DNA of 64,000 nt from Melampsora larici-populina 98AG31 (Eukaryota; Basidiomycota; Pucciniomycetes; Pucciniales; Melampsoraceae). The stretch covers positions 124,001-188,000 of the forward strand of contig NW_006768851.1 in NCBI RefSeq assembly GCF_000204055.1. Reading direction: 5' to 3'. Shown piece by piece: positions 1 to 64,000 of this stretch (positions are counted from its first letter, which is position 1; the number at the start of each line of letters is the position of its first letter). The notes beneath the pieces were generated by a model. The model saw only the letters and a program-made list of their open reading frames with translations, made no database searches and was not told where the DNA came from. The translations under genes and the position numbers were made by a program.

Positions 1-676
1 GCTTGAAAACCTCAGTCATCAGCTCCTCGCTACTTGGAATATCGCATATCAGAACAATACTCTGGACTGTCGCAAGTGACTCGAGGAGGTATAGATCTGA
101 ATTTCATATCACAACCAAGATTTTTCAGCTTCAGCGCAAATAATGCCTTTGTGGAAACATGACGTACAGTAAGATTGGTTAGGGGCCTGTCTGTTGGAAG
201 AAGAAAGATTACGAAGTTGCCTGAAAAAGAATTGAAAAATGTCCTATCGTGCCCAGCAAAAACGTGATCTCAGTCATTGATGCAAGAATAGCGCGTCGGA
301 TGAATATACCTTTAACTCAGGTCGCGTATATGGTGCGTCTGGCGCATATAGCCTCAACAAATCCGCAAGGCCGCATGCTACCAAGGCCTTGACAGTCTTG
401 TCTTTATGTACTAAAAGGCTAGGCTGAATGAGTTCTTTGCGGATACTCGAAAGTGAGTTGGTGTCGATCACGTCCTGATCCAATTCTGAAAGCTCAGTGT
501 GAAGAGAAATGAGTCTTTTTATCAGCTCGGTAATCGTGAGTTTGGAGTCCTTCGTGAGATTTTGTTTGAATTGAAGACCTATGCGCAAAGAACTATAGTC
601 AGTTTCTTAAGAAAAAAACGCTTGGCGAACCGGGTTAGCGATGCTCACGCTGCTTTTGTGGTACTTTGGGACCCAT
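1..676 (-). CDS. PDS5: Sister chromatid cohesion factor PDS5, N-terminal part (3' end outside window)
   Basis: PDS5 binds cohesin on chromosomes and controls its release and the maintenance of cohesion. I read four exons on the minus strand: 676-649, 578-310, 243-168 and 96 to the window edge. The introns are 70, 66 and 71 bp with GT..AG ends, and all phases agree. The protein starts MGPKVPQKQR. It then shows the family's N-terminal signature: an ELIKRL helix, a LHTELSELDQD segment, HKDKTVKALVACGLADLLR, and the very conserved YAPDAPYT motif. This is followed by DIFQFFFRQL and YLLESLATVQS. These belong to the HEAT-repeat N-terminus of PDS5. The ATG at 676-674 was chosen because it opens a short first exon whose splice restores the frame. 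About 145 residues are visible; full PDS5 proteins exceed 1000 residues. No lesions are seen. Identification is confident; the first exon is an inference. Confidence 0.87.
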
Positions 677-3600
677 CTTTCTATCTAAGCAGCCTTAAGT
701 CGAGTTATATTGATATAAGATCAGCACGCGAGTCGATCGAGGAGACCAAATATATCGTAAAATGGTAGTTGACCGTCGTTGCCGTTGATCGTTAAACTGA
801 AGGGAGTTTCAGTCAAATCTTTCGTTGAGACGCGATTCACTTGTGAATGTTTATGGGTTTAAGACGACAAGCGCGTCGATGACACGATGTATTGCCCGGC
901 CATGCCTCTCGGACCTTGACCGTCGTATGTACATCTCATTCCACACGTGTCTCTCAGGAATCTCCATGACTTCCACATCAAATGATGAAAGAAAGAGTCT
1001 GCTAGAAATGATATCTAAACCATCTAACCTCATGAACACAGTGACACCACAGAGGTGGCCACCAAAGAACTCAGGATATCTTGAGGAGTTGGTTTGATAG
1101 GTCACACACAATATGTCTGGAGCTCTTTTCTGTCTGTATGTAGAGCCTCACCAACTGTCGAGATACAAAGTCAAAATAGTAGAGATTGCCTAAAATATAT
1201 TAAAAATCTGCAAGGATGTATGTTCATTTTTGATTACCGGAGCTTCATTTATGACAAGAGGCTCAAGATATCTTGATATAACAATTTTGGTTGAATATAG
1301 TTTCTATTGCATATATTGCATAGAGGCTGAGTTGCAATTATGGAACTTGATTTGGAGTGATTTTTATCATGGACTTGATGGAAATCATGCGTGTGACATT
1401 CCTCCACTATAGCATCACTGGTTATATCATCCTCTTTCAAACTCAAGTTTTTTGTGTCAGCTGTTGTTGGTGTGACTGTCTGAAATTATTACCAATGAAT
1501 ATGTTGCTGGATTAACAGTTAGCTCTCTATTATTTTCATATAGATATCGTGGGTCTGATCTCACCCTTTTTGTTGGTTTTATAGTCAGATAGCTGGCCGC
1601 GGCATCAATTGCCGGATCTCTACCCTTGGATAATTCAAGACTGGCTGTTTCAAAGAGGCATCTATGATGATCCAAAAAGTATTCTGGCAATTAAATAAAA
1701 TCTTATAAGACTTGAACCAAAGAGATACAAAATCATCCTCTATATACTACAAGAAAGGCTTTAAATAAAACCTAGAACTAGAGCAATTACGGCCATTTCT
1801 TGAACTTCCGCAACTGCTTGACAAATATACTGCAAGAAAGACCCAAAATAATTAAACCAAAGATTTGATTTTCTGAAACTTCCTCAACTTGACCACAAAT
1901 GTCCATAACTTAATTTTACAATTCGTTCCAAGATTTTTCAATATTTTTGCTCTGATAGTCCTGTGAATTTTGTGGAAGTACATCTCGTGATGTTGAAGCC
2001 CTAGGAGGCAACCCGGCTAAGTCACAAACAAACAAACAAAAAGCACATTCAATATCTATTGTTTTGAAAGACATGATTGAAATTTGTAGTGTGAACTCTA
2101 CCACTTTCTAGAACATCTGTGCCAATTGTTGTGAAGTCTTTGGGACCTGATACATGAAAAGCAAATGGAGTTGACAACCTGGATTTGTACATAGCTGGTC
2201 TGTTAGTAGGGCTCCATCCAAAAAATCCTTTTTCTCATTTCCTTTAATCTTCGTGTCCCAACCTCCTCTTTCCCTGTGTTTCTACATATGGGTCTTTTAG
2301 GTTAAGCCATTGATTCATTTAGTTTGTATGGTGCTATTGGGTGTTGTTTATCTCAATGTTTTAAGGATGATATTTTCATTGTTTTGAAAAGGAAAAAAAA
2401 CAGATTCTTCTTTCAATATTATTGTTTGATCTTCTTTCGCAGCTACCATTTGTTTTTCACTTATCGTCATTTTTCATATTTTGTATCTCACCACAGTAGT
2501 ATTTGTTAGGTGTTTTTTTCATTTGTCCACTACAACCCCATAGGGGTTTTTTTCATTATGAAGAATATTGTTATCTGGGGCATTATGCCTGAGGATTTTG
2601 CCAAACATGTTTGCTTTTATTACAAGCAATTTATTTATTAAGTTTCTTTGTAAGTTTACTTATCCAAGTTTCCCCAAGTTTGTGCCAAATGACTCATGTT
2701 AGTATTTGCACCCTAGACTGTTGTCATAAGGCCCAACTCTAATGCACTATTTGTGAATTCCGCAGTACTGGCAGAGGCTCTTTCCAGGATTGAGACCATG
2801 AATTGGACAAAGAATAAGTTGGAAGATTGGGACCATGTAATTCTCTCTCCATTTCTGGTTGAAACACATGACCAGTTGCTTTAGGTCAGCTGCTCCATTC
2901 AAGAAAAAGAATTGGAAAATATTATACATTGCTCTTTAGGAATTGAAAGGAATGAATATGCCACAGATCACAACATACAACTTGCTTTCAAGGTGCTCCA
3001 TGGATCTTCCATGTTTTCATCCAAAGCCAGTAAAACCATTCAAGTCACTAAATAACAAAAAGCTTATCTTCAAGGATAGATATGAAGAAGAAGAATTGAT
3101 GGGAGAGATTGCCACATTCATGAGAAAAAAAGGCCAAACCTCTGGCAAATCTACTATATCCTTTTCAAAATTTGAAAATAGCAAAGATACATGATGCTAA
3201 ACACATACTTTGAGATTCAAAACCTTCACAAGTGCTCCCTCTTCAAATCAAGATATGAATCCCCTCAGAAGACTCTATCATTAGGTTACTCTGGCACATT
3301 CCTTCTCACATTGAGGGTGCTCAGTCATACCTTGAAGAGAAGGCTGAATGGAATGGTATGTTCTCACAGTTACTCATTTGAAACAGACATTTTTGTCAGT
3401 TGGAATTTCAGGATATGCTGACAGCTTGCCCCATAGGTAAATCTCAAAGATGGCAGCCCAATATTGATACTTTTGAAGAATTTCCAATATGTATGGCGCC
3501 TATGAATGGAGACATAGAAACTTTAGACCTGTGACGTGGGGCACACCATAAATTTCATAAAATTTGTCTGGAAGTGAGTTACAGAAATCACATGTCCCCC

Positions 3601-5101
3601 ATAATCTTCCATGATCTTACTCATGCTGTCTGTCCTTCAATGTAATATCAGTGGATGCCTGGGTCAATTGACTGTGAAAACCCACTGAAATGCCCACTCT
3701 GCTGCATAGAGTTCACCCCAAAGACGCCAGAATAGGCCAGAATCCAGTGAGAAACCAAATTGAAACTGTCCAACAAGATATGTGCTTGTTTTTCTTTGGA
3801 GATTAACTTCAAATTTGTTTACAAGTTCCAGAGATGGGTAGCTTGGGCTGAACCAAATTTCCAAAGCTTCACTTTTGTTTCAATTTTTTATGCCTTGAAT
3901 TTATCAATCCAGTTCTAACCCTCATGAGACTTCTTAAAGCTCAGTGTAGCGTTGTGTACTCAACTCATTGAGTATCCCATTGAAAATCACCTGCCAAACA
4001 CCCCTAACATGCTTGCGTGATATTTAACTCAAATTCTGTAATAAATTTTGTGCTAGATGTGAAGCACACTCAACCTTGCTACAAAAGAAGTGATTGTGTT
4101 TTTTTCCAGGTAGTGGAGATGATCAATGAGATTTACAATGTTTTAAATTCCAAGATTTGAATTGCAAATTCAGCCTTTCTTCTCATACAATGTTGATGCA
4201 TGCTTATTACATGTTTGTGCTAATCCCTCTGCATTCCACTCCAACACCACCCTCCTCCACCTTTCAAGTTTTGAATGAGCAGTAAACTTTGAGCCAATCT
4301 CCCTGCAGAGACACCACCTTTCTCCAATTCTCAGGCACAGCATGAGCCATACCCTGGGGATACTATCTTCACACCCATATCTTTTGGGCTCATCCAAGGG
4401 CCTCTGTATACTTGGATGCAATTGATTGGAAGTTTCAATCAATTCTCCAACTCATCTCTCTGGTGTAAACCTCAGAAGATATTGGTTACCTTGTTGTTGG
4501 ACAGGCTAAAGGAGGCCTCTATCAAATCAATGAAAGGCCCAAAACCCTATGATCCCATAGCAAACGGGATCCAATAGATGGGATCCATTTAGAAATTTTT
4601 GACTGTGATTTGAGTCAGCATAGTGTTACAAAGTGAAAAACTCTCAAGCTGACATCCAAGTCAAGAGACAGCTACAAACCAGAATTCGATCCTGCAGTTC
4701 AAATTACAATGCTATCATGTAATATTGTAATTCACTCACCCTTGCAAGTTCAATATGAGTAATAGACTTATAAGTTTGCCAATGGTAATGAAAATGCAAG
4801 CCAAAAACTCTAGGTGCTTGGTAGCAATTCCCCAGAAAGAAAACTGATCATACATGATCAGTCAAAATTAATCATACATGAAGTTCATACTACTGATACA
4901 TTTCTTGATTCGATCACAACAAAAGAACAGAAAAGCAAGCCTGATGCAAAATAGATAAAAGGGGTTACTACTATACTTAAACTGTATTACATATATATAG
5001 CAAAGTCAACTGATTTTCAGATAAAAATTACGCTGGTCGATGATGATGAGCCCAAAAACAAGTATAGAGTTTCCTTTGACCTTATGAAGGACACTGCAAA
5101 T
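677..5101. other. Gene-poor stretch with weak coding-like fragments
   Basis: I recognise no gene here. Two minus-strand segments look protein-like but match no family I know: about 851-1111 (contains FFGGHLCGVTVFMRLDGLD) and about 1457-1690 (contains DAAASYLTIKPTKRVRSD). A plus-strand segment near 2750-2920 (contains WTKNKLEDWDHVIL) is interrupted by stops downstream and may be old transposon sequence. The rest is AT-rich with no open frame of note. Confidence 0.4.
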
Positions 5102-6760
5102 TCAACTAATCAAACAGCCACTCCTCAAAACCGGTAATCCAAGTTCATTTAATTCTTCGATTGCAAGTTCTCTTGCATCATCTTTAGTTTTTAGTTTGAT
5201 TTCTTTGGGAAACCAACGTTCCATGTAAACTTTTGTTTGAAGTTCCAAGGCACCTAACAACACGATTACACAAAAAATTGATCAGCTCATGTGTCTGGCG
5301 GGACATAACAAAAAGGCAAAAGAATTTATAGCAAGGAAGACATACGAGGTGTGGTATCCAAAACAACACATTGCCTACATACCGGGCATCGATCCTCAGA
5401 ACTCTTCTGCAATTTTACTAAACATCTTACACAGAACCTATGACCGCAATTCATCTTCACAGGCTTATAAGCAATTTCTCTACAAATAGGACACTCATAG
5501 TTTTCTAAGATCGGTACCACTTCTACAAGTCTTTCACTTAAGACTCTAATCATATCCTGATCGTTGCCTCCTACTTGAGATGATAAATTGAAAAATTGAG
5601 TCACATTTGGTAAAGAAGTCCGTTTTGAATGTTTCTTTAGTAGTTTCCTAATCGCTTCGGAATTCATTTCAGAGTACTTCTTCAACTCGATCAATCTATG
5701 ATTCAAATCAATAAAAATCTCAAGATCTTGATCAGCTTTTTCCCTTATTCCACTTTCAATAAACTTTTCCCATCTTTCTTCAATACCTTGACAATGATTA
5801 AAAATTTGGAGTTGATAATATAATGAAATTATAGGTCTCCATTGATAAAGTGTACGAATTCCAGTTCTGGTTGAAGAGTTGACGGTTTTTGAAAGTTTAT
5901 GATAAAAAGTTTGTAAATGTTTCGATAAAGATTCATGTTCAGATTTATAAAAGCTTTCAATTAAGATTAAAGCTGATTGTAATTCTTTGAAAAACCTTCC
6001 ATCGTGTTCAAGTGGAATCAAAAGTTGAGTTTCTTTTGAGGTTTGCTTATTACTTGAAATCGCCACTTCTTCTTGGATTGATTGTGTCTTGTTGATAGAT
6101 TCAATTGGGGACGATTCCTCGATTGGTTCAATCGTAAGTCTAATGAGCGCTACCAACGAATGTTGATCATCGGAAGGGACTAAGTAGACACAATGAGGCT
6201 TTTGAGTAAAGAACTGTGTGAATCAAAAGCAAATTAGAATGTTGAGAATTGACTGACCGTCTAGCTCATAAGAAGCTTTCAAGACATTGACCCATTGAGC
6301 CTTACGAGTGCCAATTTGAAGACAGACAGGGTGAAATGTTGAAGATGTGGTTTTGTTTGTTGAGATGACCAGTGAGTGAATCTGAAATGGTAAAGTGGTC
6401 TATTACAAAAGCAAGGCATACATTAGGGGCTGTGTACATGTATGCGTGTTCAGTGCGAAGCCTTACCCGAGCTTGATCAGGGTCATTGATGGCGGCAAGA
6501 TCCGAGGAATCGAGTAAAGTGGTAAGAACGGATCTAGTGAGACCCGATGCTTGAAGTTCTTCTGAAAGGAGTCTGATGAGCTTTTTCAGCTATATATGCA
6601 CGAATCAATGGTCATCAAGGTCAACATCGATTCTAGAAGTGGTCGAGGTACAGAAAGATAAAGGAAAACTTCTAGATACCGCTTTGTAACCTATCGCAGA
6701 TTGAGTCCATTGCTTAGGACCTGATCTGATAGTTTGATCGTATGTTTTACCAAACTTCAT
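5102..6760 (-). CDS. SPX-RING protein, probable E3 ubiquitin ligase (RING-14-like)
   Basis: The protein begins with MKFGKTYDQTI, the typical start of an SPX domain, which senses inositol pyrophosphates in phosphate signalling. Near the C-terminus is a full C3HC4 RING finger: CPIC, then CGHRFC, then CPVC. This order is the fungal RING-14 type. Exons read as 6760-6680, 6589-6467, 6381-6258, 6213-5346 and 5253-5102. The last intron (5254-5345, starting GTATGT) joins an RA codon pair to a tail containing MERWFPKE, which is conserved in this family. Ending the gene at the stop at 5326 would lose that tail, so I prefer the spliced form. The join of the third and fourth exons does not keep the frame with the splice sites I can see, so that junction is unresolved (alternative site or lesion). 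Function is inferred from domain order. Confidence 0.82.
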
Positions 6761-7880
6761 CTGGTTGATCGGAGGTATTAATCTGGGCGATGTGATAAGG
6801 TGAAGGGGATGTAGAGACGAACGAAGAAGATGAGAGTATGTGTTGGACTGCGAAGAGAAAGGTTAGAGAAAAAGTACAACTTCAAAGTTTTGTACCTTTG
6901 TAATTATCGCCATGCCATGATGATGTGAATTACCTTTTGCATGATAATTGATCGAGGGGTAAATGCTAATAGTGATCAAAAGTCGATATGTGGCGCATCG
7001 TTTAAAACTCGCATCTTCAAGTTCATCTTTTTCATTCATGTCTACCTCATTACTTCTTGGTGTGTCAGCTTAGATCATTTCAATACGAAGTTCATCCAAG
7101 CAAATAGATGAAGCACATAGTTTTTATTCTCGAGTCGTGACCAATCCATATGAACACTTTCCTCAACTCTTCGTTTCCAGCCAAAACGATGAGCACAGCG
7201 CTGCAATGTTCATCAAGAAACCAGTTTACCATGGCGGAACATCTGATCGAGGGGCATGGAGTATTGACGGCGCAGCCTATGATTGCCAGCGTGCATACTT
7301 ATCATCAACAAAGTATGATGTACTTCTGCTACACCGCCTATGTAACTGACATTGGCTGCAAAGAGTCTTCTCGAATTCTCTGGGTATTCAGCCATTTTCC
7401 TCCCTAGTGCATAATTACTCTCACGTATGAAGGTGTTGGCCCCACAAGTCGGATCACCCATACTCGTGTGTTGAGAAGCTTTATACCAGCAAGCGTGATA
7501 TGCATGGGTTTTGCATTCGGCATGGGTCACATACATGATCGAAGACATCTCAGACCCAGAAAATTTGAGTGACAAGGACCCATATGGTGAAGCATATGTG
7601 TGACTGGCTCTCCCTCATGGATATCATCAATTTTCCTATCAACCAGCTCTAAAGAGTCATTCATTTTTGACTCATTTATCTAAAACATGGTCTTACTCAA
7701 TGTGGTTCTACCAATCTTGCTTTTCCACTGTGTTGAGAACCACCTTGTTCCAGTCTGATCTTCAGTTGTGGCACTGGCTGGATCTCAAATCATCTGTATA
7801 GGTAGGTCTTCTATGGATGCACAGCTTGACGGTGTTTGCCTTTCTCTTCTACATCAAACCCCTCTCAAAAGGCTCTTTGC
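6761..7880. other. Intergenic stretch, nothing recognised
   Basis: This includes the probable promoter of the SPX-RING gene near 6761-7000. Overlapping short open frames on both strands at 7137-7575 resemble no family I know, and their overlap suggests chance frames. I see no repeats or RNA genes. Confidence 0.4.
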
Positions 7881-8750
7881 AGTACGGTGTACGTATAGAC
7901 TCATACCAACATATAAACATGTAATTTTTCCATGTCATGTTTAGTCAGAATTCATCCCCAAGCCAAAAAACCATACAACATGACTCATACCTAACTTAAC
8001 TAAGTACCTCCTCAAACCGCGTGCGTCCCCCAGAGGTTGCGGAGGAGGGACTTACAACTTACACGATTTTTTGGCTTGATACCAATCTGAAATTCACTGA
8101 ACACGCTGTCCTTTGCAGATGCATCTTGTACATAATAGCCCTCACTATATACTTGCCTTGATAAGAAGATATCTGCTTGAGGTGAAAGTGAAGAGTCGCA
8201 AGTTTTCGAGCCAAAATTGGAGGACTGCGGATGCTTCTCTCTGTCTCTGACAAGGATGACAGAGAGCTTATGGGTTAGCAGAGAGAAATCGAGACTCATG
8301 TGTGTAAAGTGACTGTAATCGCAGCAGTCTCAGTTACCAAAATCTCAATTTTTAATTTTTGGTTTTTTGTCAACTGAGGATATAACTGCTTCTACAATAG
8401 CTATAGAAATTCTGAGTAGAGCAAAAGGTCATAAAAACATGCTTCTATAAACTTCATATAGGCATGATGGAAGGTTTATTTTGTCTGAGGGGGCGAAAAT
8501 GGACGCTGGAGATAGCCCCCGCCAAAGTCAATTTGGTATCAAGCCAAAAATCACTGATAAGTTGCAAGCCCCCCCTCCACAGTCTGCGGGGGAGGGGCTT
8601 GTGTTAAGCTAGGACTCATACTGATACACATTGACATGGATTTTTGTTTTCCAAATCCTATGTTGTAACATGAGTCATCTCGTACATCATACCATCTGGG
8701 AAGTGTCATACCAACACAACATGACACCAAATGCAAATCTCTCTAAAAAT
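7881..8750. repeat. Dispersed repeat split by the 622-bp element; second copy at about 23200-23420
   Basis: The sequence on both sides of the 7991-8612 insertion is related to the reverse complement of about 23200-23420. Shared stretches include ACTCATACCAACATATAAAC, the CATGTCATGTTT region, and TTGTAACATGAGTCAT on the far side. Without the insertion the two copies align across the junction. The copies differ at scattered bases, so the repeat is not recent. It is rich in short palindromes around GACTCAT/ATGAGTC. No coding function is seen. Confidence 0.7.
7991..8612. mobile_element. 622-bp non-autonomous TIR element with 9-bp target duplications
   Basis: The 9-bp sequence GACTCATAC flanks the element on both sides (7982-7990 and 8613-8621) as a perfect direct repeat. 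The ends are CTAACTTAAC and, inverted, CTAGCTTAAC. Each is followed by a GC-rich hairpin (AAGTACCTCCTC pairing with GGAGGAGGGACTT on the left; AAGCCCC pairing with GGGGCTT on the right). A shared inverted stretch containing TTTTTGGCTTGATACCAA follows. The paralogous target near 23284-23292 has one GACTCATAC and no insert. There is no transposase gene inside. Layout and target-duplication length match the large DUF6589/RecQ element at 33531-41513, suggesting mobilisation by that family. Confidence 0.88.
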
Positions 8751-8900
8751 ATTACATTCAAACTATCCAATTTTTGATGCATTTTTCTGCAATCAAGAGT
8801 TCAAAAAAAATTAATCACTCAATCCTAGCTCTACAGTCAACTATCTTTATTTGACAATCCACCTGCATTCTTCTTCCTTTGTCTTGCTCTTCCGCAAATA

Positions 8901-9990
8901 ATGCCAAAACAAAACAACATAGCTATCATCAACACAGTACTGGAAAATGGTTTCAACAACAGACTCACCATACAAGAAATACAAGATAACCTTGTGAAAG
9001 AAGGAATAACAATGACTGAGAGAATAATCAATCAACATTGTAAACTTTTGGATCACAACAACACCAAGCCGCCCGTTTGCAAGGATCAGCTTGAAAGACA
9101 TATACCATCAGCACACACCCCCATGAAGGCAAATCAAGCAAGGAGATACTCATATGCTTGAAGAATGAGGATAATATTATAATCAGCCAATACACCTTAG
9201 CTTGTAATTGAAAAGAAATGAACTTAACCCGTAAGGTTGATGATATCAACAAAGGAAAGTACACAGAAGAAGACATAGGTCAGCTCATTACCAAGATCCA
9301 GTCAGAAAATGAAGAAGAAGCTGGTATTTTTTCTATCAAAAACATTTTACTACAGGAACACAATGTCCATATCCATAGGTCTGATCTTCACTGTGTCATA
9401 TCTTCAACATGATGCATACTTAACTTTTTACAAACAAACAGAGACCGTCTTGCACAATTGTTACGGCAAATTGATTAGGAAGGAGTCTCACATTGCCAAA
9501 GAGCAATCCTAGTTCACTGTAATTTCAAATGTCCAGTTCGAAATCATATATGGTCAGCAGACGGTCATGACAAGCTCCAGAAGTGGGGTATTAGGATATA
9601 TGGCTTCATTGATGCTTGGTCTTGCCAAATCCCGAGTCTCTTCATACATGTCACTAATAGTGACCCCCATCATATCAAAATTTACCATCTTCGATGTGTG
9701 AAAAAGTATGGTGGTGCACCACAGTATCTTTATACTGATTGAGGTACTGAGACCGGAAAGATGGCAGCCAGTCACTCTGCATTTGTTTGTATTCACGGTG
9801 AGATGACCAAGGAACAAGCATTGAAATCCGCATTCTCAAAGTGAAGAATGAACATGCAAGATACAATTCCATCCTCTATCAAATTGGCCTGTGAGACTTC
9901 TGCGTGGACTGGTATCTGACCATCATGCAATAAAGAAGAAAGTTTCAGCTCTCATCATTATCATGTTTTAAATCAATGAATCTAAATTTC
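8901..9990 (+). pseudogene. Decayed integrase-core (DDE) transposase gene
   Basis: The 5' part has helix-turn-helix-like text in pieces (8901-9161 and 9218-9412). After that the frame shifts. About 9530-9870 reads HIWSADGHDKLQKWG, IYGFIDAWS, then VTNSDPHH. This pattern of a first catalytic Asp in an xxDGHDK context is known from integrase-core proteins of basidiomycete and animal transposons. A second Asp lies in YTD followed by a TGA stop (about 9741-9743) and GTETGKM, where a normal codon would be expected. Several frames are used and further stops follow, so it cannot make a full protein. The CACTA-like element begins at 9995, just past the last coding-like text, and may have truncated it. 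The family call is from motif memory only. Confidence 0.6.
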
Positions 9991-10649
9991 AATTCACCGT
10001 GCCAGTTTCCCGGCGGCTCGTCGACCAGCACACACAGCGGTCTTACAGAAGACCCCTCAAAACACTTACGAAAGTCTTTGCCAATCTCATGCCTTTGTCA
10101 CCAGTGTTGGAGGCCCGTACCACTCCATTCCCGTTGATTTTGGGTGGACAAGATTCCTTTGTACCCAGCAAAATGTAGGCACAGACCTCAATCTTCAAAC
10201 AGCCAAACAAAACTCGTAAAAATACCAGTATTGTCTCACTGGAGCCAAGAGTAGTACCCTTTGTACACGCTAGAACGTGGTCTTGTAATTTCATGACATG
10301 TCTTTTCCTCGCCTTTTGTGCTTTTTGAGATCACCGTCTTTGAATTTTCGATCCAATCTCCTTCCAATCCATCCTGTCTCTCTTTTTCCCCTAGTCTGGT
10401 GTGTCACTTTAAGAGCATCATTCAATTTTTCCTCTGTTTTCTGTTTCATCTCACTGATTTCAGTCGTTTTGGGTATTCTTCTCTCTTTAGAACAATTGCT
10501 CTGCTTATTCAAACAAAGACTATTAGTTACCTGTGGTTTTCTCGTTACAAATCATACTCTGGTGAGGTTTGTTTTATTAACGTTATTATGTCTCAAAAAG
10601 CTACAATCTTTGAGCCTTACTGACTGCTACACAATCCAGATCAAACACA

Positions 10650-12313
10650 ATGAGTGCTCCTACAAACACACATGCTTCGGGTGCAAACACTCAATCTGGT
10701 CCCGCAAATAAAAGAAGGCGAGAAGATAATCAAGCTATGGGAGGTGTGTTAGAGTTTCTTCCTTTCAAGCTCCAAGTAGTTGTATTGATCGCGATCTCTC
10801 TTTTCAGATGACGATGAAAGTCCAGATGATGAATATGAATATGACAGCTCTGGTACGTTCTTTGTTTGATCTTTTCTTTTTCACTCTATCACTTGGAAAG
10901 TTTCCAGTGTACATAATTCTTCTGCTTTAATATGGTCTCATAGATGGCGAGCTTGAATTTGAAGAAACTCAAGGGCGCAAACGCCAGAAAGCAGCGATGC
11001 GTCAAGAAGCTACCGAAGCACGCCACCGCAATGCAATGATGGCAGAGATTGCTGATGCCCCAAATGTTCCAAATGCGGCGTCTCAAATCTCTCAAGCAAT
11101 CTACGAATGCGTTCGAATGTTGATGGGTATCTCTCGGAAGTCACGCTCAGGACAACTTGAACAGAACACTGTAGACCCATCACTTCCTCTCGCTCCGACT
11201 GTAGAAGAGATGAACGAATGGGTCAATCGTCAAAACGACCGAGAAGAGTTCATTGATTCAAAGATCAAGAAGGCAATGCGAGCTTATATTGCAAGCAAAC
11301 CACAAGGCTTCAAGCCGAATAGGAAGCAAGTCCGTACTGTCAAACGAGATGCTGCAGAACGCGCACGTAACAAACATAAACTCATGCCTGTCAAATTTCT
11401 CTCGCGAATGGACCTCTCTTCTTCCTACAAATACTCACACAGCTGGGGAACCAAATGCGAGGCGGCTTTGGCTCTGGCAGGTTTCACTCGTTGTACGTTT
11501 GACTGGAGGGCAGGATACGACACCCCTTGGAATTCAACCATGTCATCCATCATCATTGAACAATGGCTCAAATGTTTCAATGCCAGCGGAGCACGCTCAT
11601 ATTCTATCATATCATCGGACAACACATCCGGAAACCGAGAGGAGCTTCTTCGACGATGGTTTACCAACAAGAAAAAACAATACGGAGATCAATGCAAACA
11701 AAATATTTTAATGACTACAGCTGAAGGTCGTGAAAAACTCAAAATTGACAAGGCCCATGCCAAGAAGGTAGTAAAACGTAGAAAAGCAAAAGCTGCTGTA
11801 AGTCACCTGTTTGTAAGGACAAGATTTCTTCATAAACTAACACATACTCTTAATTTAATTCAGATCCACAAAGCTCGATTATCTGTTGCAACTGAAATGT
11901 TTGGTGAGAGTTCCAGTCAGGTGAAGATGTTAACACCACGTGAAGTTCATTCGGAAGATGAACTAGGCAGCTCTGGAGGCTCTAGCAAGGTTCGGTTAGC
12001 CTGGCGCAGTGCCGAGTTGGACAATTTCATCAGTTTGATTGATCAAACTATTGTGTCTCGTGAGGTCATTGCTGCGGCTAAACGTTCTGCACGTCATTTA
12101 ACGGATCGTGGTCCTTATTCAACAACACCCGACACGGATATGTTCCCTCCAAAACGTTTCCAACGCTCTCTGATCTCACCTACCTGGATGAGTTCTATGT
12201 CTGGGGTTGCAATCAGACACTTGGACTTACAAACAGAAGAGACTATTGACATTACCAAATCAATTGAAAAGCTCATTGAAAACCTTGCTTCACATCAATC
12301 AACTTCTTCATAA
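10650..12313 (+). CDS. CACTA-like element accessory protein A (about 480 aa)
   Basis: Four exons keep one frame: 10650-10743, 10808-10852, 10944-11797 and 11864-12313. The last intron is 66 bp and could be read through, but it has clear GTAAGT..CAG ends. The N-terminus is acidic (DDDESPDDEYEYDSSDGE), followed by a basic patch (RKRQK). The middle holds a TFDWRAGYDTPWN motif and a downstream LLRRWF segment. The C-terminal half carries many Lys/Arg residues and a WRSAELD motif. I know no biochemical function. Its position in the element and its relation to the minus-strand gene at 16894-18075 suggest a tnp1-like role, perhaps binding the element's ends. That role is inference. Confidence 0.72.
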
Positions 12314-13113
12314 AAAAATACACTCTTTCTGTTCTGCTGTGCTGGTTTTTCTTTTCTTTGTATATTGTTTGTTGAATTTTCTCCCACTCCTCTCACTTCC
12401 AATGTAACATGTTAAATATGTGGCTTGTTGAGCTCTAGTGCCCGAAGCTACATCATGTTCCAACTCATCTGGGCTCTCAATGAAATTTACTAACCATTTT
12501 CATTTTATTTCTTTTGTATATATTTCATGGCTTATTGGTGCTATCTCCTACGCTCCTTGCTGTTATTTCATGTGTATATACTTCATGCTTTATTGGTGCT
12601 ATGTCTGATGGGATTCAATATATACATGGTGATTCTTGTCCACTATACTAAGGTTTACTTTGAAGCCCTCACAGAATTCTATATTATTCCACATGTCATG
12701 AGCACATCTTCCACACTCAGCTCTGATGTCAAACCCAAAGTTCACATGAGAAGTTTGTGTGAATCTGTGGTAAAGATCCAACGTGTCATACTGCAACTAT
12801 CCGGTGTGCTCTGGCCATTCAAAGGACCGAGCCAGCAGATTTTATTTGTAAGACTTACTAAATTTGGCTGTTATAGTTCCAAACTAACCCTTTACCCAAA
12901 GGGCTTGATCAATTCGGTTCTTTTGAATTTGATCACTTTTACCACCTCAAACGCATACTCACCCCTGGCCAACCCTTCTGGATGAGGTAGATTGAGTGTA
13001 AGACTGGTGAACTAGTGGTGAGTTTGTCCACTAATGGCATGTTTGAAAACATCATATTTTCATCTGACTATCCATAATCCTATTATCTCATTAATAGGTA
13101 CGATCTCAAATCA
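12314..13113. other. Spacer between the accessory gene and transposase
   Basis: An open frame at 12527-12985 is hydrophobic at its start and has no recognisable domain. It may contain 5' exons or promoter of the transposase. An acceptor-like TTAATAG lies at 13091-13097, just before the transposase ATG, so an upstream exon is possible. Confidence 0.35.
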
Positions 13114-16100
13114 ATGATGTGGTTTGGTCCAAATCATATATGCTGTTCTTGTACACAACTTGGATGTGTGAATGAACTATTCCAACGAGATGGCCAGACG
13201 CACAATGGTCGCCTGTTCCATCGAACAAACTACAAACATCATCTCACAAAACAAAAAAAAGTAATTCCTCAAGCTTTACCTGAAACCGAGAGATCTCTAC
13301 CGCCAATAGCGACATCATCCCAGAATCCGCTTGACTCTCTATCTTCAACCACCTTGGGTGAAGGAGCCTCACACCCTCGGGTTCAACTATCTAGTACCCT
13401 TGATATGGACCAAATTTCCAGCAACAAACGAAGAAGAGGTGATGATGAATCAGACCACACTTCATCAAACAACCCACGGCCCAAACATCCTCGTATTGGA
13501 CATCAATCTACGTTTGAATATGCCCCGATGGTTACATTTGCAACTGCACCTTTCCGAATTCCTCGAACTCTCTTCCAAAGGGTTTCAAGTACCCAATCCA
13601 TGTTCCATGTGATTGACGACTATCTCAACCACAACAAGAGCGAAAAGAGTTGTCGAAAAATGTTGGCGATGGAACGCTTGAAAGTCAAAACAGCACTTGC
13701 GTCAAAATCAACAAACTCGAGGGAAGTGTGGAAAGAAATTCCACTTACTATTGAAAAAACTATCAAGTGCTTTCACCTCTTTGTCCCATTAGATGAATTG
13801 ATATCATGTCGAGTTTGCTTTGCAATGTATGGCAAAACAAATTCTACGGGCTTAACACCAAGTCGTTGCACCGAAAAACGCTTTCCGTCAAAAACTTCTA
13901 CCAAGCCAAAAATCATCTGCAATGCCTCCCTCTACAGGCCAAATTTATCCGATCCAACCAAGATGAAACCTCGCCGTATCTTTTACCACCAGAGTTTTAC
14001 AAAATGGCTTGCTCGGATGCTTTCTTTTGACACTTTTGAACAAAGTCTTGAAGCTTCGATATCAGCCAAACCACTCTCAGATGGACGCATGACCGACATA
14101 TGGCATGGGACCATGTGGAAAACTTTCAAATTAGATGGAAAGGTCTACACAAAAACCTCGGGAAATCTCGTATTTGGTTTTTTCTGTGATTGGTTCAATC
14201 CGTATGGAAAGAACTCAGTTCGTAATGTTTCAGTAGGTATCATGCTCATGGTCTGCTTCAATCTACCTCCAAACATTCGATATCAACATCAGAATTTGTT
14301 TATCTACGGCATCACCCCCGGACCTCGTGAACCCACTTCCGAGCGAATGAAACATTGCCTCTCCCCGCTTCTGAAAGAACTTCAAACACTTTCAAGTGGT
14401 ATCTTTTTCACTGAGACAGCATTGAACCCTCAAGGTCGAACAATCCGGGTGGCATTATGGCCTCTCATAGCCGATGTACCAGCGATGAAGAAGATTTCAG
14501 GATTTTCTTCACACAATTCAACAAATTTTTGTTCGATTTGCTACATAACTCTTGAGGATATTGACATAGTCAACCCAAATACTTTTAAATGTAGAAATCC
14601 TCGCTCTCATAATATTCAAGTTCAGAATTGGAGCAATGCTCCTACTGCCAAGAAGCGTCAAGAACTCTTGAAAGAAGATGGAGTCCGATACACCATTTTT
14701 TCCGAATTACCTTACTGGCATCCGATCAACTTCCCAACCATCGATATCATGCACTGCCTTGTACTGGGTCTGCTCAGAGATCTGTCCACCACTTATCTGC
14801 AAATTGGCGCTGCCGGAAAGAGTTTGCAAAATGAACAAGATCAACGAGATCTTCGTGGTGAATACTCCGATGATCCCTCTCCATCTGATGATGACAAGCC
14901 AATGGAAGATGGTACAGTGTCATCGATTCCTTCCTCGGACTCAATATTGGATCAACCTTCTAGTCTTCCTTCTAGTCTTTTGGATCGTACACATTACCCT
15001 CGCCAAGCAAAATCAAAGAGCTCTACCCAGAGCTCCAATGACTCATCTCAACACTCTTCCGAATCTTCCAATTCTGTTGTATCCAATGAAACAATCACGG
15101 GGCATCCTGCTGGCCCAGCACTCACTCCCCACGAGCTCAGAATCCTTCACAAATGTATCACAGCCACACATGTTCCGTCATGGTTGACCCGTGTTCCCAA
15201 AAAAATTGGCATGGCTCAATGTGGCACTCCCAAAGCTGCAGAGTGGCTAACAATGTACACGATATATGTAGTACTTTCATTGATTCCATATCTTCACAAT
15301 TCTGAACCAAATAGCGCGTCAAGGAGAATTCACACGGCCTTTACACTTGCCACCCAAATCCTCAACATAGCCATATCACGATCTCTGCACAAACAAGACC
15401 TTCAGTCACTCTCAAGACTTCTTGTCGAGTATCGCACCCACCTTCAAGCTGGATGGCCAACCATCAAATCCAAACCCAATATACATTATGCTCAACATCT
15501 GCCGGAGCAAATCCGACGTTATGGTCCCCCTTCTTACACTGCGTCATGGTTTGGAGAACGTACAATTGGGACCCTGGTTAAAACTCCGAAAAACAAACAT
15601 CAAAGTATGTCTTGTGTTTTACTAAGTTTTCTGCTGACTTCTGACCATTTTTATTTTTTGAACATCATAGGCATTGTTGGGCAGACAATGATCCGGCGAC
15701 ACACCTCTAAGGCATTGTTTTCAAATCTTTGCAACAACATTCCCTCTAAATATGCTGAGACCATAGGTGTGCATACTCTATTTCATGCAAATCGGCCCAA
15801 ATGGACAGCACATTCAATCTCTCCCGAATGCTCTCAAGCTCTAAGTCTACTCTTAACTCGATTGGGTATCCTGGGGTATTCAAAGACTGAGAGCACTTCG
15901 CTTTGGCAACACGCAGGGAAATCATTCACAATATCTAAACGGCACATAGGAAATAGTCGAATCGAGTTCAAAGACCAAGGTAATACTACATTTGGTGAAA
16001 TAGTCCACATTTTACGTGTGGACTCTCATCCAGGTCCTCTATTTGTCATTCGGCCCTTCCGCCCACTCACGCATTTGGACGAGTCAAAGAGCCCGTATCA

Positions 16101-16377
16101 CTCGTACCCATACTTAAAAGCCAGGGTTATGTACCGCCAACCACTTCCATTACGTGTCATTGCACTTGATGACCTTTTTGGCCACAGTGCTCTGGTTGAG
16201 AACGATGCTGGAGCAATGAACATCCCAGCCCCCACTGTAAATCTGATTAGCTTGCGAAGTTTGGTAAGCACTAACATTTCTGCACTTTTAATCTGATACT
16301 GACACTTTTCATCGTTAATATAGGGAATCTCGGAGATGGCATCTACATATACAGATCTAGATCCAAAACCGACTTAA
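13114..16377 (+). CDS. CACTA-type (tnp2-like) transposase, about 1045 aa
   Basis: This is the probable DNA-cutting transposase of the element. Exons read as 13114-15604, 15671-16263 and 16324-16377; both introns have GT..AG ends and keep frame. The N-terminus has a Cys/His cluster (CCSCTQLGC, then H residues). The centre shows DGRMTDIWHGTMW, a Cys motif FCSICY, and FPTIDIMHCLVLGLLRDL, which corresponds to the DxMHxLxLG motif of tnp2 transposases. A Ser-rich insertion follows. The C-terminal part has KPNIHYAQHLPEQIRRYGPP and SWFGERTIG, which resembles the DUF4218-type region found with tnp2. No stops or frameshifts were found. The start ATG is the first in frame, though an upstream exon cannot be excluded. 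Confidence 0.82.
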
Positions 16378-16893
16378 GCTAGTATGCCTGGTCATCATCA
16401 ATTGGCTAACACATGTATCACGCCTTACCCCACAAATACTTTGTCTCGCTTGTTCTTTGAATATGTTACACTTCAATGGACTCATTGTATATACATGGAA
16501 TCGAGTCGCTTTGGGTAAGAAGGCTATTGTCGTTTACTTTCCAGACGCTTGTGATCATCAACTCCCTCTGCTGTCTCACTGTTAGTTCTTTTCACCCCAC
16601 CTGTATCGTCTCCACTAAACTTGTGTAAGTCAGGTAAGATTGATTGTTGGATTTTCGATTTTGAAGGTTCTCCTTACATGCAACTTATAACATGGATTAT
16701 GAATATTATTCGACTGTTATGGGCTTACAAACATTCAAAGCTCGCACAGGATACTTTCATGGGAGATCCTTTGCAGCCATCAAACTCATCTATTTGTATT
16801 GTAATATGAGGACTTGCTAATAGTTTCATGCAAAAAGAAAATATATACACAGAACAGCACAGAGAAAAAAACTCGTGAAAACTTTAGAACAAT

Positions 16894-18075
16894 TTATTGG
16901 AGTGATATTATTATCTGTGAAGGCAATTCGTTGAGAAGATTTGAAGCTGGCTTGATTCTTAACGCCGCCCTTGCTTCAGGTGTGAGATTTGCAAGAAACA
17001 CTTGTTCGTAGCAGTTTTCTGGAAGCCCACAGCAAACTGGTGCTTGCTGGTTGACTTCAGATGCTTCGACCCGACATTGGTCAAACCTTCGCCGCGCTAG
17101 AAGTGTACTAGAGACAGACTCCTTGTATTTGAAGGAGAGGCGGTCGAGCTGATGTAGAATGTGAGTGTACTGCCTGCTTCGCCATTTCAACCCAATCGAC
17201 TTGTATTGAATGTCTTCTGGTTGCCAGTCCGTTTCAGAGCAGCAGTCTGGGTCAGGCATTAGTTTGCAATCATCAGAATCGTCGGTTCCAAGCAAACGAC
17301 AAAGGGACTCGCGTCGATACTGAAAGAGCTGGTGGATGGGATACCGAATCATCTGTGAGGCTGATGTTCAAGCAGACGGAAAGAAAGTGGAAGACCTACC
17401 ATTCTCTTCTTACGCGCCTTCTCCTTGTTTAAAACTTTCTTGTGAGAGCGACCACCTGTTCGAATCTCCTCGGTACGACCTCGCACCCAACGAAGTATCA
17501 GACCCATACAGTTGGCTTGGGTGCAGTGTGTTGGGTTGACAGGTTTGGGGTTGAATAAACCCTGCTTATATGAATATAACCAATGTTTTGAAATGAATGT
17601 GGCCATAGTCCGATTCCACTGGCTATGATCCGGTGCAGTCCAATCAAAGGTCGGTCGATAAATACCATAAGTCTTCAAATCGGCCGCAAATACAGCTATA
17701 GAACGATCTAAATTTACACTGCCGGTCTCAATCATGTCGGCCATGAATACACCCTGATCGTCAAATATTTTCTGTTGATCAACAATCTGTAGCTGGTCAA
17801 GCTCTTGAGAAGTCGGCTTCAAAGGATAAGACTTTGTAACAGGATTGTAGCAGAGTAAATTCCTTGTGAAAGTAGCGATGCACGTGCTGATGGCTGCGTT
17901 TGATTTAGGCAGACTGTCTGAAACTGAGGAGTTCAAAGCCTTGATTGACTTTGCCGGCGCACCTCTTTTCCAATAGTGTGAATTTCGTGGTGCTGAAACG
18001 GAAAAAGAAATGAATGAAAATACGATTAATTGTTGTACTTCATTCAACTTCAACGAAGTAACAAGACCCACCCAT
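16894..18075 (-). CDS. CACTA-like element accessory protein B, paralogue of protein A (about 351 aa)
   Basis: Exons read as 18075-18072, 17992-17400 and 17352-16894 with matching phases; the start lies in AAAATGG. The protein shares a distinctive pattern with accessory protein A: TFDW followed by a WNRTM segment (WNSTM in A), a downstream LRW segment, a Lys/Arg-rich stretch interrupted by an intron at the equivalent place, then a helix ending in LLG (MFG in A) and a WRS motif. The order and spacing make common ancestry likely although identity is low. It is convergent with the transposase gene. Function is unknown; a role in element mobility is inferred from location. Confidence 0.68.
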
Positions 18076-18489
18076 TTTGGAACTAGGCGTACGAGACAGA
18101 AGGATGAGCTCAATTGGGATCAAGAGATCTATCTCTTTGAATTTGTACAAACTGACAGTCATCTGCTTTAAACAAGAAGAGACCATTGAATGAATGGACT
18201 TTGTTATATTCTGAATGGACAAAGACCTCCTCAAGTGGCCTTTGCGTGTGGCAAGCAGGAAAAGCCGGTAAACGACGAGTTAGATTCAAAGGTCTGATCT
18301 TGACTGAAATCAGAAGACAGGGGTTGAACGCCCTTACTAATTTCTCATCATTCTGTATAAAAACAAAAGACAAAAGATAGGCTATCAAAAGTCTTCGAGT
18401 GTGCTGGTCGACAAGCCACTCGAAAACTGGCATGGTGATTAGTCCAATCAATTTGAAGAAATTGAGATTGATAGTTTTGAGTTAAACTG

Positions 18490-18880
18490 AATCTAATTTG
18501 AATGAAAGTTTTGGTTTAAGATGAATCTAATTTGATTGAATTGGACAAAGAGTTGGTGAGACAATCAATTTTGGTTTAATCACATGGAAGCAAATCGTTT
18601 TGGTCCTTTCAAAGGGAAATGATTTGTTTTTGTTGAATCAATCTAACAAAATGATTGGTTTTGGTTTGATTCAACAAAAACAATTTGTTTTGGTTGATTT
18701 GAAGGGAAACAGTTTGTTTTTGTTGAATCAAATGGAAAGAACAATTGATTTTAATTTAATCAAATGTAAACAATTTGTTTTGGTCAATTTGAAGGAAAAT
18801 GAGTTGTTTTCATTGAATTGATTTGAAAAACCAATTGATTTTGGTTGAATCCTATTGATTCAAGTTGAGAATTGATCCAA
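18490..18880. repeat. Diverged 90-bp tandem repeat
   Basis: About four units of 90 bp are visible just outside the CACTA-like element. Each contains a TTTGTTTTGGTYGATTTGAA-like start, then TTGTTTTTGTTGAATC, then GATTGRTTTTRRTTTRAT. The unit is strongly A+T biased with G/T on the plus strand. An in-frame reading (18600-18821) simply mirrors the repeat and is not a convincing gene. Confidence 0.65.
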
Positions 18881-19479
18881 AAACAAAGCAGATTGTTTTA
18901 GGTAGAATTGATTGAAGACAAAAGAGTTCTAAGTTGGATATTGTGAGTACTTCAAAGATAGGAGTTGAAATACTTACCCAAAGAACCAAAAGTGAAAGAT
19001 GAAATGTTTGAGTTGGTAGGTGGGAAGGGTTGGTGATTTAGAAGGTACTTTAGATGGGAACTGGTTTTAAAAGTTCATTTTGAATTTCAAATTTTCAAAA
19101 TGAAATACTCTGTGACTAAATGCTGTTTAGAACAATTTGATTTGAACACTGCATTTCTGTGATTTTTTGAGTCAAAGATCAAAAAGGAACAATGATGATA
19201 GGCAACATAGCTTTGTTTGGTTTGTACGCACAATGGAGATACTCAAAGAAGAGAATGTAAAATCATGAGTTATAGAAAATGGTCAATAAATGATCTAAAT
19301 TTATATTTCATAGTGGTGATTCATCCTGATCTCTGTCTTCAAGAAGGTTATTCAAAGATGCCATACTTTCACTCAAATCAGGCTGACCACTGTTTTTGAC
19401 ATGTTCAGCAATGTAATCATTATTCACAGGGGCAAAAATTGATGCTCACAACTATGTGAGCGTTGAAATTTTCCTGTTT

Positions 19480-19546
19480 TGTTCCCATTTGTTTCCCATT
19501 TGTTTCCAATTTGTTTCCCATTTGTTTCCCATTTGTTTCCCTTTTC
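19480..19546. repeat. 11-bp minisatellite
   Basis: Six near-perfect copies of GTTTCCCATTT lie inside the TIR element, with single-base variants. Confidence 0.85.
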
Positions 19547-19862
19547 TTTCTGTTTGTCAGCTGATTACGTGATCATCAGGAACTGAGCAGACAAACTAAG
19601 CCTTCCTCAGCATTTATTCCTGAGCAAAGAAGTCTGAGGAAGGGCTGATCCATCTGCTCAGCTGATCCTGAGCGGCATTCCCTGGTTCAGTAAGCTCCAA
19701 GGGATGCCACCAATGTATAGCTTAGGGGCTGAGCTGAACTGAGTATTCCCTTAGCTAAGTCTCTGAAGTATCCCCCAGATGGATCACAGAGCGCCAAGCT
19801 TGCCTCAAGCTTGATGGCTCCGGAATGAAGCCTGAGGCCCGTCTGCTTGTTCAACTGAGCTG

Positions 19863-20240
19863 CTCAGTTATTCCTCAGGGGCATCCCTGAGATCAGGAGG
19901 ATCCGAAGGATTTCACTGCTCATTGGATGAGGACCTGCTCAGCTAGTCCTCAGGGGCATCCCTGAGATCAGGAGGATCCGGAGGATTTCACTGCTCATTG
20001 GATGAGGGGCTGCTCAGTTATTCCTCAGGGGCATCCCTGAGATCAGGAGGATCCGGAGGATTTCACTGCTCATTGGATGAGGGGCTGCTCAGTTATTCCT
20101 CAGGGGCATCCCTGAGATCAGGAGGATCCGGAGGATTTCACTGCTCATTGGATGAGGACCTGCTCAGCTAGTCCTCAGGGGCATTCCTGGCCGGATCAGA
20201 AGGATCCAAAGGATGTCACTGAGTATTTGCTGAGGGGCTG
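19863..20240. repeat. 75-bp tandem array, five units
   Basis: Units start at 19863, 19938, 20013, 20088 and 20163. The first four are 75 bp and nearly identical; the fifth is 78 bp and diverged. Each begins CTCAGYTAKTCCTCAGGGGC and contains GAGGATCCGGAGGATTTCAC. CTCAG/CTGAG words occur throughout 19600-20560, so the array probably grew from a larger CTCAG-rich region of the element. Confidence 0.85.
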
Positions 20241-23200
20241 CTCAGTTGATCTCAGCCCCTCAGTGTGAAAAACTTTATCCGGGGATATCACTGAGGATTA
20301 GCTGAGCAATGAGCAGATGGGATGACGCTTTTATCAGGATTCATTCCTTAGCAAGGAAGTCTGAGAAAAGTCCGGCCCATCAGTGATCCAGTCAGGGGAT
20401 GCTACTGAGTATTTGCTGAGCAGCTCAAATGGGACGCCCCTGGGCAGGCTTCTTCACTGAAAAATGAAGCCTCAGGAAGGTATAGTTCATGTGCTCATCT
20501 TCATTTTGAAGAAATTGCTGAGTATTCAGTGCCTCATGAGCTGATCCTGAGTACTCATTGGGAATCAGTTATTGCTCATTCAAGATGGAAATGAGCCTTC
20601 TCAATAAATGTCAAGTAAAATATGAGAACCACAGGATGATCACCTGAACACAAACAAGATTGTGAATTGAATCAATCTGAATGAAAATGAATCTTTTTTG
20701 GAGAATTCCAAAAAGTCTACAACGCTCACATGTATGTGAGTATCTATTTTGGCCCCTGTGATTGTGCTTCTGTTCATGATCTTGGGAAGATGATTGATTT
20801 GGCAGGAGTGGAAGACCTAATTGACAACAGAGTGGATAACACCAATGTTGGTCCTCAAAGTTGACAAATCCCTGCTCTGCTGTATTTGTTTCAGCAACCC
20901 AAGCATTCCTAAAAGAATACAACATAACCATTCATGAGTTTATTCTAATGATCATTTGGTTAAAAAAGGAAATGTTATCTCACCTTGAATCAAGGATCAA
21001 TGGGTCCGTCAAATATAGACCAGATCCTTGTAAATCAGCAACCAAACATTTATGTGATGTAATCTTGTGAACATAGTGGGTGAAGGCTGCAATGCATAGG
21101 TGAATTGGATCTCCAACTTTTTGTGTTCAGAAATATACATTTGAAGTGTATTTCTGAAATTTACCTGGATCAACTAGTGATTCTTCAAAAAACCAGATAT
21201 TCTTCGGATCAAGATCATCATGATTTCCACTCTATGCCACAAATGAGTTGACGACCTAAAAACAATATATAATTCAGTTGTTTGATATATATAAGTCAAT
21301 CAATCAACCATACCTGTAAATTTGCTATAATATCTATGAGTGGTTTATCTTTCAAAGAAGCACACACTGCCTGATATTTCTTCAACCACTTTGATACAGC
21401 CATATAAAGTTGCTGAGTATGGGTATATGAATGCAGAAGTTCCTTTCCAACAGCATCATTTCTTATGAGCTGCTTTGCAACCATCTTGCAAACATTTCTG
21501 TTCATTTCACCAAGTGCATTATAACATATTTGCCAAGAGCCTCTTCCAATCTCTTGATCAGTAAATACATGATATTTAAAATTGACAGGCGTCCAACCTG
21601 GGTACTTTGTTTTTGTCCATGAACAAGCTTGATTGGTGTAGAAGGTGTTGAGGGAGGTATCAAAGGTGTGGCAAATTCTGTGATACCAAGATTGTTGAAT
21701 GTGGATAAGGCACCTGACAAGGTGGTAATTAGCATTTGTAAGACAGACAGAGATATAAAGTGTAGGAATTATCATCAATTGATTCCTCATTTGTCAATGT
21801 GGGCATATTGTTATCAATACAACCAAGAGAATTATTGTTTACTGTAAGAAGCAATTCCAAACCTTTCTGAGTGGTGAATTTTGTTTGGTGGTTGTAGTCA
21901 GTTTGTAAGATAGGTATGTTATGTCTAAGAGTTGGAATGAGGTGTGTTGATCTGTTGTTCAATGTGAATGTACTTGATTTGGTACTTGAAGGTAAGAGAG
22001 CCATGAGATTGGCCTGAGAATTTTGATTTTGACATGAGGTTGAGACAGATAGTTTCTTCTGGTGTTGGTCTTGTATTGTAAGAATGTTGCTAGTAGTTCT
22101 AGAGTTTCTGGGCTAGAATCATTCAAAATCTTGGTTGAAGAAGAGGCTGGTGCATTGTAATTTGGTTTCTTCACTTGCTTTTTTGCACAGGACTCTGAGC
22201 TGGAAACACTATCAAGTTATTCTTCAGAAGTTGAAGGTTTGTTTTTTTGGGTGTTTTTTTTTCTAGTTACTTTCTTTTTTTCAGCTGTTCTTTGGTTGGA
22301 GGATAATCTTTGTTGTGTTTATCACCCTCAAAGATAAGCTCAATTCCATTAAGCGCATTACTGAGATGTTCTTTGATCTTTTCAACTGTGATTTAACAGG
22401 AGGACAAGTAGTTGATGTGATATAGAAGTAATCAGATTGGAAGAAGAGTGGATATGTTGGAATTTTGTTCTTTATGTCTTGTATTTCATTAGAAAACTGT
22501 TCAAAGATTTGACGGCAAGCTTTGATCCAAAGAAGCTGATCAGATTCAACCCCAGTGATTGACATTTTGATTTTTGCTGCATGGTGAGGAAAGAATGTTT
22601 CACTCATACGGCCATGGTGATACATTGCCAACTTCACAGTAAAAGTGTATGATGGTTGAGTGGCTGATGTTTTTGGTTGATTTCAAGCAGAAGACAAAGA
22701 CAGAGCTGGTTGATTCAGACATGAGAGGCCTTGACGTTGCTGTGATTTTGCTGCAGCAAAGCAGTTCTGAAGTGCCTGTGAATCCTTCTTCTTGTCTACT
22801 ACTGATATGTGATTATTAAATGCATGATTTCTGAAAGCACTTGGCAGATGATTGCTATTGCTAGTGGCAGGTGGTACATCATTGCTAAGCTTCTTGAGGC
22901 AGTCTCCATACATTTTGAATTGGGTGTATTGTTGTTTGACTAAGTTGATGTGGCATTTTTTGCAGACACTAGACATCTTCAAGGAATATGTTTCCGAGGG
23001 GGTCGTGGTAATATGAACTATGATAATAGATGGCTTATGTTGTTTTGTGATATGTGACCAAAGTCTAGTAATACAATCCAATAGATACGGCAAAACAGTG
23101 GAGATATAAACAAAAGGCATATATTGAAACCTATGTACCGGTGGTAAATTGGGTAAAGCTATGAGATGTGATGTGGTGTGATGTTGTTTGTTGGTATGAC

Positions 23201-23420
23201 CCTTGTTGGCCATCAGACCATCCGCCATGACTCATGTTACAACACGGGTGTTGGAAATCAAAAATCTATGTCGATGTGTGTCAGTATGAGTCATGTTGTA
23301 CGGTTTTTGGCTCGGGATGAATTTTGATCAAACATGACATGGAAAAATTACACATGTAACCCATGTCATGTTTATATGTTGGTATGAGTGTATACATACA
23401 CCGTATTGGAGGCATAGAGA

Positions 23421-23983
23421 TCATGTTGTGGGCGCGGCGCAAGAAGCGCAAAAAACTCAGGCCCAGGCGCGGGCACGCCTGGTAGCACCCCAAAGCTTTG
23501 AAATATGTAGGGGCGCGCCCTATAGTTAATTTGCGGGTTTTTGTCAGTTTTGCAACACATTTCCATCAGAAATGCCTGGAGAGGACTTTGAGGAGTGTTG
23601 CTTCATCATGGTAAGTATTAAGATATTGGGCCAGCAGTCTACATAAATCACTCTGATCTGTTGTCACTTTACAGACCAAGTCTTGCCAAAAAGATGTATG
23701 CAAGCAAGTGACTGTAAGACTTTCATGTGTATAGGATCACAGTCAACTTCCTTTGATTGTGATTCTCTTGCAATCTACCTTACAGTCAATGACTAGAATT
23801 CTCTTATTGGCAACTATCTATCTTCTGGCACTGTAACCTGGCGTAGAAGATTTTTTCCTTTTTTCTACTTTTTGGTTGCAAAGGGCGCACCTGACGCGCC
23901 CCAGTGGCGCCTGCGCCAGTCCGATCGAGATTTTCTTCGCGCCTGGGCGCGCCCGTTACAAAAAGGACGCGCCCACAACATGA
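23421..23983. repeat. GC-rich inverted-repeat pair, possible MITE
   Basis: TCATGTTGTGGGCGCG at 23421 is repeated inverted at about 23968-23983. The ends are rich in GGCGCG/CGCGCC words, unlike the AT-rich middle. I find no convincing target duplication, so the element call is tentative. It lies between the dispersed repeat at 23200-23420 and the TAF1 promoter. Confidence 0.5.
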
Positions 23984-24214
23984 CGTTAAAGAGCTGATCT
24001 GTGCCACAAAATACCCGCTCTTCATGATCCGCATCGCGCTTGCGAGATGGGGTGTGCGGTACATATACGGTACATGGACGTGTCGTCCGACTACGGTACA
24101 TTTGTGTAAACAAGCTCGACCCGCATGAGTTGGATGTATGCCTGACAATCAGTGTGAGACGTTTTCATTCTTTCGCCCTTTGCTCTTTTGTACCAACATC
24201 ATTAGCTATCCTTG

Positions 24215-27200
24215 ATGCCTCGCGACGAAGATGACGCTATCCTATCACTCGAAGGGTTCGCACTCGAAGGTCTGCTTACTGATCTGCACCCCGAAGCGTT
24301 TTCCGGTTTACGTGGACAACTTGGTCTCAGTCATGCAAACATTGGATACGGTCGAGAGGATCTCTACAACGGGAAGTTTGCTGACGATGATCCAGATATC
24401 CCGTCCAATCAAGCGGATGAGAATTCTCGGATAGCTCGCAGTAGTCTCTTCGGATCAGGTAGTGGAAGAGACTGGGAAGATGAAGTAGACAAAGAGTTTC
24501 AAGAGGACAAAGATCGACTAGTCTATGGCGGACGAGCTCCGATCAATAAAGTTAGAGGAGAAATTGATGATTATGACGACGACGATGATGAGGAAGAGGA
24601 AGAAAGTCTAGCTGCCGATAGTCCTCAAATGTATCGAAAGGATCCATCCAATCGACAGGGACTTCCTAACATCCACTCATCCTCCACGGCTACCTCTTCA
24701 TCTCCTGGACCTACAACGATTTCGCCAATGCTTCCCAAGCCCCTACGACCTGAGCAAGTTGACCTCGAGACCTTGTTCCCCAGCTTCATCCCCCACACCG
24801 TCCTTGAGTTCACTGAGCTCTTCTCCACTTTGCCTCGTAAGCGACAAAAGACCTCGAGTGGTTACGTGAACATACGATATCCACAACCTCCTCAGCAGCA
24901 CATTTCCACCATCAAATACCTCGATGGCACGGTATCAATCCCAGTTTCAAAGACTTCTCATCAATCTAAATTCCCACAACTACTCGAAGAAGCATATAGG
25001 GATCTCATTCACAAACTTCCACCTGAGATACCTGTGGCATATGATACAATGGAGACTGATGGCAAGGGCGATACTTCTGATCACGAACTTGAAGCAATTA
25101 CGCAGGCCAATACGTCGCGGGGTGCTACGCCTTGGAAGCTGCCAACGGACGAACGGGGTTGGGAAGCATTGACTATGGCAGACTGGGAGGACGGTATTGT
25201 ATGGCAGCCTGAGGTTTCGCAGAGCAATTCCTCAGCCCGACCTCTTGATACACTCACTAGATTGACACGTCCGCGGAATCGCGCAATCGAGGAAGGTGAC
25301 TGGCTAAGAAGTGTAATATGGGACGCGAAGAATGGAACGTGGAAGGACTTTACTGGTTTGGAGCTATTGCCCCAAGATGTTGAAAAGGATCCCCAACCTC
25401 CAGACCCACTTGCAACTGTGATCGATAGCTCACTTTCTCCACAGAAGCAATCATCTACAGCAAAAGGTAATCGGCCACAATCCCTGGATCCATTCAATCT
25501 TTCCAATGACCGCCTTTATGAAGTCTCAAAAGAACAACGCCGTCGCGTCCGCCAGACGTTCGGAAACCTTGAAGTCCAGCATTCATACCCAGCGTTGAAA
25601 CTTCACTTTCCATTGGTAAGTCGGACATACTTTGCCCCGTGTGACATGCTTATATTCACCGTGCGCTAAATCATGCTACTCTCCATCAGTACAAGACTCG
25701 GCTCACTAAACACGAAGCCCGTTCCTTCCACCGACCTGCCCTACAATTTCCACTCAACATTCCCATCAAATTCTCTCGTGTCAAGATCGCCAAAAAGAAG
25801 AAAGATAAAACCGGTCGTAAGATACGCAATACCGCTGTTGCATCCGAGTTGCTCAAAACTACTGCGGACTTGACGTTGAAAGATACGGGTGCATTTATGT
25901 TGTTTGAATATTCCGTGAGCTTCGCAGGTTTGTGTACGTGTGTTGGCTCCGTTTCTCATTATCATCTTCATACCTTTAGGAAGAGGCGCCACCTGTAATC
26001 TCAAATGTAGGCATGGGAAGTATACTTGTGAATTATTACCGAAAGAAAAATGCTAATGATGAGTATGTGCCGAAAGTTTGTCAACGGTCTTTACTTATCG
26101 TTTGTGAGATCTGTTGACCCCTTAAAGCATGATCTGCTTTTATACGTTATCATACGTAGGATGATCTAGGTGAACCATTTGTGCTAGATGTTGCCGATGC
26201 ATCTCCATTCATGAAGTTTGGCAGTATTCCACCCGGAGAAACGGTTCCAACACTTTATAACAACTTAGTACGCGCTCCATTGTTTAAACACAAAGCAAAC
26301 GAGACAGATTTCCTAGTGATCAAGTCAGCCTTCATTCTTCCAAATAGTTATTGACAATGTCACTGACTGGAAACATATCTATAGGAGTGTGACAGAGACA
26401 GAAACAAATTACTATATAAGGGCAATCGAGAATGTCTTTGTGATCGGTCAAACGTTCCCAGCTGTCGAAGTTCCGGGTCCACATTCTCGAAAAATCACGA
26501 ACCTGACTAAGCTCAGACTCCATAACATTGCCCAGCGACTCACTGAGAGATCGACTGATTCAAGACTCAAAATTCAAACTTTGATGAAATATTTCAACGA
26601 CCAAAACGAATTGCAAATGCGACAGAGGCTGAAGGTGAGCCTCGCTTTGCATAGATGCTGTGATTATTTCCAGAATGTCTGGCCAGAAACGAGATACATT
26701 TAATCTGATAGCTATCTGTGCGCGTGTGGTATGGGGATGCCAGGAATTCATGGAGTATGTTCGCAGAGGTCAAAATCAAGGATACTGGACAATGCGAAGC
26801 AATTTCAAATTGCCGGAAGATTTGCTCAAACTCTCCACCCCAGAATGGGTTTGTTTAGCTGAAAGTATGCAAGTAGGGCAACGTCAATTGTTAGATGCTG
26901 GTTATGGTAAAGATGCAGATGCAGAAGGAGATGGAGAAGACCAGAGTAAACTAGATATTGAACAACAGCTTGCTCCTTGGAGTACAACTAAGAACTTCCT
27001 ACAAGCAGCTCAAAGTAAGGCAATGTTGAGACTTTATGGTGAAGGTGATCCTTCAGGTCGAGGGGAAGCATTTAGTTTTATCAAGGTCTCGATGAAAGAA
27101 GTTTTTCTAAGGTATGGAGAAACTATGGAAGATCGACAAGGTGAGAGACATGCATCGCACCTGGATTAATACAGAAGATTGATCTTTGAATGTTTTTACA

Positions 27201-28314
27201 GCTGAGATCGCTGCGCGGCCAAAGTCGACTCACAAAAATAGTCATAACGAGCAGCAAGATGTTTACCAGCAAGAAATCGAAAGAATATGGCATTCTCAAC
27301 GTATTGCACTTAGTAATCCAATTCCACCTCAACTGACCCAAGAAGATGAACTGAGGGCTCGTGGGCGCCATCCTCATTCAATATCACATCAACACCATCA
27401 TCATCACGGTCCCGACACGCCCTGGTCGGCAGGAGTGGGGACGCCGGTCGATTGGTCAAATTCACGCCGTTCAAGATCTCCTTCCTCTTTTAGCCGTCAA
27501 TCGTCCCCCGAAAGAGATGATGGGATGAGCATGGGTAGTCGACACAACGTAGTAGGAGCAAACAAGGCCTTGAAAATTCGTCGATTGGTCCGTGTTCTCA
27601 TGTATCACCGAATCTTTACAAGTCTGGAATTCTAAAATCCTTTTTCCGTTGTTGATCACGTTGTCTGTTTTCAGATTGATGGGAAATGGCGGACTGAAGT
27701 AGTACGAGATCCGACAATTGTCAATGCCTATCTACGCCAACGTCGATTGATAGACGAGCAAGAATCTTCGACTGAAGCTCTCATGCCTAGTGATGATCCA
27801 GAGAAGAATCGCATGGCAAAGAAACGGTTCGTGTGATGCCATCATCTCAAACACAATTCCTCTCAAAGGACAACGACCCTAGTCTCCTTCCTTTATATCC
27901 TAAGCGAGCTGTACTCATACTAATCCATTTTCCGTCTCTAATGATGAAACGCTTTCATAGGATCGAAGAAGTGTTAGCCAAGCTCAAGCGAAACCAAGAG
28001 CGTAGATTAGCCCGTAAGAATGCAAAAGAAGCACAAGCTTTGTTAACATCATCTACAATTACAAAGCGACCTAGTATCATTCCAGCTGTCACGCCTACCA
28101 TTCAGTATCCTGAAGGCTCCAGGGGTCCAGTAGTAAGTCTCTTTTGGTGTTGGGTAGGAAGGAAAAGCACATAGCTAACCTTTCATCGTAACCGCAGAGA
28201 AAATGTGGAAATTGTGGCCAGGTTGGTCATATGAAAACTAACCGAAAGTGTTCAAGATGGCATGAGTTTTACGGTGTGATTGGTGGAAGTGGAACTCAAA
28301 CAGGTGACGAGTGA
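24215..28314 (+). CDS. TAF1: Transcription initiation factor TFIID subunit 1 (TAF1)
   Basis: TAF1 is the scaffold subunit of TFIID, which loads TBP and RNA polymerase II at promoters. The first exon (24215-25615) has an acidic run (DDYDDDDDEEEEE) and WEDGIVWQ and SVIWDAKN segments typical of TAF1. The central DUF3591 region follows across several exons: FEYSEEAPPVISNVGMGS, LVNYYRKKNANDEYVPK, LVRAPLFKHKANETDFLVI, YYIRAIENVFVIGQTFP, VEVPGPHSRK. Later come LDAGYG, KWRTEVVRDPTIVNAYL, and the zinc knuckle CGNCGQVGHMKTNRKC near the end. There are no bromodomains, as expected for fungal TAF1. The ATG at 24215 follows an in-frame TTG that I do not consider a start. The final codon run TGACGAGTGAGTG also contains a possible splice donor, so a further exon is possible. 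No lesions seen. Confidence 0.92.
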
Positions 28315-28692
28315 GTGTATTTGACGAGTCAACGAGAGTGGATTGCGTTTTGTCTTGGGTATCTCTATGTGACTTGAAAATTTCAAGGACTGTAGAAATC
28401 ACTGTAATAAATACGGTCACTGACCCAACTGCATATAAGATATGGATAAATATCTTCACCACATACAAATCAGAAGTAATGTGAAAACAACTAACAAAAG
28501 AGACAAACAATCGTAAGACACTTGAAAGTAAAGGAAACTAAACAAAGACGGTTAATGTATACCATTGTTTTGATAAAAAAGAACGAGATGGAGTATTAAT
28601 TTTACATTTGATCAGGAGTAAAAAAACGATTCATTCTCTTTGAGAATGAATAGATTCTTAAGATTGTGAACCAGAGGATAAAAGTGAGTTTT
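28315..28692. other. Convergent intergenic spacer
   Basis: This is the 3' region shared by TAF1 and the convergent minus-strand gene. It is AT-rich and I see no genes or repeats. Confidence 0.5.
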
Positions 28693-29931
28693 CTAGTTCG
28701 AAAAAGTATTATAACAAACTACAAGCTGTTGGTGGTTCGAATTACAAATCGAAATCACGTCGATCCCGATCATTAGGTTGTTGACCAGTATGATTTCTAT
28801 TGAAAAGAATAGTGTAATAAATATCAGTGACCAAACAAAGAATTGTTTTGGAATGATAATATCCAAGAAATCCCACCCACATAGATTAATATCCTCATCC
28901 CTTTTTCTTTTAGAAGGGATTTGAGAACCATATCCTTTAGATAATTGAATAAGTACCGGATCAATATGATTAACAGGTTCGATAGGCGTAGGTTTAGGTT
29001 TTGTAGCTTTACACCAATTAGCTACCATATTCAAAGAAGCTTCAGATCCCATTTCTTTAAGTGCTTCTTTCTTTCGATAGTGGCGAGTTTGTTTCGGTAT
29101 CGGTGCTGGTAATAATCTTCCATTTGGATTTAAAGGGTTTCGTATTGGTTTTAAATATTTGATTGGTTTTTCTTCGGTTTCTTGAAGCTTTTTAACTTCC
29201 TTTGGGCTTTCTGGAATCGAGGCTGGTAGATTTTGACTAGGTCCCTTGATGGTTGGATTGGAGTACTGGATACGCTTCTCAAGAGAAACCTTGCGCTTAT
29301 CATCGTCCTTCAGTGCTTCTGGAATTGGTTTAAGTAAACTTTGATCCGTTGGATTCTTCGAATTGTTGATCGGTTCGCAGTTATTGATATGCTTCTCATC
29401 ATCAATGTCATCCTTGCGTTGGCTAACCACTTTTGGTATATATTCGAAATGAGCAGATCCACGTGGCCAAATACATTTCAAAATCTCTTCTTCATCACAC
29501 GCATCCAAATCAGAAGAATCGGCAATATCACTTTCTAAAAAATTCATAAGTGCTCTAGTATCGTCAATAGCTTCAAGTTCTTCATAATAACTTCGAGGTA
29601 CACCATCTTCATCTACAGAAAGTGAATCTAAATCGATCGAGTCTTCAAAGTGTTGATGTCTTAACGTTTCAGCTTCCTTTTCTAAAGTTTCAGATTCCTT
29701 AATTTCCAGTGCTGTCTGTTGACGACTTGATCTTCGCGGGCCTGGAGTCGAGCGAGCCTTAAGATTCTTGATTGGTTTCTGTTCCTTTACGACTTTCTCG
29801 TCATCCTCTTCGCTCTTGCTAACCACCTTTGGTGTATATTCGAGATGAGCGGATCCCTCAGGCCAGATACGTCTCAACGGCTCTAAATCTTCTCCATCGC
29901 ATGCATCCAAGTCAGAAGAATTCTGTTCCAT
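28693..29931 (-). CDS. Unknown protein with a duplicated acidic module (412 aa)
   Basis: I recognise no family. The open frame is intact. A module of about 40 residues occurs twice, near residues 5-43 and 138-176. It has the shape SSDLDACDxE, then IWPxGSAHxEYxPKVVS, then an acidic DDE run. Between and after the copies lie basic, proline-rich linkers with repeated PxPxPE/K patches. Near the C-terminus a hydrophobic stretch (FFVWSLIFITLFFSIEIILV) could be a membrane anchor, or could mark an unspliced intron. The ATG at 29931 directly precedes the first module. The composition suggests a largely disordered, possibly nuclear or membrane-anchored protein; this is inference. Confidence 0.6.
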   Translation of the reverse strand: MEQNSSDLDACDGEDLEPLRRIWPEGSAHLEYTPKVVSKSEEDDEKVVKEQKPIKNLKARSTPGPRRSSRQQTALEIKESETLEKEAETLRHQHFEDSIDLDSLSVDEDGVPRSYYEELEAIDDTRALMNFLESDIADSSDLDACDEEEILKCIWPRGSAHFEYIPKVVSQRKDDIDDEKHINNCEPINNSKNPTDQSLLKPIPEALKDDDKRKVSLEKRIQYSNPTIKGPSQNLPASIPESPKEVKKLQETEEKPIKYLKPIRNPLNPNGRLLPAPIPKQTRHYRKKEALKEMGSEASLNMVANWCKATKPKPTPIEPVNHIDPVLIQLSKGYGSQIPSKRKRDEDINLCGWDFLDIIIPKQFFVWSLIFITLFFSIEIILVNNLMIGIDVISICNSNHQQLVVCYNTFSN

Positions 29932-31168
29932 TTTGTAGATTTATCAAAACATCGAAAGTTTGAAAGCTGAAAATCAAAAAATCAAAAGTAGAGCTGAGCT
30001 TATGTACACACTTAAATGCACTTAGCAATGAAGCTTAAAGGGTGATGACCTGTGATGACCATAATCCACCTTTGGCAACTTCGATCACCGCAGAAAAGGT
30101 TTCTTCGGTAAATTTTTGTCCTTGCTGATCTCCTTGTTCAGCATGTCTTTTTGTATCTTGAATGCTTCTCATTTCCCTAGCAGGTTTTCAATGCTGGAAA
30201 GTGTTTGGGTGGTTTAGCTAACCAGAGGTGTATTTGAAATTTTCAAAAAAAGTCATCAAGCATCTGCCTTTAGATGCGTGATGGCCTGAAGGAAAACATG
30301 TCAATTGATGAGTTTTGTAAGAACCAAATTTATGTAGAGGTCGTTGAGAGTGATGTCTTGGAGACTGATGGTTTGTGCTGCAATCAATACCTGATCCAGA
30401 CGTGCCATCCTGAAGCCAGAATTTCTCAAACACAATGAACTTTGTGTGCTTTTGTCCAGTCTGATGTCCATCTCTGAGCCGCTCATGTTGACCGCGTGTA
30501 TGGTCTATATGCTGTCTCCGCTTTGTAAAGAGTGAGAATCACATCATCATCAGGCTATAGAACCCGATGGCAAGAGGGGCAATCTATAATCACAAAACTT
30601 TTGCCTGTGGTGGCTTTCCTTGCGCTGATGCTAGTGCTCATCTGTGTTTTGAAGTGGGTAGCATTTGGTATCATTGCACTACAATAAAGGTCTCAGTAGG
30701 TGTAGTATAATTTGCCAAATTTGACCCATCCGTTTAAAGTTTCAGCTACACTATCGTTTGTTATGGATTGAGCAATCAGTGAAGGAATAAGATATAGTAC
30801 AATGAAACATGTAAGTAGAATTAATAGCCTCAGTCAAATATATTATTGTTAAAAAATCATTGGGTTAAGGTTAAGAAAATTTATTGATTATAAACTCTGC
30901 TACAAAGGTGAATGGATTGTTTTTGATTGATTAGGAATAGGGAAAAGTTGATCAGTAGGAAATGAAGAATGTTTGGATATTGTGAGTCAAGTGATCATAC
31001 TTTTTTGAATTTTTATCTTTTTGTACACAGCCAACTGGGAATTGAAAGGTGTGAGAGAACTGATGAAATAATGTGATACATTTGGAGAGACAGCTAACAG
31101 ATATTTTGTTTCATTGAGAACTATTCTAATAAGATTTTATAATGATAAAACACATGAAAAGAGTGATA
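29932..31168. other. AT-rich stretch, nothing recognised
   Basis: Short overlapping frames at 30218-30486 on the minus strand have no recognisable features. I see no RNA gene or strong repeat before the TIR element at 31169. Confidence 0.4.
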
Positions 31169-31535
31169 CAGTGAGATTCCTTTTTAAGCATTGCCTTTAC
31201 AAGCATATTTTTTATTAAGCATACAAAATGGTGCAACCATTTTTGGTAGGCGGTAAATTCAGATTTATAAGCATTTTAAGCATATGCTCCAGGTTTTGAC
31301 TGATATGCTTGTAAAATTTCATGTGAAGCATGAAAAAAGAAGCATATCATAATTTATACACGTGGTTATGCTTCTATGTGATGTGAGAAAGGAAGGCGAA
31401 GTGGAGTGGAGTGGAGTACAGTTTAGCCTGAATTGACTCAAAAAGCCAAGACCAATTGAAAAAATGCCTGTCCATTTTTGCTGCCAAGTTTCTTTAGTGC
31501 ATATTATTCAATAGGTGCATCATTTTGGAGCATTA

Positions 31536-31736
31536 GTGGTACACAAACATTACAACCCATTCGAAAAACCCATTTAGGAAAAAATATAAAAATCCATTCA
31601 AAAGAATATTTTTTTGAACAGAAAATTCCAGAGGGACCCAATTTATTTTTCTGTTCAAAAAAATAATTTTTTAAATGGGTTTTTCTATTTTTTCTCAAAT
31701 GGGTTTTTCAAATGGGTTGTAATGTTTGTGTACCAC
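31536..31736. mobile_element. About 200-bp MITE
   Basis: The inverted ends read GTGGTACACAAACATTACAA and continue with CCCATTYGAAAAACCCATTT. Nearly the whole element is one imperfect hairpin. The target duplication may be TA, or ATT if the terminal base is counted as A; the flanks allow both readings. Confidence 0.75.
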
Positions 31737-31741
31737 TATTA

Positions 31742-32215
31742 TTGGCTCTCAAACCTGACCCAGTTTCAAAAAACCACCATGTCCGTCCCCCATGAGCACG
31801 TCGATGTGCTCACACGGAGAGTTGTGTAATAAATTTGAACAGATCTTTATCCAATTCGTCTCTAGAAAATGCAAATCCTTTGTTAATAATAATAGACAAT
31901 AAAAAAGTACTGTTTGTCAATGGAACTATGAACAAAGGAGCCCATGTAACACTCTTGCTGTCTGAACCTCTTGACAAAGGCAATTGTATGCTTAGCTCTC
32001 AGACCTGTTTGTAGGTTATATCCACCCTCTACGGAAATTGATTGGTGTGAGCACGTCAACATGCTACCTCAAAACAGACATGGTGAACCTGGTTGCACCA
32101 GTGGAATTTTTGGCTGGGAGCTGTCAACAAATGTCAAGTTGATACACAAAGTTACTGCCAAAAAACAACTGGGTCAACTGGGTTTTTTGAAAACTGGGGC
32201 AGGTTTGAGAGCCAC
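31742..32215. mobile_element. 474-bp MITE
   Basis: The inverted ends share TGGCTCTCAAACCTG and continue with MCCCAGTTTTCAAAAAACC, about 34 bp in all. The flanks are TA on both sides (31740-31741 and 32216-32217). It abuts the preceding MITE. No coding potential is recognised. Confidence 0.65.
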
Positions 32216-33114
32216 TATTACATAACTGACAACAGCTGAGCACCCAGGTTTGGCATGAGAAACTGAGAACATGTTTTCTCCCTCACCACTCGAGTTCCTT
32301 CAAGTTCAGGAGTTTCAAAACATCAAATTTCTATATCTACAGATATTTTTTCTCATCTACAATATGTCAATCTCATCTGTTGATCAGCTTCTTGTGCGCA
32401 TCTTGTCTCTTAGCCAGACCTCCCCTCTGGGCTTAGCTGAGAGGAATGGTTACATCTTTACGACTTTCAGCTGTGTCCTGATAATCTTGCCAATCAATCT
32501 CATTTCACAGCTTATTGCCTGATGTATGATCTTATTGAATAAGTTGTTTTACACCTAATCTTCAGTTGGTTTGCTCCAATTATTTCTCAAATGCTTTCTT
32601 TCCCTGCACTTTTGCAAACAATACATGATTCTATATGTTTTTTACAACTCATTTGGGCCATTTACTGCACCAAAAAATAAAAATTTGGCCCTAGGCATGA
32701 CATTTAAGCATAGCATAATTTTGAGCACATTTTATGCTGCTATTGGGTCTGTTCCGATAAGAAGCATTTTTTATATTAGCATGGGATTTGGTGCAACCAT
32801 CATCATGCTTATAAAGGAATCTCACTGTAACAGAGGCTTTTATAGAGTCTGGACCTTGATAGCTCCCACCGGGGCCTATCTACTACTCAATTGTTGGTGC
32901 ACAAACCAATAGTCGCAGTGCATAAACAACGAAGTCACCAACAAAGAATGAGCACAGATTGAAAAACAAAGATGAAAGCAAAGATCGTGAAGCACGAAGA
33001 TGCAGCTTGAGTACGGTAAACGAAATTGGAGTGATGGAGCGGTCATTGCCGCTTGATGTGACCGGGCAGCACGGGGGACACAAACCTCCATTTTAAAGCT
33101 GAGCACGCAGAGAG

Positions 33115-33480
33115 TTGCCTAGGTCTTCGCCCCGGCCCCGCAGTTGCGGGGACTCCCCGGCTCCCGCCCCTGCGAGGTCGGGAGCTGGGATCAATGCTGG
33201 GAAGGAACAATCGGCGGGGAGCTTGCGGGGGCGGGCTTCGGGGAAGCTGGAGGGGCTAAAAAGCGCTAAAAGCCAGGCCTGCACAGCTAGATCTGCGCTG
33301 CGCCCCCGGACGTGCGGGGGATCCCCGACTCCCGCACTTGCGAGGTCGGGAGCCGGGACCAGTTTTTGCAAACGTTTTCCACCGGGGAATTTCGGGGGCG
33401 GGCTTTGGGAGAGACGAGAAGGGCCGGGGAGGGGCCGGGGCAAAGGCCTAGCTCAGTTGCCCTTGAAACCATCAAAACGA
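33115..33480. repeat. GC-rich island with two diverged tandem copies
   Basis: Two copies of about 130 bp lie near 33124-33253 and 33300-33430. Shared text includes GCGAGGTCGGGAGC, then CCGGGA or TGGGA, and later GGGGGCGGGCTT. The island is far richer in G+C than its surroundings. Open frames on both strands simply follow the GC-rich repeats and are not convincing genes. Confidence 0.6.
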
Positions 33481-33541
33481 GACAAAACGGAACCTGGGGA
33501 AGCGTGGGCTATCTGTGGACCTCAGGCACTCTAACTTGACT

Positions 33542-33586
33542 AGGTCCCTATGCTTCTTGCCGCGAGCTTGTGAGCATAGGGACTTA
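33542..33586. repeat. Left sub-terminal hairpin of the DUF6589/RecQ element
   Basis: GTCCCTATGCT pairs perfectly with AGCATAGGGAC across a loop of about 19 bases rich in GC. The right end carries the counterpart at about 41458-41497, GTCCCTCTG pairing with CAGAGGGAC. The loop sequences differ between the ends, so pairing rather than sequence appears conserved. Confidence 0.75.
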
Positions 33587-33845
33587 CGGGTTATCTCGGT
33601 TTTCTTGGTGACAAGCACAATTACACCAGGGGGTAAAAGTCACCGCACGCAAACCAAAACCGAGACCTTTCAGAAACGTCTCAATTCCAATTCAGTTGAG
33701 ACGTTTCTGACACGTTTTCAGAAGGGACGTACACAAAGGCGTCCCCGTCACCAAACTATCACGTCCCAGAAAACCAGAGCAGAGTGGTCTCTTTCACCGT
33801 TCCAGGGACGCGCTGTGGAACGTGGTCGGAACAATTTGACGTGGG

Positions 33846-33947
33846 GGGCAAATGCTCAAAAAAGGAGAGCCCAGAAAGACTTGAACACGGGCTCGCGGCC
33901 AAAAACAAATCGTAAACCATCGATCTCCAAACCGCTACACCATAATG
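33846..33947 (-). other. tRNA-like sequence (A box, B box and T-run), probably degenerate
   Basis: On the minus strand, TGGTGTAGCGG resembles a pol III A box. GTGTTCAAGTC resembles a B box some 45 bases later, and a run of six T follows. I cannot fold matching acceptor or T stems, so this is not a working tRNA gene. It may be a SINE head or a captured tRNA remnant. Confidence 0.35.
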
Positions 33948-34139
33948 TACATAACATTTGTTCACTCTCAAAGTATATACTCCAGATAACGATCGCGAGT
34001 GTTTTATATTTCTCAGATCTTTTGATGATATAATCAAATTGACCTTTACATATTTTGTAGATTTGTTTTCGTTTTTTGTTTTTTGTAGTTTTACCTCAGT
34101 TTAGTCGAGGTTGAGATCCTGATTTTATGTTTCTTAGAT

Positions 34140-34718
34140 AGGAATGAGATGCTGTCCAAGAAAGCCATAAAGGATTGTTGCAACACCAACAGCCACATTG
34201 ACCAACATATTATATTTATAATTAAACCTTTCACCAGCGCTTAAGAAAGCGAGATGAGCCAGAAACATAGCCCTAAGGATGGATTTAAGTTGACTGGCGT
34301 AGTAAAGCCTAAGTTCGAGTAGAAGATGATGTTTTGCCTTGGTAGGATAAAGTCAAAAGAATCTCCCACAAGCCAAATAGAGACCATAGAGAGCATAAGC
34401 AGCGGCATTGAAGTAATCTAAACGTTTGGTCCAAGGTTTATCTCGACAATGAAAGATTGTATTTCAAATCCAAGCGTTCATCCCAACAAAGGTATTACCC
34501 CGGTATAAGTTTTGTAAAGGCCATGAATGAGGGATAGTAATGTTCAATTTATAGTAAGAGAATAGATAAGTAAGTAAATTAAAGATACTAAAGAGAGCAG
34601 ATAGACGTTCCCAAATCACATGCCAACATCTGAAAGGCCATTTTCCATGAAACTGCACAATTCTACCAGGAGGTAAACCTTGGAGTTCAACACCAGGAGT
34701 TCCTATATTTGATTCCAT
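34140..34718 (-). pseudogene. PER1/PGAP3-like fragment (GPI-anchor lipid remodelling)
   Basis: PER1 (PGAP3) is an ER membrane protein that acts in lipid remodelling of GPI-anchored proteins. The minus-strand frame reads VQFHGKWPF, then a hydrophobic segment, then FVGMNAW, a stop, NTIFHCRDKPW and KRLDYFNAAAYALYGLY. These match the family's QFxGKWPF, MNAWFWSTVFHTRD and EKLDYF blocks. Stops replace expected Trp codons at about 34463-34465 (the W after NAWI) and near 34360. The N-terminal Cys-rich part and the C-terminus are missing. It lies inside the TA-inserted element, so it is probably a captured and decaying copy. Confidence 0.72.
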
Positions 34719-35456
34719 TGTAAGTAGTGTTTCATCTTGAAATATTTAGTTCCAACATCCTTTTTAAATTTCTTTATTGATCGGAAAAGGCTTGGTACGC
34801 TTGATGAGTGACGAGAGCGAGTGAATAACACAAGCTATGGACACTGAGGTCCTTCAAGTCAACCGTTTGTTGATAAAAGGTCATTAGTGACCTTATAATC
34901 CACACGGTGTCTGTTCAAATAAGTGACAGTTTGTTACCATTGGCAAACAGTGTCAAGTTCCTGACACCGGGTGACACGGTTTTCAATACAAAAAGGTGTT
35001 TCGGTGACGGAACACGTTTCTCGTCGGTCACTGACACGTAACTTTTGAAAACGTAACAAAAACCGTTCCAGGCCGAGGACGTTTACCCCCTGGTGTACCT
35101 TTTGGTGGGAGAAAACCGCACCAAAAGAAAACTTTTGCATTTAATTACAACTTTTTTTTTAGACTCAAACATTACCATTCAGCTTCTTCCGCATCTTTCC
35201 ATCTCCTCACTTTTTTTTATTCTCATCAAAAGCAAAAGTTGTGATTGACCTCAAACTTCGTACTTTTGAAATTTCAAAAATCTGTATTGCTGCGTGTTAC
35301 ACAAATGATAAGTTGTATGTAATACGAAATTTTAAATTTGACAGCTCATCAACAATTGTGGTCGAGCGATATCTGCAGATCTGCAGGTAAAGGGTTTCTG
35401 GTTTTGAGTGAGAGTTTCGTGATATCACCACAAGTCTCCATTAAAACACCACCAAA

Positions 35457-38440
35457 ATGGATCTTGAATCAAATTCATCGTCTTTTGAAGAAGAACCACC
35501 GGACAACAATCCACATCCTGACAAACCTGCTGAGCACCAAACAATCAAGGTATGTGATTTTATAAATGAGCTTGGAATGACACCGAAGTCTTTCCTTCAA
35601 AACCTTATTGATTCCGATAAGCCTGCGGTAATCAAGTGTCGTCAATTCTTTGGATCAGCAACTGGATGGCCATCGACACTGAAAGTCATTGAGACTTTCA
35701 AGACTTTATTATTCAAGCATCGAAAAAGGAACAATATGGACAATTGGAACGCTTTCATATTGAAAGAAGTATGTGTAGACCATGCTATTTTTCTTTGCAA
35801 AGATTACTTTAAATTATTGAAGTGTTTCCTCATGATGAACTTTCAATTGATTGATGTAGGCAAAAGAGATTGTCAATTGTGAAGACTTGCCTAGGGGCGA
35901 AGCTCCAAACGGAAGCTTTTACAATGCCGGAAAAGTCGACCATTCATTTTTCAAGCCGGATTCAGAAGTTGCTCACGATGATAGCCTCAGAACCCATATA
36001 CCATTCTTACACGCCATTCTCTACTCGGAAACCGAAACATCAATCATTGCTCGTGATCTAGTTCGCAAAAAAAATCAGCAAAGGCAAAGAGTAAAGCAGA
36101 ACTTGAAGGCAAGGAGACGAACGATGAATCTCTGAATGATGGTGAATCAAACAGACTTGACTCAATGAGACGTAAACTGGACGCTTCGTCAGTGAAGGAT
36201 ATGGAGGGTGTTTCACATTCGCAAACAATCTCTCCAGGTGATGTGGAACAGAAGCAATTAGTTCAAGTAAGTATTTAAATTTCTTTGTTTTACAACCCAC
36301 ATTTGTATTCATTGAACTTGAACTGACTATTTTTTTGGCATATATCCTTTCAGGTTCCTGTTACAATCCTTTCCATGATAGCCTTTGTATCTAATCGGCG
36401 TTGCAATGGAAAGCAGCTACAGAATTCTCTCTCATTCATTGCATGCGGTGTCTCTGAGCGTATGAACGATTATCTACACTTCCTCTGATTGACTTCAAGT
36501 CGTGAAACTGGACTCACAGCAATGGACACCTTAGGTCACGCCTGCAAGAAATTGATCAAGAGTCGCATGGCTGAGAAGTACAACTTATATCCTTTTATGA
36601 CACTCGATAACATCGACATCCAAGCTCGTATCCACAATACACGGATAGAATCAACCACCAAAATGTTTCATGGGTCTTATGGATATCTACATTTTTTACC
36701 CGGCCATCTTACAAAAGATATTGATCCAAATGAGGCCACTGTCGAAAATCTTCTCAAATGTGTTGAAAAGAGTCAATCAGAGCCCTTCGAACCTTCATCA
36801 ATGTTACCTGATCAGAAAGATGATGCGCACTGGACATTAGTTCTGAAATCTCAGCTTGCTGAAGCGCTAGTCGAATACGAGGTCACACCAAATTCCGCTG
36901 CTCACATTGCCTGTAAAGAATCACTTGCCCTTGTTCCACCTCCAGTCGACACAATTCAAATGTACACTCTCGATATCATGATGCTAAAAATGATGAGTGC
37001 TTCAGATAATTCTACCAGCGGTGTCTCCGATATGCTGGGACAATGTCAAAAACAGACAAATGAAGATCCAGTTGAATTTGCAAAATTTCTTCGGGTAATT
37101 GAAGGTGATATGGGCACATGCCTGAACTTCAAATCTTTAGTCCGACAGCGCTTTCCCGCAAGGCACGCTGACGAAGCTCTGTCAAATGTTCTGAACATGC
37201 CTGGTTTGGCTCATTCACTATGGAATGTTGCAAGCAAAGTTTTGAGCCATCACTGGGGGAATTCAAAAGATTCTTGCGACACTGGGGTTCATCGGACTGC
37301 TGGTGCGCTTGGAATGAAGCCCAATAAACTTCCTTCACAACAAGATTTTAATTCTTTGATGCAGTTAATCTTCAAAAGCCACACTGCAACACTCGTCTTC
37401 CTTTTGAGGTATGGACTTTTGATCTTGATTAGGATTAGCTGTCTTGAACCAACTCAACTGTTTGATTCCACACAGGCAAACCATACAAGCTCGCGAAGTT
37501 CTGGTTGATTTAAAAGACCCTGGAGTGGCGCAGTCTATAATTGATGAATGCTATGAGCAATACTTCACCATTAACTCCTTATGTGATTCATCTAAAACCG
37601 GGGATTGGACCTTGTATAATCTGCGTCTACGCCTTAGAGACTTCGCTTCAATTGTCAAGGGTGATAAGGCAATGAGAGTTGGTGACATAGGACGTGTTTT
37701 ACTGATGTGGAAGCGATGGGCTGTTATGGCTCATGGTGTGAAGGGATTATCCCATTATGCAATACATCTTCCAAGATTTATATTGATTCTAGAAAAATAT
37801 CTACCTCCTAAGATTGCAAAAGCGATCAAACACAGTCTTCTTATTCCAACTGGCGGTCGAGAAGGACACTGGGTTGCAAAAGACTTTTATCTTGAGATTC
37901 AGAACTATTGGCTGAAGTATTTTTATAACAACTCTGTAAGTAATATTGAATTGACTTCTTTTTTTCAAAGAACAAGCTAATTTGCTTAAACTTTGAAATT
38001 AGGGGCAAGGGACTGAGATCGAAAGGCTAATGGAGAGATTCTCAATCTTAATACCTTTGGTAATGTCTGATCAACCATTGAACAAATCCAAATCAGAAAT
38101 TTGAAACTAATATTGATGTTTTTTTTCTGAACAGCTACGAGAACTGATACACCAAATGAAAGTAAGATCCGGTCTCAAAGATATCTATCAGAACAATAGA
38201 CATGTCATCACGCCTCAAACATTACAGAACTTTTTACGCATGGCTCAAGTCCACTTATGCGATCCAGAACTCTCTCAAAAAACACGTGATCTCGATAATA
38301 ATGATGAAGTGGATGATATAGAGGTTCTAGGAATTGAAAAGCTCTTTTCAATTGTTCAGGAGGAGGCAAGAAAAAAGAAGGATTCTCGATTCTCATGGGG
38401 TTTGATGAATGTCATCAACACAGTTTCAGAGTCAGTCTGA
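35457..38440 (+). pseudogene. DUF6589-domain protein gene of the 8-kb element, with two lesions
   Basis: DUF6589 is a domain of unknown function found in many basidiomycetes. Six exons read as 35457-35768, 35860-36266, 36354-37408, 37476-37935, 38003-38059 and 38135-38440, all with GT..AG introns and agreeing phases (about 865 aa). Matching blocks include MIAFVSNRRCNGKQLQNSL, LDNIDIQARIHN, HGSYGYLHFLP, FVRRYHALN-like text absent here, ADEALSNVLNMPGLAHSLWN, and near the C-terminus GREGHWVAKDFYLEIQNYW. Two lesions break it: a run of eight A at 36067-36074, where a multiple of three would keep frame, and an in-frame TGA at 36486-36488. The run could also be an assembly error. A transposase role is my inference from its place in the TIR element. 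Confidence 0.75.
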
Positions 38441-38550
38441 CAAGCAGTTCAATTGGTGGTTAATTCTAAATGTATTTTTGTTCGATAGCTGCTCAATTTA
38501 AAAGCCAACTTCTTTGAAATGATAAAACATGTTCATATCCTCAGCGCTTT

Positions 38551-41070
38551 TCAACCTTGTACACTCGGAGGTTTTATCTTCTTCTCTTCGCGTATTCTCT
38601 TCCTCTCAGCAATACCAGCGTCTTTGACAGCTTTCTCGGCGTCTTTGATAGCTTTTGCAGCAGCTTTTAATCGTGCTTTTTCAAGAGCTTCTTCTTGCCA
38701 AAGAGCTATTTCCTTTTGTCGTCTATCACGCTTTTCTTCTTTTGACTTTTCAGCTTCAGCAGCTTTCTCTTCGCGTATTCTCTTTCTTTCAGCAATCCCA
38801 GCATCCTTTAAAGCTTTCTCAGCCATTTTCAAACGTGATTGCTCACAATGCTCTTCTTCCACTAGTTCGAGATCCAAGATTTCTTGATCATTCTTGATTT
38901 GAATGTCCTCCAGCTCCTCTTGATGTTTCTTGAATGAATCACTTGTAAACCAACTCTGAATGCATTCATTAATACTACCAAAGTGTCCAGGTAATTGCTC
39001 ACCACCTAAAATTCCTCTGTGAAAGATGCCATTCTGGACAGCAGCATAGTTTTTGACGATTTGCCAAGCATCCTCCTGTTTGAAGAGAGTCGTGGGTTTC
39101 ATATGACATCCAGAAGGATAAGCTTGAGTAAAAAGTGCTTCGAAGCTTTCAGTAAGTGCGGCAGCTAGGTCATTCATAGCCGGGTTCAGTCGTATTGGAT
39201 CATCCATCTTACAAACAAGTGGGATCCCAGCAGCAGCCTTTTGTTTTGTAGCTGCCTTTGTTGGTTGAAAAGCTGTTATGTCTTTGGGTAAAGTTGGACT
39301 AGAATCAAGTAGTTCCTCTAGATCCGCAGATTTTGTATATGGTAGCAGTCGGATGATTCAAGCAGCAGCTTGAGGCTTGCAAGTTGAACATCGACATGCT
39401 GGCATTCCAATAGATTTTTTGTGGTCAATCTCTGATAGATAACCTGGATCAGACTTTGACATACATAGGGATGTATCCCTTGCTATAGATTGCAGAGTTC
39501 AGATTGATCTATCTTAGCATGTATAACAGAAATTCAGTTTTCAAAGAAGACTTACAGGTTATCCAAAGCGTAAACTACTCTAAGACAACATGGTGTCAAC
39601 CAAAACGCATTCATTCTTTCTTCGTTGTTCATATGGCCTGAAACTTCAATCTTGTCGATAGAGTTTGCACAACCTGGCATAGTCGGCTGAACAAAGATTA
39701 TAACTAGTCCGGGATTGTCTTTTCCGCGCCCAGCTCTTCCACCCATTTGATTGGATTCGGATGGGTCCATCGCGCCCATGATTACCACAGCTTTCACATG
39801 CTTCCAGTTCTGACCTAAGCCCAAGGCTGAAGTGCAAGAAAATATGGGAAATTTTCCCTCACCAAACTCCTCAGCTCGCACAAGCTTGTCTTTGTCACCA
39901 ATAGCAGAATGATATCTTCGGATGCAGCTACTGTTTCCATCACGTGCTTCATCAGGAGTACCACGAGCCTCACAAACAACTTTTGATACAGTACTGGTCG
40001 TGTTTCGAGTTCCAGAATATATTAACATTGGTGTCATTTCATCGTTTGAGACTCGTGATTCTGGAGGAATTATGAGTTTCAAATCATTGGCTGAATCGAG
40101 CGTAGAAGACAGGTAGATTCGAATGTACCACAGTTCTGGGCGTACAAGCTCGGCACGAATCATTGTCATATGTGCCGGAGTGATCCTCAAGCTGTCTTGG
40201 ATTGCTGAAATTGCTTGAGGTCGGCAAGTTGCTGACATGAGTAAAATCGGCACGTTGTCTGACGCCATCAGCTGTAGTCCAATATTTCCATACGAAGGCC
40301 TAAATTGTCCAACATCTTGAGGAGTGACATGGATGGAAAAGTTTCTTGATTTTCCACTTTCCTGTAGGCCCCAAAGATAAATACAATGGGCTTCGTCGAC
40401 GACTTTCAAAACTAGATGACGTTGAAACTTTTTGCTATGGTAAAGTTTTTGAAATTCTTCACTGTTCAAGAATATCTCCGGGCTCTAAAAAGGCAGATAT
40501 TTAGGCCATGTCTCAATCTTATACAAGTAAAAAAACATACAAGATAGATGAAAGAGTAATAGTTCTGCTGCGAATCTCTCAAAACTGCTTCGTTGAACGT
40601 GTTCTTGGTCAGGTTTACCGCAGTGATGCCAACTGCTTGCTTCTCCAAAACCTGAATCAAGATCACAATTGTGTGAGTGGAAAGTGTTGTTGACTTCCAG
40701 GTAAAAGATTCACCTGATTGTCACCGAGTGAATCCAGCGGGTTCAATACCAGTATGACTGGCTTCTTTGCTTTACTAAACATATGGAAGAAGAGTTCTGG
40801 AACTCGACTTTTCCCAAACCCCGTTCCAGCAAGTAAAAAGGTGATGTCACCGTTCACCAGGCTGGCCGCCGTGGTTATCTGTTCATCCTTTATATCGTAG
40901 GAAGGGTATTTTTTTTTGAACTTTGAAGCAACTGCTTCGTTTTGGTCATGAAGACTTGAAGCAAGCAGTTTATTGCTCAAAGTCGGATTCTCAAGCTCAA
41001 GATTATGCGAAGGTGGAAGTTGCTGGGGCGGGTTCGCCTGCGTATCACTTCGAGTTCGTCTTTTAGACAT
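38551..41070 (-). pseudogene. RecQ-like DEAH helicase gene of the 8-kb element, with one in-frame stop
   Basis: Exons read as 41070-40714, 40651-40541, 40484-39556 and 39478-38551, all phases agreeing (about 774 codons). Helicase motifs in order: AGTGFGKSR (Walker A, residues 81-89), LNPLDSLGDNQ (Ia), YLSPE (Ib), VVDEAHCIYLWG (II, near 185), LLMSATCRP (III), LIYSGTRNT (IV), FSCTSALGLGQNW (V) and QMGGRAGRGKDNPG (VI). DEAHCI followed by a W is the RecQ form of motif II. After the core come CRCSTC, a possible zinc-binding remnant, and a Lys/Glu-rich coiled coil with two copies of KDAGIAERKRIREEK. An in-frame TGA at 39358-39360 lies between CRCSTC and the coiled coil. It would remove only the tail, so a shortened helicase could still form. 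Confidence 0.82.
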
Positions 41071-41513
41071 CAATGCTTAGAATACGATGAAACAGATCAA
41101 TTCAAAGCGTGTTGATCGAGGTCAATTGGTCATGAAGGTCAACAGCTTCTTGACGAACTCATCTTTGTCGATTTGAGAAAGTTCAAATTTGGATTCGATG
41201 TTTACATGACACATGTAATATCACCCGCAGTCTTTTTTTGAAATTTCAAAAGTACAAATTTCGAGGTCAATAGCAACTTCTGCTTTTGATGAGAATAAAA
41301 AATAGTGAGGAGACAGAAAGATGTGGAAGAAGCGGAATGGTAATGTTTGAGTCTAAAAAAAAAAGTTGTAACTAAATGCAAAAGTTTTCTTTTGGTGCGG
41401 TTTTCTCCCACCAAAAGGTAATCGTGCTTGTCACCAAGAAAACCGAGATAACCCGTAAGTCCCTCTGCTCGCTAAAGCTCGCGAGGCACAGAGGGACTCT
41501 GTTAAGTTAGTCG

Positions 41514-41859
41514 GGCACTCATTTGTTCTCAAAACGTATTCAAGCTAAATTGCATCGATAATTTGCTCGTTTGTTTGTTGGTCCAGATGGCTTCGTTTGG
41601 GGTCTGAATGCAAGTCCACGCGAAGGATGATGAGGAATTATCTTCAAGAACGAGGATTCATGGGTTGGGTTGAGACGTACCCGTTCAGAGCCATACACAT
41701 GACTTCTCTGAAAGCCATAATGTTAGGTCTCAAGTGATGATATACACGCTTCTCGCCTTGAAATCAAAGCAAATTGTCAACTTTGGGAAACGCACCGAAC
41801 GTAACCCCAATCGCCACAACACTCGTTTCCGACAACGACCTCCCGATCAAGCCCTCAAG
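41514..41859. promoter_or_regulatory. Probable promoter and 5' leader of the eL8 gene
   Basis: Only 346 bp separate the end of the 8-kb element from the eL8 start codon. The stretch has no open frame of note. It must hold what remains of the native promoter, unless the element supplies part of it. Confidence 0.45.
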
Positions 41860-43253
41860 ATGGTATGCAAGAAACCTTTCGTTTCACTCATAAATCATTG
41901 TCATCACATATTCTACCTAGCTGGTTGAACTTTGTTCTTCCATGCATAGCAGGGATAAGACTGCCCAGAATTCTGGTTCTTAGTCTTTATCCCGGGGAGG
42001 CTTGAAACTTGATCTTCGGATATGATGGTTTCTATCAAAAGCCTGTTAGAAAGCTAAACATAGGAGAATATAAGCAACGCTTAAGAATCAAGCTTTTGAA
42101 GCTGATTCTTCCGTTCTTTCTCCTTTACTTTCAATGACCCCGAATCCCTGTTCTTACGTCTTGTTTTGTGTTGTAATCCCCTCCCTATCACCTCGCAGCC
42201 GCCAAAGAAGTCTGGAGTCAAGAAAGCCCCCGGTGCCGCCACCAGTGCTAAGCCTGGGCGCAACAGCAAAAGCGCCAAGAACCCACTTTTGGAGCGTCGC
42301 CCCAAGAACTTCGGTATTGGTATGTGCTGATACTTCGAATCATTTTTTCGCCGAGTTCCCTTCACTGCCCATAGCTGACCAGTCTATTCCAACGATTTTC
42401 TTCCATTTCTATACGCTGTGCAGGCCAGGACATCCAGCCCACTCGGGACCTAACACGTTTCGTGAAATGGCCCGAATACGTCCGTCTTCAGAGGCAGAAA
42501 GTCATCCTCAACCAACGTCTCAAAGTTCCTCCTTCAATCGCTCAATTCTCTCACACACTTGACAAGAACACCGCTACCCAACTGTTCCGATTGATGAACA
42601 AATACCGACCCGAGACACGACAGGAAAAGAAAGTTCGTCTCACTGCCCAAGCTGAAGCTATCGCCAAGGGTGATGCCAAGAAGGGAGAACCCATTGGCAA
42701 GAAACGTGCGTCTTTTCGCCCTTCTGTTAAGCAAATCGGCCATCACTTACCTACCCTCTCAATCTGGCAGCCCTCTATGTCAAATATGGTCTCAACCACA
42801 TTGTCGCCCTCATCGAAGCCAAGAAGACTTCCCTCGTTGTCATCGCCGATGACGTCGACCCTATCGAATTGGTTGTCTTCCTCCCCGCTCTCTGCCGTAA
42901 GATGGGTGTCCCCTACTGTATCGTCAAGAACAAGGCCCGACTTGGTACCGTCGTCCACAAGAAGACTGCCGCCGTCGTTGCTTTCTCCGAAGTCCGAAGC
43001 GAGGACAAGAGCGAGTTGGCTAAATTAGTCAGCGCTGTCAAGATCAACTTTGTCGAGAAATACGATGAAGCCAAGAAACACTGGGGTGGTGGTGTCCGGT
43101 TAGTTCACTTCATCATTATAGTTGGCTTCTCTATCTGATCTTTGGCTGACTTATGTCTTCCTCCTTTCCAGTGGTGCCAAATCATTTGCCATGTTGCAGA
43201 AACGTGCCAAGGCTGCTGGTCAATCAGTTGCCAGTGTCTCCAAGACTATCTAG
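41860..43253 (+). CDS. RPL8: 60S ribosomal protein eL8 (L8/L7a)
   Basis: This large-subunit ribosomal protein is unmistakable: [95 protein letters not shown] and KHWGGGVRG, as in all eL8 proteins. Exons read as 41860-41862, 42199-42319, 42424-42705, 42771-43098 and 43172-43253. The first exon is just the ATG, followed by a 336-bp intron, a layout common for fungal ribosomal genes. The reading continues [12 protein letters not shown] after the splice. No lesions are seen. Confidence 0.93.
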
Positions 43254-44840
43254 ATTATATTCTCGTCCTCTGTATGCCCTCGATTGTCATTTACACCCTA
43301 TTGAAAATGAACTATTGCCCTATGTTCAGTGTTGTGATACAGCACATTGAAGTCCCTTTGTAATCTGATGTAACTATACCCACCCTCGCAGACTAAAGCT
43401 CAATATTGTCTGCAAGTCAGTGTTACATCAACCTTTGTACGAGTTTTGCCACGCGAGCATAATTGCTGACCCTGTAGCCTGTTCTGCCTTTTCTGAGTTG
43501 AGATCCATCTGATTTATTTGGTCTTGAAATTCACGAAAACATCGTTTCGGGGTCCAAGATCAAAAAAGTTCAAGACCGAAGATACATTCACACTTGAGCG
43601 GTATGTGGCCGGTTCTTCACGCGCAGAGCATCAGCCAAAAAGCAACTTTAAGAAGACCCACATCAGCAGAATAACCACAAGCCGTGAATGTGAATATGCA
43701 TTTCCAATTAAAATTAAGGGTATTCAAGATCCGAGAAGTGGCCTCAAGAAGTGACACGCAGGAGCGTCTAGGACATGCTCCAGAAGTTTCTTGAGCTTTT
43801 GGAGGACCAGAAGTCTCCTGAGTGACACTTCTGCAGTTTTCTTTGTAACTTTGAGAGTCCCATCATCTGCTGCTCCTCATCACATCATGTCCATACCACC
43901 TAATCATGCCACGGGTGTCAGTCTGGCAGCAAGTGTTAAGAGGACTCAGAGGAGGTGCATACCATGAACGCATGCATGAGAGAATCTACGTAGGTTTAGG
44001 TTATGGAGTTCACAAGTCCACTTGTGGCTGTCACTTCTGAAATCTTGAACACCCTTAGGATATGTCAAGATTCCATTTAAGAGTTATGAGGTTGATCATG
44101 ATCACTCCAAGTGAATCCATGGATTTAGGACTCTCAGAACTCATTCTACATATACTGTGGGCTTAAATTGTTTTCTGTTCCTTCTTGTTGACAAAGCAAT
44201 TCTTGGCCTGTATGTAGGATACATAACCTTGCGTAAATCAAACTCAGCACAGAAAAATACCTTGGATAAAAGCCTTGTACAAGCTCTGTCCTAGTATTTG
44301 CCTCTGATGATGCCTCAGATTTCTCTGCCCAAGGCTTGGCAGTGGTGGGATATCCTGTTTTGATACCCAAAAGATAATTTGGGAATGATGTCTCCTTTTT
44401 TATGCATGAGTGGTTAGTGAAATCAAGTTGTTGCCTGTTTCAACTGTATAAAGCTGTTTTCTCATTCATGACACATACTTTTCAGCAACAAGTGACCTTT
44501 GGAAACCTATCAGCTATTGTGGTTGTTTTGAAGATGTATATTGATCAATCAACCAGCTCACATCTCCTGATATGATAAGTGTGAGGTTCTTGCTTTCACT
44601 AGACACTAAAATTGTAGATCTGGTTAGTGTCTTGAATGTTCCTAAGAAGGTCAATTTCAACTGATGAGTATTTCCACTGTAATGGCAAAAGACATGTACT
44701 ATGACAACAATTTAGGGGAGTATCATTGATAGTGTGAATTGTGATAGATCAGTAAGCACCAATGCTGTGGATGATAATATAGTCACACTAAATAGATTTA
44801 GAATGAGGATTTGGGTTAAGCTAAAAGTCCTGCACATTTT
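43254..44840. other. Spacer with no recognised gene
   Basis: This contains the eL8 3' end and AT-rich sequence. Short frames near 43518-43754 and 44146-44370 have no recognisable motif. The right part may be decayed retrotransposon sequence continuous with the copia remnant. Confidence 0.4.
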
Positions 44841-46471
44841 TTGAGCTGCTCCTTGAGGTGAAATGCCTTGTAGACTCTTTGCAGGTTCCTGTAAGCTCAA
44901 GGTAACTTTGTCTCTCTTGAAGAGCTCTATGTACTTGATCTACCTGGTAGATTAAGGGGGTATCCGGAATTAGGCTTAGGATTTGCTATACTTCCTCAGT
45001 GTATCTGAGGGAAAATATATCAGTCAGTAGGTTTTCTGTTTTAGACTGGGTACTTCCAGAATGTTGAAACATGGCCCAGTTTTGCACCCCAGCACAGGTA
45101 AAGATCTTTGACCCATAACATTCAGTCTGATACCATTAGCTACTGTAACAGCTGACACATTTGGGACAGAGATATCCATTGAACCATCAATTTAATCAGG
45201 TAAGAAATCAGCCAAACAGGACTGAGTGAATCCTGGATCCAGAACCCAAATTTGTTTACCAACCTCAGTGTTTAATACAAGGTTATCATCAACAAATAGA
45301 AAACCTGATCCTTCAGGACAAAAAACTTGAGTATTGGGAGCAGGATCCCTTACTGATTTAATTCGAGATGGCATGGTTGAAGTATGTGAAACCAACCACC
45401 CAGGTTGAGAAGACAAAGCATTAGATGGAGAAGGATGATATATAGACTCCTGATCAACTACATTAGCTGGTACCACAGATGAGAAAGTTGATGTTTGATT
45501 TTGCATGACTTGAAAGAACCATTCTCTGGCTAATTTATCACAAGTTTGCCAGTCATGGTCACAAATGCCACAGTGACTACAATCAGTACTTGGAGATTGA
45601 TTGTTGAGCACAGGTTCACAACAATTTACCTGTTGAGTATTCTTTCTGAAGTTAGGAGAGTGGGATACAGGAGCTTGAGGTTGCAACAGGAGGGTGGGAA
45701 CCAACAGCAGAGAGCTGAGGTGGATTTGGACAATTAGAAACAGCCAGAACTTGACCAGATGCAGCACTTTCATGATCTTGTTGTTGTATACCTTTGTGTC
45801 AAAGAGTCCAAATGAAAGAGACAGAGGTCATTGTAGATTGACCCAACAGATCACTGATTGACAAGTTCCAATCAATTGGTACGGAGGAACTGATAGCTGC
45901 GCAAACAATATTGCCATTCCAACTGCCAAAGGCGACTTATCTACAAGTTGCTTGACTCATTCACCAAGCCTTTCAACATTGTCTAAATGAACCTCGATGT
46001 TGTCATCAAGCATTTGACAAGAGATAAGTTGACAAATAACAAAAAGATTTGATCTCATGGAGGTATTGTTGTGAGAGTCCAAAAGAGCACTCCACATCTT
46101 AGCAGTGTCACCCATATGAGGGCGCAGAACAGTATAGTTGGCTGAATGAGCATATTGAAGAAGAACAGAACAGATAGAATTGTTCTGCTGAAGCCATTGG
46201 AAATTAGGCTGTTCAGGTTCACAAAGGTTTGTATTAAGAATGTGAACCAAACCAGCTCCAATAATGGATCCTGACATGGCTGATTATCAATTTCCATAAT
46301 TGGAATCATTGCCAGGAAGAGACAGAAGTCTTAGGCCAACAACAGGTGACGTTGGTAAGGCCAAGGGACCCCAACAAGGACCTACACAAAAAGGATACTT
46401 GATATTAGTGGACGGGGTAGACACTCCTGTTTTGCCCTTTCCAGTAACCACAGGATTGGAGGAGGATGCCA
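44840..46471 (-). pseudogene. Decayed copia-type retrotransposon, gag to protease
   Basis: Reading the minus strand from an ATG at 46471: a gag start ending LPGNDSNYGNWKL (the LxGxNYxxW pattern of copia gag), then LLDSHNNTSMRSNLF near 46050. Next comes a zinc knuckle CSHCGICDHDWQTC near 45540-45580, then WVLDPGFTQSCLADF near 45200, matching the WxLDSGxTxH protease site but with changed residues. It continues VTVANGIRLNVMGQ. The text is spread over several frames with stops, so it is dead. Integrase and reverse transcriptase are not recognisable. I found no LTRs. It is a domestic retroelement relic. Confidence 0.65.
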
Positions 46472-47167
46472 TTATAGGGATCAATTGAGTGAATAGCAAG
46501 ATTCAATTGCTCATAACTCATAACCTGTTGGGCTGGATACAAACCAGTAAACATTAGATAAAAAGAGAAAGAAACTGCTGATAAATTAAATAAGATTGTG
46601 AGTGATACAGTCAGATGAAGAAAAAGAAAGACTGAAACTGTATCAGGGTTCAGGTTATAAGTAAAGCAAAAACAAGAGAACAGAAAAATGAAATCATATG
46701 ACGTCACAAAATGAAAACATGAGAGAATGATGTCATAAGATGAATTTGTGGAATGTGAAATAAAATAAGATGAAATGTAAATTACATGATAATATAAATG
46801 GACATTCACCTTTTAAAGCAGACATACCGTCTTTCTTGAAAAGCTTGTCCCAAAAGCTTTCAAGGACTAAAGGTTTGTTTGTAAATCTAAAAGATGATCA
46901 GGCCAATCGAGCTGATCTTGAGTAAGCCAGGTCAGGTTTGACCTGGCTAAAGAACCCGATCCGTCTCCTACCCCGTCCCAATATCCAGATCTGATCAAAG
47001 ACCTCAGGTTTCCTAGTTGGTACATATTGGTTTTTAGCCATCGATTCTCCCATTCCCTCATCATCACCATCATTTTCTCATTTCTGCTATGTTCTTTGTC
47101 TAAATTCAACGTTTCCTCTTCAAACTTCATCTTGCTTGACCCGGTACTATCAACATCTTCAGAAGAA

Positions 47168-48464
47168 ATGCCTTTTGTAAAGTATGATCCCGCTATCAAG
47201 GTTGCAGCGGTTCATCTGTTGTTAGATGGAATGACAGACGACCAAGTACACAATGTGTTGCACGAGCCTTTCCACTCGAAATCACTTCGCCGATGGATGG
47301 ACTTGTATCATCAGACCCACGCCGTCATCCGCAATCCTCACGACTACAAACAACGAGGTCGACCGTGTGTATATGGACCAGCCAACCGCGAATTCATTGA
47401 GGAACTGGTCCGTACCAACTCGACCCTATTCTTGGACGAGATACGCGCTCAGGTCTATGACAAGGGGGGCATCTGGGCTTCTATTTCAACTTTACAAGTC
47501 GAGCTTCATCACCGGTTACACCTCACTCTTAAGAAAGCCAATGTGAGACATTCAAAAAGGTCAGCTTTTGCACGACAGAAGTTACATGACGAGCTTAGTC
47601 AGTTTCCAGCAGAATACCTTGTTTTTACCGGTAAGAAACTTCTATGCTTGTACACGTCCCCACGCCTAGGATTTGTAATCATCGGGTTTGCAACAGGCCC
47701 CGGCCCCGCCACTGCATAACTTGAATGATTACGTAAACCACTTGGAGGGGACTGTACAATCCAACATGACATTGAACATCTATACTGACTTGGTATTTCA
47801 ATCCAATTCTAGATGAGAGTGCAATATGCGAGAGGGACCTATTGAGGTTCAACGCTCGATCACCTCAAGGGACACCGGCTTATGAAACGGTCCGTAATAT
47901 GTCTGCCAAGCGATACTCGCTTTTGCCAGCTATTGGGGTGAAGGGAGTTTTAGCGGTTAAGGTGAAGGAAGGCAGTATTAAGAGAATGGATTTTGAAAAA
48001 TTCCTGAAGTACAGACTGGTAAGTCTTTTTTTGTTGTCACAGCAAGTCAAATGTTGACAATTCTTTGTATTGCATGACTCTAAGTTACCTCGGATGCAGC
48101 CTTATCCGGCTCCCAACAGTGTCTTGATTCTGGACAATGCCCAGATTCATCACGGTGGGCGGATTGCAAAGTTATGTCGCCAAGCAGGTGAGTTGCAGAC
48201 ATTATTGGTGTTTGGTTGGACAGTTTCTGACAAGGAGTTCTTGTTTCAGGTGTGATGCTGAGGTATCTACCTCCGTACTGTCCTGACCTGAATCCGATTG
48301 AAACAGCTTTCAGCGTGCTCAAGAGCTTGTTTTGTCGAACACAGTCCTTGCAATATGCAGCCGATATTAAGGGTGAAACAATTGATAGAACATGTGAGAT
48401 AATGGATCATGCCTTGTGTAAGAGTTTGTATTTGTACTCTGGTTACGAAGAGATTGGACTATGA
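47168..48464 (+). CDS. Tc1/mariner-type DDE transposase (328 aa)
   Basis: Four exons keep one frame: 47168-47630, 47813-48018, 48085-48187 and 48250-48464. The N-terminus (KYDPAIKVAAVHLLLDGM) is a helix-turn-helix region that would bind the TIRs, followed by GRPCVYGPANREFI, a second helical domain. The catalytic triad is visible: DESAI (first Asp, about 47814), LILDNAQIHHGG (second Asp) and LPPYCPDLNPIETAF (Glu), the DDE pattern of Tc1/mariner transposases. No stop or frameshift was found, so it may be active. The ATG at 47168 lies at the start of the conserved text; an upstream in-frame hydrophobic extension is unlikely to be translated. Confidence 0.85.
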
Positions 48465-48649
48465 CAAAGCTTCTGAACCATCTTGTATTAATTTACACTA
48501 AATATCACTTAACATACATTATTGAAGCTCACCACCTTATTTACTGGATATTAAGAGATTTTTTACAATGTCTATGATGAAATTATAGCAGTATTGTGAC
48601 ATAGTTTTATTTCAAATTAAACCGATGTCCAAATTAAATATAAAGTAAC

Positions 48650-49165
48650 CAATTCTTAGATCAGTAAGTAACATATGAAAAAATTTGCCAATGGAAACAC
48701 ATACAAGTTTTAAATGAGTAAGTAAGATAATGAAAAATTGAACATGAATTTTTCATTTCTCAAATGAGTAAGAAACATATAGAGATCTTTGGGGATTAAA
48801 AATCAAACATAAATTTTACATTTCTTGAATGAGTAATAATGAAAAAGTGAACATAACTTGTACAATTTTTTAATGAGTAAGTGTCATAATGAGGTCTTTG
48901 ATAATGAACAATATAATGAGTAAGTGTCATAATTTTCAGTAATGAATAATATCCAACTTTCCAATGAGTAAGTATAATAACAAGGTCTTTGATAATAAAA
49001 AATATCCATTTCTTGAATCAGTAACTATCATAATGAGGTCTTCAATAATGAAGATTTGAAAAATTCTTGAATGAGTATGTATAAATGTATGAAAATGAGC
49101 ATTGGATAATAAAGATTTGATCAATTCTTCAATGAGTACGTATAATAATGAAGTATTTGACAATG
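48650..49165. repeat. AT-rich degenerate tandem repeat
   Basis: The word AATGAGTAAGT, with variants, recurs about every 50-65 bp, followed by TATAATAATGAGGTCTTTGATAATGAA-like text in shorter pieces. It lies between the transposase and the accessory genes of the Tc1/mariner-like element. Confidence 0.65.
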
Positions 49166-49185
49166 AAACAGTTAAAATAAGATAG

Positions 49186-49866
49186 TCAATACGGCTTATA
49201 CCATGTTAAATTGTGCATAGAATGGCTATCGTGACCATTGCGAGCCTCGAACAATTGCTCCTCAAGCCATTGTTTTCTCTCCTCCTCAGGTTGTTCATAG
49301 TATTGTTCTGCATTGGATGAACTCCGGAGGACTTTATGAGCTAGTTTGTAATCTTCTGGGGTGAAAAGCCAGTCCGGCCCGTAGTTTTGTACGTCGGCAA
49401 GAGCACCCTTGAGAAAGAAGAAGTTGGTATGAGCCTCTGCCTGCTTCTTTGAACGCCAGATGGCAAGGCTGGCCTGGGTCCAACGGTGTAAGTCCAATCG
49501 TTTGCGAGCGTCCTCTCGCTTCCATCGATTTCGATCACTTGCGGTTGAACTCTTGTGATTGCAATTGACATGGACCTTTAGATAGTTTTCAAAGTCCGGA
49601 AGTTGGTCTGAATTCCAGTACGGCATCAAAGGACATTTGTCAATGCCTGCAATAGTGATTGAAGATATGAATCAAGAGTGGATCATAACAATATCCATAT
49701 AGAGCTTTGGGTATCTTTTAGGATGAATCCAAGGGATTCTACCTCCCACCATGGGCTCGCGGTGATACTTTTGAGGCCCTGCAGCAAATGATATCTTGGA
49801 ATTATCATAGTAAGCCTTGATTGCAACTTTAGCCTTTCTTTGGGGTTGCTTGCGTAGTGGCGACAT
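49186..49866 (-). CDS. Accessory gene 1 of the Tc1/mariner-like element, unknown function
   Basis: The start reads MSPLRKQPQRKAKVAIKAYY from 49866, with GGRIPWIHPKRYPKLYMD. A second exon (about 49650-49186) contains DKCPLMPYWNSDQLPDFENYL, RWTQASLAIWRSKKQAEAHT, YGPDWLFTPEDYKLAHKVL, and ends in NLTWYKPY. It is basic at the start, then mixed and Trp-rich. The join of the two exons does not keep frame with the splice sites I see, so the model is incomplete. I recognise no family. Location inside the TIRs makes it element-borne. Confidence 0.5.
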
Positions 49867-50368
49867 TGTTTTTAAAATTTATGAATTGATGTTAAGGAAT
49901 GAAACAACAAGAAATCTTTATATTAAAGATTTCTCAAAGGTTTTGATCATATTGATCAAGTCCAAATCCACAAGCTTGTTGTCCATCATGATGTCATGAA
50001 GTTCAACTCAAGAAATTTGATCGGGCTGGTCTCGCTTCTTTTGGATCACTAAAAAAAACTCTGCAAGTTAAAGAACTGCATTTCAAACAGACAAAAGGAA
50101 CACAACAAATCAATCATTTCGCATTATTCAGTTAATGATAATGTAAAGTACAATAGGATGGGCAGACCAGTCAACTAAGAACCTACATAATCAAAGATAA
50201 GATTGATACAAACTGAGATACACACACAAGACACAAGATTACAATGATAAAGGATAATTTGAAACCCAATTTGAAATATCCAGACATTTGCGATCACTTG
50301 AAATTACCATGTGGATATATACAGGGAAACACAATTAATAATAATAGTTTGAATTCTTAAAAATTATC

Positions 50369-51907
50369 TTATTGAATGTTAGACTCATTCAAGTGTTTGG
50401 CAAAAGCCTTTACATTCATGTACAATCTAGTGACTACACCTGGAACCAGATTCAATTTGAGTAAATCCTTGCGAGGCAGGAACTCTCTGTTGAAAAGAGT
50501 GTACTGATCCAAACCTGCCTCAGTCAGACAAGCCTCAATTGATCGGTCCTCATCCTTTATACCACAAAAAATCAGATAATCTGCTATTGGAGCAGACAAA
50601 GACGTGCTAGTACTCCCTTCGGCTGCATCAATGGGTGGTTGTACAATAGAACCCATGATATGCTTGAGCATGTCGGTGATGGCGGAGTCCCCACTAGAAC
50701 CAGGCTTCTTACGCTTGAGTTGTTCAGCGGATTGGCTCAACCATTGAATTCCAGCTTTTGGTGGTATACAGGTTGTGACTACCTGCGTTCCTTTAGAATC
50801 ACAGACCAGCTGACAATGGAAAACAGGTCAGAATCAATCAAAATCCTATTGTTTAGAAGTCTCACCTTCTCCTTTGCCCAGATTCTAGACATCCCGGCAG
50901 TGATGTAAAAAAATCGGTCAGTCTCCTTTGGGTCCACATAAACTGGGATGGACTGATGGTAGCTGGGTTTGATCGGGTTGTGTTTGTAAATCAAATCGGC
51001 CACAATTTTCACCGCATCAGTGTCAGTATCACCTCCAGTGCTTTCGCAAGACTAGGTGTACAAAAACAAATACTGTTGATCAGTATTGGTCAAACTAAAA
51101 GTCAAATGTACACAGCTTACTTCCAATGAACTATCACTTGGACTTGGAGGTTCTGGATCATCGTCTAGGGCTAGTTCTTCTGCTGTCAGACCTTGGTCAC
51201 CACCACAGTGGGTTTTCTTTGAAAGTTTTTGTTTTTGTTTGCGATCATGACGACGGGTGATCTTGGCTGCTTCAATCAAAACGGCTTCGTTCTTCCAAAG
51301 CCCAAAAATTAGCCAATTGATTGTGCAATGAACGGTTACACGCACCTTTCTTTTTTTTCGTTGAGCCAAAGTGGGGTTCTCCATTACTAGCTTCAGACCG
51401 CAAACTTTGTCTTTTGAAGCGTTACAGATATGTAACCAATCGTTCCATTCGGCATCGTTGGTAATGAACTTGACTCGGTTGCCGCTCTTTGGGTACAATC
51501 TGCTAGTGGCGATATAAGCTTGCCATTTCAAATCACCTAAGCTACCCTCTCCTTTATCAGCAGCGCTTAGCACAGTGGCTGCCTGCACTTCCGATTTCTG
51601 GATTTCAAATAAAACTTGAAGCCTTGCATTTCTGAATGATGAAGTGTTGATTTCCAAAAGAAAAACCCTAATTTTGTTGTCTGGCTTGGCAGACTCCCAT
51701 GACGGCTCAAGCCCGGCTTTTTTCCCGGATTTGATCTTTGGAACCCAAATAGTGTAATCAACCAAGGCATTGATGCCAGTGTCAAAAACTGGATTCGTCA
51801 CAACCTATAAAGCCAGGAGAAACAAAGACAAAAGTTATCAGCCTACATGATGTATGACACTGACTGTGAGCATATCAACTCACATCAGAAGTTGGACTCA
51901 TAGCCAT
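50369..51907 (-). CDS. Accessory gene 2 of the Tc1/mariner-like element, SAM-like C-terminus
   Basis: It starts MAMSPTSD at 51907, then an intron, then VVTNPVFDTGINALVDYTIW. Further text reads NKIRVFLLEINTSSFRNARL, WQAYIATSRLYPKSGNRVKF and a Lys-rich stretch. Later exons continue with IPVYVDPKETDRFFYIT and GIQWLSQSAEQLKRKKPG. The last about 70 residues (PIADYLIFCGIKDEDRSIEA through FLPRKDLLKLNLVPG) have the length and hydrophobic pattern of a SAM domain, which mediates protein-protein contacts. That fold assignment is inference. Exon borders are approximate. No stops were noticed within exons. Confidence 0.55.
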
Positions 51908-52036
51908 GGTTTATAGCAGAGCCATCTGAGCAGACAAAATGCTTTAAGAAGATCATTAATGGGTCAGTATTTTTGGCAGAGGATCGATTAAAAGGAGATC
52001 ATTTAGAGGTAACAGAGCAATTAAAGGAGGTACGGT

Positions 52037-52303
52037 AGGACCCCGGTATGCTCCTATAAGGGGTAGTCACATCAAAATATATATTTTGAGCTCCCGCGGG
52101 TTTACGCTTCATGGTATTATGCACTAGTCTTTGAGGTTTTTGCCGGTTTTTGCCTATTTCAGAGTGGCTTCAATATACAATACAGCTCATTTGAAAGATT
52201 AAACTGTCTTAGAGTTATGGGTCCAGCCAGTGACTTATCTCCGCGGGAGCTCAAAAGATATATTTTGATGTGACTACCCCTTATAGGAGCATACCGGGGT
52301 CCT
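52037..52303. mobile_element. 267-bp MITE with 8-bp target duplication
   Basis: GGTACGGT flanks both sides as a perfect 8-bp direct repeat (52029-52036 and 52304-52311). The TIRs are about 60 bp and nearly identical, starting AGGACCCCGGTATGCTCCTA and including GAGCTCCCGCGG. An 8-bp duplication suggests mobilisation by a hAT-like transposase; none is encoded here. Confidence 0.85.
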
Positions 52304-52817
52304 GGTACGGTGGGATGGACTTGAATCCTATCAATCCCCATCCCAAAACCATTAGGTTAACCGTGAGCTGGGGAGGTAGCAGCCTTAATCTTATCAGTGC
52401 GCCCCTGAATTCCCCAACTTGAGTGATATAGTGCTGGATTGAAAAGAGTGAAGGAATATACGATAATATTGAAAGAAACCTTCTCTCCTTACCTGTTGTT
52501 CCAATATGATTTTAGGGAAGTCGCAGCCAATTTCGAAAAGAAAGGAAATGTGAGGTAAGAGGAGTGATTGATCAATCGATGATATCAAAATCCAATACCA
52601 AAAACCGGATAGCCAGGATGGAACAAGGATGGGACCGTCAGTTCCTTTGACCACCGGTAATATGAGACGGGTAGGAGACGGATCGGGTTCTTTAGCCAGG
52701 TCAAACCTGACCTGGCTTACTCAAGATCAGCTCGATCAGCCTGATCATCTTTTAGATTTACAAACAAACCTTTAGTCCTTGAAAGCTTTTGGGACAAGCT
52801 TTTCAAGAAAGACGGTA

Positions 52818-53385
52818 AATGAATTTAAGATAAAGCCAACAAAAAAGAATGTTCTGGGCCAGAGTATGACTCATTGAGTAGAGTTTTTGAAGAGTTGACT
52901 GTACTTTAGTTTATTATCAATGGGAAAGATGATGCACAGCTCATGTGAATTGGGTCCAATATTGGTATACAGCTGTCTTGGGAGGCTTAAAGTTTGATTA
53001 TTTACTCCTCATGTGATTTTCAAAAATTATGGTCCTCAAACCTGTGCAAACATTTGTGCAAGTTCCGTGCATGGATCTTGCACTTCACTGTTTTTGTACC
53101 AGTTGGAACGCAATAGCTGGGGCTGTCAAAAAAATTTAAGTGCAACATTGGTACAAGAAATCTTACACAGATTTTGCACATTGGTTTTGCATGGTTTTTG
53201 CACAGGTTTGAAGACCATAAATTTAGACAGATGTTCCCAAGATATCTATCTTCATAAATATGCTGTTCTTTTCATTCAAGAAACACAAAGAGGTGCTCCA
53301 ATCTATGTCTTTTTGGTGTATTTTACACAAACAGACGAGACTCATGTGGGTTGGAACCGCGAAATGCTACCCCTGCTCTCAGCCT
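52818..53385. other. Spacer between the Tc1/mariner-like element and the tRNA gene
   Basis: Short plus-strand frames at 53013-53420 run into the tRNA and are not convincing. Nothing else recognised. Confidence 0.4.
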
Positions 53386-53391
53386 GTCTTA

Positions 53392-53422
<31 letters not shown>

Positions 53423-53432
53423 TCACAGCTAA

Positions 53433-53468
<36 letters not shown>
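53386..53468 (+). tRNA. tRNA-Phe(GAA) with a 10-nt intron
   Basis: All arms fold: acceptor GTCTTAA with TTGGGAC (two G-T pairs), D arm GCTC..GAGC, anticodon stem TCAGA with TCTGA, T stem CAGTG with CACTG and loop TTCAAGC. The anticodon loop reads CTGAAG, then intron TCACAGCTAA, then A; the intron sits after position 37 as usual. Anticodon GAA reads Phe codons. TRGC-type A box (TAGCTCAGTTGG) and GTTCAAGCC B box are present, and a run of T follows at about 53472. Confidence 0.88.
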
Positions 53469-53469
<1 letters not shown>

Positions 53470-53546
53470 ACTTTTTTGTCTCTTACAGAGTCATAGATCA
53501 GCCTGCAGGCATCTTGTTGCATACATGCAATGTGGAATTAGTATTA

Positions 53547-54238
53547 CAGTAGATTTCAAAAGTCTTGAAATCCACTTGTTTTCAAAATTGAGAGATGGTC
53601 CGTGCGCCCAGCAGTATAGTTGAGATTAATTGTGACATCTGTCAAACTTACATGCCAGATCTGATATTTATACATATATATTCCTAAGGTGTGGTCGTAC
53701 TCACAGCAAAGAATACAAGACAATACAAAAGCGCTGTGACAAAGCAGCATGAGGGTCTGTTCTCATTACAATAAAGCTTGCCACCAGGGCAACTAACCAA
53801 GTTCAAGTCTGCTTTTGTCTCTAACTATTAATTGAATTTTTTTACAGTCCTTTTTTGCTTGTTGCGGTAGAACAAAATGAAGAGAATAAAACGGAGGTGT
53901 TGATTGTTTTGTCCATGGTTAGGTGCTATTGGTCATTAATGACTTGACGAAAAAAATCACGGGTGACAAAAGAGAAGAGCGAGTCAAACACTGACTACAC
54001 TTAATCCAGCGTGGCAAGCCTTTACCGCAGCTTGTTACCACTTGGGCACCAATAGTTTATGGAGAAGAAGGAATCATAGAATTGATCATTGATTTTTTGA
54101 AGTTAAGCATCTGCATATTGTTGGATGTGGCGTGTAAGTTTGACAGATGTCACAATTAATCTCAACTATACTGCCAGGCGCACGGACCATCTCTCAATTT
54201 TGAAAACAAGTGGATTTCAAGACTTTTGAAATCTATTG
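53547..54238. mobile_element. 692-bp TIR element with TA duplication
   Basis: The TIRs are about 110 bp and nearly identical, beginning CARTAGATTTCAAAAGTCTT and including GAGAGATGGTCCGTGCGCC. TA flanks both ends (53545-53546 and 54239-54240). The middle has no transposase. It inserted 78 bp downstream of the tRNA-Phe gene. Confidence 0.85.
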
Positions 54239-57200
54239 TATGTGATTGTGAAAGAAGCTGAAAAAAGACTTCTGTTTTTTGGGTGTAATTTATTTTGTTT
54301 TCTACGCTCCAGTAGTTGATTATTTACAGTGAGGTGTTGTCTGTGTATGTACACCTGTTTGCAGGATGACTTTATAAAAACATGCTTGAGTTTTCAAAAA
54401 CAACCTTTGGTTTTGTCAAAAGGTCACCAAGTTTTTCCAAACATTGTCAAGTTTTTTGCATTCTTTTCATTCTCTCAAGGGTATACAACCAATGGATATC
54501 AACAATCAAAGTAGATACCTCATCTCATTGCACACATTTGCTTCTAATTCAGCAATTCACTCAACTCAAATGGACTTTGAGTGCAATGACAATCACCTAC
54601 CATTTTTTTCAATTTTGGTATACCTGGATATAACAATTTTCTCTCATCAGTATGGATTAACTCTTGATGAAATCCAAAATAAACTGCTAAAAGAATATGT
54701 TGAACTTCAACAAGGCAATTAGAAAAAGGGCAGACAACCAAACAAGGACTGTCGGACACAGAAAAAAAGAGACATGCACAGTAGGATGCAGTGGCCCTGG
54801 TTTTACAAAGACTTAAAATTGGATTTTAGAGTAATTGTGACTATGCAATCAAGAATTGTAAGGAGGAAAAAACCCTAAAAGACTTGATTGCAACTCTGTG
54901 TCATGTTGTCTGCATTTCTTGACTTGAACTGCCCTATGGCTCACTGTTGTTAGTGACAAAAGGTTTTTGCAAGCTTTAAAAAGCGACTTAAGAGACTCTT
55001 AAGAGACTACAATTTTGTTTGGAACTATGAGTTTATCAAACAGCAAATAGTCGACAACAGGGTGGGAAATGAGGACCATTATTAAAATAAGCTGCACATA
55101 ACGGCACAAGTTTGAAGCAAGAGGAATCAACTTGGATCAACAAGTTTGGATGACTCAATCAACTTGAGAAAATGAAAACAATGAAAAAATCTTGAGATGT
55201 TTTATGAAAACTCAGGTGTTTTCTTTTTTCCAAAGTCAACAATCCATCAAACGGCTGGAAGTTCATAAGGATGAGCAACTCAGTTTTACAGATAATACAG
55301 ATGATTTTCACATTCAAGTTAATTGGGTTACATATAGGTTATCACATGAGGAATTCAAAGATGGTTTTATCTGGTGCACTGCCACTACACACATTCATCA
55401 TTGTTATCCAAGTTCAGAGTCCCATTTTAGTGAACCTCATTTCTCTACTCATCCATCCATATGCAATGGAGCCTTTAGCTGGACAGGTGTGATAATGCAG
55501 TATCAGTGGTTTGTTCAAGTCATCTAGCTCATAATGCAATTTAAACTTGGCACTTGAACAATTAAACATACCCAAAGAGGGCTCTTGACAGTGAATAATG
55601 AGCCTGGAATTGTAAGTATTACTTTATATATTCAAGATGGATATCAAAAACTTAGATTAGAACTCACCCAGAAAATAGGTGTAAACAGTTCAAAGTCCAT
55701 AAACAAGCAGAATAAAAACACACAAAGCTGTTTAATGTGAGATTGGTAGAGTTACTTAAGTTGACTAAAAAATGATACAACAGAATATTTATCAGACTTC
55801 ACAAAATGTATCACCTGAAGAACTTAATCAAGTGACAAGAGCTTTGATCCCTGCAACATTAGCAACCACTATGAAACAGAGATTAGTGGATGCCTTTAGA
55901 AAGCTTGAAGCACTGATGTCCTTCAAATAAAGTTATACCTAGTTTAACAAAAGAAATTGGGCATATAAACGTTGAGATACTTACAGTGGATACAGTTGTG
56001 TTGTTGTCAGGCATCACTGGTGGGAACTAGGGTCCACAGTTATTGATGTTCAAGAAAGAGTTGGTTTTGGAACAAAATGGCAAGGTAGAGAACCAATTGG
56101 ATTGATCAGGATTATCATCAGTTTTCATAAGTAGAGGTTTACTTACACAAAGGACTGTCAGATGCTGGAGATCAGGTTGGTACTAATAGAAAAAATATGA
56201 GTCAGTCAAAGAGGCATGTTATGTCCAGTAAATTGTCAATCCAGTTACACACCAGGAGCCATACCAGGACAGGCACATTTTCCATCAGGAGACATAAATC
56301 CAGGGACCATTGATGAACCAGCCTGATGAAATCAAGAAGGATTAGGTTGGAAGATTCAAAATGACAAAACTGTAGGACAAACATGAAAGCCTACCATTGG
56401 GGGAGCAGTAGTTTTTCCAGCGCTGTCTTTCTTGGTGGGTGTCTCACCACCTGATGAAGCCCGGTCAGAGTTGGTAGAATTTAATCCTGCAGGGGTATCA
56501 ATAGTGTGTGTTGTGGTAATTTTTGCAGTGGAATCCTATCATGATAGCAGAAGATATCCTTATTAGCTGATGGTGGCTGTGCAAGAGACACAGTGTTTAC
56601 CTTGTGAACCATACAAAGTGGAAAATATAACTTGAGATACAGAATCAAATATATAGTTTGATAGTAGTTGTGAAGTTGATCAAGTTTTGGTAGTTTGAGT
56701 TGATTGGAAGAGGTAAAGGATGAGTGGATTTAGATATGCAAGCTATGTTGAAACCAGGTTATATAGTAGCTTAAGAAGAAGTAATAAAAATTACTGAGCC
56801 CTCAGGCAAATGCTTGATCATCTTTGATTGAGGAACTTTTAGTAAGTATGTTATCTTGTTAAGTTTTCAAATTTTGTCAAAGATTGCTGACCTCTCTACG
56901 CGGTGATCTTTAGCTATAGAAGGAGAGAACATTTGTTTCAAAGCTGGCCATATCTACCATGACAAATGTCACGTTTGATTTCAATTTTTTGAAACAGTCT
57001 TTCTTTCTTCAAGGCGGCTAAACACGGGCAATCAATCATATTGGGAAGATCTTCAAAGGTGGACCTGAGCTCGATATATCAAAATTCCTCACAAGCAGGC
57101 TTCCTTTCACGTCGTCCAAATGGGGCCGTTGACCGCCGTGTGTTTGGGTACGCGTCGTTACGCTTGGGAGTAAACAAACTGCGGACCTTTCATAGTCTGT

Positions 57201-57300
57201 TACATTGTCCCCATCAGATAAATTCAATGATACATATGGACGCTGTAGTTTTTTATTGGACGCGTATACTGTTGCCTACAACTACTGAAATTCAAAGTCA
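54239..57300. other. Gene-poor stretch, possible retroelement debris
   Basis: Plus-strand frames at 54444-54722 and 55192-55527 and a minus-strand coding-like stretch at 56400-56600 (DTPAGLNSTNSDRASSGGE) match no family I know. They may be fragments of old gag-like genes. I see no RNA genes. Confidence 0.35.
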
Positions 57301-58020
57301 TGGGAGGCAGGGTCGTGAGCATCGTTGCGCATATTCTAGATAATCGTCAGCTTCAACAATTAGTGGTTGCTTTAAAATATCAGATGGCTCACACCTACAC
57401 GTAATGACAAATTACGGTGATATTATTGGCGTTTCGTCATAAGGTGGCCCCAATCTCCCTGAACGCGTGAATCACTTGCAGCGGCATCACCAACATGGGT
57501 GAAAACTTATGAAATGCAGAATATTTATAACTCGGGATCGAGCTTGGTTCTGTGCACGTTTTTAGATGATTAGTACATAGCTGATTTAGGTAAGTCATCT
57601 TCCAAGACAGACTTGAGATCTCAACATGTGGAACAGAATTGTAGATCTGTTTCAGGAGTGGATGGGCCTTGATGGGCACTTGCTTGGTGGAAATCAGGAT
57701 TTGATTCCATTGGAACTTGCTCTAGGCTGTTCTAGGCCCCAGCGGTTTTCTTGAGTGGTATAGTAGAAGAATAAAGTTCAGCCTCTATATTCCATTGAGA
57801 TTCAAGATCTGATCACCCTACCCGGGACACGTGCAGATTGCACTGCAGAGGATATCGTGATGTTACATCCAACCATCAAATCCTATGGCTATACATACTT
57901 ATCTACTCTTCTGACAAACGATGGTACATTCTATGCGCCTTTTCTGTTAGCAGGATTCTGTTGAAATATGCTCAACAAAGAGGTCACCTCTGGGAAGAAT
58001 GTAAAAGTAAGATTGATGCC
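57301..58020 (+). other. Coding-like fragments of an unrecognised gene
   Basis: Several plus-strand segments read like protein in changing frames: MGGRVVSIVAHILDNRQLQQ (from about 57301), RESLAAASPTWVKTYEMQN (near 57468), WMGLDGHLLGGNQDLIPLEL (near 57655) and LITLPGTRADCTAEDIVMLH (near 57810) with SYGYTYLSTLL. Some gaps could be introns, but in-frame stops between them suggest decay. I cannot name the family. Confidence 0.3.
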
Positions 58021-58454
58021 TAAGATGAAACTAAATGTATTATTTGTATACACAAAGTCAAGCAGCGGAAAGTAGATCTCTTAAAAGGTGCAGCGTGCAA
58101 AAATATGATTTGGTTATCACTCTGTATGCATAGGTAACAAAATGCCATGAACAAAACAAAGTCAAAAGACGAGACAAGAGATATTCATGTCTTGAAACAT
58201 TTCAATGCCAGATGTTGTATTTTTCAGCTACAAAACCTCACTCAAGAGATATGAGCAGATTAATTGATATACTTCCACAAATGACGAAAACCAACCACAT
58301 GTCAATGTGAAAACTAACAGGTACCCATGATTGCCTCGTAGAATGTGTCGAGGCTATGAATTCCTTACCTGATACTTGAACACACTATCATGTCCACAAT
58401 GAGGCTTCAGCTTTGCACTTTATAAAAACCTAGCAATGGGTCTTCTAATCATCA

Positions 58455-58793
58455 TCTTTTGTACTTGACCATGGCTATACTCTGGTACCAGCTAAAAGGC
58501 TCGATGTGAAAATTGACGCGCTCAGGGAACTTGATAATTGGAAAATCTTTTGTCATTTTTGTTCTTGTGGTTCCAATGAAACATGCAATCGCAAGTTTGA
58601 TTAACCAGTTTTCAGTAGGAATGTTGATAAAGGTAATAGAGTTGTCAATTCTTGTCAAGATTTATATCCACCCAATGGTTTTATAAAATCAAATTCTTTC
58701 TTTACCGTTTGTGATCTTTATGACGTCATTTCTTCGTATTCTTATCATTCTGAAGTTCTCTCTTGTGCAAATTCTTCTTGTCTTTCTTCATGA
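58455..58793 (+). other. Cys-rich coding-like fragment with an internal stop
   Basis: The frame reads LVPAKRLDVKIDALREL, then CHFCSCGSNETCNRKFD, a TAA, then further text with four Cys residues ending SCANSSCLSS and TGA at 58791-58793. Even Cys spacing could suggest a small secreted protein, but no signal peptide is visible and the stop argues for a relic. Confidence 0.3.
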
Positions 58794-59785
58794 CCGTTAA
58801 AAGAAAAGATCAGTCCATCTTGAAGGTTCCTATTATTAACACATACCTCAACTGACAACCTTTCTGTGTTGTTTCTCCTTTCATCACTCTCAATATCTGA
58901 TTAACACCTTCTCGTAGACCTCTTCTTTACATTACTTACCCTACCTAGGTAAACAGCCTCGTGAGTGTTGTTCTTGTTTATTTATCTGAGAGGTGCTTTT
59001 GCATCGGGTCTATTATGGTAGGTTCGACATGGGTTCAGATATCTCAAAACCTTTTCAAAATCAATTTAGTAGGCATCAACGGGCATGCTTGAAAGAAGTA
59101 AACGGGCTCCCAAAAGCAGTGCTAGCAAGACAGAAGATCATCGAACATTATGACTAAGCAATCTTTTAACACAATGGTTTTGTACACATTCTTTTGAATC
59201 CTTTCAAAAACTCCCAAACCAACGTGCCTTAATTTTTCGTTACTCCATTTAGGATATCTTTCCCGTGGTATGTTACGGAAGTGATGATGATTAGCTGGAT
59301 GTTGAAATGAAGTGAATGGACGACCGATTTGATTGATGCAATATGTTAGATGATCATCAAATTTCTTTCGATCTTGACTGATCAGAATCGAACAACCAAG
59401 TGAAAAGAGAGATGGAGTTCGTGTCAAAGTTGGACTCAAAAAAAAACTTTGAAAGGAATGACGAAGTGTTGTTTTGTACAAAAACAGTTTTAATTTTACA
59501 ACATCACCACTTAGAAATTTGTTCAACTTCATCATCAACTTTGTTTTTCATTTTCACTTTTATTCCCAACACTTCCACCATCCATTCTGATATCAATACC
59601 TTGTCAACCCGATTCAACTTCAATCAAAAGGACAACACATAGGATCAAGATCTTATCAACCAGAGGAAGAGGGTAGTCCTTTAATAGTCATCTTTTGCTA
59701 CGACTTGATATCCTCAATCAGCAATTCTCTTATATCATCATCATCACAACTTTCATTAATCACATCCCATCGAAAAGAAAAAAAT
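58794..59785. other. Upstream region of the arrestin-like gene
   Basis: A minus-strand frame at 59122-59538 (138 codons) has no recognisable domain and may be chance. The last few hundred bases should contain the promoter and 5' leader of the arrestin-like gene. CT-rich tracts are present near 59690-59780. Confidence 0.4.
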
Positions 59786-62700
59786 ATGGTCAACTCAAGC
59801 AAAAGGTCTCATTCACCTCCTCTTCCACCTAATGCAACCTATCATCACCCTTCCATCACTCTCACCGTTCTTCCATCAGCAAATCGATTTGTAGCAGGGT
59901 CGAAACTTACTGGTATGCTAGAAGTATCATGTAAAGATCAGAATAAAGTAGCATTGGGTCAATTGGCTATTGAGTTTCTCGGCATTGAAGGTCATTCTTT
60001 TTCCTTCTGCATCAGTCTCTACAATATCACTGCTATTTGACGCGTCAAGCTAACGAATTTTCTGCTTCCCCACCCATAGAACTCAAACTACGTGATCACA
60101 GCGCTCAAACGTCGATCCATGGCCCGCATAAATGCTTGTTTCAAGGCCCATCTTTACCCCCAAGTAATGCAGTAGCTACATCTGAAGCTCCCATCGCTGG
60201 TCATTGTTAGTTCGATCCTGAGCTTAAACCTTCTTTATGATCTATCCTGACCATCATTCTTTGACGTGTTTCATCTTGATTTCATGTTTTAGATTATAAA
60301 GCTCTTCGTGGTCGAACAAAGTTTCCATTCTCGTTCCCACTGCCTTCTAAACTTCCCTCATCAGCTACATTTGAGCAATTAGGCGCGGTTCGTTACACAC
60401 TTAAGGCTACTTGTCAGGTCTTGACTATCAAATCTCAACAAAACGTCGTCGTGACTGCCACACGCTCAATCAACATCATCGCCCGACGGCCTGATTGGTC
60501 TTCACCTGCTCTCCTTCACGAACCGGTTGAGGCAAGAGCTGAGATTCAGGGTGCAAGTGGTGGTGGTGGTGTATGGGCTGAACTCAAGATGGACAAACGG
60601 CTTCATTGGAATTCGCTTCCCTCTCCTAATCCCGGTCTCATCCAAGCTATCTTGAGTGTCAAAAATAACTCCCGTAGATTGGTAGGTGCTCAATGAATAA
60701 TGACTGGATTCTTATGTTGAACTTGACGCGTTCTCTTACATATCTTGTCAGTTGTCGGGTGGGGTGACAGTCAAGTTGTGTCGACGATTGATCGTTTCTC
60801 AAGATTCCAAAGCAGAGAACCCTGTCCAGGTGGTTTGTACGAGGACACTACGCGGACCTGAATATGAGATCCCCGCAGTCTCTGGACAAACGAAAATGAT
60901 TGATTTATCGTGTCCACTCCCGGCTATCATCGAATCTGACAAGGACTCAAGCTCTCACGAAGCTGAGTGCTTTACGGCCCTTGGTATGACTCTCTTCACG
61001 ATTCAGGTTTTCTTGAGGGTGGAAATCGAACTTGGAGCCTTGTCGTAAGCATTCTGATGAGATGATGACTTGAGAGAATCACTGACCAATGTTGTTCGCG
61101 TTGACAGGGAAGACTTGGTGATCGAATTACCCATCGAGATCGTGCATCCTGCATCTTTACCCCCTGAAGCATTATGTGAAGCTACTCCGACTGCCATCGA
61201 TCATATTCGAAGCCCTGATCCACTGGCCATACCTCATCATAACCAATCACATCCTTCTAGACCTGCCAGCCATTCTTCTCTTCGATCTAGCTCCCCCCAT
61301 CCTATGTCATTACAACCGGGTGGCGGTTCACGCTGTGGCTCGCCACAACCAGATTGGCCTGATGCTCGATCGGGGGGCCCCTCACCCGTCCCGACTGCTC
61401 GCTTTTCACCCTTACCAACTCCTCGTCACTCGCCGCTTCCGTCTGCAAGATTCTCTTCACCTTTTCCGTACTCATCAAGCCCTGCATACGAGCCTGCACA
61501 TTCGGCCAGGCCTAGTCTTCCATATTATCCACCCACACCCAATTGGTCTGCACCCGTGACACCCTATTTATCTGATCTACCACCTGAAACGAGTTATTGT
61601 CAGCCACACGTCCACTCACCATGGCCAGAACCTTATCAACCACCCCACTCAAATTCCTATTCCTTATACCCTGATCCGGGATCCAGTCAGCCCCAACCTA
61701 TCCCATCCTCTTCGGTCAACGCAAATTTGTTTTCCCCTCCAGCAACGCCCTGGTGTCGAAGGACGGACACGGTGCCAAATCTCGAGCATCAGACTCCTGT
61801 CTCATCTTATTTCACCTCTCCAGGTCCTAATCTGTCATCTCAACCTTTTGATCCATCACGTACCCGACGACATCAGTCGTTACCCCCTACTCCGGCACTA
61901 TCTCTTCAGTCGGGGAGCTCTGGTATCCCACGCTCTGGATACAACGAGGGCGATACATCAAATGCCGTAGCGGGTACAGAGGATGGAGGTGCGCGTGACA
62001 CGCCATCGGGGCCCAGCCGGAGAATCTCCATGCCCATGATGAGTCCACAGCTGCAAATGTCGGTTTCAGTCAGGAAACGTGCCCTACCCACCCCACCTTT
62101 GGGTGCTCCCATCACCACGTCACAAGGTAAGTAATACAAGTAACTCGCAGACTCTTACACGATTGGGCTTGTCACCATACTGACTTGTTTGCCTCACTTG
62201 GCGTCGGGGATTGCAAAGATGAACAGTACTCATCATGGTCGAATGCATTGCAATCGAGTACCAATGTCGAACCATCACAGCAAAGTGAGCAGACAAATTC
62301 CAATTATCTTACAGGTCGTTTCTAGAAGGTTGATCAAATTCTGCACATACTTTTCAAAGCCGGTGACACTTGTTGGAATTTGCAGCAGTCCATGTTTTCG
62401 GATCATCGACAAAGCACGCCGATGGGGTCAAGAGGTCAGCGTGGCCAACAATTTCCTAATCTCATCTTCTGTTGACGTTCTACTTTCTTGTATCGACAGC
62501 CCAACCAGACATTAATTGGGGCCGATCCTCTTACGCTCACGAGATCGCCTTGGATCAAGTCTCTGAGGGTGTGTGCTACTATTTTGAACGCCTCTCGACG
62601 TCTTCAGGCACTCATGAGATGTCATATTTTGTCTAGGTTTGATGGATGCCATGCATTCAGAGGCTCTCGAATTTGAAGGCGGTGTTCCAGAGCGAGCCAT

Positions 62701-64000
62701 AGTTTCTCAACCAGCACGACTCGAGACCATTGGCGAGGCGGGAGAGAGCCGTATAGGCACTATGGATGCCAATCATGTTACTAAGGAACTTTTAGAATCG
62801 CTATGCGATCCACCGGGAATGATCAGCCACACCAGGGGTATGAAGCCGAGGAGATCTGAAGGTAGTGATAGTGTTCAAACTCTCGAAGATCTCGTTGCCG
62901 CTCAGGATGATCTTCGTCAACGAACTCCCGATCAAGCTTCAGAGGCGTCGCACACCTCGAGTGAAGCTGATGGGATGCAATCAAATTCTAACCAGAATGA
63001 GACTAGTTTACCACCCTCATGCAGTTCTCGGAGCTCTCATTCTGACGACAATCCACCGCCAGTGTCCGTCAAACCTAAACTGCCGAAGAGTTCATCAGCT
63101 GGGATACTCCATTTGGTCGGCTTTCTCAATCGAGCGAATTCTACAAACACTATGATCAACGAGTCACTAGATCAAAAGTCGCCCAGAAATGTTTCTCAAA
63201 ACTTATCAGTTGCTCCTGACTCACAACTCGAACGTCCTACGACTCCGAGTTATACAGGTACCGCTGGTGCTCTGCGAGTCAAGAGCTCTGGCATCGCTTA
63301 CAATCAAGCCTTCGTTGATGCGGTCGTCGCCCCTCTCAAGTTGGCAAAGTCGGTTTCTGCGTCTTCAGGTGAAAAAGATCAGATCAAAACGCCAAACATG
63401 TCGAACTGGGTACCACCACCGTCATCGACTCCCTTGCTTCACTCGCTCAATGGCGACGATCCACTCAAATTGTTAGAAGACGATAAGCCCGATGACCATC
63501 AACTACCGCGTCAACCTGCTGTACCCCCTGCTGCTCTGTTTCCAACTTTTGATCATCGTCATCGACACCAATCTTTACCAAATTGTTCTGCAGCGCCTGT
63601 ACTCCCTATCGTGACTACGCAGACACCGTTAGTGGTCAAGAAACGAAGCTTGAAGAAAAACACGAGTCAGCGGAAGAGAATGAGTCAGCCACCCCCTGCC
63701 TCGGTCACCAGCGCCCCCTCCCCAGTGAATCAAGAGAAACCTGAATCCTCGAAAGCAGAAAAGGTTGCGCGATGGTTAAACAAAGGCGAGAGCGAAGAAG
63801 CTCGACACGTGAAAGTTTTAGAGGACATTCAACCACGAAAACATTCTAAATGGAGTGCACTTGGTATCGAGATGGCAGATGAAGAATTGGGTATCGAGAT
63901 GGCAGATGAAGAATTGGTTTCGAATCATTTGGAGCCTACAAAGGAACCGATGCCCTCGGAGCAAGAAAAGGAACCTGTGACTCTCTCCAAGCCAAATGAT
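59786..64000 (+). CDS. Alpha-arrestin-like trafficking adaptor (3' end outside window)
   Basis: Alpha-arrestins guide ubiquitin ligases such as Rsp5 to membrane transporters. Exons read as 59786-59990, 60080-60199, 60293-60681, 60752-61044 and 61108-62126; then short exons at about 62219-62314, 62389-62410 and 62500-62570; and a long exon from 62638 open to the window edge. The arrestin-N part shows TVLPSANRFVAGSKLTGML, GQLAIEFLGIE, FPFSFPLPSKLP and VRYTLKATCQ. The arrestin-C part shows LIQAILSVKNNSRR and VTVKLCRRLIVS. The tail is Ser/Pro-rich, with SPLPTxRxSPLPS repeats and LPYY, a possible LPxY ligase-binding motif. The long last exon is open for over 450 codons and holds a 27-bp tandem duplication. 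Splicing between 62127 and 62638 is not fully resolved. Confidence 0.82.
63863..63916 (+). repeat. 27-bp in-frame tandem duplication
   Basis: Two perfect adjacent copies encode GIEMADEEL twice in the tail of the arrestin-like protein. Perfect identity suggests a recent event. Confidence 0.92.

What the first reader, a model, noticed from the sequence alone, without database searches (positions are those of the whole stretch)
33531..41513. Candidate new transposon class: TIR element with a DUF6589 gene and a RecQ-like helicase
Long inverted ends (about 280 bp), a 9-bp target duplication with one mismatch, and just two convergent genes define a discrete mobile unit. DUF6589 has no assigned function that I know, and RecQ-type helicases are not usual parts of cut-and-paste elements. 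The simplest reading is that DUF6589 is the transposase or recombinase and the helicase assists copying or integration. Seen: ends, duplication, gene motifs. Known: RecQ motif order. Inferred: the catalytic role of DUF6589.
Basis: partly seen in the sequence, partly recalled or inferred. Interest (0 to 1): 0.92.

Follow-up and report, generated by a model that had tools for sequence, protein, structure and literature searches.

The report
AcademH-type helicase-carrying fungal DNA transposon
The stretch is an old, damaged copy of a real jumping gene that carries a probable transposase and a RecQ-like helicase; it has many relatives in this poplar rust fungus and fits a transposon group that has already been described, though the protein family of the probable transposase is still listed as of unknown function.

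Summary
The element runs 33531-41510, with CTAACTT...AAGTTAG ends, inverted repeats of about 280 bp and a 9-bp target duplication with one mismatch. It holds two convergent genes: PF20231/DUF6589 and a RecQ-like helicase.

It has many relatives. 22 of 28 end pairs show a 9-bp duplication with at most one mismatch, against 0 of 20,000 re-pairings. Two copies show closely similar ends without use of the motif.

It is probably not a new class. Fungal Academ elements with recQ_fam helicases (PMC6416283) and AcademH elements with 9-10 bp duplications (PMC10045372) are in print. DUF6589 = AcademH transposase is an inference; no paper in the held library contains "DUF6589". The structure prediction that would test a DDE fold never ran (35 tries, all busy).

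The parts
33522..33530 (.). left target-site duplication TCAGGCACT
33531..33623 (+). outer part of the left terminal inverted repeat (begins CTAACTT; last two bases are the TA duplicated by the nested element)
33624..35095 (.). separate nested transposon inside the left repeat, TA duplication, ends CACCAGGGGGTAAA, carrying a Per1-like gene fragment
35096..35280 (+). inner part of the left terminal inverted repeat
   Evidence: I1, I2
35457..38440 (+). DUF6589 gene (probable transposase), several exons, start and end inferred from open frames; in-frame stop at about 36486-36488, so this copy is broken
38551..41070 (-). RecQ-like helicase gene, convergent to the DUF6589 gene, start and end inferred from open frames; C-terminal part rich in charged repeats (by eye); in-frame stop at about 39358-39360
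41235..41510 (-). right terminal inverted repeat (ends AAGTTAG)
41511..41519 (.). right target-site duplication TCGGGCACT (one mismatch to the left)

Best explanation
This is a decayed copy of an AcademH-type DNA transposon of a rust fungus. Shown: the unit, its CTAACTT ends, the 9-bp duplication, the frequent pairing of a DUF6589 gene with a convergent RecQ-like helicase gene, near-identical copies elsewhere, and 566-674 bp elements that have the same ends and are too short for the two genes. Inferred: the DUF6589 protein is the transposase (probably a DDE/D enzyme); it recognises the CTAACTT ends, frees them and joins them to target DNA with cuts staggered by 9 bp, and gap repair makes the duplication. 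Also inferred: the helicase opens DNA at the ends or target, or helps repair and replication of the intermediate, and the short elements are moved by proteins made elsewhere.
For: 82 of 94 merged DUF6589 loci have the helicase convergent and downstream within 8 kb, 1 has another arrangement, 11 none; about 0.02 expected per locus by chance (hit lists capped). 22 of 28 end pairs have a 9-bp duplication with at most 1 mismatch, 20 of them perfect; one more has an exact 8-bp one; 5 have none. 11 of 35 DUF6589-helicase pairs on contigs C1-C17 (35 of the 80 pairs) are flanked on both sides by exact, properly oriented CTAACTTAACTAAG, 5 on one side; 9 of those 11 have a perfect duplication. Three copies are at least 99.9% identical over 4,143 bp; two of them lose identity exactly outside CTAGCTTAAC...TTAAGTTAG, and one of these two has a perfect 9-bp duplication. 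Prior art matches: AcademH makes 9 or 10 bp duplications and carries a helicase (PMC10045372); fungal Academ copies carry PF00270 and recQ_fam CDD:129701 domains (PMC6416283). Conserved acidic residues in rust DUF6589 proteins (37-row alignment, 29-37 rows covering each; numbering of P0001): D304, D468, E628, E707 at 97%, D637 and D703 at 100%; D301 is invariant in the 13-row alignment.
Against: No Academ reference transposase could be compared: the AcademH paper is not held and no Academ sequence is on hand. A profile of 13 DUF6589 proteins found one solved chain at E 0.6, chance level, and the Pfam scan of the 13 gave DUF6589 plus two weak families, each in one member. 19 of 35 pairs on C1-C17 lack the exact end motif on both sides; 44 of 128 helicase matches have no DUF6589 match within 8 kb. 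No duplication was seen at 5 of the 28 end pairs, nor at the C28 copy, nor at a 1.5-kb pair of ends on C83 that I left out of the 28 (1 of 9 matching by eye). For the helicase of the C49 copy, DpdF (E 3.1e-14) scored ahead of recQ_fam (E 1.7e-12).
Confidence: 0.82

Rival explanations
1. The DUF6589-helicase elements are a superfamily of their own, with a transposase unrelated to Academ, that resembles AcademH only in having a helicase and a 9-bp duplication.
For: No sequence link from DUF6589 to any named transposase was found.
Against: Duplication length, helicase type and host group agree with published AcademH/Academ descriptions.
Confidence: 0.12
2. KolobokH: a Kolobok element with a RecQ helicase, known only from fungi.
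For: KolobokH carries a RecQ helicase and is found in fungi; Kolobok-1_CCri of a red alga has a RecQ helicase on the complementary strand (PMC9587614 passage).
Against: [quoted passage not shown] here it is a separate gene on the other strand. Kolobok duplications are TTAA (recalled); here they are 9 bp of varied sequence.
Confidence: 0.03
3. The inverted repeats belong to another element that happens to surround unrelated host genes.
For: The left repeat is interrupted, the copy is degenerate, and 19 of 35 gene pairs on C1-C17 lack the exact end motif.
Against: The same gene pair lies inside the same or similar ends with duplications at many sites.
Confidence: 0.01

Closest known systems
AcademH DNA transposons (Kojima 2020, Mob DNA 11:15; paper itself not held, known here through passages of PMC10045372 and PMC10799480)
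   Same: helicase in the element, 9-10 bp target duplication, found in Basidiomycota; inverted repeats as a DNA transposon (recalled)
   Different: Transposase homology not tested here; no paper of the held library contains the word DUF6589
Fungal Academ elements with recQ_fam helicase domain (PMC6416283, passages)
   Same: DEAD (PF00270) / recQ_fam domain inside an Academ element that is often annotated as a host gene
   Different: The passages seen do not describe DUF6589 or the ends
KolobokH (PMC9587614, passages)
   Same: fungal DNA transposon with a RecQ helicase
   Different: [quoted passage not shown] duplication recalled as TTAA
AcademX (PMC10045372, passage)
   Same: same superfamily as AcademH
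   Different: nuclease in place of helicase and 3-4 bp duplications

Membership tests
AcademH | 9 or 10 bp target-site duplication | tested here: met
   22 of 28 end pairs with 9 bp, at most one mismatch; window copy 8 of 9; definition from PMC10045372
AcademH | encodes a helicase | tested here: met
   RecQ-like helicase in the window and beside 82 of 94 DUF6589 loci
AcademH | terminal inverted repeats (recalled as a feature of the family) | tested here: met
   about 280 bp arms
AcademH | transposase homologous to Academ DDE/D transposase | not testable with these tools
   no Academ sequence on hand, paper not held; structure jobs never accepted
AcademH | occurs in animals and fungi, including Basidiomycota | tested here: inconclusive
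   host is a rust fungus (Basidiomycota); among the 60 homologues those that bear a name are from Melampsora or Puccinia; no animal homologue was seen, but the searches are limited by shared words
KolobokH | TTAA duplication (recalled) | tested here: not met
   9-bp duplications of varied sequence
Helitron | no inverted repeats and no target duplication (recalled) | tested here: not met
   inverted repeats and 9-bp duplication present; helicase is RecQ-like

The most novel reading that the evidence does not exclude
DUF6589 is a transposase type not homologous to Academ or any described DDE superfamily, so that these elements form a separate superfamily in which an unrelated recombinase and a RecQ-like helicase together make 9-bp duplications, perhaps by a replicative route driven by the helicase.
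Probability: 0.1. Interest if true: 0.75.

Novelty: new member of a known kind. Interest (0 to 1): 0.36.

Why it matters
It gives a function to test for DUF6589, a Pfam family of unknown function: AcademH-type transposase. It also shows that many RecQ-like helicase genes in this rust genome lie beside a transposon's DUF6589 gene (82 of 94 DUF6589 loci). One comparative paper calls RecQ helicases a variable effector class enriched in rusts (PMC9370660, passages); some of that enrichment may be transposon genes, which I did not test.

Tried and rejected
Rejected: that the repeats merely surround host genes (independent copies); Kolobok (duplication); Helitron (inverted repeats and duplication). 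A 3,355-aa 'open frame' with helicase similarity was an artefact of a run of N. Wider homologue searches: searches scored only the 8,000 candidates sharing most words and one search had 64 candidates; hits with a name were rust fungi, so absence from agarics or animals is not shown. Literature: 'DUF6589' in 0 papers of the held library; searches for Academ with helicase, AcademH, Academ superfamily, RecQ with Melampsora, fungal Academ, XPG and Kolobok did not bring the original AcademH paper. Papers were seen as search listings or passages only.

Rows left out of the 28 end pairs: the C83 pair (no duplication by eye); C25 and C28 (reported apart); from the list a 2.6-kb pair on C8 and three very short pairs (52-75 bp) on C1, C3 and C16, which I did not fetch; sites beyond C18, which that call did not list; and matches without two recognisable ends.

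Full report
Observation. The window holds a transposon at 33531-41510. Its outermost bases are CTAACTT and AAGTTAG, and it is flanked by TCAGGCACT and TCGGGCACT, a 9-bp duplication with one mismatch. Inverted arms of about 280 bp were found. The left arm is interrupted: 33531-33623 and 35096-35280 together pair with 41235-41510. The interruption, 33624-35095, is a different transposon with ends CACCAGGGGGTAAA and a TA duplication. A 99% identical copy elsewhere in the genome has the same ends and also sits between TAs. It carries a fragment of a Per1-like gene (PF04080, E 2.2e-14).

Genes. On the + strand, two open pieces match PF20231 DUF6589 (E 1.5e-26 and 8.5e-32). A protein of Melampsora americana (P0021) aligns to the window in five pieces from 35502 to 38080, at 35-79% identity. 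One stop, at about 36486, lies inside an aligned coding stretch for both P0021 and P0001; the other stops in the aligned pieces fall where introns are likely, which is my inference. On the - strand, the helicase matches Helicase_C (E 3.8e-7), the recQ and recQ_fam models (E 1.2e-11 and 8.1e-11, below their curated cut-offs) and helicases Q5 and Q4 among solved structures (E about 3e-4). The DEAD match is weak (E 0.007). In the helicase a stop at about 39360 lies inside an aligned stretch, and another at 40487 lies at a likely intron. So this copy appears broken in both genes.

Family. DUF6589 gives 104 matches (102 of 248 candidates scored), which merge to 94 loci. The helicase gives 128 matches (128 of 201 candidates scored), from 100% down to 36% identical to the window copy. 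82 of 94 DUF6589 loci have the nearest helicase within 8 kb, downstream and convergent; 1 has another arrangement and 11 have none; about 0.02 per locus is expected by chance. 44 of 128 helicase matches have no DUF6589 match within 8 kb. These lists are capped, so missing partners may be unscored.

Ends and duplications. I compared both flanks at 28 end pairs: 16 of element size (5.9-14.5 kb) and 12 short ones (566-674 bp). Of the 16, the C32 pair has a helicase match but no listed DUF6589 match, and the C3 pair holds the locus of 'another arrangement'. 20 pairs have a perfect 9-bp duplication, 2 (window and L088) have 8 of 9, one short copy (L096) has an exact 8-bp duplication, and 5 (C17:1340332, C7:2005960, L087, L091, C40) have none. 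No other length scored more than 2, and 0 of 20,000 random pairings of flanks from different copies reached 8 of 9. The pairs were picked by the end motif or by similarity to the window's right end, so the ends were not independent of these; pairs left out are listed in Tried and rejected. As a motif-free check, two copies of a divergent subfamily (C25, C28) are 100% identical in their end stretches up to, and not beyond, CTAGCTTAAC...TTAAGTTAG; C25 has the perfect duplication TTAAAAACC and C28 has none. The exact 14-base end CTAACTTAACTAAG gave 100 listed sites on C1-C18 (list cut there); with one mismatch allowed there are 649 sites against 356 for the reversed pattern. Of 80 convergent DUF6589-helicase pairs within 4 kb, 35 lie on C1-C17: 11 are flanked within 7 kb on both sides by exact ends in the right orientation, 5 on one side and 19 on neither. 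Of the 11, 9 have a perfect duplication and 2 have none.

Activity. Three copies are at least 99.9% identical over 4,143 bp, and the closest relative of the window copy (C29, helicase 88% identical) has nearly identical outer repeats and a perfect duplication. Some short copies are 95-98% identical to each other. The family has therefore probably moved recently in this genome; the window copy, with more diverged repeats, is likely older.

How it works. The unit has two proteins. The DUF6589 protein is the likely transposase, unless a host enzyme or another element's enzyme is used. Its conserved acidic residues (D304, D468, E628, D637, D703, E707 at 97-100% of covered rows; numbering of P0001) and four histidines at 100% (H503, H516, H686, H698) suit a metal-dependent DDE/D enzyme. 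The alignment holds rust proteins only, which limits this argument; D301 and D304 lie outside the Pfam domain, which covers 358-753. No fold could be computed and no solved relative was found. Joining the ends to cuts staggered by 9 bp would give the duplication. The helicase most likely opens DNA for cleavage or for repair; PMC10045372 suggests that the difference in duplication length between the helicase-bearing and nuclease-bearing Academ lineages is related to these enzymes (passage).

Known relatives. AcademH elements have a helicase and 9 or 10 bp duplications (PMC10045372) and occur in Basidiomycota, Ascomycota and Mucoromycota (PMC10799480). Fungal Academ copies carry PF00270 and recQ_fam CDD:129701 domains and are often annotated as host genes (PMC6416283). 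The window element meets these features. The remaining one, a transposase homologous to Academ, could not be tested. I therefore call it an AcademH-type element and a new member of a known kind. What I did not find in print is the link to DUF6589 (held library only).

Surroundings. The window also holds a Transposase_21 gene, a DUF3591 fragment, an SPX-RING gene piece and another pair of long inverted repeats at 46825-52817.

Noticed in passing
window 33624-35095: A nested TA-duplicating transposon (ends CACCAGGGGGTAAA) carries a fragment of a Per1-like gene (PF04080); an inner part of about 594 bp is 94% identical to a stretch on contig C7, possibly the source of the captured gene piece.
   Followed up: partly
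window 13078-16296: 1,072-aa open frame with Transposase_21 (PF02992, tnp2, E 4.4e-16), a CACTA-type transposase (type recalled).
   Followed up: no
window 46825-52817: 149-bp inverted arms, 99% complementary, beginning TACCGTC and ending GACGGTA, about 5.7 kb apart; no matching duplication seen next to the ends.
   Followed up: partly
window 24206-25669: Open frame with the start of a DUF3591 domain (TAF1-type, recalled).
   Followed up: no
window 5326-6222, - strand: Open frame with SPX and RING zinc-finger domains, probably a host gene.
   Followed up: no
G000 C40:464088-464688 (locus L034): A short element of about 600 bp whose two 25-bp flanks are inverted copies of each other with one mismatch, so it may lie at the centre of a larger palindrome.
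   Followed up: no
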